A stretch of DNA of 64,000 bases from Acidobacteriota bacterium. GTDB taxonomy: Bacteria > Acidobacteriota > Terriglobia > Bryobacterales > Bryobacteraceae. Positions 1 through 64,000 of this stretch are shown piece after piece. The position numbers and the translations under genes were made by a program. The stretch spans positions 162,714 to 226,713 of the forward strand of contig JAFDVZ010000010.1 in assembly GCA_018268715.1 (NCBI GenBank), written 5' to 3'. Positions within the stretch are counted from its first letter, which is position 1. Each line of letters opens with the position of its first letter. The notes under the pieces were generated by a model that saw only the letters and a program-made list of their open reading frames with translations, made no database searches and had not been told where the DNA came from.

Positions 1-803
1 CCGCCGAACTCGACAAAGCCCGCACGGAGTTGATCGAACGGACCCAGAATTCGTTGATACAGAGCGAGAAGATGGCGTCGCTCGGCAAGTTGGCCGCCAC
101 CGTGGCGCACGAGCTGAACAACCCGCTGTTCGGCATCCTCACCTACGCGCGGCTGGCGCTCAAGCAGGTGAAGCGCGAGGAACTGACGCTCGAGGAACGC
201 GAGCGCCTGGCCGATAAGCTCACTCTCATCGAGCGGGAAAGCAAGCGTTCCGGTGAAATCGTCAAGAATCTGTTGACGTTCGCCCGGCAGGCCCCCCGCA
301 AGGTCGGCGAGCACGACCTGAACCAGTTGCTCGAGCGGGCCATCGCCGTGATCCGGCACCGGGTGGAGTTGCAGCAGGTCACCCTGGAGTCCAAACTCGA
401 TCCCAACCTGCCCAAGGTCTGCTGCGACGAGGGGCAACTCCAGCAGGTGCTGCTGGTCCTGCTGGTGAACGCCATCGAGGCGATGCCCGAGAAGGGTTCG
501 TTGACCGTTCAGAGCCAGGCTGTGAACGACGGCACGGAGGTCGCCATCAGCGTTAAGGACACCGGATCGGGCATCGCGCCGGACGTGATGCCGCACATTT
601 TCGAACCGTTCTTCACCACCAAGGCGGAGACGAACGGATCAGGGCTTGGCCTGGCTATCGCGCACGGCATCGTCGCGCAGCATGGAGGCACAATTTCGGT
701 GCAGTCAGAGCCCGGAAAGGGCGCGCAATTCACGGTCGCGCTGCCGCTTGCGAATCCGCGGGCGGGAGAAAAGAAACCGGAGGTGGTGTGTGAGCAAGGG
801 TAA
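1..803 (+). CDS. Sensor histidine kinase, C-terminal part (5' end outside window)
   Basis: The frame is open to the window edge, so only the last ~266 residues are visible. They begin in a likely coiled-coil linker (AELDKARTELIERTQN), followed by a HisKA dimerisation helix with the phospho-acceptor H-box VAHELNNP. A complete HATPase_c domain follows: N-box NAIEAMPE, G1 DTGSGIAP, F-box FEPFFTTK and G2 GSGLGLAI. It should autophosphorylate on the H-box histidine and pass phosphate to the regulator encoded immediately downstream, whose GTG start lies inside the last codons of this gene (14-nt overlap), implying translational coupling. The sensory domain cannot be seen, so the stimulus is unknown. 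Confidence 0.95.
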   Translation, partial: AELDKARTELIERTQNSLIQSEKMASLGKLAATVAHELNNPLFGILTYARLALKQVKREELTLEERERLADKLTLIERESKRSGEIVKNLLTFARQAPRKVGEHDLNQLLERAIAVIRHRVELQQVTLESKLDPNLPKVCCDEGQLQQVLLVLLVNAIEAMPEKGSLTVQSQAVNDGTEVAISVKDTGSGIAPDVMPHIFEPFFTTKAETNGSGLGLAIAHGIVAQHGGTISVQSEPGKGAQFTVALPLANPRAGEKKPEVVCEQG

Positions 804-2121
804 AGTCCTCATTGTCGACGACGAGGGTGTGGTCCGCAGTTCCCTGACGGAGTGGTTCGCCACCGAGGGCTACTACACCAGGGGCGTCTCCAACGGCCGT
901 GAGGCGCTCGACATTGTCGACAAACACGATTTCGACGTTGCGCTGGTGGATCTCAAGATGCCCGGCATGGACGGCGTCGAACTCCAGAGAAGGCTGAGCG
1001 ACAAGGATCCCGAACTCACCGTCATCATCATGACCGGTTTCGGCACGGTCGACACCGCCGTGAAGGCGCTCAAGCAGGGCGCCTACGATTACCTCACCAA
1101 GCCGGTGGATCCCGACGAGCTGTCGCACACGGTCGAAAAGGCCATGGAGCACCGCCGGGCGCGCCAGGAAAACGTGCAGTTGAAGGAATGTCTCGAGGAG
1201 ATCTTCCCGGCCACGCACATGATCGGCAAGAGCCTGGCCATGCAGCGGGTCGTCGAACTCGTTGAAATGGTGGCGCCGACGCCGGCGACGGTGCTGATTA
1301 CGGGCGAAAGTGGCACCGGCAAAGAGATCGTGGCGCGGGCCATTCACGCCGCCAGCCCCCGGCGGCACATGCCGATGGTGGTGATTCATTGCGGCGCGCT
1401 GACCGAAACGCTGCTCGAAAGTGAGCTATTTGGACACGAAAAAGGCGCTTTTACCGGCGCTCAGAACCGCAAAAAGGGCAAATTTGAACTCGCCGAGGGC
1501 GGCACGGTGTTTCTCGACGAGATCGCCGACATCAGCCTGAAGACGCAAACCGACCTGCTGCGCGTGCTCCAGGAGCGCGAAATCGTGCGCGTAGGCGGCA
1601 ACGAGATGATGAAGGTGGACTTCCGCTGCATCGCCGCCACGAACAAAGATCTGCCGGCGATGGTGGAGGCAGGCACGTTCCGGCCGGACCTGTACTACCG
1701 GCTGAACGTCGTATCCATTGAACTGCCGGCGCTCCGGCAGCGCAAGGATGACATCCCGCTGCTGATCAACCATTTCCTGCAGAAGTTCTCGCAGTCGATG
1801 AATCGTCCCGTGCCGGAACTCGCGCCCGAAGCGCTGGCCCTGCTGCTGAACTACGACTGGCCAGGCAACGTCCGCGAACTCGAGAACGCCATCGAGCGGG
1901 CGCTGGTCATCCGCCGGGGTCAGAAGATCGAAGCCACGGACTTCCCGTTCCAACTCGCGCAGCCGCCCAAGGCCTCGGGACGCTCGCTCGAGGAAGTGGA
2001 GCGAGGCCATATCGAAGGCGTGGTGCGGGAAACCTCGGGCAATCTATCGCAGGCGGCCCGCATTCTCCACATCGACCGCACGACGCTCTATAACAAGCTT
2101 CGTCGATACGGTTTGCGCTAG
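790..2121 (+). CDS. NtrC-family sigma-54-dependent response regulator
   Basis: The 443-residue product has three domains. The N-terminal receiver has acidic pocket D10/D11, phospho-acceptor D54 in VALVDLKMPG and the conserved K in YLTKPV. The AAA+ sigma-54 activator domain has Walker A GESGTGKE, an intact GAFTGA loop that contacts sigma-54, and Walker B GGTVFLDE. A C-terminal Fis-type HTH (LSQAARILHIDRTTLYNKL) completes it. The GTG at 790 is chosen because GGAGG lies just upstream and the receiver begins directly after it; a longer frame back to 646 overlaps the kinase and adds no domain. It forms a two-component pair with the upstream kinase and should activate sigma-54 promoters; its targets are not evident here. 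Confidence 0.95.
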   Translation: MSKGKVLIVDDEGVVRSSLTEWFATEGYYTRGVSNGREALDIVDKHDFDVALVDLKMPGMDGVELQRRLSDKDPELTVIIMTGFGTVDTAVKALKQGAYDYLTKPVDPDELSHTVEKAMEHRRARQENVQLKECLEEIFPATHMIGKSLAMQRVVELVEMVAPTPATVLITGESGTGKEIVARAIHAASPRRHMPMVVIHCGALTETLLESELFGHEKGAFTGAQNRKKGKFELAEGGTVFLDEIADISLKTQTDLLRVLQEREIVRVGGNEMMKVDFRCIAATNKDLPAMVEAGTFRPDLYYRLNVVSIELPALRQRKDDIPLLINHFLQKFSQSMNRPVPELAPEALALLLNYDWPGNVRELENAIERALVIRRGQKIEATDFPFQLAQPPKASGRSLEEVERGHIEGVVRETSGNLSQAARILHIDRTTLYNKLRRYGLR

Positions 2122-2148
2122 GCCGCGCGTCTTAATAGCATAACTTTG

Positions 2149-2180
2149 AGCGGACGTTCGCCACGCCTGGAACGTCCGCT
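2149..2180. terminator. Hairpin between the NtrC gene and ssb
   Basis: Perfect 11-bp stem AGCGGACGTTC / GAACGTCCGCT around a 10-nt loop, 27 nt after the regulator's stop and 18 nt before the ssb ATG. No T-run follows, so it may be a weak or Rho-assisted terminator, or a structured ssb leader. Confidence 0.45.
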
Positions 2181-2198
2181 GTGGTATCGTGCAGAATC

Positions 2199-2696
2199 AT
2201 GGCATCGCGCAGCGTTAATAAAGTAATCCTGGTCGGACACCTGGGCCGTGACGCCGAAACGAAATTCACGCCGTCGGGCGCGTCGATGACCAGGTTCTCG
2301 GTGGCTACCAACCGCCGTTGGAAGGACCAGCAAACCGGGGAGTGGAAGGAAGAGACCGATTGGGCTAACGTCGTGCTCTGGCGGGCTGAAAACCTCGCCC
2401 AATATCTGACTCGCGGCAAACAGGTCTACGTCGAGGGCCGGCTTCAGACACGGAGCTACGACGACAAGGACGGTAAGAAAGTCTACGCCACCGAAGTGGT
2501 GGCCGACGACGTGATCCTGCTGAGTGGCGGCGGTCGCGGCGACTCGGGTCCGCCCATGCCCGGCGAGGACGACTTCAGCCAGATGGCGTCCATGCCCCGT
2601 AGCGCGCAGCGCGCTCGAGCCCCTCAGTCCTCCGCCCCGTCCGGGCCGTCGGCGCCGCTCGGTGGCGGCATTGGCGACGACGACGTGCCCTTCTAG
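2199..2696 (+). CDS. ssb: Single-stranded DNA-binding protein
   Basis: The 165-residue protein has an N-terminal OB fold of ~110 residues (SVNKVILVGHLGRDAE, FSVATNRRW, DWANVVLWR, QVYVEGRLQTRSYDDKDG). A flexible Gly/Pro/Ser-rich linker follows, and the acidic tip DDDVPF is the canonical SSB tail that recruits replication and repair partners. The ATG at 2199 is chosen because it directly precedes the OB fold; an ATG six codons upstream adds nothing conserved. Length and architecture are normal for a bacterial SSB. It is a single-gene unit bounded by hairpins on both sides. Confidence 0.97.
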   Translation: MASRSVNKVILVGHLGRDAETKFTPSGASMTRFSVATNRRWKDQQTGEWKEETDWANVVLWRAENLAQYLTRGKQVYVEGRLQTRSYDDKDGKKVYATEVVADDVILLSGGGRGDSGPPMPGEDDFSQMASMPRSAQRARAPQSSAPSGPSAPLGGGIGDDDVPF

Positions 2697-2724
2697 GATC
2701 CTGCTTCAGCGAAAAGTCTCCATC

Positions 2725-2746
2725 AGGGGCGCTTGTTGGCGCCCCT
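2725..2746. terminator. Bidirectional terminator hairpin after ssb
   Basis: 8-bp GC-rich stem AGGGGCGC / GCGCCCCT with a 6-nt loop, between the 3' ends of ssb (+) and the convergent gene ending at 2746 (-). Position and strength suit a shared terminator for both genes, although the T-tract is poor. Confidence 0.6.
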
Positions 2747-3648
2747 CATTTCGCCATGACCGTAAACGGCAGGGACGCCTTGAAGACGCCTGCCGGCGTG
2801 GTTGCCAGCGTCGCTTCAGCCGTATAATTCCCCGCTCCCAGTTTCGCCAAGGGCAAGGCCACGGACCAGTTCTTCTCTCCGTTCAATTGTACGGTGACGA
2901 CCATCTGCGGAAACGCCTTCCCGTCGGACCACCGGTACACCAGATTCCCTTGGGAATCGAACACCGTCACGTCGAACTCCTGCCCCGACGCCTGCTCGTA
3001 GACCAGTGGGGTCGGCCCGGTATGCCGCAGCGCGATGCGAGCCAGCGGCTCACTGCCGGCCGTGTAACTGGCGGCGTCGAGCGCCAGCGTGAAGCTGGTT
3101 TCGGGCGCGGTGGCGACCAAAACCCCGCCAACCCTCGCATACACCAGATCGTAGGTGCGTGGTCCGGCGATGGTCGTCACCGTCCGTTGCAGCAGCCCTA
3201 CATAGGGTAGGTAACGCTCCTCGGCGATCCCCGCGTCGGCGCAAGCACCCGCATCGTAACGCACCAGCACCACGGAGCCCGTGAATGTTCCGATGGGACC
3301 GGAATAGTCGGCCGCGGTTGACGTGACCCGCCCGGTCTGCCGGCACGAGTTCGTCGGCGACACCACTCCGTCGGCCGTCATAAACGACCGCTCCGATTTG
3401 GTGTCCGGATCGTACATCAGAATGGCGCCGCTCGCGTCGGTTCGAAGCCACAACGCTCCGTCAAATCCCGAATACGCGATATAAGTCTGTCCGCCAAACT
3501 GGGCCGTGCGGCCGACCGTGGAAGTCACCGTCGAACCACCTCCCGATGGACGGTAGATCCACTGATTGTCTGCCTGCAAGGGAAGATAATCGGCTGGACC
3601 CGCGCCAAAAGCGCACGCCGCAAAAGTGAATATCAGTAATTTACGCAT
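2746..3648 (-). CDS. Secreted protein with C-terminal BsuPI-like domain
   Basis: The 300-residue protein starts with a signal peptide (MRKLLIFTFAACAFGAG). The middle part is a beta-rich domain of the kind seen in acidobacterial secreted proteins (YLPLQADNQWIYR...). The last ~100 residues resemble the BsuPI intracellular proteinase-inhibitor fold (FDVTVFDSQGNLVYRWSDG, ending in a PFTVMAK strand). BsuPI-like modules occur in many bacterial extracytoplasmic proteins, where inhibitor activity is unproven. It is transcribed divergently from the sigma-factor gene with a ~255-bp intergenic region in which no clear promoter motif was seen. Function unknown. Confidence 0.75.
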   Translation of the reverse strand: MRKLLIFTFAACAFGAGPADYLPLQADNQWIYRPSGGGSTVTSTVGRTAQFGGQTYIAYSGFDGALWLRTDASGAILMYDPDTKSERSFMTADGVVSPTNSCRQTGRVTSTAADYSGPIGTFTGSVVLVRYDAGACADAGIAEERYLPYVGLLQRTVTTIAGPRTYDLVYARVGGVLVATAPETSFTLALDAASYTAGSEPLARIALRHTGPTPLVYEQASGQEFDVTVFDSQGNLVYRWSDGKAFPQMVVTVQLNGEKNWSVALPLAKLGAGNYTAEATLATTPAGVFKASLPFTVMAK

Positions 3649-3903
3649 AATCTGCTAATTGCTCCAACACTCCTCAACGATGTGACCGGCTCCGAAGTTC
3701 GTCAATCCGCGACGGAGCCGAGCTGCCCCTGATTGGAGACGCGAAATCAGCCGCAAGGAGAGGCGCATGCAATCGCGAATCAAGCCATATCCTTCGGATT
3801 CGATGACATGGCCGGACGGTTGGCTCGGCCGATGCGCTTTGCGGCTCCGCTCGAGCCAGGCGCGCCGCCTCCTGGGCGATAATGGTTCCCGGAACGCCTT
3901 CAC

Positions 3904-4404
3904 TTGGAACGGGATCGGATACTCGCCGCGCTGCGCGAAAGGATTGTGGCATTCGCGGCATCCAGATTATCGAGGGACGCCGCGGAGGATCTCGCGCAGG
4001 AGGTGTTGATCGTGCTGCACGAAAAATACCCGAACGTGGACCGTATCGAAGACCTGCTCCCGCTGTCGCTGCAGATCGTTCGTTTCAAGATTCTCGGCGC
4101 GCGCCGGAAAATGGTCCGGCACGGCGAGTATTCGCAGGTTTCAGTGGAGGACCTGCCGCTGGCCGGGCCGGACGATACAGAACGCGAGACCTCCGGGCGC
4201 CTTCTGGTGGAGCGGTTGCGGCAGGCGCTGCCCCGGCTGGGTGAACGCTGCCGCCAACTGATGAAGCTGAAACTGGAGGGCCGAACCTTCCCGGAGATCC
4301 AGACCCTGATGGGCGCGGCGTCCATCAACACCGTCTACACCTGGGACTTTCGTTGCCGTAAGAACCTCCAGCAACTGCTGGGCGACGCTTGGGGGCAGGA
4401 GTGA
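3904..4404 (+). CDS. RNA polymerase sigma factor, ECF (sigma-70) type
   Basis: The 166-residue protein has region 2 near the N-terminus (LSRDAAEDLAQEVLIVLHEKY) and region 4 near the C-terminus (LPRLGERCRQLMKLKLEGRTFPEIQTLMG, then SINTVYTWDFRCRKNLQQL). That is the two-domain layout of extracytoplasmic-function sigma factors. The start is a TTG at 3904, the first start that retains all of region 2; no strong ribosome-binding site is visible, so a small shift is possible. The stop overlaps the start of the next gene (GTGA, 4401-4404), so it is almost certainly co-translated with that membrane protein, its likely regulator. Confidence 0.88.
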   Translation: MERDRILAALRERIVAFAASRLSRDAAEDLAQEVLIVLHEKYPNVDRIEDLLPLSLQIVRFKILGARRKMVRHGEYSQVSVEDLPLAGPDDTERETSGRLLVERLRQALPRLGERCRQLMKLKLEGRTFPEIQTLMGAASINTVYTWDFRCRKNLQQLLGDAWGQE

Positions 4405-5600
4405 AACCGGACGAAATCAGGCATCTGCTCGGCGGATACGCCACCGGAACGCTCACGCCCGAGGAGCAGCAACTGCTGTTTGAAGCCGCTCTGGCGGACC
4501 AGGATCTGTTCGATTCGTTGATGCGCGAGCAGGCCCTCAAGGAGGCTCTGGAGACCCCGGCCGTACGCCGTGAACTGATCGCGGCGCTCGATTCGAAGCC
4601 GTCCTGGTGGCGTTGCCTGACCGCCGGCGTGCGCTGGCCGTATCCAGTGGCGGGCGTCGCGGCGTTGGCCGCGGCCGCCATCACCGTGGTGGTGATCGTG
4701 CGCCAGACGCCGCCCCAGACACCGGTGGTCTCCATCGCGCGCGATGAATCTCCGAAGCCCGCCGCTACCGTCCCGGCTCCTAAGTTTGAGGCTCGCGCAC
4801 CCGCCCGAGTCCCGCCGCCCGCTCCTTCAACGAAGGCTGCGCAGTCGGTGGCGGCCGTCGAAACGCCTCGCGCCGCTGAGCCCGCGCCGCAACCGGTCTC
4901 GGCTGCCGGCGGACCGTCCGGGGGCGTAATTGGCGGAATCATCGGCGGCGTGATCGGGGGCGCTCCACCACCTCCGCCGCCTCCTCCGCGAGCCAATGAA
5001 CAACGGGAGAGCGCCCAGCCCGCCAAACAGGCCGCAACCCGCGAGCCGGTGGTTGCGCCCGCCGCGACCGCCGCCGATTCGACCCAGTTCCGGGCGCCCG
5101 TGCTTGCCGCATCCACGGGATCGCCGCGCGCCCGCGAATTGTACGATCAGCCAGCCGCCGGCGCTACCAGGGCGAAGCGCGCCATGCCCGGTTTCCGAGC
5201 GATCTCCCCTGCAGCGGTTGCGCCGCTCGGGTTCCGATACGTCGCCGAGACCCATCGCCTGACCGTCGAATCGAACGCCGATTCGACGCTGTACCTGTTC
5301 CGCCGGCTCGCGTCGGGCGACTGGGCGCCCCTGACGCCAGGCGGCCTCTCGCTGAAAGCCCGCACTCCCGTGACGCCTCCGTTCTCCGAGGCGGACACCG
5401 CCGCCCCGCCGCCCAAGGCCATCGCTATACTCTACCGGTCGCCCTCCACCGCGCTCGCCCAATCGGGCCCCGACCTCACCGAGGCCATCGAACAACTGCG
5501 CCGCTCCACCGCGCCGCCTCTCGCCGGATCGAGCGAAGGATCCATCTACGCGGTCTCCACCGGAAGCGGACCGCTGGTCGTCCCACTGGATATCCCGTAA
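4401..5600 (+). CDS. Membrane-anchored anti-sigma-like protein with Pro/Gly-rich linker
   Basis: The 399-residue protein has an N-terminal cytoplasmic segment (~75 residues: DEIRHLLGGYATGTLTPEEQQLLFEAALADQDLF) resembling anti-sigma N-termini but lacking the HxxxCxxC zinc motif. One TM helix follows (PVAGVAALAAAAITVVVIV), then a long Ala/Pro-rich periplasmic stretch with a Gly/Ile-Gly/Val repeat and a run of eight prolines. A C-terminal beta-type domain (~130 residues) follows. The GTG at 4401 is chosen because GGGGCAGGA lies just before it and it overlaps the sigma factor's stop. Context and topology suggest sequestration of the ECF sigma factor; direct motif evidence is limited. Confidence 0.7.
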   Translation: MKPDEIRHLLGGYATGTLTPEEQQLLFEAALADQDLFDSLMREQALKEALETPAVRRELIAALDSKPSWWRCLTAGVRWPYPVAGVAALAAAAITVVVIVRQTPPQTPVVSIARDESPKPAATVPAPKFEARAPARVPPPAPSTKAAQSVAAVETPRAAEPAPQPVSAAGGPSGGVIGGIIGGVIGGAPPPPPPPPRANEQRESAQPAKQAATREPVVAPAATAADSTQFRAPVLAASTGSPRARELYDQPAAGATRAKRAMPGFRAISPAAVAPLGFRYVAETHRLTVESNADSTLYLFRRLASGDWAPLTPGGLSLKARTPVTPPFSEADTAAPPPKAIAILYRSPSTALAQSGPDLTEAIEQLRRSTAPPLAGSSEGSIYAVSTGSGPLVVPLDIP

Positions 5601-6553
5601 TGCTGCCCCTTTTCGACGAGCCCCCCACCTTCCGTCGCGATCGCCTCGCCTCCCGGCTCCAGTTGCTGGCGAGCGACGACGTCTTCATAGGCACGAGTTC
5701 CTGGAAGTACGAAGGCTGGCTCGGCCAGATCTACACGCGGGAGCGCTACGTCACGCGCGGCAAATTCGCGCAGAAGCGTTTCGAGGCCGAGTGCCTGGCC
5801 GAGTACGCCGAAACATTCCCCGTGGTTTGCGGCGACTTCAGCTTCTACCAGTTCCCGAGCCCGCAATATTGGAGCCGTCTGTTCGCCTCCGCCGGCCCGC
5901 GACTTCAGTTCGCCTTCAAGGTCCCGGAGGAGATCACCGTGCGGGAGTTTCCCACCCACCCTCGCTACGGCCCGCGCGCCGGCGCGGCGAATCCTTCTTT
6001 CCTGAACGCGGATCTGTTCCGCACCGCCTTCGCGGACCTGCTCGCACCCTATCGCCCCCGCGTCCCGGTCCTCATCTTTGAGTTCGGCGCGTTCTCCAAG
6101 CGCATCTACGATGACGTCTCCGGCTTCATCGCCGACCTGGATCCATTCCTGGACCACCTCCCGGCCGGCTTCCGCTACGCCGTGGAAACGCGCAATCCGG
6201 ATTACCTGGCCGCGGACTATTTCGCATGCCTGCGACGGCACGGCGTGGCGCACGTCTTCAACGCCTGGTCCCGCATGCCTGAACTCGAGCGTCAGGTCAG
6301 CCTTCGCGACGCCTGGACCGCCGACTTCATCGTGTCCCGGGCTCTGCTGCGCCGCGGCCGGGTTTATGAAGAGGCGGTGGACACGTTCTCCCCGTATGAC
6401 CACGTTCAGGACGTGAACCCTGGCGCTCGCGGCGCCATCCGGGACATGATCCGCACGGCCCGCGAGCAGCGCCGCCGCGCCTATATCTTCGTCAACAACC
6501 GCCTGGAGGGTAACGCGCCGAGCACCATCGAAGCTATCCTGGAAGATGACTGA
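5600..6553 (+). CDS. DUF72 (YecE-family) protein
   Basis: The 317-residue protein has DUF72 hallmarks: FIGTSSWKYEGWLGQIY near the N-terminus, then FAFKVPEEITV, and AYIFVNNRLEGNAPSTIEAI near the C-terminus, the family's 'yvyfNN...G.ap' motif. The family adopts a TIM-barrel-like fold of unknown biochemical role. Its ATG overlaps the previous stop by one base (TAATG) and its 3' end overlaps the next gene by 8 nt, so it sits in a tightly packed block. It may form an operon with the sigma/anti-sigma pair or simply be compressed against it. Confidence 0.9.
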   Translation: MLPLFDEPPTFRRDRLASRLQLLASDDVFIGTSSWKYEGWLGQIYTRERYVTRGKFAQKRFEAECLAEYAETFPVVCGDFSFYQFPSPQYWSRLFASAGPRLQFAFKVPEEITVREFPTHPRYGPRAGAANPSFLNADLFRTAFADLLAPYRPRVPVLIFEFGAFSKRIYDDVSGFIADLDPFLDHLPAGFRYAVETRNPDYLAADYFACLRRHGVAHVFNAWSRMPELERQVSLRDAWTADFIVSRALLRRGRVYEEAVDTFSPYDHVQDVNPGARGAIRDMIRTAREQRRRAYIFVNNRLEGNAPSTIEAILEDD

Positions 6554-7151
6554 CCGTTACGACGCCATCCTGTTCGACTTCGACGGCGTGCTGGTGGACA
6601 GTGAACCGGTCCACTACGCCTGTTGGAAGGAAGTCCTTCTCCACTTCGGCGTGGACCTGCCGTGGGACGTCTACGCCTCCAGCTGCATCGGCGTGGCCGA
6701 TCGCGAGATGATCCAGGGCTTCGCGACGAACCTGGGAGTGAACTTCGACGAGCTGTGGGCGCAGTACCCGCGCAAGAAGGAACTCTTCGCGGCCCGCAAC
6801 GAAGCCGAGGTGCAATTTCTGCCGGAAACGCTCGCCGTGCTGCGGGAAGTGGCCGCCAGCCACAAGATCGCCGTGGTCAGTTCGAGCGCCCGCATGGAGA
6901 TTGAGCCCGTGCTGGTCCGCGCCGGCGTCCGCACACTGTTCGGCGCCATGGTGTGCGGCCATGAAGCCGCCCGCCTGAAGCCCGCGCCGGACCCGTATCT
7001 GAAGGCCGCGGACATGCTGGGCGCCCTGCGCCCGTTGGTGGTGGAGGATTCCGAGGCGGGCGCTCAAAGCGGGATGGCTGCGGGATTCGACGTTCTGCGC
7101 CTGCGCGAAGCCGCCGAACTCGCCGGGGCGCTGCGCCAGCGTCTTCGGTAA
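6546..7151 (+). CDS. HAD-superfamily hydrolase, beta-phosphoglucomutase-like
   Basis: The 201-residue protein has the HAD motifs in order. Motif I is DFDGVLVDSEP (nucleophile and acid/base Asp pair), motif II is VVSSSAR, the motif III lysine lies in AARLKPAPDPY, and motif IV is VVEDSEAG. The helical cap between motifs I and II fits subclass I enzymes such as phosphoglucomutases and phosphoglycolate phosphatases. The substrate cannot be assigned. It overlaps the DUF72 gene by 8 nt, consistent with co-translation. Confidence 0.9.
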   Translation: MTDRYDAILFDFDGVLVDSEPVHYACWKEVLLHFGVDLPWDVYASSCIGVADREMIQGFATNLGVNFDELWAQYPRKKELFAARNEAEVQFLPETLAVLREVAASHKIAVVSSSARMEIEPVLVRAGVRTLFGAMVCGHEAARLKPAPDPYLKAADMLGALRPLVVEDSEAGAQSGMAAGFDVLRLREAAELAGALRQRLR

Positions 7152-7160
7152 TCTCCCCGG

Positions 7161-7790
7161 CTAAGCGAAGATCGGCGGCAGCGGCGCCGACATCCGTCGG
7201 AGATCCTCCGCCAACTGCTCCAGCGAAACGAACTGCACGGCATTGAGGCCGAACGCGCGCGCTCCGTCCACGTTCTCCGCCCGGTCGTCGATGAACAACG
7301 CCTTGCCTGGCTCGACTCCAAGGCCCTCGCAGGCATGCTGGTAGATCTCCGGCTCGGGCTTGGCCCGCCTCAGGTCATAAGAAAACGTGTGATGGTCGAA
7401 GTTCGACAACAGGTCGATCTCATGCCGGAAGTACTCGCCGATCTCGCGCGGCAAGTTGGACAACAGCCCGGTCGCGAAGCCGGCCGCGCGAACCCGTCGA
7501 GCCCAATCCGTCATCCGAGGTTCGCCGTGCAGCCAGAACATCGTGTCCGCCCGGGCGAAGCGCGCCACCTCCTCGTCGGTGTACGATTGTCCCCCCGGCG
7601 CCCCGATCCCGGTCCAATACTCGCGGGCCGTCACGTCGCCGCGATCGTAGGCATGCCGAGCCGCCCAAAAACCCCGCAGGAACACGTCGTAGTCGAGCCG
7701 GCACATCGCCGCCAGCTCGCGCACCTGCTCGTCTGGAGGAAGCGTACACAGTACGCCCCCGTAATCGAAAATCACCGCGTTCAGTTGCAT
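7161..7790 (-). CDS. HAD-superfamily hydrolase, haloacid-dehalogenase/epoxide-hydrolase-N type
   Basis: The 209-residue protein has motif I DYGGVLCTLP, with Tyr-Gly instead of Phe-Asp, so the second (acid/base) Asp is missing. Motif II is GLLSNLPREI, the motif III lysine is in RRAKPEPEIYQ, and motif IV is FIDDRAENVDGA. The D-Y-G-G signature is typical of the subgroup named after the N-terminal domain of soluble epoxide hydrolase. It is convergent with the preceding HAD gene and separated by only 8 nt from the glycosyltransferase upstream of it on the same strand, so it is probably the second gene of a two-gene unit. Confidence 0.88.
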   Translation of the reverse strand: MQLNAVIFDYGGVLCTLPPDEQVRELAAMCRLDYDVFLRGFWAARHAYDRGDVTAREYWTGIGAPGGQSYTDEEVARFARADTMFWLHGEPRMTDWARRVRAAGFATGLLSNLPREIGEYFRHEIDLLSNFDHHTFSYDLRRAKPEPEIYQHACEGLGVEPGKALFIDDRAENVDGARAFGLNAVQFVSLEQLAEDLRRMSAPLPPIFA

Positions 7791-7798
7791 TCAGGAAG

Positions 7799-8773
7799 TT
7801 AGCGGGCCCCGTCGGCCACCTGCGGCTCGCGCCGGGTGCGCACTTCGCGCACCGCGTAGATTCGCCGGCCCTGGCTCTCGAAGTAGGTTCGAATCAGCAC
7901 TTCCCCGAGCAGCCCCGTGCAGAACATCATGATCCCGGCCAACAGCAGCAGCGCGCCCGCCACCATCAGCGGACCGTGCTCGATCACAATGTCGCGGCCC
8001 CAGAAAACCTTGTAGATGATGAGGTACGTTTCAATCGCCCCGCCAATCGCCACCGATCCCAACCCCAGGGCGCCGAAAAAGTGCATCGGCCGCGTGAAGT
8101 ACTTCAGCAGGAAGCGGATCGTGATGATGTCGAACAACACGCGGAAGGTGCGGCTCAAACCGTAGTGCGACGCTCCGGAGGCCCTCGGCGAGTTCCGAAT
8201 CGGCACCTCCGCCACCCGGGCGCCGTAGAAGCTGGCCAGAGCTGGAATGAAGCGGTGCAGTTCGCCGTACAGGTTGATGTCCTTCAGAACCTCGGCGCGA
8301 TACGCCTTGAACGTGGTGCCGAAATCGCGCAGGTTGACGCCCGACGCCTTCGCCATCAGCCAGTTGGCGATGCGCGACGGGATCTTGCGCGTCATGGCGT
8401 TGTCCAGCCGGTCCTTGCGCCAGCCGCTGGCGATGTCGTACCCTTCGTCGATCTTCTTGAGCAGGGCCGGGATGTCTTCGGGATCGTGCTGCAGGTCGCC
8501 GTCGAGCGAAATGACCACCTGTCCCTGCGCTTCGTCGAATCCCGCCGACAGCGCGGCCGTCTGGCCGAAATTGCGCCGCAGACGGATGACCTTCAGGCGC
8601 CGGTCCGTCTCCACAAGGTTGGCCAACAGGTCGAAGCTGCGATCGGTGGACGCGTCATCGACGAAAATAATCTCGTAGGGCTTCTCCAACCCTTCGAGCA
8701 CCGAAGTCAGGCGGTCGTAGAGCGGAAGAATAGCGGGCTCTTCGTTATGGATCGGAACGACGATCGACAACAT
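7799..8773 (-). CDS. Family 2 glycosyltransferase with two C-terminal TM helices (GtrB/ArnC-like)
   Basis: The 324-residue protein has a GT-A domain beginning VVPIHNEEPAI, with the DxD-type motif in ISLDGDLQHDPEDIP and the acceptor-side signature RNFGQTAALSAG. The N-terminal ~230 residues match dolichol/undecaprenyl-phosphate mannosyl- and glucosyltransferases. Two TM segments follow (FGALGLGSVAIGGAIETYLIIY and GPLMVAGALLLLAGIMMFCTGL). Such enzymes move a sugar from a nucleotide donor onto a polyprenyl phosphate at the inner membrane, for use in envelope glycan or protein modification. The donor sugar is unknown. It is divergent from the DUF2752 gene with almost no spacer. Confidence 0.9.
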   Translation of the reverse strand: MLSIVVPIHNEEPAILPLYDRLTSVLEGLEKPYEIIFVDDASTDRSFDLLANLVETDRRLKVIRLRRNFGQTAALSAGFDEAQGQVVISLDGDLQHDPEDIPALLKKIDEGYDIASGWRKDRLDNAMTRKIPSRIANWLMAKASGVNLRDFGTTFKAYRAEVLKDINLYGELHRFIPALASFYGARVAEVPIRNSPRASGASHYGLSRTFRVLFDIITIRFLLKYFTRPMHFFGALGLGSVAIGGAIETYLIIYKVFWGRDIVIEHGPLMVAGALLLLAGIMMFCTGLLGEVLIRTYFESQGRRIYAVREVRTRREPQVADGAR

Positions 8774-8818
8774 GGTGAATTCCCTATTTTACAGCAGCTC
8801 AAAGCGGCGCTAGTCCTT

Positions 8819-9118
8819 GTGTGGCTGGCCGTCACGGCGGTGACCGCCTCCGCCGCGGCCGCTCCGTTCCTGCTGCCGGACGCCGCCATCGCGCGCATCG
8901 CTCCCCGCTGCGAGTCCATGCGACTGTATGGCCGCCCCTGTTTCCTATGCGGGTCCACCACCGGCTTTCTCGCTATCGGCCGCGGAGATTTCGCCTCCGC
9001 CCGAAGCGCTAATCGGCTGGCCATCCCGCTATTTGCCGCGTTTTCGGGGAACGCCGTCGCCGCGCTTGCGTATCTCTCTGGGAAGGCGCGCCGTAGATCA
9101 GCGAAACAGCCGTTATGA
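8819..9118 (+). CDS. DUF2752 small membrane protein
   Basis: About 99 residues. The family signature C-x-L-C-G-x-T-T-G-F is present as CFLCGSTTGF, followed by the typical tail SANRLAIPLFAAFSGNAVAAL. There are probably two TM helices. No ATG exists in frame. GTG 8819 is the first ordinary start, but the homologous-looking hydrophobic region extends upstream to about 8786, where only a rare ATT is available, so the start is uncertain. The start region abuts the divergent glycosyltransferase start at 8773. DUF2752 function is unknown. Confidence 0.7.
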   Translation: MWLAVTAVTASAAAAPFLLPDAAIARIAPRCESMRLYGRPCFLCGSTTGFLAIGRGDFASARSANRLAIPLFAAFSGNAVAALAYLSGKARRRSAKQPL

Positions 9119-9128
9119 TGGAGGTCAT

Positions 9129-9377
9129 ATGCAGATCCTAAGCCTTGCCTGGGGCATATTCGCCCTGCTGGGTTTGTTTGTCGGGTTCATCCCTTGTCTC
9201 GGTGCGCTGAATTGGCTGAACATTCCCTTTTCGATCGCGGGCCTGATCCTCAGCATCATCGCTTACAATAAAGAACTGCCCGGACGACGTTCCGCCGCGG
9301 CCACCGGCATCATCCTGTGCGCCATTGCGATTCTGCTCGGCGCGAAACGCCTGGTGATGGGCGGAGGAATTCTCTAA
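9129..9377 (+). CDS. Small two-TM membrane protein
   Basis: The 82-residue, strongly hydrophobic protein has TM1 around ILSLAWGIFALLGLFVGFIP and TM2 around IPFSIAGLILSIIAYN, possibly with a third near the C-terminus. A short basic segment (KELPGRRSAAAT) lies between. The ATG at 9129 has GGAGG just upstream. It starts 10 nt after DUF2752 and its stop overlaps the next start (TAATG), so these three small envelope genes look co-transcribed. No named family was recognised with confidence; it resembles short DUF4190-like proteins. Confidence 0.75.
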   Translation: MQILSLAWGIFALLGLFVGFIPCLGALNWLNIPFSIAGLILSIIAYNKELPGRRSAAATGIILCAIAILLGAKRLVMGGGIL

Positions 9378-9685
9378 TGCAAAAACTGTTGCTCGTTCTC
9401 AGCCCTCTGGTGTTGCTGCTCACCGCCGCCTGCGCATCGAGCAAGCCGGCCGCTCCGGCGAAAGAGTATCATCTGACCGGCGAGGTGATGCGTATAGACG
9501 CGCAGGTTCGAAGCGCCACCATCAAACACGAAAAGATCGAAGGCTGGATGGAGGCGATGACCATGGAATTTCCCGTCCACGACGCCAAGGAATTCGAGAA
9601 ACTGGCGCCCGGCAAGAAGATCACCGCCACCGTCTATGTCAGCGGCGACGAATTCTGGATCGGCAATATACAGGTCACGCCCTGA
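9377..9685 (+). CDS. Copper-binding CusF-like lipoprotein
   Basis: The 102-residue protein has a lipoprotein signal with lipobox LTAAC (cysteine in LLLTAACASSK). A small beta-barrel domain follows with the CusF-type signature YHLTGEVMRIDAQVRSATIKH ... EGWMEAMTMEFPV. The conserved His of IKHEKIEGWMEAM and the Met pair of AMTM, plus the nearby Trp, are the Cu(I)-binding elements in CusF. It is probably anchored in the periplasm as a metallochaperone or copper buffer. No cusABC efflux genes are in the window. Confidence 0.85.
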   Translation: MQKLLLVLSPLVLLLTAACASSKPAAPAKEYHLTGEVMRIDAQVRSATIKHEKIEGWMEAMTMEFPVHDAKEFEKLAPGKKITATVYVSGDEFWIGNIQVTP

Positions 9686-9716
9686 CTGCAAGGCGCAAAT
9701 CGGCGACGGGCGTGAG

Positions 9717-11171
9717 CTAACTCGGTCGGCTCCGCCCGTCCGACTTCCATTTCTCGAGTAGCTCGGTCAGCCGCTTCACCACATCGGGGCGCGCCGAGTA
9801 CAAATCCCGCGTCTCGCCGGGATCGGCGGCGATATCGTATAACTCGCCCTCCGGCTCGCCCGCCTTCACCTCCAACCGCACCGGCTGGCTGAATCCCCCC
9901 GATCCGCGTCCCAAACTCAGCTTCCAGTTATCCTGCCGGATGGAAAACATCCCGTCATTGGAATGATGCACGACGGCCTTGCGAATTCCCCGCCCTCCCC
10001 GCAGCGCGGGCAGCAGGCTGAAGCTATCCTCGGCCGCATCCCGCGGCAGCCGCGCGCCGGTGACGTCCGCGACCGTCGCCGCCAGGTCCACCAGGCACCC
10101 TAACTCCCGGCTAACCGAGTTAGGACGAATCCGCCCCGGCCACCGGGCCATGAACGGAATCCGGTGTCCGGCGTCCCAGATGTCCGCCTTCATCCCGCGC
10201 CAGTTGGCGTTGGCGCGATGCGCATATTTCGCTTTATCCTCCGGCGTCCAATGCGCCCCGTTGTCGGAGGTGAACACGAGCAGTGTATTCCGGCCGAGGT
10301 TCGACTCATCGAGAAGCCGCGTCACCTGCCCAACCACATCGTCCACCTGCGTCACGAAGTCCCCGTAGTCGCCCGCCTTCGACCGACCGCGGAACCCCTG
10401 CACGGGAACCCAGGGCGTATGGGGCGCCGTCAGCGCGAAGTAGAAGAAGAAGGGTTGCCTCGGCGTGTTCGCCCGCTCCCGCAGCACGTCGAGAGCCTTC
10501 GCCGTCAGCTTCGGAAGCGTGTCTTCGACACGGAATCCCGGCGCCGCCGCACCGGCCCGCCAGAACACTCCGCGCGGACTGTTTTGCCCGTCGGTGCGGC
10601 CGGTAGGCGGGGCCTCCACGCGCTCGTTTTCGAAGTACACATACGGGTCCATGTCGAGCGACGCCGGAATGCCGTAGTAGTAGTCGAACCCGTGATTGCG
10701 GGGCCCCGGCGTCAGAGGACTCGAATAGTCGGTCTGCTCCTTCGTCCCCAGCCCCAGATGCCATTTCCCAACACCGGCCGTGTAGTAACCCTGGGACTTC
10801 AATAACCCGGGCACGGTCAACCGGTCCGGCTCGATCAGATTCGGCGAATACCCGTTCAGCACGCCCTTCTTCAGCCGTGACCGCCAGCAATAACGTCCGG
10901 TCATGACGCCATAGCGGGTCGGAGTGCATACGGCCGACGGGGAGTGCATATCGGTGAATCGCACCCCCTGGCTCGCCAGTCGGTCCGCGTTGGGCGTCGG
11001 CGCCGCCGATTCCCGGTTGTAGCAGCCCAGATCGCCCCACCCCAGATCGTCCGCCAGGATATACACGATGTTGGGCCGCTCCCGCACCGCCCACAGCCGC
11101 CCGGCCCCGGCGAGTCCTCCGCCCGCGCTCATCAGGAACTCTCGCCGCCCCAATCCCCTGCTTCGATTCAT
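9717..11171 (-). CDS. Sulfatase (arylsulfatase-type), twin-arginine exported
   Basis: The 484-residue protein carries the sulfatase signature C-x-P-x-R as VCTPTRYGVMTGRY. Its Cys (about residue 82) must be converted to formylglycine to be active. The metal-binding DD of ILADDLGWGDLG and the later TSDNGAH motif are present. The N-terminus contains RREFLMSAGGG, a twin-arginine-type signal. I place the start at the ATG at 11171; an upstream ATG at 11192 adds seven residues of no obvious value. It probably removes sulfate from polysaccharides in the periplasm or outside the cell. No maturase (anSME/FGE) is visible in the window. Confidence 0.93.
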   Translation of the reverse strand: MNRSRGLGRREFLMSAGGGLAGAGRLWAVRERPNIVYILADDLGWGDLGCYNRESAAPTPNADRLASQGVRFTDMHSPSAVCTPTRYGVMTGRYCWRSRLKKGVLNGYSPNLIEPDRLTVPGLLKSQGYYTAGVGKWHLGLGTKEQTDYSSPLTPGPRNHGFDYYYGIPASLDMDPYVYFENERVEAPPTGRTDGQNSPRGVFWRAGAAAPGFRVEDTLPKLTAKALDVLRERANTPRQPFFFYFALTAPHTPWVPVQGFRGRSKAGDYGDFVTQVDDVVGQVTRLLDESNLGRNTLLVFTSDNGAHWTPEDKAKYAHRANANWRGMKADIWDAGHRIPFMARWPGRIRPNSVSRELGCLVDLAATVADVTGARLPRDAAEDSFSLLPALRGGRGIRKAVVHHSNDGMFSIRQDNWKLSLGRGSGGFSQPVRLEVKAGEPEGELYDIAADPGETRDLYSARPDVVKRLTELLEKWKSDGRSRPS

Positions 11172-11238
11172 GTCCACCTTGACTATACACAAACCCCGCT
11201 CCGGCGCCGTCCCGGCGGGTCATAATAGTCCCAGAAGA

Positions 11239-12099
11239 ATGACACCGAAACTCCGCATCGCCGCCATCACCGACGAATTCTCCCCCGACCTCGCCGTCGC
11301 CCTGAACGCCATGAAGCCCATCGGCATGACCGGCGCCGAACTCCGCGTCATCGGCGGAAAGAACATCATGGACCTGACCGACGACGAACTCCGCCGCGCC
11401 AAGGACCTGGTCGACGCCGCCGGCCTCGAAGTGATCTCCATCGCCTCGCCCCTGCTCAAGTGCGTACTGCCTGGCGCTCCCGACATCGACACGCGCTTCC
11501 AACAGGACGTCTTCGCCGCCAAGCTCACTTTTGACGATCAACCGCGCCTGGCCGAGCATGCCTTCAAAATCGCGAAGTTCTTCGGGGCCCGCATCATCCG
11601 CGTCTTCTCCTACTGGCGCACCGTCGAACCCGACCGTTGCTTCGACCCCATCGTGCGCGCGCTCGAAAAGCTCTCGGCCGACGCCGCCGGCCAGGACCTC
11701 ATCATCGGCCTCGAAAACGAACACGCCTGCAACATCGCCACGGGGCTTGAAGCGGGCCGCGTCCTGCGCGCCGTCTGTCATCCGAACCTGCAACTCGTCT
11801 GGGACCCCGCCAACGCGCTGGTGGCGGGCGAAGATCCCTTCCCCCACGGCTACAGCCTTCTGCCGAAGGACCGCATCGCCCACGTGCACACGAAGGACTG
11901 CCACATGGAGGGCCACAAACCCATCTGGGGGCCTCTTGGCACGAGCACCGTCGATTGGAAGGGACAAATCGCAGCTCTCATGAGCGATGGCTACACCGGC
12001 TGGCTCAGCCTCGAAACTCACTGGCCCGGCCCGAACGGCGACAAACTGGCCGGCTCGACCATCTGCGGCTGGAACCTTCGCGGTCTCGCCGCGGCTTAG
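11239..12099 (+). CDS. Sugar phosphate isomerase/epimerase, xylose-isomerase-like TIM barrel
   Basis: The 286-residue protein has AP_endonuc_2-type TIM-barrel features. The conserved metal and substrate ligands appear in order: IIGLENEHACN (Glu), LVWDPANAL (Asp), AHVHTKDCH (His/Asp) and WLSLETHW (Glu). This superfamily contains sugar isomerases, epimerases and myo-inositol catabolic enzymes, and the substrate cannot be assigned. The ATG at 11239 follows an AGAAG ribosome-binding site. It is divergent from the sulfatase with a 67-bp spacer, possibly linking both to saccharide catabolism (inference). Confidence 0.88.
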   Translation: MTPKLRIAAITDEFSPDLAVALNAMKPIGMTGAELRVIGGKNIMDLTDDELRRAKDLVDAAGLEVISIASPLLKCVLPGAPDIDTRFQQDVFAAKLTFDDQPRLAEHAFKIAKFFGARIIRVFSYWRTVEPDRCFDPIVRALEKLSADAAGQDLIIGLENEHACNIATGLEAGRVLRAVCHPNLQLVWDPANALVAGEDPFPHGYSLLPKDRIAHVHTKDCHMEGHKPIWGPLGTSTVDWKGQIAALMSDGYTGWLSLETHWPGPNGDKLAGSTICGWNLRGLAAA

Positions 12100-12157
12100 C
12101 CGAAATGAGAGGGGAGGGCGCCGGAACCAGGTCAATCAGACCCTCGTATCTCATTTC

Positions 12158-12817
12158 ATGAGTCACGAGATTCGGACCCGGCGCGGCGCGCTCGCCCTTT
12201 TCAGCGCCCTGGCGTCGTCGGCCATCGCGCAACACCGCAAGCTCGACGAAAAGGAAGTCATTCGATACGAGCGCCAGGAGATTACCGTCCCGGACTTCCC
12301 GGCCAAAGGCTACATTCTCGACATTGGCGGAGGCGGAGAGGGCGTTATCGGCCAACTCAAGCCGAACGAGACGATCGCCGTCGATCTCATCAAGCGCGAA
12401 CTGGAACAGGCCCCTCCCGGCCCGCTGAAGATCGTCATGGACGCCCGGGACCTGAAGTTCCTGGATAACTCGATCCCCACTGTCACGGCCTTCTATTGTT
12501 TGATGTACGTCGCCGAACCGGACCACGCGCAGGTCTTTTCGGAGGCCTACCGCGTCCTCGCTCCCGGCGGCCGGATGCTCATCTGGGAAGCCGCCACGCC
12601 GCGCCAGGAAGGCGAAAGGAAGTGGGCCGTCTTCCCCCTCACCGTAAACCTGCCGGGCAAGCAGGTCAGGACCGGCTACGGCGTGCCGATGGGCGCCGAA
12701 CCGCACGATGCGCGCTACTTCACTCGCCGGGCGGAGCGTGCGGGATTCGTCGCCCTCCGCCGCCAGGCCGCCGGACTCCACTTCTTCCTGGAACTACAGA
12801 AGCCGGCCGCCCGCTGA
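12158..12817 (+). CDS. SAM-dependent methyltransferase with N-terminal export-type segment
   Basis: The 219-residue protein is a class I Rossmann-type methyltransferase. SAM-binding motif I is YILDIGGGGEGVIGQL, the acidic motif II end is TIAVDLIKREL, and MDARDLKFLDNS is followed by the Ubi/methyltransf_11-type YRVLAPGGRMLIWE. Before the domain lies MSHEIRTRRGALALFSALASSAIAQ, which looks like a twin-arginine or Sec signal peptide. That is odd for an enzyme needing SAM. It starts 58 nt after the isomerase and may share its transcript. The substrate is unknown. Confidence 0.82.
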   Translation: MSHEIRTRRGALALFSALASSAIAQHRKLDEKEVIRYERQEITVPDFPAKGYILDIGGGGEGVIGQLKPNETIAVDLIKRELEQAPPGPLKIVMDARDLKFLDNSIPTVTAFYCLMYVAEPDHAQVFSEAYRVLAPGGRMLIWEAATPRQEGERKWAVFPLTVNLPGKQVRTGYGVPMGAEPHDARYFTRRAERAGFVALRRQAAGLHFFLELQKPAAR

Positions 12818-12819
12818 AC

Positions 12820-15429
12820 TCACTCCCACCTCAACGCCACCACCGGGTCCACCCGCATCGCGCGCCGCGCGGGGACCCAACTCGCGAGCATGGCCATCGC
12901 CGTCCATGCCGTCGCCGCCAGCCCGAACGACGTCGGATCGAAGGGGCTCATCCCATACAGCAACCCCGCCATCAACCGGGCGAGCCCCGCGCTCAGCAGG
13001 ACACCGACGCCCACGCCGATTCCGGTCAACGCCAACCCGCGCCCCAGCACCATCCACATGACATCGTCGGGCTGGGCGCCCACCGCGATCCGGATCCCGA
13101 TCTCGCGGGTTCGCTGCGCCACCGTGTAGGCCACCACGCCGTACAGCCCAACCGCCGCCAGCAGCATCCCCAACGCTCCGAAACTGCCGAGCAACGTCGC
13201 CTCCCATCGCACCTTCCACAGCGACTCCGACGCGTACTCCCTCAGCGTCTGCACCTCATAGATCCTCAGGTTCGGATCGAGTTCCCGCAGCGCCGCGCGC
13301 AACGGCGTCACGAAATCTCCCGCATTCCCCTGGGTTTCGACAATCACCGCCATGAATCCCACCCAGTTTTGCGCTAGCGGCCGATAGACGAACGGGCGCG
13401 CCGACTCGTCCAGGGATTCGTACTTGGCGTCCTTGGCCACGCCCACCACCTGGGTCAACTCGCGGGGCTTTTTCACATCGCATCCCGCCAGAAACGTCTT
13501 CCCGATCGGATCTGCGCCGGGCCAGAACCGCTGCGCGAGCGTCTCGTTCACAACGGCGACCTTCGGCGCTCCCTCCCGATCCCCAGCCTCAAACTGGCGG
13601 CCGCGGACCAGCGGAATTCCCAGCGTCCCGAAGTACCCCGGAACCACCGTATCCGAGCCGGTCCGCCTCGGCCGAGCATTCGGCTCCGCCGCCACGCACA
13701 GGCTGTCGGAGAAGTTCAACGGAACCGTATAACTCAAGGTGGCCGACCCAACGCCCGGCACGGCCTGAACGCGCTCCATCACGCGATCGAAGAACAGCCG
13801 CCCGGAGTCCGGCGTGTACTCGGGCTCGGAGATGTAGATGCGCGCCGCCAGCCGGCGGTCCATCTGGAATCCCGGGTCGATATCCCGGGCCCTTCCCAAC
13901 GCCCGCACCAGCAGCGTCGCGGCAATCAGCAGCGTCAGTGACAACGCCACCTGCGCGATCACATAGAAGTCGCGCTGCCGTCTGGGCCGCGAACCTCCGC
14001 TACCTCCCTGGACCCCCACGCCCGGATCCGGTCGAGCCTGTTCGAGCGCCGGCGCGATGCTGAACGCGACGGCGCTCAAAGCGGCCACGCACAGCGCGAA
14101 ACCCGCCACCCGCCAGTCCACGTTCATCTGTAAGGTAGCCGTCCCAATGTGGGGCAGGGCCGGCAGCGAACTCGCCAGCAGCCGGTTGGTCCAATACGCC
14201 AGGACGACGCCCACCACCGCGCCGCCCGAAGCCAAGGTCAACCCCTCGCAGAAAGTCTGCCGCACCAAACGAAGCCAACTCGCGCCCAGCGCGCGCCGCA
14301 CCGCCATCTCATGCCGCCGCACCGCCGAACGCGAAAGCAGCAGATTCGCCACGTTCACGCAGGCGATCAGCAGCACCACGCCGGTCACGGAAAACAGCAA
14401 CGTGGCGATCGGCGCCGCCACTTCCCGGACTCCCGCCATCGAAGCGCCCGCCGCAACGGCCGCCAACAGCGCTCCATTCGACGCCCGCTCACGCGGAAAC
14501 TCGCGCTGAAGTTGTTCGTCCAGAACCCGCATCCCCGCCTGCGCCTCTCCTACGCGGACACCCGGCGCAAGCCGCCCGAACAGCCGCACGCGCGGCCGCT
14601 CCCACCCGCCGCCATTCGCCAACAGCTCCCGCACGTAAGGCTGCGAAAGAAACGGAGTCCACACCTTGGCCGTATGCGGAGGCGAAACGCCCACAAATCC
14701 CGGCGGCGCCACGCCCACCACGCGATACCGCTGCGCCTCGATCCGGATCCGCTTCCCGATCGCTTCCGGACTCCGCCCGAACCGTTCCGTCCACACCCCG
14801 TCGCTGATCACAGCCACCGGCTCGGCCCCGATGCGATCGTCCTCCGGCGTGAACCAGCGCCCAGCCTGGGCTGGAATTCGCAGCACATTGGCGAAATTCG
14901 CCGTAACGGCCTCGCCCATCACAATCTGGCTCGACCCTTCGGCGTCGAGCGACGTGGGAACATCGTCGTACGCCGTGAGTCCGGCAAACATCGCGCCGCT
15001 CCGCCGTTCGAACTCCAGGTAATCGCGCCAGGAGCACGTCATCTGCTCGCGCTCCCGCGTCACCGCCACCACGCGATCGGATTCCGGCACAGGCAGATTC
15101 CGCCAAAACAGCTCGTGGACCATGGTGAACACGGTCGCGTTCACCCCGATTCCCAACCCCAGGCAGACCATCGCCGTCAGCGCGTAACCGGGGTTCCGCC
15201 GCATGATCCGCGCCGCCAGGTGGAAGTCCTGAAACAGGTCCGGAGCGCTCAGCCGGTAAGGTGACAACCGCACCGCGAAGCAGCTCAACACCTGGCGCCA
15301 GTACCACAGACGGCCGCCGCCTCGCGCCTCGAACTCCTCACGCAGATCGCCCACGATGACGTCGGCCTCGCGCCCGCCCACCAGCCGCTTCAACACCGAT
15401 TCAGCAATTCGAGGAGGTTGGTTAGGCAA
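12820..15429 (-). CDS. MacB/FtsX-type duplicated 'orphan' ABC permease (ADOP family)
   Basis: The ~869-residue protein has a short conserved N-terminal module with ADVIVGDLREEFE. Two MacB-PCD/FtsX units follow: a TM, a periplasmic core (VTREREQMTCSWRDYLEF), then an FtsX TM block with ALLFSVTGVVLLIACVNVANLLLSR and later RTREIGIRIAVGAQPDDV. This is the architecture of acidobacterial duplicated orphan permeases, which lack an attached ATPase gene. TTG 15429 is chosen because an AAGGGGGTG ribosome-binding site precedes it and the conserved LPNQPPRIAE module begins there. The frame runs back to 15531, but that part overlaps the PadR gene. The 8-nt overlap with padR implies joint expression. Confidence 0.9.
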   Translation of the reverse strand: MPNQPPRIAESVLKRLVGGREADVIVGDLREEFEARGGGRLWYWRQVLSCFAVRLSPYRLSAPDLFQDFHLAARIMRRNPGYALTAMVCLGLGIGVNATVFTMVHELFWRNLPVPESDRVVAVTREREQMTCSWRDYLEFERRSGAMFAGLTAYDDVPTSLDAEGSSQIVMGEAVTANFANVLRIPAQAGRWFTPEDDRIGAEPVAVISDGVWTERFGRSPEAIGKRIRIEAQRYRVVGVAPPGFVGVSPPHTAKVWTPFLSQPYVRELLANGGGWERPRVRLFGRLAPGVRVGEAQAGMRVLDEQLQREFPRERASNGALLAAVAAGASMAGVREVAAPIATLLFSVTGVVLLIACVNVANLLLSRSAVRRHEMAVRRALGASWLRLVRQTFCEGLTLASGGAVVGVVLAYWTNRLLASSLPALPHIGTATLQMNVDWRVAGFALCVAALSAVAFSIAPALEQARPDPGVGVQGGSGGSRPRRQRDFYVIAQVALSLTLLIAATLLVRALGRARDIDPGFQMDRRLAARIYISEPEYTPDSGRLFFDRVMERVQAVPGVGSATLSYTVPLNFSDSLCVAAEPNARPRRTGSDTVVPGYFGTLGIPLVRGRQFEAGDREGAPKVAVVNETLAQRFWPGADPIGKTFLAGCDVKKPRELTQVVGVAKDAKYESLDESARPFVYRPLAQNWVGFMAVIVETQGNAGDFVTPLRAALRELDPNLRIYEVQTLREYASESLWKVRWEATLLGSFGALGMLLAAVGLYGVVAYTVAQRTREIGIRIAVGAQPDDVMWMVLGRGLALTGIGVGVGVLLSAGLARLMAGLLYGMSPFDPTSFGLAATAWTAMAMLASWVPARRAMRVDPVVALRWE

Positions 15430-15742
15430 GGCGCACCCCCTTCCACATCCGCTCGAACATGTCGCGTGCCCTCGCCAGCGACTCAATCCCCGCCGGCTCC
15501 ACCCGGAAGTACCGGCGCGACCGTCCCCCACGCTCCGCCGTCGGATCGGCGAACCACGAACTCACGAATCCCTTCGCCTCGAGTCGGTCGAGCGTCGCAT
15601 ACAACGCCCCCACCGTCACCTTCCTCCCCGTCCGCTCCTCGATCTCGCGCCGGATCGGAACGCCGTACGCTCCATCCCCCAGCCGCACTACCGCCAAGAG
15701 CACGATCTGCTCGAATTCCCCAAGATGTAGTTCGCCACTCAT
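15422..15742 (-). CDS. PadR-family transcriptional regulator
   Basis: The 106-residue protein is a winged-helix PadR regulator: HLGEFEQIVLLAVVRLGDGAYGVPIRREIEERTGRKVTVGALYATLDRLEAKGFV, then a wing rich in Arg (GGRSRRYFRVEPAG) and a dimerisation helix. The start is placed at the ATG at 15742, before MSGELHLGEFE, the usual beginning of this subfamily. It is the first gene of a two-gene unit with the permease and is probably its repressor. A perfect short palindrome lies 7 nt upstream of its start. Confidence 0.93.
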   Translation of the reverse strand: MSGELHLGEFEQIVLLAVVRLGDGAYGVPIRREIEERTGRKVTVGALYATLDRLEAKGFVSSWFADPTAERGGRSRRYFRVEPAGIESLARARDMFERMWKGVRLA

Positions 15743-15748
15743 TAGTTC

Positions 15749-15759
15749 TACACTGTAGA
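15749..15759 (-). promoter_or_regulatory. Candidate PadR operator palindrome
   Basis: CTACA-C-TGTAG is a perfect 5-bp inverted repeat with a 1-nt centre, immediately upstream of the padR start codon. PadR-type regulators commonly bind ATGTA/TACAT-like dyads near their own promoter, so autoregulation is a reasonable inference. Confidence 0.5.
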
Positions 15760-15911
15760 TCAAATGCCGTCCCGAAGGCAACCCGCCACCGCCTGAACAA
15801 CCTTGTGCCCGGGGCCAAACGCAATGCCTCCCACCGCGTCTATCTTCCTTACAGTCCGAGGGTTCGCGCCGATGCGGGCGTGGTATCCTCTATAGCAACC
15901 GAGGCGAATTC

Positions 15912-16712
15912 GTGCGCCTGCCTAAAGTCGTTCTTCTGGTCTCCGCGATTCTGACGATCCTGGGCGCGCTGTACGCGCAGAAGCCTTTTCGCGAATATCC
16001 GGCGGTGGAATATGAGAACTTTCCACTCCCCCCGGACTGGCGCGAGAGCACCGAATTCACCCGCGCCCGCCTGAAGTGCATGGACATCGGCACGCGCTGG
16101 GGCCCACGCGGCTACAACTGGACCATCGACTACCCCCGCTCGGACCGCCACCTGCTGGCCGGCATCCGGCGGCTCACCCGCATTCATACCCGCTCCGTCG
16201 AACAGGTGGTGGAAATCGACGACCCCGCCGAGATCTACAACTGGCCCTTCCTCTATGCCGTCGAGGTCGGCCACTGGGAACTGTCCGACGAACAGGCCAA
16301 ACGCCTGCGCGACTACCTTCTGCACGGCGGATTCCTGATGGTCGACGACTTCCACGGCACGCGCGAGTGGGAGATCTTCATGTCCGGCATGAGCCGCATA
16401 TTCCCGGAGCGCCCCGTCGTCGATCTCAGTAACCAGGACCCGATCTTTCACGTCCTCTACGATCTCGACGAACGCTTCCAGGTTCCTGGCGCGCAGTATC
16501 TCTACCGGGGACGCACTTATGAGCAGGACGGCTACGAAGCCAAATGGCGCGGCATCTACGATGACAACGGCCGCCTTATGGTCGCCATCTGCCATAACAT
16601 GGACCTGGGCGACGCGTGGGAGTGGTCCGACGACCCGCGATATCCGGAGAAATTCGCCTCGCTCGCTTACCGGATCGCCGTGAATTATACGATCTATGCC
16701 ATGACGCACTGA
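15912..16712 (+). CDS. DUF4159 domain protein, first gene of MoxR/VWA cluster
   Basis: The 266-residue protein has a signal or TM segment at the N-terminus (LPKVVLLVSAILTILGALYAQ) followed by a DUF4159 domain. Typical features are FTRARLKCMDIG, DYPRSDRHLLAGIRRLTRI, the LRDYLLHGGFLMVDDFHG core and a C-terminal GDAWEWSDDPRYP. The fold resembles a class I glutamine-amidotransferase-like Rossmann domain. DUF4159 proteins recur beside MoxR, DUF58 and VWA genes, as here. The start is GTG 15912. It is followed 52 nt later by the large VWA gene. Confidence 0.88.
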   Translation: MRLPKVVLLVSAILTILGALYAQKPFREYPAVEYENFPLPPDWRESTEFTRARLKCMDIGTRWGPRGYNWTIDYPRSDRHLLAGIRRLTRIHTRSVEQVVEIDDPAEIYNWPFLYAVEVGHWELSDEQAKRLRDYLLHGGFLMVDDFHGTREWEIFMSGMSRIFPERPVVDLSNQDPIFHVLYDLDERFQVPGAQYLYRGRTYEQDGYEAKWRGIYDDNGRLMVAICHNMDLGDAWEWSDDPRYPEKFASLAYRIAVNYTIYAMTH

Positions 16713-16764
16713 CCGCCCCGCCGCCGCGGGGACCAGTGATCGAATCGCACGGGACTCAACGAAA

Positions 16765-19023
16765 ATGTTCGAGCTTCTCTTCAAATATCCGGCGTCGGCA
16801 TTCTCCAAGGGCCAACTGGTCCTGCTCGGGGCTTGGCCCGTATGGACGCTGGTGCTGGCCATCGCCGCCGGCGCCGCCGCGCTCGGTTGGCTGGTCTGGC
16901 GCCGCCGCCTGGTGCTCGGCCCCCTCGGTCGCGCCGCGTCTCTCTGGGTGCTTCAGGCCGCCTTCCTCGCATTGCTGCTGTTGATGTTGTGGCGTCCCGC
17001 TCTCAGCATCGCGACGCTAAAGCCGCAACAGAACATCGTGGGAGTACTGATTGACGACTCCAAGAGCATGGCCATCGCCGAGAACGGCGCCACCCGTCGC
17101 GATCAGGCGGCGAAGGCCCTCGATTCGGGTCTTCTCCAGTCCTTGAAGGACCGTTTCCAGGTCCGCCTCTATCGTGTGGGCGACGGCGCCGCGCGCATGG
17201 AAAAGACCGAACAGTTGAACGCGGCGGCTCCCGTCACGCGCCTCTCCGACGCACTCCGCCAGGTGGCGGCCGAATCGTCCAACCTTCCGGTGGGCGCGTT
17301 CGTGCTCCTCACCGATGGCGCTGACAACTCCGGCGGCGTCGATCCGGAGACCATCGCCACGCTCCGCCAGCACCGCATTCCGGTCCACACCGTCGGCTTC
17401 GGCTTTGAGGCGCTCTCTCACGACGTCGAACTGTCCGACCTCCAACTCCCACCCAGGACGCTGGCCGATTCTCGCGTCCTCGCGCAGGTCGCTATCCGTC
17501 AAAGCGGCTTCGCCGGCCAGTCCGTCCGTCTCACCCTTCGCGACAGCGGCAAGGCGCTGGCCAGCCAGAGCGTTGTCCTGGGCTCGGACGGCGCCGAACA
17601 GATCGTATCGGTCCTGTTCAACGCCGGTCCCGCCGGCGTAAGGAACCTGGAAGCCTCCATCGAGCCCCTGCAAGGCGAAGCGAACGCTTCCAACAATCGG
17701 CTGACGCGCGTCATGGACGTCGACGGCGCGAAACCGCGCGTGCTATACATCGAAGGCGAGCCTCGCTGGGAGTTCAAATTCATCCGGCGCGCCATCGATG
17801 AGGACAAGTCGCTGAAGCTTGCCAGCATCCTGCGCACGACCCAAAACAAGATCTACCGCCAGGGCGTCGAGTCAGAAAACGAGTTAGCCCAGGGTTTCCC
17901 CACCAAACCCGAGGAGTTATTCGCATTTCAAGGACTCATCATCGGCAGCGTGGAGGCCAACTGGTTCACCAACTCGCAGCAGGAACTCATCAAGGAATTC
18001 GCCGATCGCCGCGGCGGCGGCGTGCTCTTCCTTGGCGGCCGTTTCGGCCTCAGCGACGGCGGTTACAACCAGCCTCCGTTCACGGAAATGCTGCCCGTCG
18101 ACCTTCCCTCGGGAAAGAACACCTACCATCCCCAGAGCGCGGCGACCGTGGAGCTGACTCAGGCCGGCCGAGACAGCCTGCTCACCCGCCTGATCGACAA
18201 TCCGGACGCAAACGTCGAGCGCTGGAAGAAGCTGCCCTATCTGATGAATTGGCAGGACCCCGGCTCGCCGAAAAAGGGCGCCCTTACACTGGTTGAAATG
18301 AGTCCCGGCGGCAGCACCCGCAAACTCCCCGCCCTCATCACGGAGAACTACGGGCACGGCCGCACCGCCGTCTTCGCCACCTCCGGCAGTTGGCGCTGGC
18401 AGATGCTCCAGCCCCTGGCCGACCAGACGCACGAGATCTTCTGGCAGCAGATGCTGCGTTGGCTCGTATCCGGCTCACCCGGCCGCCTGGTTCTGACTAC
18501 CTCGAAGTCTCTGCTCGCCGATCAGCAGCGAGTCCACCTGCGGGCCGAGGTCCGCGACAAGCTCTACGAAACCGCCTCCGACGCCCAGGTCGAAGCGCAC
18601 ATCCTGGGTCCGGACGGACTCAGCGAGCGCGTCGCTCTCCGGCCTGATCCTCGCGAGCGAGGCGTCTACACGGCCGATTGGGACGCCCCCAAACCCGGCT
18701 CCTATCTGACCGAAGCCATCGCCCGGCGCGGCGACGAGGAACTGGGACGCGACGTGCTCACCTTCCGGCGAGAAGACGGCGTGGCCGAAAACTTCCATAC
18801 CGAACAGAACCGCGAGTTGCTCGAGAAGTTATCCTCCCAAACCGGCGGACGCTACTACCGGCCGGGCGAGGTGAAACAGCTCGCCAATGAGATCGAGTAT
18901 TCCGAATCCGGCATCACCGTCCGTGAAACGCGCGACCTGTGGAACATGCCGGTCGTTTTCCTGCTGGCCCTCGCCCTGCGAGCCTCCGAATGGGTCCTGC
19001 GCCGGCGATGGGGTGTCATATGA
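16765..19023 (+). CDS. Membrane protein with VWA domain and glutamine-amidotransferase-like fold
   Basis: The 752-residue protein has two N-terminal TM helices (WTLVLAIAAGAAALGWLVW; ASLWVLQAAFLALLLLMLW). A von Willebrand A domain follows with MIDAS motif DDSKS, a conserved threonine region, and LLTDGADNSGGVD. Next come beta-sandwich repeats and a GATase1-like segment (KPRVLYIEGEPRWEFKFIRRAI; GGGVLFLGGRFGLSDGG). A final TM is at WNMPVVFLLALALRASEWVL. The bulk should be periplasmic. Its stop overlaps the next start (ATGA), indicating co-translation within the MoxR cluster. Confidence 0.88.
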   Translation: MFELLFKYPASAFSKGQLVLLGAWPVWTLVLAIAAGAAALGWLVWRRRLVLGPLGRAASLWVLQAAFLALLLLMLWRPALSIATLKPQQNIVGVLIDDSKSMAIAENGATRRDQAAKALDSGLLQSLKDRFQVRLYRVGDGAARMEKTEQLNAAAPVTRLSDALRQVAAESSNLPVGAFVLLTDGADNSGGVDPETIATLRQHRIPVHTVGFGFEALSHDVELSDLQLPPRTLADSRVLAQVAIRQSGFAGQSVRLTLRDSGKALASQSVVLGSDGAEQIVSVLFNAGPAGVRNLEASIEPLQGEANASNNRLTRVMDVDGAKPRVLYIEGEPRWEFKFIRRAIDEDKSLKLASILRTTQNKIYRQGVESENELAQGFPTKPEELFAFQGLIIGSVEANWFTNSQQELIKEFADRRGGGVLFLGGRFGLSDGGYNQPPFTEMLPVDLPSGKNTYHPQSAATVELTQAGRDSLLTRLIDNPDANVERWKKLPYLMNWQDPGSPKKGALTLVEMSPGGSTRKLPALITENYGHGRTAVFATSGSWRWQMLQPLADQTHEIFWQQMLRWLVSGSPGRLVLTTSKSLLADQQRVHLRAEVRDKLYETASDAQVEAHILGPDGLSERVALRPDPRERGVYTADWDAPKPGSYLTEAIARRGDEELGRDVLTFRREDGVAENFHTEQNRELLEKLSSQTGGRYYRPGEVKQLANEIEYSESGITVRETRDLWNMPVVFLLALALRASEWVLRRRWGVI

Positions 19024-19928
19024 GAGCTCTCCTGCTGGCCCTGACAGCCCTGTCGGCCCAGGCCGCGACCTATTACGTGACGGTAGCCGGACTGGGCGGC
19101 GAACCGGAGTACGACCAGCGCTTCCAGGGCTGGGCTCACGACCTCGACAAGCTCCTGAAGGCTTCGCCGGATGCGAAAGTGACCACCCTCACCGGCGCCC
19201 AGGCCACCCGTGCGCAGTTTCAGTCGACTCTTCAGCAGATCGCGAGAGACGCTTCCAAGGACGACGCCTTGGTCCTCATGATCATCGGACACGGCAGTTT
19301 CGATGGGCAGGACTACAAGGTGAACCTGCCGGGGCCCGACATCTCCGCCGCCGAGATCGGCGCCCTACTCGACCGTATCGCCGCCCGCCAGTTGGTGGTT
19401 AACACGACCAGCGCCAGCGGCGCCAGCTTCGCCGTCCTCAAGAAAGAGAATCGCGCCATTATCGCAGCCACCAAGTCGGGCACGGAAAAGAACGCCACCC
19501 TGTTTGCCCGCTATTGGGTGGAGGCCTTGCGCGATCCCTCCGCCGACATCGACAAGAACGAGTCGATCAGCGCGCTCGAGGCCTTCCGGTACGCCGAACA
19601 GAAGACCGCCAAATTCTTCGAATCGCAGAACCGTCTGGCCACCGAGCACGCCGTGCTTGAGGACACCGGAAAGGGTGAGCCTACCCGCGCGCCCTCCCCG
19701 CAAAACGGTGAAGGGCTGCTTGCTTCCCGCATCACGCTCATCCGTCTGGGGGCATCCCAGGCGGTCGTCGGCCGCCATCCCGCGCTTGTTAAGCGCAAGC
19801 AGGAGTTAGAGGAGCAGATCGATAGTCTGAAGTATCAGAAGGCGGCGATTCCAGTCAGCGAATATCGCCAGAAGCTCACCGCGCTGCTAACTGAGCTGGC
19901 CAAAGTGCAGGCGGAGCTCGACAAATGA
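19020..19928 (+). CDS. Caspase/C13-like protein lacking the catalytic cysteine
   Basis: The 302-residue protein has a signal peptide (MRALLLALTALSAQA) and a caspase-hemoglobinase fold. The catalytic-type His is in IIGHGSFDG (H91-G92). Where the nucleophile Cys is expected, after the next hydrophobic strand, there is VVNTTSASGASF (residues 126-137) with no Cys. Conserved downstream elements include ADIDKNESISALEAFRYAEQ and LATEHAVLEDTGKG. A C-terminal coiled coil follows (VKRKQELEEQIDSLKYQ ... LTELAKVQAELDK). ATGA overlaps on both sides join it to the VWA and TPR genes. It is probably a periplasmic pseudo-protease, or uses Ser/Thr. Confidence 0.75.
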   Translation: MRALLLALTALSAQAATYYVTVAGLGGEPEYDQRFQGWAHDLDKLLKASPDAKVTTLTGAQATRAQFQSTLQQIARDASKDDALVLMIIGHGSFDGQDYKVNLPGPDISAAEIGALLDRIAARQLVVNTTSASGASFAVLKKENRAIIAATKSGTEKNATLFARYWVEALRDPSADIDKNESISALEAFRYAEQKTAKFFESQNRLATEHAVLEDTGKGEPTRAPSPQNGEGLLASRITLIRLGASQAVVGRHPALVKRKQELEEQIDSLKYQKAAIPVSEYRQKLTALLTELAKVQAELDK

Positions 19929-22108
19929 ACGCCCGCCTCTTCCTCGCGGCGGCGTTCGTATCGGTGCTGGCGTCCGCCCAGACCCTAACTACCTGTCAAG
20001 CAGCCCGGCACTACGGCCGCAAAGCGGAAGCAAAAGCCTGCTACGCGCGTCTCGCCGCCTCGAGCGACCCCTACCTGCGCGCTGAAGGTCTCTGGGCTGA
20101 ACGCGCCTTCAAAGCCGCGAACGACGCCTTCCGGGCCGCTGTCCAGGCGCAGCCGCAAAACGCCGATTACCGCGTTCGCTGGGGCCGCATGTACCTGGAC
20201 CACTATCAGGCTCAGGACGCCGGCGCCCTGTTTCAGGAAGCTCTCGGAATCAAAAAGGATTTCGCCCCTGCGCTGTTGGGACTTGCTCTGATCGCCGCCG
20301 GGAACTGGGAGCAGAAGGCCGCCGAATTAGCCCATCAGGCCCTCAAGTCGGACCCGAACCTGGTCGAAGCGCAGGAACTGCTGGCCCGCGTCGCCCTGGA
20401 AGATAACAACGAGGAGTTAGCCGCCAGGGAAGCCGACAAAGCCATCGCGATGTCTCCCGAGGCCATCGACGCGATGTCCATCAAGGCCTCCATCGACCTG
20501 CTGAACGACGTTGAGAAATCCCCGTGGTTCGACCGCATCGCCAAGGTGAATCCCGCCTACGGCGACGCCTGGGCCACCGCCGGCCACTTCTTCGTCATCA
20601 ACCGTCGCTACGACGAAGGCATCGCCGCCTATCGCAAAGCCATCGCCATCGACCCCGACTTATGGGACGCTCGTGGTGAACTCGGCGTCAACCTCATGCG
20701 CATGGGAGAGGACGTCGAGTCCCGCAAGATCCTGGTGGAGTGCTACAACGCGGGCGACACGTCCCCGGCCGTGCGCAACACGTTGAACCTTCTCGACCAG
20801 TACCCGAAGTACGACACCTTCAAGACGCCCACCACCATCGTCCGCATTCACAAGAAGGAGTCCGCCGTGCTCCGGCCGTACGTCGAAGCGGAACTCCTGC
20901 GCGCCATCGCGACATACGAAAAGAAGTACAGGACTCACGTCTCAAGGCCGATTCAAATCGAGTTATACCCGAATCATGAGGACTTTGCCGTCCGCACCAT
21001 GGGAATGCCCGGACTCGGCGCCCTGGGAGTCACTTTCGGCACGGTAGTCGCCATGGACAGTCCATCGGCCCGGCCGCCCGGCACGAACCACTGGGCCAGC
21101 ACCATGTGGCACGAACTCAGCCACGTGTACGTGCTGACCGCCACCAAACACCGCGTGCCGCGCTGGTTTACCGAAGGCATGGCCGTCCATGAGGAGACCG
21201 CTACGTCTCCCGATTGGGGCGACCGGCTCACGCCCGACATCATCAAGGCCATTGCCGACAAGAAACTCCTGCCCGTGGCCACGCTCGACCGGGGCTTCAT
21301 CCACCCGTCGTTCCCAAGCCAGGTCATCATCTCCTACTTCCAGGGCGGCAAGATCTGCGACTTCATCAACGACAAGTGGGGCTATGACAAGCTCCTGGCC
21401 ATGATGCACGCCTTCGGCGCGAAAAAGGCCACCCCCGAGGTGTTTGAGCAGGTCCTCGGCATGAAGACGGAGGAGTTCGACAAGCAGTTCTTCGCCTGGC
21501 TCGACACGAAGGTCGGAACCACGGTGAAGAGTTACGACGAATGGCATAAGCGCGTCCGCGACGTCGCCAAGGCGCTCGAAGCCAAGGATTGGGACGGCGC
21601 GCTGAAGCAAGGCGCGGCCATCCGTGACCTCTACCCGGACTACGTGGAGTCGCACAGCGTTTACGAGATGATGGCCGACGCCTCCCTCGGCAAGGGCGAC
21701 AAGCGCTCCGCCATCGTCCAGCTTCAGGCCTACGCGAAACAGGGCGGCCGCACTCCCGCCACGCTCAAGAAGCTGGCCGGGCTTCAGGAGGAGGCTGGCG
21801 ACAAGAATGGAGCCGCCGCCACCTTGGCCCGCATCAATTACATATATCCGCAGGATGAAGAGTTGCACCGGCGCCTCGGCGCCCTCTATCTCGAAAATGG
21901 AAATCCGGCCGCGGCGGTCCGCGAGTATCAGGTGCTGGTCGCGGGCAAGCCGCTCGATCAGGCCGACTCCAACTACCGTCTGGCGTTGGCCTTCAAGGCC
22001 GCCGGCCGGAAGGACGACGCGCGTGACGCGGTCATCAACGCGCTCGAAGCAGCCCCGGGGTACAAGGCCGCGCAAAGATTGTTGTTAGAACTGGACGGGA
22101 AGGACTAA
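19925..22108 (+). CDS. TPR protein with HExxH peptidase-MA-like domain
   Basis: The 727-residue protein starts with a signal peptide (MNARLFLAAAFVSVLASAQ). Several TPR units follow (~30-290; for example PEAIDAMSIKASIDLLNDVEKSPWF). A zinc-metallopeptidase module has HELSH at residues 396-400 inside MWHELSHVYVLTATKHRVPRWFTEGMAVHEE, where the later EGMA supplies the third ligand. C-terminal TPRs complete it. This is the 'peptidase MA' superfamily layout. It is co-translated with the caspase-like gene (ATGA) and 4 nt from the MoxR gene, suggesting a proteolytic or scaffold role for the cluster in the periplasm. Confidence 0.88.
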   Translation: MNARLFLAAAFVSVLASAQTLTTCQAARHYGRKAEAKACYARLAASSDPYLRAEGLWAERAFKAANDAFRAAVQAQPQNADYRVRWGRMYLDHYQAQDAGALFQEALGIKKDFAPALLGLALIAAGNWEQKAAELAHQALKSDPNLVEAQELLARVALEDNNEELAAREADKAIAMSPEAIDAMSIKASIDLLNDVEKSPWFDRIAKVNPAYGDAWATAGHFFVINRRYDEGIAAYRKAIAIDPDLWDARGELGVNLMRMGEDVESRKILVECYNAGDTSPAVRNTLNLLDQYPKYDTFKTPTTIVRIHKKESAVLRPYVEAELLRAIATYEKKYRTHVSRPIQIELYPNHEDFAVRTMGMPGLGALGVTFGTVVAMDSPSARPPGTNHWASTMWHELSHVYVLTATKHRVPRWFTEGMAVHEETATSPDWGDRLTPDIIKAIADKKLLPVATLDRGFIHPSFPSQVIISYFQGGKICDFINDKWGYDKLLAMMHAFGAKKATPEVFEQVLGMKTEEFDKQFFAWLDTKVGTTVKSYDEWHKRVRDVAKALEAKDWDGALKQGAAIRDLYPDYVESHSVYEMMADASLGKGDKRSAIVQLQAYAKQGGRTPATLKKLAGLQEEAGDKNGAAATLARINYIYPQDEELHRRLGALYLENGNPAAAVREYQVLVAGKPLDQADSNYRLALAFKAAGRKDDARDAVINALEAAPGYKAAQRLLLELDGKD

Positions 22109-22112
22109 TTAC

Positions 22113-23138
22113 TTGTCTACATCGACGATTCCGTCACTCGATTCCGCTGAACTGAGCAGCCGCCTGTCGCGATTCCAGCAGGTTAATCAGGACATCGTGA
22201 AGCAGGTCCGCAAAGTGATCGTCGGGCAGGATGAAGTGCTCGAGCAGGTCATGATCGCGCTCTTTGTCGGCGGGCATTGTTTGATCACCGGCATGCCCGG
22301 AACCGCAAAGACCCTGCTGGTCCGCACCATGGCGCAGACCCTCGGCCTCGAGTTCCGGCGCATCCAATTCACGCCCGACCTGATGCCCTCCGACATTACG
22401 GGCACCGACATCATCGAAGAGGACCCCGCCACGGGCCGCAAGACCTGGACCTTCGTCAAAGGCCCCATCTTCGCCAACGTCCTGTTGGCCGACGAAATCA
22501 ACCGCACGCCGCCCAAGACGCAGTCCGCCCTGCTTGAAGCCATGCAGGAGTTCAGTTGCACGGTGCGCGGGCATATCTACACCATCGAGAAACCGTTCTT
22601 CGTGCTGGCCACCCAGAACCCGATTGAGTTAGAGGGCACTTATCCGCTCCCTGAAGCCCAGTTGGATCGCTTCCTGTTCAACACGCTCCTCGATTACCTG
22701 CCCGCCGCCGACGAGCTACAGGTGGTCTCCATGACCACCACCACCAGCGTCAACGTGCCGGAGCCGGTCACCAACGCGGCCGAGATCATCGATTTCCAGA
22801 AACTGGTCCGCATGGTGCCCATCGCCGACAGCGTCGCCCAGTACGCTGTTGAGCTGGTGCGCGCCACGCGTCCTCCCGACGCGACCTCGCCCGACTTCGT
22901 CAAGAAATACGTCAGCTTCGGCGCCTCGGTCCGGGCGGCGCAGTTTCTCGTGTTGTCCGCCAAGGCCCGCGCCCTCATGCGTCATCGCTACCACGTCACC
23001 TACGAAGACATCGCCGCCCTCGCCCGCGCCGTCCTGCGCCACCGTGTACTGGTGAACTTCCACGCCGAAAGCGAACGGCTGTCTTCCGACGACATTTTGA
23101 AGAAGCTGTTGGAGGCCAAGCCCGCTCCCAAGGCCTAA
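22113..23138 (+). CDS. MoxR-family AAA+ ATPase
   Basis: The 341-residue protein has Walker A GMPGTAKT (60-67), Walker B VLLADEINR and the MoxR signature PPKTQSALLEAMQE. The sensor-1 region FVLATQNPIELEGTYPLPEAQLDRF and the C-terminal lid (KARALMRHRYHVTYEDIAALARAVLRHRV) are also present. MoxR ATPases act as chaperones for assembly of VWA-containing complexes, and DUF58 and VWA partners follow at once. The start is TTG 22113 with AAGGA about 10 nt upstream. Confidence 0.95.
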   Translation: MSTSTIPSLDSAELSSRLSRFQQVNQDIVKQVRKVIVGQDEVLEQVMIALFVGGHCLITGMPGTAKTLLVRTMAQTLGLEFRRIQFTPDLMPSDITGTDIIEEDPATGRKTWTFVKGPIFANVLLADEINRTPPKTQSALLEAMQEFSCTVRGHIYTIEKPFFVLATQNPIELEGTYPLPEAQLDRFLFNTLLDYLPAADELQVVSMTTTTSVNVPEPVTNAAEIIDFQKLVRMVPIADSVAQYAVELVRATRPPDATSPDFVKKYVSFGASVRAAQFLVLSAKARALMRHRYHVTYEDIAALARAVLRHRVLVNFHAESERLSSDDILKKLLEAKPAPKA

Positions 23139-23141
23139 CTC

Positions 23142-24035
23142 ATGGGCGCCCTGCAGCGATTTCTCGATCCCTCGGTGTTGGCCGGCATCGCCCACCTAGA
23201 ACTGGTGGCTAAGACCGTTGTCGACGGCTTCATCTCCGGCCTGCACCGTTCGCCGGACTTCGGCTTCAGCCAGGAGTTCGCCGAATACCGCATGTACACG
23301 CCTGGCGACGACCTGCGTCACGTCGATTGGAACGTCTACGCCCGCACGGACCGTTGCTACCTCAAGCGCTATCTCGGCGAAACCAATACGCTCGTCACCG
23401 TGCTGCTCGACGCCAGCGCGTCCATGGCGTTTTCCTCCCAAACCACGTCCAAGATCGACTACGCCCGCTTCCTTGCCGCCTCGCTCGCCTATCTCGCCCA
23501 CCAGCAGCGCGACGCCGGCGGTCTCATCGTCTTCGACGACGAAATCCGCAACTACATCGCGCCGTCCAGCCGTCAGGGTCAAATGCAGCGCCTGTTGCAC
23601 GGCATCGATAAGGCCGAGCCGCGGGCCCGCACTGACTACGCCAAACCCTTCATACATTTTCAGCAGTTCCTGTTCCGGCGAGGCCTGGTGGTGGTCATCT
23701 CGGACTTCTATGAGGATCCCGACCTGGTGATCAAGACCATGCTGCCGCTCCGTTACCGCGGCAACGAAGTCATCCTGTTTCACATCCTCGACCCGGAAGA
23801 ACTTCAACCGAAGCTGAAGGGCCCGGCGCTGCTGGTCGACATGGAGACCGACGACGCCATGGAGGTCTCGCCCGACTACACCCAGAACGAATACCGGGCC
23901 AAGATCGACGCCCACATCGCGCGCCTTCGCGGCGAAGCGCAGAAGGCCGGCGTCGACTATTTCCTGACCGTCACCAACCGGCCTTTGGACGAGGCTCTCC
24001 GCGAATACCTCGTCGTGCGTCAGGGGAGGCTCTAG
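23142..24035 (+). CDS. DUF58 domain protein
   Basis: The 297-residue protein contains the DUF58 signature SPDFGFSQEFAEYRMYTPGDDLRHVDWNVYARTDRCYLKRY. A VWA-like half follows, with LLDASASMAF as a D-x-S-x-S MIDAS and LVVVISDFYEDP. DUF58 proteins are standard partners of MoxR ATPases. It starts 3 nt after the MoxR stop, and the next gene's GTG begins immediately after its TAG, so the three are one translational unit. No TM segment was seen, so it is likely cytoplasmic. Confidence 0.93.
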   Translation: MGALQRFLDPSVLAGIAHLELVAKTVVDGFISGLHRSPDFGFSQEFAEYRMYTPGDDLRHVDWNVYARTDRCYLKRYLGETNTLVTVLLDASASMAFSSQTTSKIDYARFLAASLAYLAHQQRDAGGLIVFDDEIRNYIAPSSRQGQMQRLLHGIDKAEPRARTDYAKPFIHFQQFLFRRGLVVVISDFYEDPDLVIKTMLPLRYRGNEVILFHILDPEELQPKLKGPALLVDMETDDAMEVSPDYTQNEYRAKIDAHIARLRGEAQKAGVDYFLTVTNRPLDEALREYLVVRQGRL

Positions 24036-26063
24036 GTGGGCTTTTTCTCACCCTGGTTCTTCGCCGGAATCCTGGCCGTCGGGTTGCCGCTCTGGATCCA
24101 CCTTCTGCGCCAACACAAGAGCGTACCGCGCCCCTTCGCATCGCTCATGTTCTTTGAGCGGCGCACGCAAAGCTCCATCAAGCACCGCCGCCTGAAACAC
24201 TACGCGCTGCTGATGTTGCGCCTGGCGATGATCCTCTTGTTGGTGCTGCTGTTCGCCGACCCGTTCATCCGCCGAAGCGTGCCCATCGGGACCGGCCGCA
24301 AGCTCGTCTTTGTCGCGGTGGATAACTCCTTCAGCATGCGGTACGGCGACCATCTCGATCGCGCCAGGGCCGAAGCGCTCTCGGTCCTCGCCAAGCTCGG
24401 CGGCGGCGACGTCGCACAAGTGGCCGCCATCAGCGACCACGTCGAATTGCTCACTCAGCCGGTCGGCGATCGACCTTCGCTCGAAGCCGCCGTCCGCGCC
24501 ATCAAGGCGAGCGACGCCGCCAGCGCCTACGCCGAATTCGCCCGCTACCTGAGGACTCTGCCCAAGAGCGTCAACCTGCCGGTTGAGGCCCACTTCATCA
24601 GCGACGTTCAGAAGTCGGCCATGCCGCCCAGTTTCGGCGATCTCGCGCTGGCCGACCGCGTCACGCTCCAGATTCACCCGATCATCACCGCCGGAGCGTC
24701 GAACTGGGTCGCCGAGGCCGTCACCGCCCCGGCCCGCATCTTCGGGACGCACAAGGCGCGCATCCAGGCCACCGTTGCCTGGAACGGTCCCGCCGAGCCA
24801 AAGCCGGTCCCGCGTGCGGCGAAGGTCACCCTGCTCATGAACGGCAAGCCGGTGGCGACGAAGTCCGTCGACGTAACGGGTCGTGCGGCGGTCGAGTTCC
24901 AGGACGTCGACATGCCCCACGGTCCCAACCGCGGCGAAATCCGAGTCGAACCGGCTGACTCGTTCAAGGAAGATAACTCCTACTTATTCGCAATCGAACG
25001 CGCCGACGCCGCCCGTATCTTGTATATCTACGATTCGCGTCAGTCGCCGGCCTACTTCCGCGCGGCCATCGAGTCCGGCTCCGAGTCAGCCTTTGAGGTC
25101 GACGCTCTGACTCCGGAGCAGGCCGGCGCGCAGAATCTCTCCAAATACGCCTATGTAGCTCTCGCTGGCGGCTCGGTCAGCGGCGCCCTGGAAGCGAGTC
25201 TTAAGAACTACGTCGCCGGCGGGGGCGGCCTGCTCATCGTGCTCAGCCCGCTATCGGCGTCGTCGGGACGGGTGCCGGTTCTCGACAGCCGGGTCACCGA
25301 CCGAAGCTACTCTCCCCGTGAAGGCGCCCGTTTCCAGACCGCGTCCTCCGTCGATAACTCGCACCCCGCGCTCGATCGCGCCTCGGGCTTCGACGGAGTT
25401 AAGTTCTACTGGGCGGCGCGCGTCGAAGCGGGACAGGATCGAGTCCTCGCCCGCCTCGGCGATGGGACGCCTCTGTTGCTCGAACGGCGCATCGGAGAGG
25501 GCCGCGTCCTGGCGCTTACCTCGAGCTTCGACAACGTATCCAACGACCTGCCCCTACACGCCCTGTTCGTTCCGTTTGTGGAGCGCGTGTCCGAATATCT
25601 GGAAGGCGGGGAGGCGATGAGAACGAACATCGTCACCGGCGCCGCCATCGAACTCCGCGCGAGCAAGGACCGCGGCGCCGCCGCCGACGTTGTCGGACCG
25701 GACGGCGCCCGCATGCTCTCTCTCAAGGAAGCGTCCACCGCGTTGAGCGTAACAGCCCGCGATTCGGGCTTCTACGACGTTCGCACCGCCGGCGGAAGGC
25801 GAGAGTTGGTGGCGGTCAACCCGGACCGGCGGGAATCCGACCTCACCCCCGTTCCCGAAGAAACGCTCGCACTGTGGCGGGGAGCCGGGGGCGCGACGCC
25901 GGTGGCGGCCCAAGGTTCGGCGCCCGAGCAAACGCCGGAGTCACTGGCGCTGTGGGTGTTGGTCGCCCTATTGATCGTCTCCCTTGTCGAATCGTGGCTG
26001 GCGGACCGCTTCACGCCGGCCGCCCGCGATGAGAAACCGGAAATCAGGAAGCAGGCCGCATGA
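24036..26063 (+). CDS. BatA-like membrane protein with VWA domain
   Basis: The 675-residue protein opens with the BatA N-terminal TM module (FFSPWFFAGILAVGLPLWIHLLRQHKSVPRPFASLMFFE ... LMLRLAMILLLVLLFADPF). A VWA domain with MIDAS DNSFSM follows. Beta-rich periplasmic domains come next, including a GATase-like LKNYVAGGGGLLIVLSP segment. A C-terminal TM (LALWVLVALLIVSLVESWL) and a short cytoplasmic tail close it. The GTG start abuts the DUF58 stop. It is the second VWA protein of the cluster and a probable MoxR client. Confidence 0.9.
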   Translation: MGFFSPWFFAGILAVGLPLWIHLLRQHKSVPRPFASLMFFERRTQSSIKHRRLKHYALLMLRLAMILLLVLLFADPFIRRSVPIGTGRKLVFVAVDNSFSMRYGDHLDRARAEALSVLAKLGGGDVAQVAAISDHVELLTQPVGDRPSLEAAVRAIKASDAASAYAEFARYLRTLPKSVNLPVEAHFISDVQKSAMPPSFGDLALADRVTLQIHPIITAGASNWVAEAVTAPARIFGTHKARIQATVAWNGPAEPKPVPRAAKVTLLMNGKPVATKSVDVTGRAAVEFQDVDMPHGPNRGEIRVEPADSFKEDNSYLFAIERADAARILYIYDSRQSPAYFRAAIESGSESAFEVDALTPEQAGAQNLSKYAYVALAGGSVSGALEASLKNYVAGGGGLLIVLSPLSASSGRVPVLDSRVTDRSYSPREGARFQTASSVDNSHPALDRASGFDGVKFYWAARVEAGQDRVLARLGDGTPLLLERRIGEGRVLALTSSFDNVSNDLPLHALFVPFVERVSEYLEGGEAMRTNIVTGAAIELRASKDRGAAADVVGPDGARMLSLKEASTALSVTARDSGFYDVRTAGGRRELVAVNPDRRESDLTPVPEETLALWRGAGGATPVAAQGSAPEQTPESLALWVLVALLIVSLVESWLADRFTPAARDEKPEIRKQAA

Positions 26064-26114
26064 GCACGGGCCAGGTCGCCGCCAGAAGTCATTACGAGTG
26101 AGAAGGCAGGTTGC

Positions 26115-29100
26115 ATGAACACCGTCGATGTCCTGAACCACTATTTACGGGCCGCTGAGCGGCGGCTCAGGGTGTTTGCACTTTCGCGAGGGGCCGCCGT
26201 AACCTCGCTGGTCGCCTTGGCGCTGACCGTGGTCCTGGCTGTCATCGCCAACCAGTTCGCCTTCTCCTCGGGCGTCGTCCTCGCCTCGCGTTTACTGCTG
26301 TTTTTCGCGCTCGCCTCCGCCATCGCCTTTGCCGCGGTCATACCGTACCTGCGCACGAACCGCCGGAACGCCGCCCGGCGGGTCGAGCAGAAGTACCCGG
26401 AGTTCCAGCAGCGCCTTCTCACCTTCGCCGAACGCAAGGACGCCGGGGAGAACCCGTTCCTCGCCCTGCTCGCTTCGGAGACGGCGGAAGTAGCGCGCCG
26501 CGCCGAACCGGTTCAGATCGCTCCGCCCCGCTCGCTGTTTGCCTGGATCGCCTCCGCCGCCGGCGCGGTCGGCGTGCTGGCCTGGCTCATCGTCGCCGGT
26601 CCCGGCTATCTGGGCTACGGCGCCAATCTCCTGTGGGCGGGTCCGCCCAGGCCCGGCTCAGCCCCGCTCTACGACATCGTGGTAACCCCCGGCGATCAAA
26701 CCGTCCGCCGTCGGTCCGATCAACTCATCACCGCCCGCCTTGTCGGATTCGATAACAAGCAGGTTCGTCTCAAGGCCCGGTTCGGGACCGGCGCGCGTTG
26801 GGAAGAGGTCGCCATGCAGCCCCAAACCGGCTCCGGCGTCTATGAGTTTCTGTTCGCGGCCCTTCCTGACTCGGTGGAATATTACGTCGAATCTCGCGGA
26901 GTCCGTTCTAAGTCCCATCAGTTAACCGTCGTGGACCTTCCGGGAGTCAAGAACTTCCGGGTCACTTATCATTACCCGGCCTGGTCCGGCATGAAGGACC
27001 ACACGGAGGATCCCGGCGGCGACCTCCGCGCCGTCGAAGGGACCACCGCCGAAATCAACGTCACCACCGACGCCCCCATCTCCACCGCGGTGATCGCGCT
27101 CGACGATGGCGCGAGAATCAAACTCGAAGGCTCCGGCGTCACCCTGCGCGCCAGTGTCCCCATCGCCAAGGACGGCATGTACCACTTCGCGGCCATTGAC
27201 CGAGACCAGCCCGTCCGCCTCAGCGAGGATTACTTCATCGAAGCCCGCAAGGACGGCCCGCCCGTGGTGAAACTCACCCGCCCCGGCCGCGACGCCAAGG
27301 TCAACCCGATCGAAGAAGTGCCCCTGGCGGTCGAAGCCGAGGACGATTTCGGCCTCACCTCCGTCCAACTGCATTACTCGGTGAACGGCGGCGACGAGAA
27401 GACGGTAAACGTCGGCGCCGCGAACGGTTTGAAACATATCGAGGGCGCCTCGTTGTTGGCGCTCGAGGACTACAAACTCACTCCTGGCGACATCGTCTCC
27501 GTCTACGCCACCGCCAAGGACGCCCGCTCCACGACGCGCACCGACATCTTTTTCATTGAAGCGCAGCCCTTCGAGCGCGAGTACTCGCAGTCCCAGCAGG
27601 CCGGCGGCGGCGGGGGAGGCGGCGGCGACCAGGACCAGGAGAGCCGCATCTCTGCCCGCCAGAAGGAAATCATCGCCGCCACCTGGAACGAGTTGAAGGG
27701 GCGGGCGTCGCAGAGCCCGTCGGAATCGAGTGAAAACGCCCGCTTCCTCACCGACGTTCAGACCAAGCTGCGCGACCAGGCCCAGTCCATGTCGCAGCGC
27801 ACCAAGAGCCGCGCCCTGGCCGGCACCAATCAGGAGTTTCAAAGCTTCGTCAAGAGCATGGATGAAGCCGTCAAGGAGATGTCCACCGCGGCCGACAAAT
27901 TGAAGTCGGTAGCCTGGAAGGACGCCCTCGCTCCCGAACAGCGCGCCCTCCAGCACCTGCTCCGCGCCGAATCGGTATTCCGCCAGATCCAGGTCGCCAT
28001 GGGCCGCAACGGCGGTGGCGGCGGGGGAGGCGGCGGCGCCGCGCGCGACCTCGACAACCTCTTCGACCTCGAACTCGACACTGAAAAGAACCAGTACGAG
28101 ACCGGCCAGCAATCCGCCTCGAGCGATCAGCGCCAGAAGGAGGTGGACGAATCGCTCCAGAAGCTCGAAGAACTCGCCCGCCGCCAGCAGGAACTCGCCC
28201 GCGAGCAGAATAAGCAGCAGCAGAGCTTCCAGCAGCGCTGGGAGCAGGAGCAACTCCGCCGGGAAGCCGAGGAACTGCGCCGCAAGATGGAGCAACTCAC
28301 CCGCGGCGAGCAATCCAGCCAATCGAGCCAGCAGCAGAGCGCGTCGTCGAGCAGCAGTTCGAGCTCCAGTTCGTCGTCGTCAAGTAGCAGTTCCTCGCAA
28401 AGCGGCCAGCAGGGCCGGCAGTCGCAGCAGCGCAACCGCGGTGGCCAACAGTCGGCCTCCGATCAGCGTCTACGCCAGGCCTTCGACCGCCTGACCCAGG
28501 CCACCGACGACATGCGCCAATCCGCCGACTCCCGCGACCCGTCGAGCGCCGGCGCCCGCCGCGCGGCCGAGCGCCTCCAGGAGGCCAAGGACATCCTCCG
28601 CGGCATGCGCCACGAACAGTCGGCCGGACAGTTGGACGAGTTATCGCAGCGAGCCGACTCACTCGCCTCCGAACAGCGCGAATTCGCCAGCCGTATGCGC
28701 AAGACCTTCGGCGCGGGCGACGCGAGCCGCGAGCGTCCCGGCTTCTCCGAAATCCAGCAACTGGCTGGGCAGAAGGAGAAGATGGCGCAGGAGCTAGAGA
28801 ACCTGGAACGCGACACTCAGAAAGCGGCGCGCGACCTCGCCGGCACGCAACCAGCGGCTTCCTCCAAGCTCCGTGAGGGGCTCGGCGAACTCCAGCAGGA
28901 CGAAGTCCGCATGCGAATGAAATTCTCCTCCACCTGGATCCGCCGGGGACTCGGCGCGAACCTGGTGACGGGCGAATCGGTGGCGTCGATGGCGCTCGAC
29001 AAGCTCGCCGAATCGATCAAGCAGGCCAAATCGGCCGTAGGCAAGGGCGGCGACAAGCAGGCGGGTGACAATGAAGCCGAAAAGGCGCTCGCCCGCGTCG

Positions 29101-29801
29101 AGCGTTTGCGCGAGCGCCTGTCCCAACAAGCCTCCCGGCAAGGTCAACAAGGTCAAAGCGGGAATCAACAAGGCGGTCAGCAGCAAGGCGGCCAACAGCA
29201 AGGCGGCCAGCAGCAGGGCGGCCAGCAGCAAGGCGGCCAACAGCAAGGCGGCCAGCAGCAGGGCGGCCAACAGCAAGGCGGCCAACAGCAAGGCGGCCAA
29301 CAGCAAGGCGGCCAACAGCAAGGCGGCCAACAGCAAGGCGGCCAGCAGCAAGGCGGCCAGCAGCAAGGCGGTGAACGCGCCCGTGACGGAGCCCAACGCG
29401 GCGGCGAAAACTGGGGCGGCGGCTCCATCAACCGTGGACCGCTCCCGGCCGGCGTCCCCGACAACCGAGGCGGCGGCGAAGGCGCCATCCGCGACGCCCT
29501 CCACGACCTCCAGCAACTCCGCCAGCAAGTCGGTGGAAACAGCGACATCGGCCGCGAAGTAGGCGACGCCATCCGCGACATCGAACGCGAGCGCTCCCCC
29601 TTCGCCCTCGCGAGCCCCACCCTGAGCGAGCGCATCGACAAGGAGGTCCTGCCCGCTCTCGAGCAACTGGAAATGCAGCTACGCCGCCGCGTGGAAGGGG
29701 ACGCCGGGACTATCCGAAACCCCACCGCCGACCGCATCCCGGCTGGCTACAGCGACAAGGTGGCCGACTACTTCCGCAAGCTCAGCAAAGGGACGAAGTA
29801 G
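26115..29801 (+). CDS. Giant coiled-coil membrane protein (DUF4175-like), last gene of MoxR cluster
   Basis: The 1228-residue protein has TM helices near residues 25-45, 55-75 and 145-165. Ig-like/beta domains follow (FRVTYHYPAWSGMKDHTEDPGGDLRAVEGT...). A long Gln/Glu/Arg-rich coiled-coil region follows (~residues 500-1000), with two Gly-rich linkers, a long serine-rich tract and a 13-fold GGQQQ tract. The overall layout matches DUF4175-type proteins found beside MoxR/BatA genes. The ATG at 26115 has an upstream GAAGG. The low-complexity segments are encoded mostly by varied codons (AGC/TCG/AGT), except the GGQQQ tract, which is a true DNA tandem repeat. Confidence 0.82.
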   Translation: MNTVDVLNHYLRAAERRLRVFALSRGAAVTSLVALALTVVLAVIANQFAFSSGVVLASRLLLFFALASAIAFAAVIPYLRTNRRNAARRVEQKYPEFQQRLLTFAERKDAGENPFLALLASETAEVARRAEPVQIAPPRSLFAWIASAAGAVGVLAWLIVAGPGYLGYGANLLWAGPPRPGSAPLYDIVVTPGDQTVRRRSDQLITARLVGFDNKQVRLKARFGTGARWEEVAMQPQTGSGVYEFLFAALPDSVEYYVESRGVRSKSHQLTVVDLPGVKNFRVTYHYPAWSGMKDHTEDPGGDLRAVEGTTAEINVTTDAPISTAVIALDDGARIKLEGSGVTLRASVPIAKDGMYHFAAIDRDQPVRLSEDYFIEARKDGPPVVKLTRPGRDAKVNPIEEVPLAVEAEDDFGLTSVQLHYSVNGGDEKTVNVGAANGLKHIEGASLLALEDYKLTPGDIVSVYATAKDARSTTRTDIFFIEAQPFEREYSQSQQAGGGGGGGGDQDQESRISARQKEIIAATWNELKGRASQSPSESSENARFLTDVQTKLRDQAQSMSQRTKSRALAGTNQEFQSFVKSMDEAVKEMSTAADKLKSVAWKDALAPEQRALQHLLRAESVFRQIQVAMGRNGGGGGGGGGAARDLDNLFDLELDTEKNQYETGQQSASSDQRQKEVDESLQKLEELARRQQELAREQNKQQQSFQQRWEQEQLRREAEELRRKMEQLTRGEQSSQSSQQQSASSSSSSSSSSSSSSSSSSQSGQQGRQSQQRNRGGQQSASDQRLRQAFDRLTQATDDMRQSADSRDPSSAGARRAAERLQEAKDILRGMRHEQSAGQLDELSQRADSLASEQREFASRMRKTFGAGDASRERPGFSEIQQLAGQKEKMAQELENLERDTQKAARDLAGTQPAASSKLREGLGELQQDEVRMRMKFSSTWIRRGLGANLVTGESVASMALDKLAESIKQAKSAVGKGGDKQAGDNEAEKALARVERLRERLSQQASRQGQQGQSGNQQGGQQQGGQQQGGQQQGGQQQGGQQQGGQQQGGQQQGGQQQGGQQQGGQQQGGQQQGGQQQGGQQQGGERARDGAQRGGENWGGGSINRGPLPAGVPDNRGGGEGAIRDALHDLQQLRQQVGGNSDIGREVGDAIRDIERERSPFALASPTLSERIDKEVLPALEQLEMQLRRRVEGDAGTIRNPTADRIPAGYSDKVADYFRKLSKGTK
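29172..29366 (+). repeat. 15-bp minisatellite, 13 units, coding GGQQQ
   Basis: Thirteen in-frame 15-nt units (consensus GGCGGCCARCAGCAR) differ only at third positions. They encode (GGQQQ)13 in the coiled-coil membrane protein. Units 7-11 are identical, suggesting recent expansion; copy number could vary between strains. Confidence 0.95.
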
Positions 29802-29817
29802 CCGCGCCCATGCACAA

Positions 29818-29837
29818 GGCCCCATCCCACAGGGGCC
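29818..29837 (+). terminator. Possible terminator of the MoxR cluster
   Basis: 6-bp GGCCCC / GGGGCC stem 16 nt after the last stop of the cluster, with an 8-nt loop. There is no T-run, so the call is tentative. Confidence 0.3.
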
Positions 29838-29921
29838 CGCTCCGGCGCCGTATCGTACCCGGCAAACCCGGGGTCCACGCGGGGGTTGACCTTGCGCAAC
29901 GCCAGTTAGGAGACTGAACGA

Positions 29922-30668
29922 ATGCGATTGCTGCAAGGACTCCCGCTGTTAGCCGCGCTGTTGTGTGCGGCGGCTCAGCAGGCGCCGAAACCGCCAGACG
30001 CTCACGATGGCGAGCGCAAGGCCTACAACGACATCTATTCCAGCAAGCGAGACACCTTCAACAGCAGCCCCAACGCCTTTATGGTGCGGATGATCTCGGG
30101 GCGCGAACCTGGCCGGGCGCTGGACGTCGCGATGGGACAGGGCCGTAATGCCCTCTGGCTGGCAGCGCGGGGATGGGTGGTTACCGGCTTCGATATTTCT
30201 CCGGTCGCCATCGATGAGGCCCGCAAGGAAGCAACGAAACAGCACTTACGGATCGACGCAATCGTTGCGCCGTACGAAGAGTTCGACTGGGGTAAGCAGC
30301 AATGGGATCTCATCGTGTTCTCCTATTTCTTCCCACAGTCGGTCCTGCCCAAAGTGTGGGAAGCGCTGAAGCCCGGAGGGCTCATACTCGTTGAGGGATT
30401 TCATATCGACACCGCTCGCGTCAGGCCGCTCGGCGGCGGGTATCACAATAACGAACTACTCCAGGTCCTCAAGGATTACCGGATGCTGGTGTATGAGGAC
30501 GTTCAGGACCGTCAGGAATGGGGGATTCCCTACGGCGCCACGAATCGGCTCGTCCGTGTCCTCGCGCAGAAGGCCGTACCCCTGCCGCCAGGCTGCTCTT
30601 GGGATGGAAAGAGCTATCGGGAGCGAATCGATGTGTTGGCCCCCCACCCGATGGTCCTGCGGCGTTGA
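29922..30668 (+). CDS. SAM-dependent methyltransferase (TehB-like) with signal peptide
   Basis: The 248-residue protein has a Sec-type signal (MRLLQGLPLLAALLCAAAQQAP) before a class I methyltransferase domain. Motif I is ALDVAMGQGRNALWLAARGW, the acidic residue closes VTGFDISPVAIDEAR, and LPKVWEALKPGGLILVEGF completes the core. The MGQGRNALWLA form is that of TehB-like enzymes. The ATG at 29922 follows a good TTAGGAG ribosome-binding site. It appears to be a single-gene unit. An exported SAM enzyme is unusual, and the substrate is unknown. Confidence 0.85.
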   Translation: MRLLQGLPLLAALLCAAAQQAPKPPDAHDGERKAYNDIYSSKRDTFNSSPNAFMVRMISGREPGRALDVAMGQGRNALWLAARGWVVTGFDISPVAIDEARKEATKQHLRIDAIVAPYEEFDWGKQQWDLIVFSYFFPQSVLPKVWEALKPGGLILVEGFHIDTARVRPLGGGYHNNELLQVLKDYRMLVYEDVQDRQEWGIPYGATNRLVRVLAQKAVPLPPGCSWDGKSYRERIDVLAPHPMVLRR

Positions 30669-30781
30669 GGGTTGGGACCACGCCGGCAAGTGTACGCCCT
30701 GATCGCCGCCACCAGGACAGGTAGGCCCGCGGGTAGTTCCCCCGTGGATGCAACTGGCGGCCGCCACAACCAAAATCCCGC

Positions 30782-30836
30782 TTGACGCCTTCCTCTAATC
30801 ATGCTACTTTTGCAGCACGATGCTACAAAAGCAGCA
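30782..30836 (+). promoter_or_regulatory. blaI promoter with two tandem BlaI-type operators
   Basis: A -35 TTGACG (30782-30787) and a -10-like TACTTT (30805-30810) are separated by 17 bp. Two 16-bp imperfect dyads, TGCTACTTTTGCAGCA (30802-30817) and TGCTACAAAAGCAGCA (30821-30836), are 19 bp apart. The first covers the -10; the second covers the start codon at 30820. This spacing fits two BlaI dimers on one DNA face (inference). The predicted transcript start falls at or next to the ATG, implying a leaderless or near-leaderless mRNA. Confidence 0.7.
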
Positions 30837-31218
30837 GACGAGCCCGCCCCTCAGCCGCCGGGAGCGTCAAATCATGGACATTGTCTACCGCCTCAAGCGG
30901 CCCACCGCCGCCGAAATCCACGCCGCCCTGCCCGACGCGCCCACCTATTCCGCCGTCCGGGCCAAACTTGCCGTGCTCGAGCGTAAAGGCCACCTCCGCC
31001 ACGAACAGGACGGCCCCCGCTACCTCTACGTCCCGGCCGTCCCCCCGGATCGCGCCCGCAAGTCCGCCCTCCGCCACCTCATTGACACCTTCTTCGCCGG
31101 GTCCGGCGCCAGCGCCGTCACCGCCCTGCTTGACCCCACCGTCGCCCAACTCACCGCCGAGGACCTGGACCGTCTCGGCCGCATGATCGAAGAGAAAAGG
31201 ATGGAGAAATCCCGATGA
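30820..31218 (+). CDS. BlaI/MecI/CopY-family repressor
   Basis: The 132-residue protein has the winged-helix domain of BlaI: LSRRERQIMDIVYRLKRPTAAEIHAAL, TYSAVRAKLAVLERKGHLRHEQDGPRYLYVP. A C-terminal dimerisation helix follows (ALRHLIDTFFAGSGASAVTALLD). In BlaI/MecI systems the repressor is cleaved on a signal from the membrane peptidase encoded next to it. Here the partner overlaps it by 4 nt (ATGA) and is a BlaR1-like M56 protein. No beta-lactamase gene is adjacent, so the regulated output may be only this pair or remote genes. Confidence 0.93.
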   Translation: MLQKQQTSPPLSRRERQIMDIVYRLKRPTAAEIHAALPDAPTYSAVRAKLAVLERKGHLRHEQDGPRYLYVPAVPPDRARKSALRHLIDTFFAGSGASAVTALLDPTVAQLTAEDLDRLGRMIEEKRMEKSR

Positions 31219-32717
31219 TCGACATTCTCGCCAAACTCACCGCCGTGCTCCTGCTCGCCCTGATCGCGGACGCCCTGTTCCGGCGCTCTCCGGCGGCGCT
31301 ATTGCATCGTCTCTGGACCGGCGCCATTATCTGCGCCCTGATCCTCCCCTTCGTCCACCTCCCCCAGCGCGCCGAGGCCAACACCATCTATGTGCTCGCC
31401 GCCGCCCCTCTCGAAGCCGCGCCCATCTCCCAGGCCCCGGCGTCCATCCCTCTCGCGACCCTCCCCGGCATCTTGTTCGCCTGTTGGACCGCCGGCGCCG
31501 TTCTCGTCGCCCTGCGCGCCGCCTTCGGTCTGTTCCAGATCTGGCGGATCACCCGCGCCGCCAGCCCTCTGCCCACGCCCACGGCGCCAGTCCCCATCGT
31601 CCTGTCCTCGGCCATCCCGGTCCCCATGACCTGGGGAGTTCGACGCCCCGTCATCCTGCTCCCAACCGGCGCTTCGGAATGGCCGGACAGCCGTCTCCGC
31701 AGCGCTATCGCTCACGAAGTCGCCCACATCGAACGGCGCGACTGGCTCGTCCAGATGTTCGCCCTCGCCGTCTGTTCCGTCTATTGGTTCCACCCCCTGG
31801 CCTGGCTCGCCGCGCGCCGCCTGAGTTCCCATGCCGAACACGCCTGCGACGACCGCGTCCTGCTCTCCGGGACCACCCCCGCCGACTACGCCGCCGACCT
31901 CGTCGAAATCGCCCGCGACGCCCGCACGTCCTCCGCGGCGGCCCTCGCCATGTCCGCCCACGACCTCGAAGCCCGCGTCTGCTCCCTGCTCGACGACCAT
32001 CGGGCTCGACGCTCCCCCGGCCGCCTAGCCCTCGCCTTGGCCAGCCTCGCCGCTGTCCTCTGCCTCGCGCCCCTCGCGGCGATCCGCCTGGCCGCCCAGC
32101 CCGGCCCAGGCCGCCTCGCCGGAACCGTTCAGGACGCCAGCGGCGCGATGGTCCCCGGAGCCAGCGTCGGCGCCGAGAACCTCGACGGCGACAACCAGGA
32201 GGCCGCGGTCTCCGACGACGCCGGCCATTTCCGCTTCGCCGGCCTCCCCGCCGGACGTTACCGGATCACCATCCAGGCCCGTGGCTTCAAGCCATTCCAC
32301 AGCAGCCCCATCACGGTCGGGGCCGGTGAAGCCTCCCTCGCCGCCACGCTCCAGTTAGGAGGAGTCTTTGAACAGGTGCAGGTCACCGCTCCCCGCTCGT
32401 CTCCACTCCCGCCGCGCACGCCCCTCCGCATCCGAGTCGGCGGCAACGTCCAGGCCACCCGGTTGCTCCAGCGCGTCAATCCCGCTTATCCCGCCCACGC
32501 CGCCGCGGCCGGCGTCGAAGGGACCGTCCTGCTGAACGCTGTCATCGGAACCGACGGCGTGCCCCGCTCCCTCACCGTCCTCAGCAAATCGGCCGACTCC
32601 GAACTGGTCGCCGCCGCCCAGGACGCCGTCAGCCGCTGGCTCTACCAGCCTGTCCTGTTGAACGGAGTCCCTGTCGAAGTCGTCACCACCGTGGCCGTCA
32701 CGTTCCGGCTCAACTGA
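31215..32717 (+). CDS. BlaR1-like M56 metallopeptidase fused to a TonB C-terminal domain
   Basis: The 500-residue protein has N-terminal TM helices and the M56 zinc motif HEVAHIERRDW, with the downstream AEHACDDRVLL region that completes BlaR1/MecR1-type sites. A further TM follows (LALALASLAAVLCLAPLAAI). Then comes a carboxypeptidase-regulatory-like beta-sandwich (GRLAGTVQDASGAMVPGASV ... RITIQARGF), and finally a TonB-type domain (RVNPAYPAHAAAAGVEGTVLLNAVIGTDG ... LYQPVLLNGVPVEVVTTVAVTFRLN). A penicillin-binding sensor domain is absent; the beta-sandwich/TonB module takes its place. Confidence 0.9.
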   Translation: MIDILAKLTAVLLLALIADALFRRSPAALLHRLWTGAIICALILPFVHLPQRAEANTIYVLAAAPLEAAPISQAPASIPLATLPGILFACWTAGAVLVALRAAFGLFQIWRITRAASPLPTPTAPVPIVLSSAIPVPMTWGVRRPVILLPTGASEWPDSRLRSAIAHEVAHIERRDWLVQMFALAVCSVYWFHPLAWLAARRLSSHAEHACDDRVLLSGTTPADYAADLVEIARDARTSSAAALAMSAHDLEARVCSLLDDHRARRSPGRLALALASLAAVLCLAPLAAIRLAAQPGPGRLAGTVQDASGAMVPGASVGAENLDGDNQEAAVSDDAGHFRFAGLPAGRYRITIQARGFKPFHSSPITVGAGEASLAATLQLGGVFEQVQVTAPRSSPLPPRTPLRIRVGGNVQATRLLQRVNPAYPAHAAAAGVEGTVLLNAVIGTDGVPRSLTVLSKSADSELVAAAQDAVSRWLYQPVLLNGVPVEVVTTVAVTFRLN

Positions 32718-32916
32718 GCATGCGGCGCCACCTCTGGAGATTCCGCGAGAGTTCTCGATAAACTCTCCCACTACCTGAACGAACGAGTCCGGCCGACAGC
32801 CCGCCGGCAACGCCATCATGGCGCCCGGCGGAGCCCATTGATTCCCTGCTCGCGCCTTTGTGTGGAGCCCACATCAGTGGGACATCGCCAACGCCGGAGC
32901 TCCGGACTCAGCCCGT

Positions 32917-34620
32917 ATGATCGCCCTGTTGGCAAACCTCAAGATCCGCCACAAACTCGCGCTCCTGTTAGGTGGAGCCATCCTCCAAATCTGCGCCATC
33001 GGTGGTCTGGCCCTCTGGGCCCTGCGAGCCCTCGACGGCGCCGCTTCGGTCGAACGCCTCGAATCGGAAAAGACCGCCATGGCCAACCGTATCGCCTCCG
33101 GCATGATGCGCGAGACCACTCTCGTCGGCCACATCGCCCTCAGTTCCGGTTGCGCCCGCTGTCACGAATCCGCCGCCGGAGACACGATCCGCGCCGATGG
33201 ACGCATCGCCGGCATCCGCAAGGAATACCTCGAACTCCTCACCCGGCTGAAATCCCTCGAGCCGGAGGGCGAAGGAGGCAAGGCGGCCAACGAACTCGAC
33301 CGCGACGGAAAGGACTGGCGCTCCACCAACGACCGCGTTCTCGACTTCATCCGCGCCGGCGATCGGGACCGCGCCGCCACTCTCTACCGCGAGCAGAGCA
33401 TCACCGCCTGGGAACCCGTCGAATCCGCCCTGAAGGCGTACGAAGCCTGGCAGCGCCCCCGCCTCGCCGCCGCCACCGAAAAGTCCAACTCCCTGGCCCA
33501 CACCGCGCCGATGCTTGTCTGGGTCATCCTCATCATGGCCCTCGCCGCCGCCACCGCCGGCGGAGCCGTCCTCAGTTGGAACATCTCCAAACCCCTGGCC
33601 AATTCCCTCTCTCAAATCGTCGCCGTCGGCGAAGGCGACGTCTCCCGGGACGTCGAACCCGAATACCTCGCGCGCCTCGATGAATTCGGCGAAATGGCCC
33701 GCGCGGTTCACTCCATGTCGGAAAATCTCCGCGGCGTGGTGGGACAGATCGTCACTGGCGCCCGAGTGCTCGCCGACGCCTCCTCGGAACTCTCCTCGAA
33801 CTCCGAGCGAATGTCCGCCGGATCCGACGCCGCCTCGGAGAAGGTCCATACCGCCGCCGGCGCCACCGAGGTCATGTCCTCCAACATCCTATCCGTGTCC
33901 GCCAACGTCGAGGAGGCCGCCGCCAACCTGTCCAGCGTCTCCCACTCCATGGACCAGATGTCGGACACCATCGACGAAATCGCCCGCAACGCCGAAAAGG
34001 CCCGTCAGATCACCGCCGACGCGCGTCGCGAGGCCGGCCGCATCACCGACCAGATCTCGACCCTCGGCGCCGCCGCCAGCGAGATCGGCAAGGTGACGGA
34101 GACCATCACCCACATCTCCGCCCAAACCAACCTGCTCGCCCTCAACGCCACCATCGAAGCCGCTCGCGCCGGCGCCGCGGGAAAGGGATTCGCCGTCGTC
34201 GCCGGAGAAGTCAAGGCCCTCGCCCAGAAGACCGCCGAGGCTACCGACGACATCCGCTCCCGCATCACCGGCGTGCAGACCTCCACCACCGCCAGCGTCG
34301 AGGAAATCGCCAAGATCTCCTCCATCATCGTCGAAGTGAGTGAAATCGTCACCACCATCGCCGCCGCCATTGAGGAACAGGTGGCCGTCACCAAGGACAT
34401 CGCTCGCAACGTCGCCCACGCCTCCCAGGGCGTCGGCCAGGCCAACGATCAGGTCTCCGGAGCCTCCCGCGGCGTCATGGAGATCGCCCAGGAGATCTCG
34501 GCCGTCGACGGCGTCGCCCGGGAGATGGCGGCCGGCGCGGGTCAGGTTCGCTCCAGCGTCGCCGAACTCCGCGATCTCGCCACCCAACTCGAATCCACCG
34601 CCTCCCGTTTCCGGATATAG
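32917..34620 (+). CDS. Methyl-accepting chemotaxis protein with CxxCH heme motif in its sensory domain
   Basis: The ~567-residue chemoreceptor has TM1 near the start ([25 protein letters not shown]) and a helical periplasmic domain of ~150 residues containing [14 protein letters not shown], a c-type heme motif at 33151-33165. TM2 is [28 protein letters not shown] domain and a long signalling coiled coil follow, with tip [39 protein letters not shown]. The start at ATG 32917 is preferred because it directly precedes the TM1 module; a GTG at 32860 would add 19 residues. No che genes are nearby. The motif position suggests heme-based gas or redox sensing (inference). Confidence 0.9.
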
Positions 34621-34654
34621 CAGCGTCCTCCTCCCCTCCCCCCCAAATACAAAA

Positions 34655-34683
34655 GGCCCCACCCGCACGAAGCGGATGGGGCC
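34655..34683 (-). terminator. Rho-independent terminator for the PEP-CTERM gene
   Basis: GGCCCCA-C-CCGC / GCGG-A-TGGGGCC hairpin with a 5-nt loop. On the minus strand it is followed by TTTTGTATTT and lies 18 nt beyond the stop of the minus-strand gene ending at 34702. Confidence 0.75.
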
Positions 34684-34701
34684 GGTAGGAGGAGTGCCGG
34701 T

Positions 34702-35427
34702 TTACCGACGCTTCCGTCGCGCCGCCAGACCCAGGGCCAGCAGCCCCGAACCCATCAACGCCATGGAAGCAGGCTCCGGAACAGGAGATCCCAATTCACC
34801 CACCAGATAACCGTTGGCGCACGTGGCCGACCCGAATTCCACCTTCAGCCCGTGCGTTTGAATAGCCGCCGCCAGGGAGTCTGACAGCTTTCCCGTAAAC
34901 TCCACCGTATAGGTATTGCCCGTGTGCGTCACCTTCTCGGTCAAGGTTCCCAAATCCGTCACCGTCGCCCCCAACCACACCGGCGTATTCTTCCGATAGT
35001 CGGCGCTCGGGTTGTTCAACACCTGGTTGGTGGTCAGGTAATTCGTCGTCTCGTAGATGTGCCCCTTCAGCACGCTCGCGAACAGGCTGGTGTTGCCCCC
35101 GTTCGGCGCCCCCGAATGACTCGTCAGCGGGATCCCATACAAATCGCCGCCCACCTGAAACAGCAGGTCCCCGACATTCAGGTTCACCCCCGCGTAGTTA
35201 TAACCCTTTAGATCCGAGCTCGGGCCGCCCCAACCGGGCTGCGCATAGTCGAAGTGCAGCACGATGTCCACCATCCCATTCATGTCCAGGTTGAATGAGC
35301 CGTCGATCACCGAAAACACCGCCGGGTTCCCGATCGTTCCCCGTCCGTCATTCACCGGAGTCAGGCCGAGACTCGTGGCTTTCGCCGCTGCCGCCGCTAA
35401 CAGTAAGCTCAACAAAAGGTTTCTCAC
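34702..35427 (-). CDS. PEP-CTERM sorting-domain secreted protein
   Basis: The 241-residue protein has a signal peptide (RNLLLSLLLAAAAAKA) and a beta-rich domain of unknown function. A C-terminal PEP-CTERM tag follows: VPEPASMALMGSGLLALGLAARRKRR, that is PEP, TM helix, basic cluster. Exosortase recognises this tag and delivers the protein to the envelope or extracellular polysaccharide layer; no exosortase gene is in the window. The GTG at 35427 is chosen because AAGGAAACATC lies immediately upstream and the signal peptide begins there. Confidence 0.88.
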   Translation of the reverse strand: MRNLLLSLLLAAAAAKATSLGLTPVNDGRGTIGNPAVFSVIDGSFNLDMNGMVDIVLHFDYAQPGWGGPSSDLKGYNYAGVNLNVGDLLFQVGGDLYGIPLTSHSGAPNGGNTSLFASVLKGHIYETTNYLTTNQVLNNPSADYRKNTPVWLGATVTDLGTLTEKVTHTGNTYTVEFTGKLSDSLAAAIQTHGLKVEFGSATCANGYLVGELGSPVPEPASMALMGSGLLALGLAARRKRR

Positions 35428-35610
35428 GATGTTTCCTTGACCGAGGATCACATCGCGACAGTGAATTGTTAAGCTACTTAGGTTCTGGTAAGCCCCTGAC
35501 CCCCACCGGTACCGATGACCCGCTCGCCGTTCAAGCCACGCCCCAACCGCTTGTAATCCAACCGCTTACGCCGCTTGTTCGCCCCTCGCAAGCGCCGCCC
35601 CGGATAGTAC

Positions 35611-36690
35611 TTACTGCGTCAATTTGTACATCAGCGGAGGCAACGGATCGGCCGCGTCGCCCGTCGACGCCCCGCACGCCGCCACCCTCGCCCGCCAAAG
35701 CTGTTCGGCCAGTGTCAATCGGTCCTCCGACCGCTCGTTGGTCGGCGTCGCCCGCGTCCCCTCCGCCAGCGCCTTCTCGGCCTGCTTCAACCTCTCCTGG
35801 TCCTCATCGCTCGCCTCCCGTCCCTCCAGGCACCGCGCGAGCGAATCCCGGGCCAGCCCCAGCACCTTCCCACTCCGCTCGAACTTCTCCCGCGAAGCCA
35901 GCCGCCGCGGCGTCGGATCCATTCCGCTCAACATCGCCGCGAACTTCAGCCGGCTGATGATCGACGTCTCCCCGGGCCTCCGCCGCAGCGCCTCCACGAA
36001 GGCCCGCGAAGCCGCATGGAAATCCCCCTGCGCCAGCGCCGCCTCCCCCAGCCCGGTCTCGGCCTCCAAATTGCCCGCGTCTTCTTTCAGAATCCGTCGA
36101 TACGTCTCCGCCGCCCGTCCCGGCGACCCCGCCGCCAGCAACAGACGCGCCACCTGAATGCGTCCCGCCGCGCTCGCATCGTGGTCGTCCAGCAGCAGCA
36201 GTTCCGCCAGCAGCTCCTGTTGCAGCCCCTTCGACGCCAGATACTCCGCCAACTCCACCCGCACCGCGTCCGTCGGAGCCTTCCCCTTCCACGCCCCATA
36301 CAGCGCCCGGTGATAAAAGGAGTCCGCCTCCCGCGCATGGTCCTGCTTCACCTTCAGCCGAGCCATCGCCAGGTTCGTCGGCCCGTCGTTGGAATCCTGG
36401 TCCAGCATCTCGTCCAACGCCGCTTCCGCCCCATCCAGCCGGCCCGCCGCAGTCAACGCCCTCGCCAGCGACAGCCGGTACCGCCGGTCCGTCCGCGCCA
36501 GCGTATGCGCCCGCGCGAACTCCGTCGCCGCCCCCGCCCCATCGCCCGCCGCCAGCTTCCGCTCGCCCTCCTGGTAATGGTGCGTAGCCTCGGCCTCCAG
36601 CTCGGCCCGCTCCAGGGCCGCCAGGCCTCGATCCACCGTGTACAACCCCACGATGACGGCCCCGATCGTCAGGATCACCGGCGTATTCAC
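35611..36690 (-). CDS. TPR-repeat membrane-anchored protein
   Basis: The 359-residue protein has an N-terminal TM anchor (TPVILTIGAVIVGLYTV). TPR-type helical repeats follow across residues ~35-240 (HHYQEGERKLAAGDGAGAATEFARAHTLA; GNLEAETGLGEAALAQGDFHAASRAFVEAL), with an Arg/Glu-rich helical C-terminus. Its start overlaps the stop of the ClC gene by 4 nt, so the two are co-translated. It may scaffold a membrane complex; there is no catalytic motif. Confidence 0.85.
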   Translation of the reverse strand: MNTPVILTIGAVIVGLYTVDRGLAALERAELEAEATHHYQEGERKLAAGDGAGAATEFARAHTLARTDRRYRLSLARALTAAGRLDGAEAALDEMLDQDSNDGPTNLAMARLKVKQDHAREADSFYHRALYGAWKGKAPTDAVRVELAEYLASKGLQQELLAELLLLDDHDASAAGRIQVARLLLAAGSPGRAAETYRRILKEDAGNLEAETGLGEAALAQGDFHAASRAFVEALRRRPGETSIISRLKFAAMLSGMDPTPRRLASREKFERSGKVLGLARDSLARCLEGREASDEDQERLKQAEKALAEGTRATPTNERSEDRLTLAEQLWRARVAACGASTGDAADPLPPLMYKLTQ

Positions 36691-38405
36691 AGCGCCTCGC
36701 TCGAATCCGGAGTCGCCACGCCCACTCCGTACGCCTCCAGCACCGATGGCAGGCTCACCGTCCCCAGCAACTGCGCGCTATCGGCCCGGCTCACCACCGG
36801 CAACGCGTTCACGTGGTTCTGCCCCATCTTCTCGAGCGCCAGGCTCAGCGGCTGGTCCGGATAGATGAAGGCGAACTCCGCCTCCGCGGCCTCCCCCGCC
36901 GTTTGGCCCTCCCCCGCCGCGGCGCCGCCATTGCGCAGCATGCCCACGCACCGCCCGCCTTCCACCACCGGCCACGCGTTCAGCGGAGAATGGCTCATCC
37001 GCTCCCGCGCCGCCGCCGCGTTCATCCGCGCCGGCACAAACAGCCCCGTCTGCATCACGTCCTCGGCCCTCATGCGAGCCAGGTGCTCCCGGTCCTCGCC
37101 GGCCGGCAGGTGCACCCCTTCCTGGTGCGCCAGCGCCTCGTAAATGGGCTCCCGCTGCAGCCGGTACGACACGAAGAACGAAATCAGGTTCGAAATCATC
37201 AGCGGCACGATAATCGAGTAATCCCGCGTCATCTCGAAGATCATGATTACGGAGGTCAGCGGCGTCCGCACAATCCCCGCGAACGCCGTCCCCATCCCCA
37301 CCAGCGCGTACGCCCCGGGATTGGCCGCGTACGCCGGAAACAGGGAGTGCGCCACGCTGCCCACCCCCCCGCCGATCATCGCCCCGATAAACAGGCTCGG
37401 CCCGAAAATGCCGCCCGCGTTGCCCGACGAATAGCAAGCCGCCGTGGCCACGATCTTCAGCCCCGCCAGCAACGCCACCGTCTGCACCGCCATATCCCCG
37501 CCCAGCACGCGCTCCACGTAGTCGTAACCTACGCCCAGCACCTCCGGGATCTTCCACCCCATCAGCCCCACGAACAGCCCGCCCGCCGCCGGCTGCGCCC
37601 ACACCGACCATTTGGGAAATCGCCGGAACCACAGCCGGATCTTCAGCAGCAGCTTCACAAACGCCACCGAACCCAGCCCCCCCGCGATCCCCAACACCGC
37701 GTACGTCCCAAACTCCGCCGGATGCAGCAGTTGATAGGCGGGCACGTGGAACAGCGGCTCATCGCCCAATATCAGGTGCAGCACCATCCACGACGTCGCC
37801 GAACTCAGCACCACCGATCCCAGCACCGGCGCGTGCATGTCCCCCAGGATTTCCTCGAGCGAAAACAGCACCGCCGCGATCGGCGTATTGAAGGCGGCCG
37901 CCAGCGCCGCCGCGCACCCCGCCGGAATCAGCGCCCGCACCTGTTCCCGCCGCAGCCCGAACGCCCGCGCCAGCACCGACGCGATCCCCGCCCCGATCTG
38001 CACCGACGGCCCCTCGCGCCCCAGCGCGATGCCGCTCGCAAGCGACGTGGAACAGCAGAAGAACTTCCCCAGCACCGTCCGCAGGGAAATGTACCCATCG
38101 CGGATGAACAGCGCCGCCTTGGTCTGCGGAATTCCACTGCCCCGGGCGTCGGAGAAGTACTTCGCCAACAGATACCCGGTAAACAGCGCTCCGGCCGTCG
38201 GGACTAGCACCCGTCTCCAGGCCGCGCCTCCCGGCGGGTACATCCGCGCCGCCAGGCGTCCTGTCAGAAGAATGAAGGCGACCACCACCAGCCCAACCAC
38301 CGCGCCGATCACCAGGCTCAGAATCAGCGTGACTTGGCTTTCGCGTTCGCCCAGGCTGCTGAACCAGGTCTTCAGGTTGGTCCAGCGTCTACTGCTTATG
38401 CCCAT
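36687..38405 (-). CDS. ClC-family chloride channel/transporter with CBS domains
   Basis: The 572-residue protein has the ClC selectivity-filter signatures GSGIPQ, GREGPSVQIGA (with the gating-type Glu) and GGIFGPSLFIGA across about ten TM helices. The cytoplasmic C-terminus (~residue 440 on) carries a CBS pair: MRAEDVMQTGLFVPARMNAAAARERM..., and LSLALEKMGQNHVNALPVV. CBS pairs bind nucleotides and regulate transport. The family includes both channels and Cl-/H+ antiporters, and I cannot decide between them. It is transcribed with the TPR gene and lies 46 nt after the DUF885 gene on the same strand. Confidence 0.93.
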   Translation of the reverse strand: MGISSRRWTNLKTWFSSLGERESQVTLILSLVIGAVVGLVVVAFILLTGRLAARMYPPGGAAWRRVLVPTAGALFTGYLLAKYFSDARGSGIPQTKAALFIRDGYISLRTVLGKFFCCSTSLASGIALGREGPSVQIGAGIASVLARAFGLRREQVRALIPAGCAAALAAAFNTPIAAVLFSLEEILGDMHAPVLGSVVLSSATSWMVLHLILGDEPLFHVPAYQLLHPAEFGTYAVLGIAGGLGSVAFVKLLLKIRLWFRRFPKWSVWAQPAAGGLFVGLMGWKIPEVLGVGYDYVERVLGGDMAVQTVALLAGLKIVATAACYSSGNAGGIFGPSLFIGAMIGGGVGSVAHSLFPAYAANPGAYALVGMGTAFAGIVRTPLTSVIMIFEMTRDYSIIVPLMISNLISFFVSYRLQREPIYEALAHQEGVHLPAGEDREHLARMRAEDVMQTGLFVPARMNAAAARERMSHSPLNAWPVVEGGRCVGMLRNGGAAAGEGQTAGEAAEAEFAFIYPDQPLSLALEKMGQNHVNALPVVSRADSAQLLGTVSLPSVLEAYGVGVATPDSSEAL

Positions 38406-38451
38406 GGTCTATTCTTCAGATTAGCGTGCGGCGCCCGCCACCTTGCCCGTC

Positions 38452-40299
38452 TTACGGGTTTCCGGCCGGGATGTCACCGTAAAACTTCCACGCCGCCGTG
38501 TAATTTCGCGTCAGTTTCTGCCCCGTCAGCCCCGCCCGAATCATCTCAATCGGAATCCGGTTCTGTTTCAACACCGCGTCGTTGAACTCCCGGTTCGTCA
38601 TCTTCCCCGCCCCCGTCAGGCTGTCGTGCAGCGACTTGAGCTGGATCCCGCCCACCAGGTACGCCGCCTGGTACAGCGGACTATACGCCCCGCTAAACGA
38701 CCGTCTCACCTCACCCACCGCGTTCGGCCTCTCAAAGCCGACCTTATCCACCAGAAAATCCACACACTCGGCCGGCGTCATCTGTCCCAGGTGGAACTTC
38801 AGCGAGAAGATGATCCGCGCGCACCGGTGCATCCGCCACACCAGCGCCCCCACCCGGTCCTCCGGCGTCCTCTGGAACTTCAACTCCCACATCAACAGCT
38901 CCCAGTACAGCGACCACCCCTCGGTCACAAACGGCGTCCCGCTCACCAGCGACCGGTACGGCCGGAACCGAGCCCCGTAATAGCCCTGCAGATGATGTCC
39001 CGGAATCAGTTCGTGAAACACCGTGGCGCGCGACATCGGAACGTTATTGCCCCGCATCGTGGTCATCTTCTGGTCAAAGCTCATGCCGTTGGTCGGGTAG
39101 GAAACGCTGATCACCTCCCCGCCCAGGAAGAACGGCGCCACCAGTTGCCGCTCTGGCGTCATCATTTCCATGCGCCAGGTCTCGCGCGCAATCGCCGGAA
39201 CCGTCACCAGGTCGTGCGCATCGAGAAACGCCTCCGCCTCCCGCGCCAGGTCGCGAATCATCTGCGGCTGCTTGCCCGGCTCCACGTACAGGGTCTTGAT
39301 CTTCTCCACCGCCCGCTTCCAGTCATCGCCAAAACCCATCTCCCGCGAGGCCTTCTTCATTTCCGCCTCGCACCACGCGTACTCCTTGTTGGCGATGGCG
39401 ATCAACTGCTCCGGCGTATACGGAATCATCTCGTAGGCGAGCTCGCTCATCAGCCCATCCCGCCCCAGCGGGTTCCCCGCGATGTCCTCCATCGACCCGG
39501 CCCGCGCGTCCGCCACCGAATCGCCCAACTCGTCCTCTTCCTCGCGCCCCGGCCGCCGCGCTCCGCCCCGCGCCGCCGGCAGGCCCGCCACCCGTTCCCG
39601 CAGCAGCTTGATGTGCGCCTCCAGCGCCGCATCGGTGGACTTGTACGCCACCTCCGCCCACCATGTGAACGCCGGATCGTAGGCGTTGTAGAAGGTGAAC
39701 CACCGCCGCAGCGTCTCCCGCAGCGTCGCGGCCTCCGCCGCCGCCCGCGCGCCGACAATCTTGCGCCCGCGCGCCGCGTCGGCCCCGCTATCGGCCTTGA
39801 GCTTGGCTTCCACGGCCTTCCGCGCCGCCTCGATTTGGCCGCCGAGCGCGGTCAACGCCCTCGCCGCCTGCGCCGCGTCCACCGGATTCATGGCCCGCCG
39901 CGACTCCTCGAGCCCCACGATCGCCGCCGCAAACGGGACATACGGCGCATTCTCGGCCTCCTCCCGTTCCTCGCGGTCCAACTCGCGAAGTTCGTGTTCC
40001 AGCTCATTGCGGAACACGATGTAATCCACCTTCGCATCCTGGCTCAGCCCATCGAAGTTCAGCGCCTCGATCTCCGTCTTCACCTGCCGGTAATAACTCC
40101 CCAGCCGCGCGCGCCGTCCGGGCGAGCCCTTGATGGTATAGAACCGCAGCAGGTTTCCGCGATCGGCGGAATAGCGTTGGATCAGCGGCCGCATCTCACT
40201 CTGCGACCGGTCGACATCGGAAAGCACCGGAGCGGAAGCCGCCGCGGCCGCCGGCGCCAGCATCAATCCGGCGGCGCAAACACACAACCAGGCATTCAT
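38452..40299 (-). CDS. DUF885 putative metallo-carboxypeptidase, secreted
   Basis: The 615-residue protein has a signal peptide (MNAWLCVCAAGLMLAPAAAAASA). The DUF885 core includes the zinc motif HELIPGHHLQGYYG (HExxxHH-type) followed by PFVTEGWSLYWELLMWEL, the family's third-ligand region. The last ~100 residues carry SPLYQAAYLVGGIQL and the conserved FNDAVLKQNRIPIEMIRAGL. DUF885 proteins are predicted zinc peptidases, widespread in Acidobacteriota and Proteobacteria. Length is normal. It is possibly the first gene of an operon with ClC and TPR. Confidence 0.9.
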   Translation of the reverse strand: MNAWLCVCAAGLMLAPAAAAASAPVLSDVDRSQSEMRPLIQRYSADRGNLLRFYTIKGSPGRRARLGSYYRQVKTEIEALNFDGLSQDAKVDYIVFRNELEHELRELDREEREEAENAPYVPFAAAIVGLEESRRAMNPVDAAQAARALTALGGQIEAARKAVEAKLKADSGADAARGRKIVGARAAAEAATLRETLRRWFTFYNAYDPAFTWWAEVAYKSTDAALEAHIKLLRERVAGLPAARGGARRPGREEEDELGDSVADARAGSMEDIAGNPLGRDGLMSELAYEMIPYTPEQLIAIANKEYAWCEAEMKKASREMGFGDDWKRAVEKIKTLYVEPGKQPQMIRDLAREAEAFLDAHDLVTVPAIARETWRMEMMTPERQLVAPFFLGGEVISVSYPTNGMSFDQKMTTMRGNNVPMSRATVFHELIPGHHLQGYYGARFRPYRSLVSGTPFVTEGWSLYWELLMWELKFQRTPEDRVGALVWRMHRCARIIFSLKFHLGQMTPAECVDFLVDKVGFERPNAVGEVRRSFSGAYSPLYQAAYLVGGIQLKSLHDSLTGAGKMTNREFNDAVLKQNRIPIEMIRAGLTGQKLTRNYTAAWKFYGDIPAGNP

Positions 40300-40364
40300 A
40301 GATACCTGATTCTACCCATCCCTCCCGGGCGCGGCGGGAAATCCCGGGGGCGGGACTCCGAATC

Positions 40365-40760
40365 TCAACTGGCGGAGGGAGTTGGGGCCGTCACCGCGCT
40401 CATATGCCCGGCGGCCACCCGCCACCGCCCATCGCGTTTGCGCCATACGCGCGTATAGCGCAACAGCGCTTCCACGGTGGCGCCCTCCATCACGGCGGCG
40501 GCGTCCATCTTCGCGCTGGCCGCCACCACGCCCTCGCCCAGCGTCAGCAGCCGTATCTCCAGCGGTTCCATCCGCGTAATCCGCAGCCGCCCGGAGCGAT
40601 GCATGGCCAGGTCGTCGGCCTTACTCGCCAGCGCGCCATCCAGCCCGCTGAACAGCAGTTCATCGTCGAGCATCCCGTCCAGGGCCTCCACATCGGCCGC
40701 CACCTGCGCCCGGCGCAATTGCGCCTCACAGGCGAGCACTTCTTCCTCCACCCGAGTCAT
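40365..40760 (-). CDS. NTF2-like (SnoaL/DUF4440-type) protein
   Basis: The 131-residue cone-fold protein follows the DUF4440 pattern: ACEAQLRRAQVAADVEALDGMLDDELLFSGLDGALASKADDLAMHRSG ... VEALLRYTRVWRKRDGRWRVAAGHMSAV. These small proteins are often enzymes or ligand-binding domains, but no catalytic residues are obvious. It is a single gene, 65 nt upstream of the DUF885 gene on the same strand. Confidence 0.82.
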   Translation of the reverse strand: MTRVEEEVLACEAQLRRAQVAADVEALDGMLDDELLFSGLDGALASKADDLAMHRSGRLRITRMEPLEIRLLTLGEGVVAASAKMDAAAVMEGATVEALLRYTRVWRKRDGRWRVAAGHMSAVTAPTPSAS

Positions 40761-41423
40761 CGTCGTCCCTCCTCCTCGCGGGCCTTGGCCACGGGCCGCC
40801 CACGATGGAAAGGATAACTCCCGGCGTTCCCGCGAGTCGTCACATTCGGCGTCTCACCGGCGCCATGAACGAGGCCACGACCCCGGGGGGCCGTGGAGCG
40901 AACTCCTTGTCCGAACAAGGCGGTCAGACAGATCCGCTTCAACAAGGCCACGGCCAGTTCACCCTGGAAAGCTCTCCGCGCCGACGCCACCGTTGGTGAA
41001 TCTGCCCGAGCACCGATTCTGAACCGTACAAAGGTTCGGGCCCTTCCAGCGAATTCCCCGGCGCGATGAAAGTACTGAGTCCGGTCTCGGGCAGGCGCCG
41101 GCCCCGAAGGTCGTCAAGGGCAAGGCGCCTGCCCTCCAGGCGCCTGCCACGCGGTTCCACCCACACGCCCGCTGCAGCCCGCGCGGCCAAGTCGCCCGGC
41201 GCCGTAGAGGCCGGCGTCGAAGTCAGGCATGGGACCGATCGGTCCGTGCGTGCCAACTCAACCGAATCGCCTGCCGGAATGTCCTCCGTCGAGCGTGGGT
41301 GCAGAGCACAGCCACTTCCGAGCCGGTTGGGCCGGCATGCGGAAAGCCCCCGAATTCAGTCCCCATGGCGCCGTTATTCACCAGGGCGCGAATGTCGGCT
41401 GGACCAGTCCGCGCCACTCAGCG
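40761..41423. other. Gene-free stretch with CRISPR remnants and inverted repeats
   Basis: No credible gene was seen. It contains one clear decayed CRISPR repeat (40936-40971) and a weaker stem-like match at about 40863-40898, 73 nt earlier, close to the array period. It also has an 11-nt perfect inverted repeat GGGCAGGCGCC / GGCGCCTGCCC at 41089-41099 and 41124-41134, with a further partial copy at 41139-41148. Open frames here lack conserved features and ribosome-binding sites. Confidence 0.6.
40936..40971 (-). repeat. Isolated degenerate CRISPR repeat
   Basis: This 36-nt segment matches the array repeat at 31 of 36 positions; mismatches are at positions 8, 9, 25, 26 and 29 counted on the plus strand. 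Both ends (GCTTCAA and TGGAAAG) and the GGCCACGGCCAGTT core are intact. It lies 1,147 bp beyond the distal end of the array, on the far side of the toxin-antitoxin genes. Confidence 0.8.
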
Positions 41424-41441
41424 GTACAGGATCCCTGTACA
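41424..41441 (+). promoter_or_regulatory. Candidate YefM/YoeB-type operator
   Basis: GTACAGG-ATC-CCTGTAC is a perfect 7-bp inverted repeat ending 18 nt before the antitoxin ATG. The right half includes TGTACA (41436-41441), the core hexamer reported for YefM-YoeB operators in enterobacteria. Autorepression by the antitoxin is therefore likely. Confidence 0.65.
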
Positions 41442-41458
41442 CTGAAGCGACCGAACCC

Positions 41459-41746
41459 ATGCCGAGGGAAACAACGTATTCCAGTCTTCGGGCGAACCTC
41501 GCCACCGCCCTCGACCGGGTGGTCGATCAGCAGGAAACCGTAATCGTTCGACGGAAAGGCGCCCGCGATGTGGCCTTGATTCCGGCATCCGAACTCGCCG
41601 GCCTCCTCGAAACGGCACACTTGCTGCGGTCGCCTCGCAACGCGGGCCGCCTGATGACTGCGCTTCGCCGCGCGGAAGGGGGCAAGGTGAAACCCAGCCC
41701 CACGAAGGCCTTGCGGGAAGAGATGCTCGGCGAAGAGCAAACCTGA
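41459..41746 (+). CDS. Phd/YefM-family antitoxin
   Basis: The 95-residue protein has the N-terminal Phd/YefM DNA-binding fold (TTYSSLRANLATALDRVVDQQETVIVRRKGARDVALIPASELAGLLETAHLLRSPRNAGRL). A C-terminal toxin-neutralising tail follows (MTALRRAEGGKVKPSPTKALREEMLGEE). The ATG at 41459 is chosen because it follows the palindromic operator and begins the conserved domain. It is followed with overlap by a YoeB-like toxin frame that lacks a start codon, so the antitoxin may now be an orphan. Confidence 0.9.
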   Translation: MPRETTYSSLRANLATALDRVVDQQETVIVRRKGARDVALIPASELAGLLETAHLLRSPRNAGRLMTALRRAEGGKVKPSPTKALREEMLGEEQT

Positions 41747-42002
41747 ACGGGCCGCCGCATTCCAACCGGAGTTCATTCAGGACCTGCGTTTCCGGGTCAA
41801 GAACGAGCGTAACGTCGCCGTCAGGATCCTCGATCTGGTTGAGGCCGTCATCCGCGATCCCTTTGACGGTTCCGGGGAACCGGAACCCCTGAAATTCGCT
41901 CTTGCGGGGTGCTGGTCGCGCCGCATCACACAGGAGCATCGGTTGGTCTATCGTGTCGCCCCTGAGAGAATAGACTTCCTCCTGGCTCGATACCACTATT
42001 GA
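41733..42002 (+). pseudogene. YoeB/Txe-family toxin frame without a usable start codon
   Basis: Translation from 41739 gives 87 residues plus a stop, the normal YoeB length. It carries RDPFDGSGEPEPLKFALAGCWSRRITQEHRLVYRV and C-terminal ARYHY, the YoeB mRNA-interferase signature (catalytic E, R, H and C-terminal Y). The frame is closed by TGA at 41688-41690, and between there and the domain no ATG, GTG or TTG occurs. At the expected start, 41733, the codon is AAG, one substitution from ATG. Either the toxin is silenced, it uses a very rare start, or it is reached by +1 frameshifting from the antitoxin. Confidence 0.75.
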
Positions 42003-42118
42003 AGCCCGCCGATCGGCGCGGCTCACCCGCAAGTCCCACCATTCGCAGTCGAATCTCCCAAGCTGGCGAATCGCGCTCGTTCCACGACTCTGAGCGCCTC
42101 TGATTCTGGATGGGGACT

Positions 42119-45100
42119 CCGGCAATGAGGCCACGGCCAGTTAGCCGTGGAAAGTCGGAGGACCTGATCGAGATGCTTCGGCGCAACCCGCTTCAATGAG
42201 GCCACGGCCAGTTAGCCGTGGAAAGACCGTCGTGTATTGGGCTCCGTTCACGTCGATCTTGCTTCAATGAGGCCACGGCCAGTTAGCCGTGGAAAGCGAG
42301 CGCCCCGACCAGTGTTACGCCGAGCGCGACAGGCTTCAATGAGGCCACGGCCAGTTAGCCGTGGAAAGGCCGGGTCCGTGTTCGCCACCCCATCCGCATT
42401 GACCGGCTTCAATGAGGCCACGGCCAGTTAGCCGTGGAAAGATCTAACCCGGCCTTTTCGCCGAGCCTCGACAGGCTGCTTCAATGAGGCCACGGCCAGT
42501 TAGCCGTGGAAAGCCCCGTGAGGACCGCTTCCGTAAGGTCCGCGTCCGGCTTCAATGAGGCCACGGCCAGTTAGCCGTGGAAAGATTCCGTCTACAGCCG
42601 CAATCGGCGGCTCTACGTGACGCTTCAATGAGGCCACGGCCAGTTAGCCGTGGAAAGTCGGCCGGTACTGGCGTCACACTGCGCATCGTCGGCTTCAATG
42701 AGGCCACGGCCAGTTAGCCGTGGAAAGGTCGAGAGACTCAGGAGCGATGCCGCCGTGAACGTGCTTCAATGAGGCCACGGCCAGTTAGCCGTGGAAAGTC
42801 GGGATCGAACGGCCTGGTAAAGCGCACGGCCCTGCTTCAATGAGGCCACGGCCAGTTAGCCGTGGAAAGTTCCGCGTGTATCTCAACCGGAAGGTTCACC
42901 GTCGCGCTTCAATGAGGCCACGGCCAGTTAGCCGTGGAAAGGGTCTAGGCAAGGCTTCGGTTGTAGGGTACTTCTCTGCTTCAATGAGGCCACGGCCAGT
43001 TAGCCGTGGAAAGGTGAAATGCGATGGCTCCAGCTCGTCCGTCTGCATTGCTTCAATGAGGCCACGGCCAGTTAGCCGTGGAAAGGGTGCTGGAGGACGT
43101 GCAGAGTATGGGGAAAGACGTGCTTCAATGAGGCCACGGCCAGTTAGCCGTGGAAAGAGGTCCGGCCTACGCAAGACCCACGCCGGCGGCCGGCCGCTTC
43201 AATGAGGCCACGGCCAGTTAGCCGTGGAAAGATGGGCGTCATTGGGTCGTTCGCCAGCGTTCTCGGCTTCAATGAGGCCACGGCCAGTTAGCCGTGGAAA
43301 GAACCACCCGATACAGTCTCCCAATGCCGGCATTCTGCTTCAATGAGGCCACGGCCAGTTAGCCGTGGAAAGATAACGCCCACGTCGTGGCAACTCTACA
43401 GGCCGCAAAGCTTCAATGAGGCCACGGCCAGTTAGCCGTGGAAAGCGTCGAATGCGATCTACACCCATGAGGCTCAATACGCTTCAATGAGGCCACGGCC
43501 AGTTAGCCGTGGAAAGGTGCCGAAAAAGATGAAGGAAGACGATTTGTTTGTGTTGCTTCAATGAGGCCACGGCCAGTTAGCCGTGGAAAGTGGGGTCGAC
43601 CTGGCGAATAAACCTCTGCACCTGGGAATCGCTTCAATGAGGCCACGGCCAGTTAGCCGTGGAAAGCGAACGAGTACCGACGAAGAAGCGCCTGGTGAAC
43701 GGGCTTCAATGAGGCCACGGCCAGTTAGCCGTGGAAAGTTCACAGTATGTGCGAACATTACCGGAGAGTCAAGAGCTTCAATGAGGCCACGGCCAGTTAG
43801 CCGTGGAAAGTCGAGCAGGCGCGGAGGCTGCGATGAACTGCCGTATTGCTTCAATGAGGCCACGGCCAGTTAGCCGTGGAAAGCGAATCATCCTTGCTGC
43901 GCGCGATGCCAGCGATGCGCGCTTCAATGAGGCCACGGCCAGTTAGCCGTGGAAAGAGAGATCCGGTTTGCCATCCAAGACAACGGCTGTCCTGGCTTCA
44001 ATGAGGCCACGGCCAGTTAGCCGTGGAAAGTAAGGTTCAATATGCAGCCACGGTGGAGGACGTTAAGCTTCAATGAGGCCACGGCCAGTTAGCCGTGGAA
44101 AGTATACATACCCGACCACGCCGCCAGGGGGCGCATCGCTTCAATGAGGCCACGGCCAGTTAGCCGTGGAAAGACAAACGGAAAGGTCGGCATCGGGACG
44201 GCGTCCCCGGCTTCAATGAGGCCACGGCCAGTTAGCCGTGGAAAGTTTCACTTCCTCCTCAGGGGCATTGTTATCGGGAATGCTTCAATGAGGCCACGGC
44301 CAGTTAGCCGTGGAAAGGTAAGGTTTGCTCCACCGTCAGAGCCTACGATTCGCTTCAATGAGGCCACGGCCAGTTAGCCGTGGAAAGATGGCCTTAATCA
44401 GTGGGTCCTGGACTGCCCTATCTACTGGCTTCAATGAGGCCACGGCCAGTTAGCCGTGGAAAGGCGTTGAGACGCAGTTGGAGTTCCGACGCCATCGCTA
44501 GCTTCAATGAGGCCACGGCCAGTTAGCCGTGGAAAGGCGCCCCGGTGGCAATATCGCCGACGACGTGGGAGCCGCTTCAATGAGGCCACGGCCAGTTAGC
44601 CGTGGAAAGACTTGGGAGCGGCCACGAGGAGGAGATGAAGTACGAGCAGGGCTTCAATGAGGCCACGGCCAGTTAGCCGTGGAAAGTGAAGCGCCGGCGT
44701 TCAATACGGGTATCGAGGTTCTCGCTTCAATGAGGCCACGGCCAGTTAGCCGTGGAAAGCCCCGTCACCGCAGTCGGAGATCGCGCGGACAATCGCTTCA
44801 ATGAGGCCACGGCCAGTTAGCCGTGGAAAGGAAGGTCGTGGTGCTGACCTTGGGAACGAGCTGGCCGCTTCAATGAGGCCACGGCCAGTTAGCCGTGGAA
44901 AGACAAATTGGTAGAAGAGGCTTAAAAAAGGAAAACCAAGCTTCAATGAGGCCACGGCCAGTTAGCCGTGGAAAGCGGCGAACTGAGCAGCCGCCCGACG
45001 ATCTTGTTTGTGCTTCAATGAGGCCACGGCCAGTTAGCCGTGGAAAGCGACGATCCCCCGGTATCCCGTGCATTGCATCAGACGCTTCAATGAGGCCACG

Positions 45101-45696
45101 GCCAGTTAGCCGTGGAAAGGACGTCGTCGCGTGGCCCAAAGAGGAACCCGAGGCCGGGCTTCAATGAGGCCACGGCCAGTTAGCCGTGGAAAGGGACTTC
45201 GCCCCGCCCGCGCCGATCGCCATCGGCATGCTTCAATGAGGCCACGGCCAGTTAGCCGTGGAAAGCGGTCACACGTCGCAGACAGTCGAGGCCGGCATAC
45301 GCGCTTCAATGAGGCCACGGCCAGTTAGCCGTGGAAAGACCTCACCTCGTTCCTCCATCTCCTGGAACAAGTCGCTTCAATGAGGCCACGGCCAGTTAGC
45401 CGTGGAAAGTGGCCGTGGCCCCTCGATCAATTCCACCACCATCGTGCTTCAATGAGGCCACGGCCAGTTAGCCGTGGAAAGTCAATCGGCGTCACTATAG
45501 CATCAGCCAACGTCGGGCTTCAATGAGGCCACGGCCAGTTAGCCGTGGAAAGTCGCGAACCGCTGCGGAGGCTCTCCAGAGGGCATCGGCTTCAATGAGG
45601 CCACGGCCAGTTAGCCGTGGAAAGGCGGGGACCGAGCGCCACCTCATCGTTTTCGACGAGGCTTCAATGAGGCCACGGCCAGTTAGCCGTGGAAAG
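42119..45696 (-). CRISPR. CRISPR array, 50 repeats / 49 spacers, type I-G associated
   Basis: Repeats are 36 nt with starts ~72 nt apart; spacers are 34-41 nt. On the minus strand the repeat runs from CTTTCCACGGCTAACTGG to a CTCATTGAAGC end, with a 7-bp stem CCACGGC / GCCGTGG. Copies 2-50 read identical; the copy at 42119-42154 is degenerate at its first four plus-strand bases (CCGG for GCTT). I infer transcription on the minus strand: the repeat then ends in ATTGAAGC, a typical 5' handle, the degenerate repeat is at the distal end, and the cas genes lie upstream on the same strand. No duplicated spacer was noticed, though I did not compare all pairs. Confidence 0.98.
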
Positions 45697-45892
45697 AGCG
45701 CCCACCACAACTCTTCAATTATCAAACACCTGCCGGCCCGTTTGCGAGCACCCCACAAAAACCACCCTACCACCACCCTCCAGCGCTCGTCAAAATCGCC
45801 GCAAACCCAACAAAACAAACCTCCGCGAGCACCCCCCGCCAACCGCGCGCCGCCCCGCCGCTCGCACGCCCATCCGCTCGCCACCCCCAGCC
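45697..45892 (-). promoter_or_regulatory. Probable CRISPR leader
   Basis: 196-bp non-coding interval between the stop of csb2 and the first (newest-end) repeat. The minus strand is G/T-rich, with T-runs, a TTGACG and a GATAAT-like box close to the array. An 11-bp direct repeat GCGAGCACCCC (plus strand) occurs at 45744-45754 and 45825-45835. Leader identity is inferred from array orientation; exact promoter boxes are uncertain. Confidence 0.6.
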
Positions 45893-47317
45893 TCATCCCT
45901 CCCGCACAGCCGCAAACACCCCAATCCCATAATGCCGCCCCAACCCGGCCAACACCGGCCCCCGCACCGCCTCCCGAAACCGCACCTCCACATGCACCCG
46001 AGGCAACCCGTCCAGGTGCGCCGGAGCCCGCATCGCCGAAGCCCCCTGCGACCCCGCCCAAAACGGCGCCCGCTGAAACGCCAGCGCCTCGATCCCCCGC
46101 TCCTCGTAACCCGCCATCTGAAACGCACGCAGCAGCATCCGCTCCGTCTTCGCCACCGAAATCTCCCCCCGCGTCGCGTTGTGCCCATGCAGAACCACCG
46201 GAGTCACCGAACGCCACCGCGCCGCCTCCCGCCGGGGCGTGAAACGTTCGAAGACGCCGTCCACCCGCGCCGCCTCCAGCGTGCAAACCCGCCGCCCGGA
46301 AGAATCCGTCAACGCCGCCCCCGCCAGCTTCTGCCCCACCAGCCACGCCATCTCGCCCGCCCCGCCCGGCGGCTCCACGATCACGCACCGCCGGATGGAC
46401 CCATCCCCATGCGGAGGCCCAATGCTCGGAATCGGCACATACGATAGCTGCTCCCCTCGCTCCTCCCCGTGCCCCAGCACCACGGAAACGATCCGCTCAT
46501 GCTCAATCTCGCCCGCCAGCGCCACCGACGCCCCATGCCGCAGCCACGCCGCCACCATCATCGCGCTACCCCAGCCCGGATAGCGCCCGCCCTCCGGAAC
46601 GATCCGGAACGCCGCGAACGCCCGCCCCACCGCGCCCGGCCGCTGGTATCTCTGCAACCGCAACATCGACGGCCGGGTGAACGCATCCACGCCCCTCCCC
46701 GTCGTCCGAGCCTGGAACCGCTCATAAACCGCCTCCAGGTCCTCCAGCGTCCCCTCCATCGGGACCTCCAGACGAACCTCCCCGCCCTGCTCCACCGGCT
46801 CATGCGTCACACGCCCGTCCGGCGCCGCCCCGCCATCCGCCCGCAAATCCGCGAACGCCATGTCCACGCCCCAACCCAACGTGTGCAGACGCTCGGTCGC
46901 CGCCCGCAGCTTCTCCAACAACTCCCCGGCGGCATTCCCCTCCGGAACCGTCCAGTAATAGCGGACGTGTGGACCATCCCCCTCCGTCCTCCACGCCTGC
47001 ACCGTCTTCATCGTGCGAATCGCGCTCGGATTCGCCGCCTTGCCCCGAATCCACTCCCGCGCGATCGCGTCCATGTCGTTGTTCGGAACCGCCAGCCGGT
47101 GCGCGCTCTCCCGCGCCGCCCAACTCGACACAATCCGTGGAGCCCCCAGCGTCTCCAGCCACCGTAGCGCCGCCCCCGCGTCTGTCGCCCCATGTCCGCA
47201 ACCCATCGCCCCAGCCACCAGCGCCTGGTACAGTCGCGCCGGCGACGGCGGCCACTCCTCGCCGTGATAACGCCCGTTCAGAAACGTCACCGCAACGCAG
47301 AACACGTTCTCGCTCAT
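45893..47317 (-). CDS. csb2: CRISPR-associated Csb2 (Cas5-Cas6-like fusion), type I-G
   Basis: The 474-residue protein is of the GSU0054/Csb2 family. It begins with the RAMP-like VAVTFLNGRYHGEEWPPSPARLYQALVAG, characteristic of this family, and ends with a second RAMP-like domain (VHVEVRFREAVRGPVLAGLGRHYGIGVF). In type I-G systems it combines the Cas5 role (binding the crRNA 5' handle in Cascade) with Cas6-like pre-crRNA processing. Its start overlaps the csb1 stop by 4 nt. It is the last gene of the operon and is followed directly by the leader and array. Confidence 0.92.
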   Translation of the reverse strand: MSENVFCVAVTFLNGRYHGEEWPPSPARLYQALVAGAMGCGHGATDAGAALRWLETLGAPRIVSSWAARESAHRLAVPNNDMDAIAREWIRGKAANPSAIRTMKTVQAWRTEGDGPHVRYYWTVPEGNAAGELLEKLRAATERLHTLGWGVDMAFADLRADGGAAPDGRVTHEPVEQGGEVRLEVPMEGTLEDLEAVYERFQARTTGRGVDAFTRPSMLRLQRYQRPGAVGRAFAAFRIVPEGGRYPGWGSAMMVAAWLRHGASVALAGEIEHERIVSVVLGHGEERGEQLSYVPIPSIGPPHGDGSIRRCVIVEPPGGAGEMAWLVGQKLAGAALTDSSGRRVCTLEAARVDGVFERFTPRREAARWRSVTPVVLHGHNATRGEISVAKTERMLLRAFQMAGYEERGIEALAFQRAPFWAGSQGASAMRAPAHLDGLPRVHVEVRFREAVRGPVLAGLGRHYGIGVFAAVREG

Positions 47318-48360
47318 TTGGCCTTCTTCGCCTTCTTCGCCGCGGCTTTCTCACTCTTCTCGTTGGCCGCCTTGCTCACGGCCTCCTTGCTGAATGTGGC
47401 CATCCATCCCGCTCCCACGCCGAACTCCCCAGCCGCCGCCTTCGCGTACCGAAACGCCTCCCCTTCATCCAACTCGAGCGCCTGCCGCTCGCCCGTCCGA
47501 TACACCACCTGCGCTGCCGCCGGCGCGCTCGAAACCAGCAGGCACCCCTCCCGCAGGAACTTCTCGGTACGCGTCAGTAGCGCGGTCAGCGCCAGCCCTA
47601 GAATGTAGCGCCGCAGCAACTTCGTCCCGTCGTCCTTGCCGCCGCCCAGCGCACGCAACGCAACCAGGTTCAGCACCGCCTCCCGCCGAATCCCGCCCCG
47701 CGCGATCAGCCCACCCGCCGTCCGCCCCGCCGGAGCGTCATTCAGCCCGATTTCCGACAGAAACTTCGACTCCGCCAGCTCTTCCACTTCCTCCTTCTCG
47801 GTCGACGAGAAATACTGCGCCGCCCGGCTCAGCGGAGAAACGTCGTACGCCCGCACCGTCGCCCCCACCAGCCGAGGCAGCTTCACCTGGGTGTCGCGCG
47901 AATCCCACACCCCGAACACCAGCGACGTGGGCGCCAGTTTCGCCAGCCCCGTCGCATCCCGCCTGTCCCGAATATCGGTGAACGCCGTCCGCAGCGTCTC
48001 CCATCGATCGGAAAACCGCACCACCGCGTCCGCCGCCCGGTGCCCGGTCTCGAGTAGGTTGATCTCCCGCTCGCCGATTCGCACCGTCGCCTGGGGAACC
48101 AGTTCCGAATACGGCGGCCTCATGAACAGTGGCTCCATACGATTGGCCTGGCTGCCTACCGTGTCCACCAGCGCCGCCTTCGTCTTGTCCGAAAGCTCAT
48201 CCACCAGGTAGCTCGGTTTATCGTCGCTGCCCTCCGGCGGCGCGAACGTCGGCGGAAAGAACACCGTGCCCTTCCCCATCACCGGCTCCAGCTCTTCCTT
48301 CACCGTCAACGCCACCACGTTCGTTTCCGTCAGCCATTCATCCAAATCGGTCGCCATCAT
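47314..48360 (-). CDS. csb1: CRISPR-associated Csb1 (Cas7-type backbone), type I-G
   Basis: The 348-residue protein is of the GSU0053/Csb1 family. Features include LVDTVGSQANRMEPLF, the family motif, then DAVVRFSD, PTSLVFGVWDSRDTQVKLPRLV and YILGLALTALL. It should form the repeated Cas7-like backbone along the crRNA. The C-terminus is a Lys/Ala/Glu-rich tail (SEKAAAKKAKKAK), probably disordered. It lies 15 nt after csb3 and overlaps csb2 by 4 nt. Confidence 0.94.
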   Translation of the reverse strand: MMATDLDEWLTETNVVALTVKEELEPVMGKGTVFFPPTFAPPEGSDDKPSYLVDELSDKTKAALVDTVGSQANRMEPLFMRPPYSELVPQATVRIGEREINLLETGHRAADAVVRFSDRWETLRTAFTDIRDRRDATGLAKLAPTSLVFGVWDSRDTQVKLPRLVGATVRAYDVSPLSRAAQYFSSTEKEEVEELAESKFLSEIGLNDAPAGRTAGGLIARGGIRREAVLNLVALRALGGGKDDGTKLLRRYILGLALTALLTRTEKFLREGCLLVSSAPAAAQVVYRTGERQALELDEGEAFRYAKAAAGEFGVGAGWMATFSKEAVSKAANEKSEKAAAKKAKKAK

Positions 48361-48375
48361 CGGTCTCTCCTAAGG

Positions 48376-49137
48376 TCAGTTCTCCACCCGCGCGAAAGTG
48401 AAATACTTGTAGCTCTGGCCCCGCTTGTCGATTTCAAAGGCGTATCGCCGGGCCCTCAGCCCGTCCCAGGGCTCGCGAAACGCCGCCCGCGCCAGCGTCG
48501 CGCTCAACCCGGTCAGCCATAGGCTGTATCCCACCCCCCTCCGGCTTCGCACGTCCGGCCGGAACGTCTGCAACCCGATGGCGGCCAACGCCTCCACCGC
48601 CGCGAACGTAGCCGCGTCCCGCCCGTGCTCATTCGGCGAAAATCCCAGATCCAGCGCATTCCACGCCGACCGCGGATCCACCCCGAACTTCGCCTTCGTC
48701 AGGCTCGGCCGGTAAAACAGCTCCCCCCAATTCACCTCGGCGTCCACCAGCGGCAACAGCTCCCCGAACAGATTCCCGGTAGTCACCTGTCCCGCCCAGC
48801 ACTTCAAACTCACCGCCTTTTCGCGAAACTCATCCAGCCACCAGTCGAGCCCCAGTTCCCCATACCCCGCCAGCCGAAGGCGAGCCGGCCGCACCGTCGC
48901 GTTCTCGTGCTCTTCGAACTCCGGTTCGCACTCCCGCAGCGCCCTCAGCCGGCCCCTCAACTCTCCCTCGTCCGCTTCGAGCTCGAATCGCGCCTCCCTG
49001 GGGCGCCCGTCGTCCACCACAAACCGCCCCACCCGATCCTCGGCCTCCCCCAGCCCCGCCAGTTCCAACAGTCCCGCGCAGGCGAAGAAGTGCCCCGGAT
49101 TCCGCGGATCCATCCGGATCTCCAGCCGCTCAGGCAC
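48376..49137 (-). CDS. csb3: CRISPR-associated Csb3, type I-G
   Basis: The 253-residue protein opens with IRMDPRNPGHFFACAGLLELA, the family's conserved N-terminus. FSPNEHGRDAATFAAVEALAAIGLQTFRP and a C-terminal YFTFARVEN strand follow. Csb3 takes the large-subunit-like (Cas8-type) position in one branch of type I-G/I-U loci, where others use Csx17. Its first codons overlap the end of cas3 by 8 nt, so it is translationally coupled. No Csx17 is present. Confidence 0.9.
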   Translation of the reverse strand: MPERLEIRMDPRNPGHFFACAGLLELAGLGEAEDRVGRFVVDDGRPREARFELEADEGELRGRLRALRECEPEFEEHENATVRPARLRLAGYGELGLDWWLDEFREKAVSLKCWAGQVTTGNLFGELLPLVDAEVNWGELFYRPSLTKAKFGVDPRSAWNALDLGFSPNEHGRDAATFAAVEALAAIGLQTFRPDVRSRRGVGYSLWLTGLSATLARAAFREPWDGLRARRYAFEIDKRGQSYKYFTFARVEN

Positions 49138-51628
49138 TGCTCTGCCCTTCCTCGGCCGAAACGCTCGCGTCCGCGCACTTGAAAATCGCCTCCAGGTACG
49201 CCAGCCCCCACACCCCGTAACGCCGTTGCAGTCGAGAAAACCTCCGCGCCGCCTCCTCGGCCGCCCCTTCCGACGCCCGCAGCCGCTCGCGGTCGTACTG
49301 CCGCCGCTCGAAATACGGGCGAGCCGCCGAGTGATGCGACGCGATCAGGTGCAGCGCCAGTTCGTCATCCACCTCGGCCTGCGCTCTCAACAGCGACCCG
49401 AATTCGTGCCGGTACCCGTTCAACAGCCCTGGATTCGCCGGCGCCGCGCTCTTCGCAACCGGCGCGTCCATCTGTCCGCCCATCGCCCTCTGCCACAGTT
49501 CGCAGCCCTTGCCCGCATCGTGCCGCTCCCCCGCCAGTTCGAAGGTGCGCTCCAGCCCGTCCTCCAGCAGCGCCCCCGCAAACGTCCGCGCCCTCCGCGC
49601 CACCGCCCCCACGTGATCCGGAAGCGGGACGTTCGTTCCCCTCCTCCGCGCCGCTGCCGGACCGAAGTACGCAATCGCCCTCTCGGAATCCGGCAGCCGG
49701 ACCGTTTTCCGCAGCCGCAGCCCCTCCTGTTCGGCATACCGCGCCAGTCCCTGCCCGTCCGGAAGCGCCTCCGCCTCCCCGGCGCCGCGGCCGCCCAGCC
49801 GCCTCCACTCGCCGTTTTCATAGGCCAGCCGCCGCCCCCGCTCCTCGCCCTCCCACCAGTCGGCGACATCAAGGGAACCGCCGTCTGGCGAAATCTCCGG
49901 CGTGAACATCCCGAATCGCAGCCACCCCAGGTCGCTCGGCAGCAGCGCCAGCTTTCCGCCCAACCGCTCCGCCTCACCCCGGGCGATCTCGGCCAGCGTC
50001 GCCAACTCCACCGTCAGGTCCGGCGCCGCCAGAATCAGGCGCACGCCGTCCGGATCTCGCCCCGCCGCCCGCATCGCCCCGGCCAGTTCCTGGAATTTGC
50101 GGTGGACCCGTCCCGCCGGCTCGCGCAGCCGTTCGTGAGCCCGCACCGGGCATGCCTCCAGCGCCTCCGTCACATCCTCCGGATCCACCTCGGCGTCGCT
50201 CAACAGGCCCACATCGTCGCGCCAGGCCAGTTCCGTCTCCGGTTCCTCGTCTTCCCGCTTTCCGTGCAGCCAGGGCTCCACCGGCGCCATCGCGGAATCC
50301 CGATACGTCGTCTGCGCCCAGTTCTCCACGCGCCACGCCTCCAGCCGGGCCATCAGGGGAAGTTCAGTCTTCGCTTCCGCCCCCGGCCGCCGAAGCCACA
50401 CCGCCCGGCAACTGGCGTCGCCATCCAGCAACCGCAGATAATCGGCCGCTGCCCGCAGCCGTTCGCTCTTCACCGGCTCCACCGCCGCCACGTGGACTTC
50501 CGCCGAGGACGCCTCGCCATGCCGATTCAGGCGGCCGAAGCGCTGCAGCAGCCGGTCCGCCTCCGCCAGCCCGGTGATCATCCGTTCGCAGGAAAGGTCC
50601 ACGCCCACTTCGGCCGCCGAAGTCGCCACCAGCCACACCGGTTCCTCGCCGCTCTCTTTGGATTGAAACCGCCGGAACGCCGCGGCCTCCTCCCCGCCGC
50701 CATCCGCCGAGCCGGTCAACCGGTCTCGTTCCAGCCCCCGCAGGGTTCCGGTCAGCAGGGCCGTCTTGCAGCCGTCTTTTCGCAGTCGGATGGCGAACTC
50801 GAGCGCTTTTTCCGGCTGTTCGATGAACACGATGGTGCGGGGCGCGGGCTTCTCGGTGGCCAGTCGCCGCGCCAGGCTCTCGAAGTTCTTGCTCTCGCAG
50901 GCATGCATCGAGAGCGTCTTGGGAGCGGTGAAGATCTTCCGGAAGTGCGGGCTCTCGGCGGCGTCCAGTTCGGGGTCGTGAACAAACCGGCCGTCACCGG
51001 CGCCATCGGCGGGCGTTGCGGAGAGTTTCAGAATCCGGAAGCTCTTCCCGGTCACCTTGTCCGCCGGCCGCATGGCGCGAACGGCTCCCAGCAGCCGGGC
51101 GAAGGCGGGACTCAGGTGCGCTTCGTCATTGACGATCCAGCTGTCGACGCCCACCAGCCCCGCATGCAGCGGCCGGTGATACCGTCCGGAGCGATATCCG
51201 CGAAACAGCAACCGGCTGCCGATCATATCGACGGTGCCGGCGACCACCGCGGGCCGGCGAGGATCCCTCAGCCACTCTTCGTTATCGGCGAACTGCCCGC
51301 GAAGGGTGCTGATGGCGAGATCGCACTCTTCGCCGAGCCTCTCCCGCAACCGTTCCGCCTCGCCCGTCACCTGATCGACAACGGCCCGCCGGTTCACCAC
51401 CCAGACCAGTCGGGTAGGCGCGGGCGCGCAGCGAAACCGTTCGGCGCACAAGCGGAGCAGGATCCAGATCCACAGGATGCTGGTCTTCCCCGCGCCGGTA
51501 GGAAGATCGACGACTTCCGGCCAGCGGCCCGCGGCCAACTCGGCAAACAGCCGTCTCTGCCACGGATAAGGCGAAAAACCAGTCAGCCGCTCGAACTCAG
51601 TCAGAAAATACGACTCAAGTTCTTCCAA
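49130..51628 (-). CDS. cas3: Cas3 helicase-nuclease with C-terminal HD domain, type I-G
   Basis: The 832-residue protein has a superfamily 2 helicase first: Walker A LPTGAGKT (42-49), DEAH box in IVNDEAHLSPAF (168-171), motif VVATSAAEVGVDLS and motif VI LLQRFGRLNRHG. The HD nuclease is at the C-terminus: RHDAGKGCELWQ (H703-D704), later His at ~741 and ASHHS (~764-767), then FKCAD. Helicase-then-HD order is characteristic of type I-U/I-G Cas3. The start is TTG 51628. It is the first gene of the operon, with a promoter about 55 bp upstream. Confidence 0.95.
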   Translation of the reverse strand: MEELESYFLTEFERLTGFSPYPWQRRLFAELAAGRWPEVVDLPTGAGKTSILWIWILLRLCAERFRCAPAPTRLVWVVNRRAVVDQVTGEAERLRERLGEECDLAISTLRGQFADNEEWLRDPRRPAVVAGTVDMIGSRLLFRGYRSGRYHRPLHAGLVGVDSWIVNDEAHLSPAFARLLGAVRAMRPADKVTGKSFRILKLSATPADGAGDGRFVHDPELDAAESPHFRKIFTAPKTLSMHACESKNFESLARRLATEKPAPRTIVFIEQPEKALEFAIRLRKDGCKTALLTGTLRGLERDRLTGSADGGGEEAAAFRRFQSKESGEEPVWLVATSAAEVGVDLSCERMITGLAEADRLLQRFGRLNRHGEASSAEVHVAAVEPVKSERLRAAADYLRLLDGDASCRAVWLRRPGAEAKTELPLMARLEAWRVENWAQTTYRDSAMAPVEPWLHGKREDEEPETELAWRDDVGLLSDAEVDPEDVTEALEACPVRAHERLREPAGRVHRKFQELAGAMRAAGRDPDGVRLILAAPDLTVELATLAEIARGEAERLGGKLALLPSDLGWLRFGMFTPEISPDGGSLDVADWWEGEERGRRLAYENGEWRRLGGRGAGEAEALPDGQGLARYAEQEGLRLRKTVRLPDSERAIAYFGPAAARRRGTNVPLPDHVGAVARRARTFAGALLEDGLERTFELAGERHDAGKGCELWQRAMGGQMDAPVAKSAAPANPGLLNGYRHEFGSLLRAQAEVDDELALHLIASHHSAARPYFERRQYDRERLRASEGAAEEAARRFSRLQRRYGVWGLAYLEAIFKCADASVSAEEGQSSA

Positions 51629-51680
51629 TGTAATCTACTTCTCACAACAAGTGAACATAGAACTACTTGGCCAAATTTGG

Positions 51681-51709
51681 ATAATACGCCGATATAAGTG
51701 GATTTACAA
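51681..51709 (-). promoter_or_regulatory. Predicted cas operon promoter
   Basis: Minus-strand boxes -35 TTGTAA (51704-51709) and -10 TATTAT (51681-51686) with an ideal 17-bp spacer, in an A/T-rich 100-bp gap directly upstream of cas3. The expected 5' leader is about 45 nt. Confidence 0.65.
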
Positions 51710-51730
51710 GTCACTCGAAGCTGTGAGAAA

Positions 51731-52384
51731 TCAGACAATCCGGCCCTTGCCCACCGGCCCCACCTTACCCCGCCGCGCCGCCCAGCAAGCCAGCGCCACC
51801 GCAATCACCGTATCGTCATGGACGCGCGCGGCGGCGGCGCCATACTTCGTGGCCCCGCCCCGGGTGCGTTCCACCCGCAGGTTCATCAACTCCTCCACCA
51901 GCCTTCCGCGATTCGGTAGCCGTCCAGCGATCTTCAATTCCTCCTCCTCGAGCATCACCTCGAGCCCATGGATCAGACTTTGTCGGGGAATCGTCCGGTC
52001 ATCGCCCGAGCCGGTTTCATGCAAGCCGCCGGTAATCGTGACCGCAATCATGTGGCAATCGAGATCCCTCCGGCGCAGTGCGTCCACGATGGGCTCGCCG
52101 ACGCAGCTCGCGTCCACCACCAGCGTGCAGCGCCGCTGGAGAGCGGGATCGCGAGTAACCCGGACCACGCGGTCAACCACGCGCGGATAACTGGTCCCCA
52201 GCGGGATACGTTCAAGGTGCCGCAGGCCATAGAAATCCCGAGGCTCCTCCCAGGGAGTAAGAAAATGCGGCGTCCCCCCGGGACGACACTCGACGATAGC
52301 AATCGCCGTATAGTCCACCTTCTTCCCCAAATCAACACCCACATAAAACTCAGGCACAGGCAAAACCAAAACAACCTCCAACAA
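51731..52384 (-). CDS. Terminase large subunit, C-terminal nuclease part (split gene)
   Basis: The 217-residue frame is the RNase H-like terminase nuclease. EFYVGVDLGKKVDYTAIAIVE carries the first Asp, CTLVVDASCVGEPIVDAL the second region and ARVHDDTVIAVALACWA the last Asp pair. It needs a TTG start at 52384 to be made alone. It is in exactly the same reading frame as the ATPase part upstream (52439-53347), separated only by a TAG stop and a minisatellite, so the two were presumably one gene. No portal, capsid or other phage gene is nearby. Confidence 0.75.
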   Translation of the reverse strand: MLEVVLVLPVPEFYVGVDLGKKVDYTAIAIVECRPGGTPHFLTPWEEPRDFYGLRHLERIPLGTSYPRVVDRVVRVTRDPALQRRCTLVVDASCVGEPIVDALRRRDLDCHMIAVTITGGLHETGSGDDRTIPRQSLIHGLEVMLEEEELKIAGRLPNRGRLVEELMNLRVERTRGGATKYGAAAARVHDDTVIAVALACWAARRGKVGPVGKGRIV

Positions 52385-52438
52385 GTCTTCCGTCTTCCGT
52401 CTTCTGACTCCTGTCTTCTGACTCCTGTCTTCTCTCTC
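52385..52438 (-). repeat. Minisatellite interrupting the terminase gene
   Basis: On the plus strand the tract is built from CTGTCTTCTGACTC (14 bp, about two copies) and GTCTTCC-like 7-bp units. Read on the minus strand in the terminase frame it is open after the TAG at 52439-52441 (E-R-E-D-R-S-Q-K-T-G-V-R-R-R-K-T-E-D). It sits exactly at the junction between the ATPase and nuclease domains. Confidence 0.8.
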
Positions 52439-53347
52439 CTAGCTCCCCACCACCAACACCTCCAGCCCATCGTCAAATGCCCGATCCACGATCTCCCGTC
52501 GAAACACCGCCCCATCCACGTCCACGAACTCGCACAGATACTCCTGCCGCACCCATTCGTCGCCCAACTCCCTGCGCTCCTCTTCCAGGAACTCGGCGGG
52601 AATCCGCGCGCAGTCGGTGGCCTTCACCGTGAGCCGTTCCCATTCCCCGTCCGCACGCGACCAGTTCTCGTAGAAGAATCCGCGCTTGCCCAGCGGCGTC
52701 GACACCGCCCACAAGTCGCCCCGGCTGGCGGCGAGCATGGGCCGCGCCGCCCGGTACGTTTCATCCTTCAACCGCGCCGCCTCGTCCAGCACCAGCAGTT
52801 TCAGGTTCGAGAACCCGCGCACCCGGTCCCCGGACGACCCCGGCAGCCCCACCACTCGCGACCGGTTCGGCAACTCGAGCGACATCGGATTATGTCCATC
52901 GCCCCGGATCTTCATTCCCAACTGATCGACAAAGGTAGCCACCTTGCGCAGAAACTCCCCGCTTTGTCGCGCGATGGGACTCAGCACCACCACCTCGGCC
53001 CCCGGCGTCCGCATCAGCACATGCAGCGCCTTGATCGCGGAAGTCGTCGACTTCCCCCACTGCCGCGTGCAATTCACCAACAACCGGTGATGCTCCCCGG
53101 CGAGCATCCAAGCCTGGTTCCCATCGGGCTCGAAACCTAACTGAGTGCGCGCGAACTCCACCGCGTCCGGCGCCGCCGCCGGCATCGGTTGCCCCGAAAC
53201 TCCCCCTTTACGCCGCCCCACGCAATCATGCGGCATCGGCGTGCCGCTCGGCGTGCAGCGTAGGGGACTCCTCCACAGGTCGTCTAAATCGACAGGAAGC
53301 ACCTTGCATGACTCCTCACCCGACTTATACAACGGTCCCCGCTCCAC
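52439..53347 (-). CDS. Terminase large subunit, N-terminal ATPase part (split gene)
   Basis: The frame encodes up to 302 residues; an ATG at 53236 would give 265. A Walker A-like CTRQWGKST follows LLVN. LLVLDEAARLKDETY is Walker B plus catalytic Glu, and WAVSTPLGKRGFFYENW is the coupling motif. This is the terminase/GspA-type packaging ATPase that pulls DNA into phage heads. It ends at TAG 52439-52441 right after the domain (FDDGLEVLVVGS), with the nuclease continuing in the same frame. It may be a phage remnant or a domesticated copy. Confidence 0.78.
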   Translation of the reverse strand: MERGPLYKSGEESCKVLPVDLDDLWRSPLRCTPSGTPMPHDCVGRRKGGVSGQPMPAAAPDAVEFARTQLGFEPDGNQAWMLAGEHHRLLVNCTRQWGKSTTSAIKALHVLMRTPGAEVVVLSPIARQSGEFLRKVATFVDQLGMKIRGDGHNPMSLELPNRSRVVGLPGSSGDRVRGFSNLKLLVLDEAARLKDETYRAARPMLAASRGDLWAVSTPLGKRGFFYENWSRADGEWERLTVKATDCARIPAEFLEEERRELGDEWVRQEYLCEFVDVDGAVFRREIVDRAFDDGLEVLVVGS

Positions 53348-53432
53348 TCACCCCCATCCGAAGTCGCCGCTTTCGCTTCTAACTCTCTGTCAACGCCGCA
53401 CTTGGATACGTTTCGCAATAATTATCGAACCG

Positions 53433-53545
53433 TGTGAACGGCGAAAATCGGGGTATCGAAAACGGGCCTCGCCCGCTATCCGGCGAATCCTCCCCGTTCA
53501 CTCGTTTTTGCGCCGGATTCGATACCCCGATTTTCGCCGTTCACA
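53433..53545. repeat. 113-bp element with perfect 28-bp inverted terminal repeats
   Basis: TGTGAACGGCGAAAATCGGG and the following eight bases (53433-53460) are repeated perfectly inverted at 53518-53545, around a 57-nt centre that itself carries AAAACG / CGTTTT. It lies in the non-coding interval between the terminase and the gene at 53645. No clear target-site duplication was seen. Candidates are a MITE-like element, a recombination site or a large regulatory cruciform. Confidence 0.85.
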
Positions 53546-53644
53546 AAATATCGCCGACTATATTTCCAATCGATGCAACAACATCCGAAAAGTGACTCCC
53601 CTGACTTTCCCGGCTCGCCAGTTACGCTGAAACTGGGAACTGAC

Positions 53645-54316
53645 ATGATGAACTCAATCCCTGATCAGCAGCCTCGACGACGGAAGAAGACCGTCACCGA
53701 GGCCCAGCTCGCTGCCAACCGAGCTAACGCAAAGAAGAGCACCGGTCCCAGGACCGAGGAAGGAAAAAGCAGGTCGCGCTACAACTCCCTGACCCACGGC
53801 CTCACCGCCACCAGCGTCGTCCTGCCGGGCGAAAGTCGCGAACGGTACGACATCCAGCGTCACGATTACTCCAGGTTATTCACCCCGAATAACGCCTTCG
53901 CGAGCCAGCTCATGGACGAACTCTGCGCGGTTCGCTGGATGGTCGAGCGCGGAATTCGATATGAAAACGCCCTGCTGACCGAGGCCTACGGCAAGTATCA
54001 GGCCGAGGCCCGGGCGACCTATCCCGACGCCCATGAAACCGTCGTGGCCGCCGTCACCTATCGCCTGTTTCTCGAAAACTCGCACGCGGCGCCGAATCTG
54101 GTCCGTTACGGGGTCTCCCTGTCCAACCGCGCCATTCGCGTGTGGGAGCATTACGTGAAGGCGCAGCGCACGCCGTTTCCCAACGCCGCTCCGGAAGCCC
54201 TGTGCGGAGCCCCTACCCCCTACCCCGAGTGGCCCTATGCAAAATCCGACGAACCCATAGCCCCATCCGAGCAGAAAGGTCAAGTCGAAGAAAAAAAGGA
54301 TGATGTCGCTGACTGA
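53645..54316 (+). CDS. Conserved hypothetical protein with 'AANRANAKKSTGPRT' N-terminus
   Basis: The ~223-residue protein has a basic N-terminus (QPRRRKKTVTEAQLAANRANAKKSTGPRTEEGKSRSRYNSLTHGLTAT), a motif I recognise from many uncharacterised proteins of Acidobacteriota and Planctomycetes. A helical middle follows (SQLMDELCAVRWMVERGIRYENALLTEAYGKYQ), with an acidic/Lys-rich end. There are no TM segments and no catalytic motif. The ATG at 53645 (or 53648) follows a GGGAAC ribosome-binding site. Its role is unknown; the basic start suggests nucleic-acid binding (inference). Confidence 0.75.
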   Translation: MMNSIPDQQPRRRKKTVTEAQLAANRANAKKSTGPRTEEGKSRSRYNSLTHGLTATSVVLPGESRERYDIQRHDYSRLFTPNNAFASQLMDELCAVRWMVERGIRYENALLTEAYGKYQAEARATYPDAHETVVAAVTYRLFLENSHAAPNLVRYGVSLSNRAIRVWEHYVKAQRTPFPNAAPEALCGAPTPYPEWPYAKSDEPIAPSEQKGQVEEKKDDVAD

Positions 54317-54391
54317 ATGGGGCCCGGCGCCCCCGGATTACGAAACGAAGCCATACGCCAGTCCGGAGCCACCGGACGCAGGTGTATGCCT

Positions 54392-55570
54392 CTACAGTCC
54401 CACGGCCGCCAGCGAGGCCTTCAACTTCGCTGGCGCCTTGGCGCCCTTCATGAAGACCACCACTTTGCCGGTCCTGTCGATGAGAAATACGGCCGGAATG
54501 TTGTACACCCGGAACAGCCGGTGCGCCTTCAGCCCGGAATCGTCGAGTGTGGGAAACGTCAGCCCCGCCTTCTCGGCGAACCGGCGCGCCGTCGCCCGGT
54601 CCTCGTCGTTCACCCCCAGGATCACCAGGCCCTTGTCCTTATACTCCCGGTTCAGCTCCGACAGGTAGGGCAGCTCGCTCCGGCAAGGCGGGCACCAGCT
54701 CGCCCAGAAATTCAGCAGCACCGGATGCCCCCGCAACTCCGACAGCCGGACTTTGTCCCCCTCCAGCGTCTTCAGCTCCAGGTCCGGCGCCGGCTGGTTC
54801 AATAGGAACGACCCGCTCTGCCCCGGAATCGGCACCGCGTCCACCAGCTTCGCCCCCTTGGGCGGCTCGAACTCGAAGGCCTCTTCCGGCGCCCGTCCGA
54901 TGTCGAATCGCGAAAAGTCGATCGTCATCTCGAGCACCGTCTTGACGCCGCCGTCGCGCCACGCCGTCGCATACACCATCCGTCCGATCGACAGCCGCTC
55001 CGGTTCAACCGCCAGTTGCACCAGGGTTTGCCGCTTCTCCGCGTCGGGCTTCGAGATCACCCGCAACACCGGCCACTTCTGCTTGTGGTTCTCGAACTTC
55101 ACCTGCGCCTCGCCGTTGAAGTCCCCGCCCAAGGTCGTCGCCGGCAACCGCGTCAATACCCGCATCACCATCCGCGAGAACTGCTCCGCCGGGTCCCGCT
55201 CGCTGTCGGACGGATTGTCCCCCGCGTGGTCGTCCTCGACGCTCGACGCTTCGTCTTCGGTGTACTGCTTCAGCTTCGGGACATAGGCCCAGTTCTTCTT
55301 GCCGTTGGAAATCAGCAGGTAGGCGTCCTTGCCCTCCGCCTCCACCCGCAGGTAGGATTTGCCGCCGGCCGCCGCCAGCTTCACCCTGGCGTGGGACAGC
55401 GTCCGCGCCGGCGCCCCTTCCCGCTGCGAGACCAGCAGCAGGTCGCCTTCAAAGGAGTATCCCGCGGCGTTCGAACACCGCTCGCCGATCGCCTTCACCG
55501 TCCGAGTGACATCGGGCGCCTCGGCGCACATCGCGACGCTCACAAGCAGCAGCAAGGCCGGGCGCATCAT
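54392..55570 (-). CDS. TlpA-like thioredoxin fused to LolA/DUF2092-type lipoprotein-carrier domain
   Basis: The 392-residue protein has a signal peptide (MMRPALLLLVSVAMCAEA). The N-terminal ~230 residues form a LolA/LolB-like half-barrel (YSFEGDLLLVSQREG ... SYLRVEAEGKDAYLLISNGKKNWAYVPKLKQY). A C-terminal TlpA/ResA thioredoxin domain follows, with the redox motif WASWCPPCR and a cis-Pro in YNIPAVFLIDRTGKVV. It should act in the periplasm as a reductase or thiol-disulfide exchanger. Both domains are complete, with no frameshift. It is convergent with the preceding gene. Confidence 0.9.
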   Translation of the reverse strand: MMRPALLLLVSVAMCAEAPDVTRTVKAIGERCSNAAGYSFEGDLLLVSQREGAPARTLSHARVKLAAAGGKSYLRVEAEGKDAYLLISNGKKNWAYVPKLKQYTEDEASSVEDDHAGDNPSDSERDPAEQFSRMVMRVLTRLPATTLGGDFNGEAQVKFENHKQKWPVLRVISKPDAEKRQTLVQLAVEPERLSIGRMVYATAWRDGGVKTVLEMTIDFSRFDIGRAPEEAFEFEPPKGAKLVDAVPIPGQSGSFLLNQPAPDLELKTLEGDKVRLSELRGHPVLLNFWASWCPPCRSELPYLSELNREYKDKGLVILGVNDEDRATARRFAEKAGLTFPTLDDSGLKAHRLFRVYNIPAVFLIDRTGKVVVFMKGAKAPAKLKASLAAVGL

Positions 55571-55628
55571 CCGGTCAACCCTCGTGAAGCAGCATATCAG
55601 AGTCCGAATCTCCGCGGTCCTAAAGCAA

Positions 55629-55883
55629 ATGCCCGAGTCCGCCGATCTATCCCCCCGGAGGGCCCACTTGACCTATCTCGGAGCCATCATCGGCACGGTG
55701 AGCACGCTGTTCACCTACTTCGTCCTGATCGCCGCGCTTCAGCGCCTGTTCACCATCTCCAGGGACCTCGGCGAGATCCGCGACCTGCTCAAGGAGTTCA
55801 AGCGCGAGAAAGAGGCCGAATCCGTCGTCCGCGGCCCCGCCCCCACCCCCTGGCCCGAGTCCGCCACCATCGCGCACGACTGA
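55629..55883 (+). CDS. Small single-TM protein
   Basis: The 84-residue protein has one TM helix (LGAIIGTVSTLFTYFVLIAALQRLF) followed by an amphipathic charged helix (ISRDLGEIRDLLKEFKREKEAE) and a Pro-rich tail. There is no known domain. The ATG at 55629 is chosen because the TM segment begins soon after; the ribosome-binding site is weak (AAAGC). It lies head-to-head with the TlpA fusion. Confidence 0.55.
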   Translation: MPESADLSPRRAHLTYLGAIIGTVSTLFTYFVLIAALQRLFTISRDLGEIRDLLKEFKREKEAESVVRGPAPTPWPESATIAHD

Positions 55884-55962
55884 TCTCCGCCCCGCCGCGC
55901 CCCCGTTGCGCCATGCCGACCGGCTAGAGTAGCGTACAATCGCAATTGTCGACTGGCATTCA

Positions 55963-56457
55963 ATGAAGCTGAACCTGGACGTGCTCAAAACCGAAATTCG
56001 GGAGACTCTCGTGGACCGCAAGTTCGCCGTCTTTCCCGGCTACTCTCGCGCCATGGAATCCCTGCCCGCCGTCTACTGGGACACCCACCGGTATCCGGAC
56101 TACCACCAGTTCCTCGACACCGCGGACGCCGCCGGCGCCAGACTCATGATCCTCCACGCCCGCGAGTTCTCCGCCCTGCTGGTCGACAACGCCATCGAAC
56201 AACTCGAGGACGCCGACTTCGCCCCGGAAGACCGCCGCGCCATTGAACGCCGCCTCCGCGACCTGCGCCCCTACGACGGTTTCACCTGCGCCATCGAACT
56301 CTCCTTCGACCAGAACGGCCGGACCTATATGTTCGAACTCCGCACGGACTGGTACGAGGAGTTCTCCGACCTGCTCGACGAGATCGACTCCGCCATGCCC
56401 CATCCGGAAGACGCGTCCGACGAAGGGCCCATCGGTGGCTATTTCTCCAAGAACTGA
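55963..56457 (+). CDS. Conserved hypothetical protein upstream of recJ
   Basis: The 164-residue acidic cytoplasmic protein has no signal or TM. Visible features are KFAVFPGYSRAMESLPAVYWDTHRYPDYHQFLDTADAAGARLMILHAREFSALLVDNAIEQLED, then FTCAIELSFDQNGRTYMFELRTDWYEEFSDLLDEID. I do not recognise the family. It ends 22 nt before recJ on the same strand, so co-transcription is likely. Confidence 0.78.
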   Translation: MKLNLDVLKTEIRETLVDRKFAVFPGYSRAMESLPAVYWDTHRYPDYHQFLDTADAAGARLMILHAREFSALLVDNAIEQLEDADFAPEDRRAIERRLRDLRPYDGFTCAIELSFDQNGRTYMFELRTDWYEEFSDLLDEIDSAMPHPEDASDEGPIGGYFSKN

Positions 56458-56479
56458 CGCCTCCTCCTTCGATCGCCGC

Positions 56480-58213
56480 ATGCGTTGGAACCTTCCGCAC
56501 CCCGCGGCGGAGGAGATCCACGCCCTCGGCGCTGAACTCAAGGTGGGCGCCCCCGCCGCCCAGGTCCTGTGGAATCGCGGCTATCGCGACCCCGCCGCCG
56601 CCCGCACCTTCCTTGAAGCCCCGATCGAGGGGATGCATGACCCCTGGTTGCTGAAGGATATGGATAAGGCGGTCGAGCGCCTCCTCGCCGCCATCCGCGC
56701 CAAGCAGCCGATCCTGCTCTACGGCGACTACGACGTCGACGGCACATCTTCGGTGGTCATACTTAAGAAGGCCATCGAGATCGCCGGCGGCGTCGCGTCC
56801 TTCCATGTCCCCCACCGCCTGCTCGAAGGCTACGGCATGCGTTCCGACGTCGTCGAGGAAGCCGCCGCCCGGGGCGTCAAGCTGATCGTCAGCGTCGACA
56901 CCGGAATCCGCGCCGCCGAAGTGGTCAAGCACGCCGTCAGCGTCGGCATCGACGTCATCATCACGGACCATCACCTGCCCGAAGGCGTCCTGCCGCCTGC
57001 CACCGCCGTCCTCAATCCGAACCGCCCGGACTGCACCTATCCCGAAAAGTCCCTCTGCGGCGCCGGCGTGGCCCTGAAACTGATCCACGCCCTTCTGATC
57101 CGCCTGGAGTATCCCCCCGAGCGTGTCCGGGCCTTGCTTGAGTCGTTTCTGAAGATGGCCGCCATCGCCACCGTCGCCGACGTGGTCCCGCTCACCGGAG
57201 AGAACCGCATCATCGTGAAGCGCGGCTTGGCGGGCCTCCACACGGTCCGCAACGCCGGCCTTCGCGCGCTGCTCGAAGTCGCCGGCCTGACTCCCGGATC
57301 CACGCCCTCGGCCGGACAGGTGGCCTTCCGGATCGCCCCCCGCATCAACGCCGCCGGACGCATGGCCACCGCCACCGACGTCATCGACCTGTTCACTACC
57401 GACGATCCCCAGCGCGCCAAGACCCTCGCCGCCGAATTGCACCGTCTGAATCAGGAGCGCCAGGAAGCCGAGGCCGAGATCACCCGCGCCATCCTCAAGC
57501 TGTGCGAGGAATCGCCCGTCACCGCCGATCAGTACGCCCTGGTCTTCAGCGGCGCCGGCTGGCATCGCGGCGTCGTGGGCATCGTGGCCAGCCGCATCGT
57601 CGAGCGGTTCCATCGGCCGACCATCGTGCTCAGCGAAGAAGACGGCGAGGCACAGGGTTCCGGCCGCAGCATCCGCCCGTTCCACCTGCTCGACGCGCTG
57701 GAGTCCATGCCGGACCTGTTCACTCGCTTCGGCGGGCACCGGCAGGCGGTCGGCCTCGGACTACCCATCGAGCGGATCCAGGAGTTCCGCGAGCGCTTCA
57801 ACCGCTACGCCGCCGAGCGCCTGACGCCCGAGGACCTGATCCCCACGCTCGACGTCGATGGCGTCGTCCGCTTCGCCGAACTGAACGACGAATCGGCCGC
57901 CGAGGTGCTAAGCCTCGCCCCGTTCGGCTTCGGCAACCCCACGCCGGTCTTCGCCGTGCGCGGCGCCGAAGTCACCAGCCCCGCCGACGTGTTCAGCGAG
58001 AAGCACCTGAAAGTCCGCATGCGCCAAAGCGGCCGCGGCTTCCGCATCACCGCCTGGAACTTCGCCGAACGGGCCTTCGAGTTCGAGCCCGGTTCCGTGC
58101 TGGACGCGGCCGTCACCGTGGTGGACGACCCCTACTCCGCCGCCCGCGGCTATCCGCCCTGGTCTCTGGAATTGAAAGACGTCCGCTCATCGCGCGCCGG
58201 CGCCGGCGGCTAG
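56480..58213 (+). CDS. recJ: Single-stranded-DNA-specific exonuclease RecJ
   Basis: The 577-residue protein contains the DHH-phosphoesterase motifs GDYDVDGTSS, VSVDTGI and ITDHHLPEG, then the catalytic FRIAPRINAAGRM region. The DHHA1 part has GWHRGVVGIVASRI and GSGRSI...FGGHRQAVGL, and a C-terminal OB-like domain follows. RecJ degrades ssDNA 5'-3' in RecF-pathway recombination and mismatch repair, using Mn2+/Mg2+. The ATG at 56480 is chosen as the start of the conserved MRWNLPHPA; upstream frame sequence overlaps the preceding gene. Length is typical. Confidence 0.96.
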   Translation: MRWNLPHPAAEEIHALGAELKVGAPAAQVLWNRGYRDPAAARTFLEAPIEGMHDPWLLKDMDKAVERLLAAIRAKQPILLYGDYDVDGTSSVVILKKAIEIAGGVASFHVPHRLLEGYGMRSDVVEEAAARGVKLIVSVDTGIRAAEVVKHAVSVGIDVIITDHHLPEGVLPPATAVLNPNRPDCTYPEKSLCGAGVALKLIHALLIRLEYPPERVRALLESFLKMAAIATVADVVPLTGENRIIVKRGLAGLHTVRNAGLRALLEVAGLTPGSTPSAGQVAFRIAPRINAAGRMATATDVIDLFTTDDPQRAKTLAAELHRLNQERQEAEAEITRAILKLCEESPVTADQYALVFSGAGWHRGVVGIVASRIVERFHRPTIVLSEEDGEAQGSGRSIRPFHLLDALESMPDLFTRFGGHRQAVGLGLPIERIQEFRERFNRYAAERLTPEDLIPTLDVDGVVRFAELNDESAAEVLSLAPFGFGNPTPVFAVRGAEVTSPADVFSEKHLKVRMRQSGRGFRITAWNFAERAFEFEPGSVLDAAVTVVDDPYSAARGYPPWSLELKDVRSSRAGAGG

Positions 58214-58271
58214 AGCGGTTGGCGCCGCGGCGCGTGAGGCTGCTCGTTCACGCGCCGGCCAAGAGGTCGCG

Positions 58272-58625
58272 TTACTGCTGGGCAGGCGCGGTGAGCGGCT
58301 CGGTGGCGCCGCGGTGGCAGGTGAAACAGGTGACGTGCATTTTGCCGTCGGGAAACTTGCCGTTGATTTCGCGCATCATCACGATCATGTTGCGCGCGAC
58401 TTCCTTTTTCGGGTTCTCGTCGCTCGCGAAATTGCCCTGCACGTGACAGAAACTGCACTGCACGCCGAGCGCGGTGCGGAACGCGCCCATCGCCGGGCGA
58501 ATATCGGCCGGCTTCAGCAGTTTCAGGTTCTTGGGTTCAGGCGGATGCTTGGCGCCTTCCGGCTTCGGCGGCTCCTGTGCGAAGGCGGCGAAAGAAAGCA
58601 ACAACATGGCTATGCCCAGTTTCAA
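58272..58625 (-). CDS. Reaction-centre-type cytochrome c family protein (two CxxCH)
   Basis: The 117-residue protein has a signal peptide (LKLGIAMLLLSFAAFAQ). The motifs CSFCH and CFTCH are embedded in GVQCSFCHVQGNFASDENPKKEVARNMIVMMREINGKFPDGKMHVTCFTCHRGATEP. This arrangement is that of the small 'photosynthetic reaction centre cytochrome c subunit' family common in non-phototrophic Acidobacteriota. It probably binds two c-type hemes in the periplasm. TTG 58625 is chosen because GAGGAGA lies just upstream; frame sequence further 5' has no signal-like start. Confidence 0.85.
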   Translation of the reverse strand: MKLGIAMLLLSFAAFAQEPPKPEGAKHPPEPKNLKLLKPADIRPAMGAFRTALGVQCSFCHVQGNFASDENPKKEVARNMIVMMREINGKFPDGKMHVTCFTCHRGATEPLTAPAQQ

Positions 58626-58786
58626 ATGTTCTCTCCTCAAGCGCGTATAAGCGCGTGTGAAGAGTATAACGCCATGCGCCGCGAGAATGTTACCCGAACA
58701 CGTTAGCCGTTTGCTCCGGTTATCGCGAATACAGGAGTGAAGGCGATTCGGACGAACCGCCCAATACCTTAGAGGAGATAACATCC

Positions 58787-59017
58787 ATGACGATCAAGAC
58801 CAATTTGAAAGCCGGCGGCCGTTCCTGGCAGCACAACCAGGCGGTCCGGGCGCCCCTGACCATGAAGACCGGGTTGAAAGCCGGCGGCCGTTCCTGGCAG
58901 CACAACCAGGCGGTCCGGGCGCCCCTGACCATGAAGACCGGATTGAAGGCCGGCTCCCACACCTGGCAGCACAACCAGCCCGCCGGTCTGCGTGTAAAGG
59001 TGCAGCGCGGATCGTAA
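58787..59017 (+). CDS. Tandem-repeat microprotein, three K-x-x-L-K-A-G-x-x-x-W-Q-H-N-Q units
   Basis: The 76-residue protein is made of three 23-residue units: KTNLKAGGRSWQHNQAVRAP, KTGLKAGGRSWQHNQAVRAP and KTGLKAGSHTWQHNQPAG, then a basic tail. There is no Cys, signal peptide or TM. A strong AGAGGAG ribosome-binding site precedes the ATG. I recall similar short K-A-G-G/H-N-Q repeat proteins annotated as hypothetical in Acidobacteriota and some other phyla, and their role is unknown. Repeated cores and small size recall multi-core peptide precursors, but no modifying enzyme or transporter is adjacent. Confidence 0.8.
   Translation: MTIKTNLKAGGRSWQHNQAVRAPLTMKTGLKAGGRSWQHNQAVRAPLTMKTGLKAGSHTWQHNQPAGLRVKVQRGS
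58805..58941 (+). repeat. 69-bp tandem duplication in the K-A-G-G/H-N-Q gene
   Basis: Positions 58805-58872 and 58874-58941 are identical over 68 nt (period 69), and a third, diverged unit begins at 58943. Identity including third codon positions shows the first two units are recent copies. Confidence 0.95.
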
Positions 59018-59098
59018 AGGTTTGTCTTACTTCGTTAAGAAGGCTAAAGATGGCCTTCTCGGCAGTAACTCCCCGCGATTTGAACCGTCGTTTCGGGT

Positions 59099-60493
59099 AT
59101 GAGGCAGTGGATTGAAGAAAAGACCGTGCTGGTGAAGCGCTTCCGTTGGTTCCGGGTTTGGCTGGGGCTGGGCGCGCTGCTCGCCGTCCTGCTACTGGCC
59201 AACTCCGTGATCAACTACGTGTTTATTTCGCGGGGCATGGTGGTGGATTCCCTGCGTCGCGACATGAGCCGGCAGACGGTCCTGCTGGAGCGCGAAGTGC
59301 GCGACGCCGGCGGCCCCGACAAGGCCGACCTGCGGGCGTTGGTCGACGAACTGGCGAAAGAGCGGAAAGCCGCCTGGATCACCGTCCGCGACCGTGGCGA
59401 ACGGGTGCTGGCCCATTCCGGTCCGGACATGGCCCGCACGTTCACGGACGCCAGGATTCGGGATTCCTTCATGAATCACGAGCCGCTGTTCACGGTGCGC
59501 GATTCGCCGGCCGGCAAGGTGGTGGTCGAGGTCTTCCGCTCCCGCGTCGGCGAGACCGAAATCGCCATGCCGCTCGACGGCGTGAGCGCCGCCTTCTGGC
59601 CTCTGCGGCGGAACCTCATCATCAACCTGTCGGCCGCCTTGGCGCTGCTGGTCGCTCTCGGTCTCATCGCCTTGCGGTTCGGCGCATATGTCCAGGGCAA
59701 ACAACTCGAACAGCAACTCGAGATGGCTCGCACGGTCCAGCGGGATCTGCAGCCCGCGCCGAGCCTGTCGCTGCCTGACGTCAACGTGGCGGCCGAGTGC
59801 GTGCCGGCCTGGGGCGTCAGCGGCGACTTCTACGACGTCTTCGCCACCGACCAGGGCGGGACGGCCCTGCTGGTCGGCGATGTCTCCGGAAAGGGCATGC
59901 CGGCGGCCCTGTTGATGGGCGTGATCCATGGAGCGGTGCGATCGAGCAGTTGGATGGAATCGTCCTGGCGGCATGAAGAGTCGACGCGGCGGATCAATCG
60001 GCTGCTGTGCGACCGTTCCTCCGGATCGCGCTTCGCGAGCATGTTCTGGGGCCATTATGATCCCAAGGCGGGCGTCCTGAGTTACATCAACGCCGGCCAC
60101 TGCGCGCCGTTGCTCGTTGGCCGCGACGGCGTCCGGCGGCTGGAGGACGGCGGCCCGGTGCTCGGGCTGCTGGCGCGGGCCCGCTATGAGCAGGCCGTGG
60201 AGGCGGTCAACCCGGGCGATGCGCTGGTGCTCTACTCCGACGGCGTGGTGGAAGCCGCGAACGCCATGGGCGAGGAGTTTGGCGAGAGCCGTTTGACCGA
60301 CGTCGTCGAGCGGTGGGCGCACGCTGGCGTCGAAACGCTGCGGGATGAGATCGTGCGCTCGGTCCGCGAGTTCGTGGGATCCGAGAAGTTGCAGGACGAC
60401 CTGACGCTGGTGGCGATCGAGTTTCAGCCGGTGGGCGTGGAGTTGGAGCCCCGGTTCAAGGACCAGGGCTCCGCCATGGCCGCGGCTATTTGA
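59099..60493 (+). CDS. Membrane-bound SpoIIE/RsbU-type PP2C phosphatase
   Basis: The 464-residue protein has TM1 (FRVWLGLGALLAVLLLANSVINYVFI) and a ~130-residue periplasmic domain. TM2 is LIINLSAALALLVALGLIALRF. A short linker leads to a PP2C SpoIIE domain: EMARTVQRDLQPAP, VSGDFYDVFATDQGGTALLVGDVSGKGMPAALLMG (metal-binding Asp residues), YINAGHCAPLLV and LVLYSDGVVEAAN ... LQDDLTLVAIE. It should dephosphorylate an anti-sigma-factor antagonist on an external signal. No partner anti-sigma or antagonist genes are adjacent. Its 3' end overlaps the convergent aminotransferase by 8 nt. Confidence 0.92.
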   Translation: MRQWIEEKTVLVKRFRWFRVWLGLGALLAVLLLANSVINYVFISRGMVVDSLRRDMSRQTVLLEREVRDAGGPDKADLRALVDELAKERKAAWITVRDRGERVLAHSGPDMARTFTDARIRDSFMNHEPLFTVRDSPAGKVVVEVFRSRVGETEIAMPLDGVSAAFWPLRRNLIINLSAALALLVALGLIALRFGAYVQGKQLEQQLEMARTVQRDLQPAPSLSLPDVNVAAECVPAWGVSGDFYDVFATDQGGTALLVGDVSGKGMPAALLMGVIHGAVRSSSWMESSWRHEESTRRINRLLCDRSSGSRFASMFWGHYDPKAGVLSYINAGHCAPLLVGRDGVRRLEDGGPVLGLLARARYEQAVEAVNPGDALVLYSDGVVEAANAMGEEFGESRLTDVVERWAHAGVETLRDEIVRSVREFVGSEKLQDDLTLVAIEFQPVGVELEPRFKDQGSAMAAAI

Positions 60494-61598
60494 GGCACTG
60501 CTGGAAGGCGTTCAGGAAGAAATCGACTCCGTCTCGCGTTGCGAGTGGCCCCATCAGGCCGATACGGAAGATCTTGCCGGCGAGCGGCCCGAATCCGCCC
60601 GCTACTTCAATGCCATGCTCGGTCAGAAGCCTGGAGCGCACCTTGGCGTCATCCACGCCTTCCGGGGTCCGCACCGTATTCAGGTTCGGGATGCGGTGGC
60701 CCGGCGCCACGTGCATGCCCAAGCCCATCGCCTCAATCTTGCGAACGAAGTACTCGTGCGATTCGCGGTGCCGATTCCAGCGAATCTTCGCGCCTTCGAC
60801 ATCCACCAGCCGCAGCGCTTCGCGCAACGCGTACATGAGCGTCGCCGAGGCCGTGTGGTGATACTTCTTCCCGTCATAGTAATCACGCAGCAACTTCAGA
60901 TCGAGATACCAGACATCGCACGGCGTCTTGCGGGCGTCCAGGCGTTCGACAGCGCGCGGCGAGACCGTCACGGGCGATAGTCCCGGCGGGCAACTGAGGC
61001 CCTTCTGGGAGCAGCTGTAGGCGATGTCGATGCCATGGAGGTCCACTTCGACCGGCACTGCGCCGAGAGAGGTGACGGTGTCTGCGATCACCAGCGCTCC
61101 CACCTCATGCGCGGCCTGGCAGATGGCGGCCGGCGACTGCAACGCGCCGGTGGAAGTTTCGGCGTGTACGAAGGCCACCAGTTGCGGCCGCTCACGCAGG
61201 ATGAACTCGCGGGCTTCGGCGTCCGAGAAGGTCTCGCCCCACGGCTTATCCGCCTTCACTACTGTCGCGCCGTGGCGGCGAGCCATCTCCGCAATGCGTT
61301 CGGCGAAAAAGCCCGCCGAGAGAACGCCGAACTTGACGCCGGGTTCGACGAAGTTCGCGACGGCCGTCTCCATGCCGGAACTGCCGGTGCCGGAGATGGC
61401 GAGGGTCAGTTCGTTGGACGTGCCGAAGACGGTGCGCAGACGGGCGCGGACGTCGCCGGCGACTTCGAAGAAGTACGGGTCCAGGTGGCCGACCACATTG
61501 TTGGCCATCGCCTGGTAGACGCTGTCCTCCACCTGCGTGGGGCCGGGTCCATACAGGTATCGTTTCGGCGCCTGGGGAGTTGCGTGAGATTGAGGCAT
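60486..61598 (-). CDS. Class V aminotransferase (alanine-glyoxylate/serine-pyruvate type)
   Basis: The 370-residue PLP enzyme has a substrate-side N-terminus YLYGPGPTQVEDSVYQAMANNVVGHLDP and SGTGSSGMETAVANF, which binds PLP phosphate. The Asp of IADTVTSLGAVPVEVD and the Schiff-base Lys of YSCSQKGLSCPPGLSP are present. It probably transfers the amino group from alanine or serine to glyoxylate or pyruvate. The ATG at 61598 is chosen because the conserved fold starts a few residues later; the frame upstream runs into the SDR gene. It lies 5 nt after the SDR gene and is probably co-transcribed with it. Confidence 0.93.
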   Translation of the reverse strand: MPQSHATPQAPKRYLYGPGPTQVEDSVYQAMANNVVGHLDPYFFEVAGDVRARLRTVFGTSNELTLAISGTGSSGMETAVANFVEPGVKFGVLSAGFFAERIAEMARRHGATVVKADKPWGETFSDAEAREFILRERPQLVAFVHAETSTGALQSPAAICQAAHEVGALVIADTVTSLGAVPVEVDLHGIDIAYSCSQKGLSCPPGLSPVTVSPRAVERLDARKTPCDVWYLDLKLLRDYYDGKKYHHTASATLMYALREALRLVDVEGAKIRWNRHRESHEYFVRKIEAMGLGMHVAPGHRIPNLNTVRTPEGVDDAKVRSRLLTEHGIEVAGGFGPLAGKIFRIGLMGPLATRDGVDFFLNAFQQCLK

Positions 61599-61603
61599 TG
61601 CAA

Positions 61604-62353
61604 TCAGCGTATCAGTCTCCAGCGGTCGCCCGAAAATTCCGCCGGCAGTTCGCCCCAGGTCCCGAATTTGCCCGACATCTGGCCGCCGTCTACGAACAGC
61701 GTCGCGCCAGTGACGTAGCTGGCGAGATCGGAGGCGAGAAACAGAACGGCGTTGGCGACCTCCGGCGCTTCCCCGCCCCGACCCATCGGAATGTGGCGGA
61801 AGTAGTCCTTGAGGATGCCGGGGTTTGCGAAGTGCGATTCGGTGAGCGGGGTGTGGATGAGTCCCGGGCACACGGCGTTCACGCGGATTCCGTAGGGGCC
61901 CAGTTCGTTGGCCGCGGTGTGGAGAAGGCCGAGCAGGCCGGCCTTGCTTGCATTGTAGGCGGTGAGGCCGGGCTCGCCGTCGTAGGAGTTGGTGGAAGCG
62001 GTGAGGACGATGGCCCCGCCGCGGCCGCGCATGCGTCTGGCGGCCGCCTGGAGGGTGAAGAATGCGCCGGAGAGATTGGTTTCGATGGTGCGCCGCCAGA
62101 CGTCGCCGGTGGTTTCGAAAAAGCTGGCGGGGATGGCGGTTCCGGCGTTCGCTACAAGGATATCGGGCGGGGCGATGCCGTCGAACGCGGCTTCGAGGGA
62201 GGCCGGATCGGCGACGTTGACCGGCGGATCCGAGCGGAGATCGAAGACATGAACCCGCGCGCCGGCGTCGCGGAGGGCGTTCGCGATCGCCTCTCCAATA
62301 CCGCTGGCCCCGCCGGTTACCACCGCGGTCTTCCCGCTGAAATCAATGCGCAT
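61604..62353 (-). CDS. SDR-family NAD(P)-dependent oxidoreductase
   Basis: The 249-residue classical short-chain dehydrogenase has cofactor motif TGGASGIGEA and VANAGTA (NAG). The catalytic Ser is in IVLTASTNS, with YNASKAGLLGL (YxxxK). After the Rossmann core come RVNAVCPGLIHTPL and the C-terminal FVDGGQMSGKFG typical of the family. VFDLRSD after beta-2 suggests NAD(H) preference. The substrate is unknown. It is the first gene of a two-gene unit with the aminotransferase. Confidence 0.93.
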   Translation of the reverse strand: MRIDFSGKTAVVTGGASGIGEAIANALRDAGARVHVFDLRSDPPVNVADPASLEAAFDGIAPPDILVANAGTAIPASFFETTGDVWRRTIETNLSGAFFTLQAAARRMRGRGGAIVLTASTNSYDGEPGLTAYNASKAGLLGLLHTAANELGPYGIRVNAVCPGLIHTPLTESHFANPGILKDYFRHIPMGRGGEAPEVANAVLFLASDLASYVTGATLFVDGGQMSGKFGTWGELPAEFSGDRWRLIR

Positions 62354-62445
62354 AGGAACATGCTAACGGAGAATTTGTGCAGAGGGGCGAAACGCAGTTG
62401 TCATCACGGGCAGGCGTGCTATTATGGGGATTCGCCCGCCCGAAA

Positions 62446-62522
62446 GGGCCCGTAGCTCAGTTGGTTAGAGCGCTACCTTGACACGGTAGAGGTCTGCAGT
62501 TCGAGTCTGCACGGGCCCACCA
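62446..62522 (+). tRNA. tRNA-Val (anticodon GAC)
   Basis: 77 nt including encoded CCA. The acceptor stem GGGCCCG / CGGGCCC is perfect, with discriminator A. The D-arm GCTC-AGTTGGTTA-GAGC, anticodon arm CTACC-TTGACAC-GGTAG (anticodon GAC, Val) and T-arm CTGCAG-TTCGAGT-CTGCA complete the cloverleaf. Confidence 0.97.
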
Positions 62523-62634
62523 TTCAGTACTAGACCGCTTGCCGAGTTCACTGTATTCCGTTCGTACTTTTTCGTGGCGGTTCCGCTGTGTTTCAGGCTG
62601 CGAATGATAGACTGCCCATAGACATATAGCCGCC

Positions 62635-62979
62635 ATGACATCGGACGAGCACAACGCTGCGGAGTCGTCAGGGAGGCGCCGTAGATCCATTGACGCCGCC
62701 GATAAATCGAAGGCCGTGCTCCGAGTTCTCGGTGGTGAAGACGCAGTCGCCGTCGCCCATGACGTCGGTGTGTCGATCGGCCGGCTGGAGCAATGGCAGG
62801 CGGCGTTCGTGTCGGCAGGGTTTGAGGCGCTCCAGCGGAGATCAGCCCAGCATGGGAAGCAGCCGGATCGGCTTCGGAGTACTCTGAAGACGATTGCTCC
62901 CTGGTTCTTTCTGTTGATCACGCTGGCTGCGACGATCTTCGTGCTGGTCCATTTCATGTATCGCGACCCCGGCCAATAG
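62635..62979 (+). CDS. Transposase-type HTH domain fused to a C-terminal TM helix
   Basis: The 114-residue protein has RRRSIDAADKSKAVLRVLGGEDAVAVAHDVGVSIGRLEQWQAAFVSAGFEALQ, a helix-turn-helix of the kind found in IS3-type OrfA/InsE proteins. A basic linker and one TM helix follow (TIAPWFFLLITLAATIFVLVHFMY). There is no transposase catalytic partner and no terminal repeats were seen, so it is not an intact insertion sequence. The ATG is at 62635. It may be a domesticated HTH used as a membrane-tethered regulator (inference). Confidence 0.7.
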   Translation: MTSDEHNAAESSGRRRRSIDAADKSKAVLRVLGGEDAVAVAHDVGVSIGRLEQWQAAFVSAGFEALQRRSAQHGKQPDRLRSTLKTIAPWFFLLITLAATIFVLVHFMYRDPGQ

Positions 62980-63062
62980 AGCCTCGCTTGTTGGCTTGGC
63001 CACCAACGCTTCGTTCAAAATTTGCGTCAATTTGCCGAAAAGGATCCCGAGAGGTGATTCTT

Positions 63063-63746
63063 GTGACTCGGCGATCCCTTCTGACGATTTTGGCCAGCGG
63101 GGCCAGTTCCCAACTGGTAGCTGCTCCCCGCCAACCGATGGCGGTGCGCAAACCGGACGGGGGCCTGCGGATCGCGGTGGTCAACCAAAGCTCCACAACG
63201 ATTCAGCCCTACGTGATCGACGCCATCCAGCGTCAATTGGATGAGCACTTCAGCCCGGTCTGGAATCGGACCGCCACTCTTCGGCTCATTGATGACGCCA
63301 ACCAGCTTCGCCCTAACGAGGCCTGCGCTCAACTCCTCGACCATACAGATTATCCGGGCCTGCTCGGGTACCATTTCTGCGCCGCCAACGGCGCTCCGGG
63401 CTTGCGGGTATTCGCGCGAACCGCGTCCGACTACGGCCAGGAGTTCAGCGCCGTGCTGAGTCACGAAATCCTTGAAACGACGGGTAATCCCTGGGTGAAT
63501 GCGGCCGTTTTGCAGAACCTTGGAAAAGGCAGCGGGATCCTCTACAGCATGGAGGTTTGCGATCCGGTGGAGCGCACCTTCTATCAGATCGACGGCGTCA
63601 CGGTGTCGAACTTCGTCACTCCCCAGTACTTTCTCGGCAATAGCAGGGCCCCGTATGACTATCTGGGACTTCTAAGTACGCCGATGCGACCAGCCGTGGA
63701 CGGGAATCAACGGATGCAGGCGGTTAGCGGCCTACCTTCGCTGTAA
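63063..63746 (+). CDS. Exported protein with HExxE motif, function unknown
   Basis: The ~227-residue protein has an N-terminal RR-containing signal (TRRSLLTILASGASSQLVAAP), possibly twin-arginine. The core contains LSHEILETTGNPWVN, a zinc-like HE..E arrangement, then MEVCDPVERTFYQIDGVTVSNFVTPQYF. The GTG at 63063 is chosen because AGAGGTGA lies 5-8 nt upstream; GTG 63054 is an alternative. It could be a metallopeptidase-like domain, but the usual HExxH is absent and I do not recognise a named family. Confidence 0.65.
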   Translation: MTRRSLLTILASGASSQLVAAPRQPMAVRKPDGGLRIAVVNQSSTTIQPYVIDAIQRQLDEHFSPVWNRTATLRLIDDANQLRPNEACAQLLDHTDYPGLLGYHFCAANGAPGLRVFARTASDYGQEFSAVLSHEILETTGNPWVNAAVLQNLGKGSGILYSMEVCDPVERTFYQIDGVTVSNFVTPQYFLGNSRAPYDYLGLLSTPMRPAVDGNQRMQAVSGLPSL

Positions 63747-64000
63747 CCTGCCGGTGCGGTCGCGCCGCTCGTTCAATGCTGACATTGTCGATCCAGATTG
63801 AGCCCTCAATCTTACTGTCGAATTTCTCAGACGGTCGTCGGACGATTTCTATCGTCTGGAACTGCGACGGAGGAACGGATAACTCCTCCTCGATCCACAT
63901 CCACGGATGGGAGCCGAGAATCGCATCGGTTGACCATTGAAGACGCCCAGTCGGATCGGCGACGTGGAACTGGACGCCGCTATTGGTGGTGAGACCGTCG
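63724..64000 (-). CDS. Partial CDS, C-terminal part of an unknown (possibly carbohydrate-binding) protein
   Basis: The minus-strand frame is open from the window edge to TAA at 63724-63726, giving the last ~91 residues. They contain GVQFHVADPTGRLQWSTDAILGSHPWMWIEEELSVPPSQFQTIEIVRRPSEKFDSKIEGSIWIDNVSIERA. The final 'IWIDNVSIE' resembles the last strand of galactose-binding/CBM-like jelly rolls, so it may be a secreted sugar-binding or glycan-active protein. It overlaps the convergent gene's 3' end by 23 nt. Confidence 0.6.
   Translation of the reverse strand, partial: DGLTTNSGVQFHVADPTGRLQWSTDAILGSHPWMWIEEELSVPPSQFQTIEIVRRPSEKFDSKIEGSIWIDNVSIERAARPHRQVTAKVGR

Follow-up and report, generated by a model that had tools for sequence, protein, structure and literature searches.

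In double-glycine and PCAT systems such as ComAB, LahT and PCAT1, a C39 peptidase domain is fused to an ABC exporter and is accompanied by an HlyD partner and TolC-like genes. C39 peptidases cut after GG, GA or GS (PMC7018657, PMC6363468). The residue at position -3 was almost invariably alanine in a study of LahT (PMC6363468), and the usual double-glycine leaders bear hydrophobic residues at -4, -7, -12 and -15 (PMC7018657). NHLP/Nif11 (NHLM) systems have a three-gene exporter consisting of HlyD, C39-ABC1 and ABC2 (TIGR03794, TIGR03796 and TIGR03797). In yeast, the alpha-factor precursor contains tandem identical or nearly identical cores split by a fixed processing segment. ECF43/Hanks-kinase modules, including PknS-EcfK and PknT-EcfP, combine a kinase-TM-TPR receptor with an ECF sigma factor that carries a threonine in region 2.2. 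The Xanthomonas pair PknS/EcfK shows this kinase-TM-TPR plus ECF layout, and the cue of PknS is not yet identified (PMC13147305).

We describe here a peptide family of Acidobacteriota, one member of which lies in a stretch of 64,000 nt that was analysed as a whole (the window). The genetic ties of this family to a C39 exporter, and in many cases to receptor kinases and sigma factors as well, make it probable that its products are secreted peptides; they may be signals.

The focal gene and its peptide family

The focal ORF (58787..59017, + strand) encodes 76 amino acids and is preceded by a ribosome-binding site, AGAGGAG (58771..58777, +), located 9 nt 5' of the ATG. The translation reads MTIKTNLKAGG-RSWQHNQAVRAP / LTMKTGLKAGG-RSWQHNQAVRAP / LTMKTGLKAGS-HTWQHNQPAGLR / VKVQRGS. 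The three units, of 23 aa or 69 nt each, occupy 58787..58855, 58856..58924 and 58925..58993 (all +). Unit 2 carries a 68-nt exact repeat of unit 1, positions 58805-58872 being identical to 58874-58941 at a shift of 69, and unit 3 has a diverged core, KAGS-HTWQHNQPAGLR, followed by the tail VKVQRGS up to 59014. The array scored 299 in Tandem Repeats Finder. All of this bears out an earlier note on this DNA, which had reported a 76-residue ORF of three 23-residue units, two DNA units identical over 68 nt and a ribosome-binding site; the tandem-repeat gene is confirmed. A promoter and terminator scan found neither.

The focal ORF is no chance ORF: a family HMM built from relatives only recovered it at E=2.9e-19 among all six-frame ORFs in ~240 kb of its own genome, and the same HMM gave no second match in those ~240 kb. 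The focal genome (G000, 7.63 Mb, 99.8% complete) contains only one clear copy of the peptide gene. The pN/pS ratio between units was 0.32 for the focal gene, with a median of 0.22 over 22 genes, so that core codon changes are mostly synonymous; these ratios are biased low because the units were chosen by motif, and the units do span nearly whole proteins.

A whole-genome search with the focal protein first gave true homologs in two genomes (G030 and G024), and a second scan, seeded with the G030 member, added more loci, some of them in MAGs labelled Bryobacterales or Acidobacteriia. A single-sequence genome scan with the focal protein returned no relatives. Collecting homologues and counting their units, as the earlier note had proposed, gave 65 distinct family peptides with 1-15 tandem units and lengths of 15-367 aa. 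A single unit is present in 25 of the 65 and 2-15 units in the remainder, and the shortest members have 15-23 aa. The unit consensus is K-[ST]-x-[VLI]-K-A-G-(G/A/S...)-x(n)-[NQ]-H-N-[QE]. W-Q-H-N-Q, previously taken as the motif, holds for the focal gene, but the general form across the family is [NQ]HN[QE]. Non-repeating, non-conserved homologues had been named as evidence that would speak against such a repeat protein; this applies in part, as many homologues carry a single unit, but the sequence of the unit is conserved. The shortest members (e.g. MKLKTKVKAGALVDNHNQSR) begin with the segment that is repeated in the long ones, so that the long members look like concatenated short ones.

With a two-unit profile, 16-18 of 200 Bryobacteraceae genomes were peptide-positive, the 18 including weak matches in G131 and G200, and a Bryobacteraceae genome gave up to 43 profile matches. 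Scanning the phylum (396 genomes) added only one peptide-positive genome, G547, which belongs to another family of Acidobacteriota. The family is patchy within this phylum. The focal protein had no meaningful match in Pfam or NCBIfam, and a literature search that included NHLP and repeat-core RiPPs in Acidobacteria found no description of the family; within the libraries searched, it is undescribed, as had been surmised. If its products are exported as proposed below, this little-studied soil phylum has an unnamed family of exported peptides, some of them tiny and some concatenated.

Linkage to a C39 exporter and predicted processing

In G030, genes for HlyD, a C39-peptidase ABC transporter, a second ABC transporter (ABC2) and a TPR protein come after the peptide gene. 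HlyD, C39 and ABC2 genes were found near a peptide gene at 12 loci and also at L159, which comes from another family of the phylum. The exporter is orthologous across loci, and family genes lie directly upstream of it or near it in many genera. It is present in 34 of 200 Bryobacteraceae genomes, namely 14 of the 18 peptide-positive versus 20 of the 182 peptide-negative ones (Fisher p=2e-9, genomes being counted without regard to kinship); after dropping the seed genomes, p=1e-6. Four peptide-positive genomes have no exporter (two of those matches are weak), and the 20 exporter-bearing genomes show no long-repeat family member. G547 is among just 9 further exporter-bearing genomes in the phylum, and its peptide and exporter genes share one contig. 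At loci chosen solely for their C39 ortholog, tiny one-unit ORFs with the family head were found just 5' of HlyD (for example MKVKSNVKAGRAVWGA, MKVKSNVKAGKGLWGA and MKAKTKVKAGKLVANHNTVVR); those 376 kb contain 7 instances of the strict head motif, and their base-shuffled copies contain none.

The C39 residues Q11, C17, H97 and D113 are kept in 34/34 orthologs examined. With these residues, the family is accompanied by the kind of catalytic C39 exporter that double-glycine/PCAT systems require, and it shares with those systems the fusion of the C39 domain to the ABC exporter, the HlyD partner and the TolC-like genes. The order of HlyD, C39-ABC1 and ABC2 resembles that of NHLP/Nif11 exporters, and TIGR03796 was the top NCBIfam hit for the C39-ABC protein. 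Scores against TIGR03794, TIGR03796 and TIGR03797 all fell far short of the curated cut-offs (61/156, 165/853 and 121/709 bits, respectively), and we class the exporter, on its sequence, as a distinct subfamily with an NHLP-like gene layout. Unlike in NHLP/Nif11 systems, no Nif11 or nitrile-hydratase leader was matched in the focal protein or its relatives, and no RiPP enzyme recurs around the family, though one may be encoded in trans. The strongly recurrent neighbours of family genes are the exporter, HlyD, Ser/Thr kinase, TPR and ECF sigma genes only. The earlier note had seen no modification enzyme close to the focal gene, and none recurs around the family.

The focal genome encodes exactly one C39 (PF03412) protein, on another contig (C22). 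This protein is the ortholog of the peptide-linked exporter (63% identity), and its gene is accompanied by those for HlyD, ABC2 (56% identity), a TPR protein and two TolC-like OEPs, the HlyD, C39-ABC and ABC2 genes spanning 7647-13532 of locus L072; further family members were not found at this exporter locus. The focal peptide gene is outside the exporter operon. The earlier statement that no protease-transporter is close by is correct for the locus but misleading for the genome, because its single C39 exporter, encoded in trans on C22, is orthologous to the exporter linked to peptide genes. The gene is indeed free-standing locally; in many genera an exporter operon adjoins family genes or lies near them. 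An exporter can hence be assigned to the family even in this genome, in which peptide and exporter are unlinked.

We estimate a probability of roughly two in three (0.68) that the focal protein is a precursor in which small secreted peptides are concatenated, and that the C39-ABC transporter cuts it at KAGG/KAGS and exports the products. The idea of a multi-core precursor, already raised from the repeats, gains support from the 1-15 tandem units and from the linkage to the C39 exporter by both neighbourhood and co-occurrence. In each unit, a basic segment for recognition, K-[ST]-x-[VLI]-K-A-G, would precede a short core with [NQ]HN[QE] (RSWQHNQAVRAP or HTWQHNQPAGLR). The cytoplasmic precursor would be handed to the sole C39-ABC exporter, encoded in trans on C22, whose peptidase would cut after AGG, AGG and AGS to give peptides of ~23 residues. 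The C39 rule predicts cleavage sites at A-G-G, residues 9-11 (58811..58819, +), A-G-G, residues 32-34 (58880..58888, +), and A-G-S, residues 55-57 (58949..58957, +). The predicted products are RSWQHNQAVRAPLTMKTGLKAGG, RSWQHNQAVRAPLTMKTGLKAGS and HTWQHNQPAGLRVKVQRGS, or their equivalents cut one residue earlier, after AG; the freed peptides would exit through the ABC/HlyD/TolC-like channel. Such a precursor would resemble that of yeast alpha-factor in its tandem cores and fixed processing segments, and would differ in being bacterial and in relying on a C39 exporter, the predicted processing enzyme, in place of Kex2 and the secretory pathway.

Like PCAT cargo, the family members are small and basic. 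Before the core, AG is followed by G, A or S in 74% of family units and 66% of first units. In the other 26% of units, AG is followed by R, K, L, I and other residues that misfit the GG/GA/GS rule. Unlike PCAT leaders, the family segment is basic, is only 10-11 residues long and is repeated before every core, and unlike PCAT cargo the family cargo is concatenated up to 15-fold. The hydrophobic pattern at -4/-7/-12/-15 is absent; the head MTIKTNLKAGG has K at -4 and T at -7, and first heads are too short for -12 and -15. Recognition, if real, is therefore of a different kind. As a C39 recognition element, the repeated 10-residue basic segment would broaden the substrate rules of double-glycine systems.

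Several members stand apart in sequence. A cysteine pair is present in each core of members at L088 (8727-10758) and L089 (9954-10250; G215), KICPNRNCAGAEEDPNHNQ and KVCTRTDGTCADSNHNQ, which are possibly disulfide-bearing. Divergent members of the NHVE type, which have KTKKQLNVKT as an additional segment, occur at L180 (4555-5478; G082), adjoined by an ECF sigma gene and a kinase gene. At L118, L119 and L122, 16-residue ORFs ending in WGA, WAS or WDS stand directly 5' of HlyD; a cut after AG would free only 6 residues from them, e.g. KGLWGA.

Kinase and sigma factor neighbours in relatives

In G082, an ECF gene lies within 4 kb of the peptide gene in 8 of 10 independently found peptide contigs, versus ~3% expected from the 47 ECF genes in 11.9 Mb of this genome. 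A TM scan placed a single strong TM helix between the kinase and TPR domains of peptide-adjacent kinases. The ECF factors near peptides contain L-[QA]-P-T-A in region 2.2, which matches the phospho-Thr position of ECF43 factors (PMC13147305). Complete clusters were also found: L159 has the order ECF-STK-peptide-TPR-HlyD-C39-ABC2, with units ending in LQHNK, close to the focal WQHNQ, and the same genes are present in another order at L092 and L093. By domain layout and motif, these neighbours in relatives look like ECF43-type kinase/sigma modules; unlike in PknS-EcfK modules, a peptide gene and exporter lie within or beside them.

Clusters such as L159 suggest that the peptides are ligands of the neighbouring receptor kinases, and a signalling role is plausible. 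In relatives, neighbouring TPR-ectodomain Ser/Thr kinases acting on ECF sigma factors would probably either have the peptides as their ligands or control their expression. Signalling would extend the export explanation rather than compete with it, one exporter serving many peptide-kinase-sigma modules, in keeping with the single exporter and the many peptide loci per genome. It can be proposed only tentatively that every exported peptide is sensed by the extracytoplasmic TPR domain of the single-pass kinase next to it, and that this kinase then phosphorylates the adjacent ECF factor. The ECF proximity in G082, the receptor layout shared with PknS, the region 2.2 threonine and the complete clusters argue for it. 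In the reverse direction, however, a peptide gene was present at just 3 of 20 other G082 ECF loci, and the 8 ECF loci of the focal genome yielded no further family member. Most ECF/STK pairs in G082 and all those in G000 have no peptide gene, so that the role of kinase and ECF may simply be to control export genes; at the focal locus, no kinase or ECF gene neighbours the peptide gene. More speculative still is a multi-channel pheromone system, in which concatenated precursors share one C39 exporter and each peptide has its own TPR-kinase that activates a phosphorylation-dependent ECF factor. If true, it would supply the missing ligand class for TPR-ectodomain receptor kinases; we know of no such ligand gene for PknS/EcfK. 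The linked modules make the question of what these receptor kinases sense directly testable.

At L174 (2384-3730; G082), the gene for a 448-aa protein has a 4-unit peptide gene on one side and an ECF/kinase pair on the other. Pfam gave no match to this protein, and none of the other loci examined encodes a relative.

Weaker rivals and other features of the window

Two weaker rivals concern what the peptides might otherwise be. C39/HlyD exporters often carry bacteriocins, and the family, with a median net charge of ~+3 per 20 aa and many paralogs per genome, could comprise unmodified basic antimicrobials of the class-II type. We regard this as unlikely: an immunity-like gene does not recur, the recurrent partners being kinase, sigma and TPR genes, and the cores keep a fixed [NQ]HN[QE], include predicted products of only ~6 aa (KGLWGA) and give no evidently amphipathic peptide. 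Less likely again is a structural role, in which the tandem units would stay uncut and, once secreted, assemble into a beta-rich fibre or a functional amyloid like Fap or curli. The Fap system also relies on a C39-type protease, and an AF2 model of low confidence (pLDDT 54.6) showed strand-turn-strand in each unit, with the amyloid FapC as its best, non-significant PDB match (E 0.13, prob 0.06). Against this, 25 of the 65 members have one unit, the shortest being 15-16 aa, the family is strongly basic, and no Fap or Csg-type partner is among the recurrent neighbours. Pfam gave no curlin or FapC match, nor any other amyloid-family match, and the fold search on the pLDDT 55 model gave no significant one. 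Least probable is a cytoplasmic, unmodified repeat microprotein that binds metal or nucleic acid and is unrelated to the exporter in the focal genome. The earlier note had raised metal or nucleic-acid binding, for which we found no support. In favour of this reading, a long distance separates the focal gene from the exporter, and its product is basic and rich in His/Asn/Gln. Against it, orthologs sit inside exporter operons in many genera, co-occurrence with the exporter is strong (the p=2e-9 above) and a stable fold is improbable for one-unit members of 16-23 aa.

Returning to the focal locus of the proposed exported precursor, a SpoIIE-type Ser/Thr phosphatase gene (59099..60493, +; Pfam PF07228, 2.1e-46) begins 81 nt 3' of the peptide gene. 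Its product has two TM helices around a Cache-like sensor according to a TM scan, sCache_3_2 scoring below the cut-off, and matches the sister genome G001 weakly, at 46% and in the phosphatase part only. A functional link to the peptide gene is unproven.

Elsewhere in the window, a CRISPR array at 42119-45697 has 50 copies of the 36-nt repeat GCTTCAATGAGGCCACGGCCAGTTAGCCGTGGAAAG with ≤4 mismatches. A 15-nt tandem repeat of 13.5 copies (29169-29371) encodes a GGQQQ repeat, which sits inside an ORF (26115-29801) for a 1228-aa membrane-anchored, coiled-coil-like protein.
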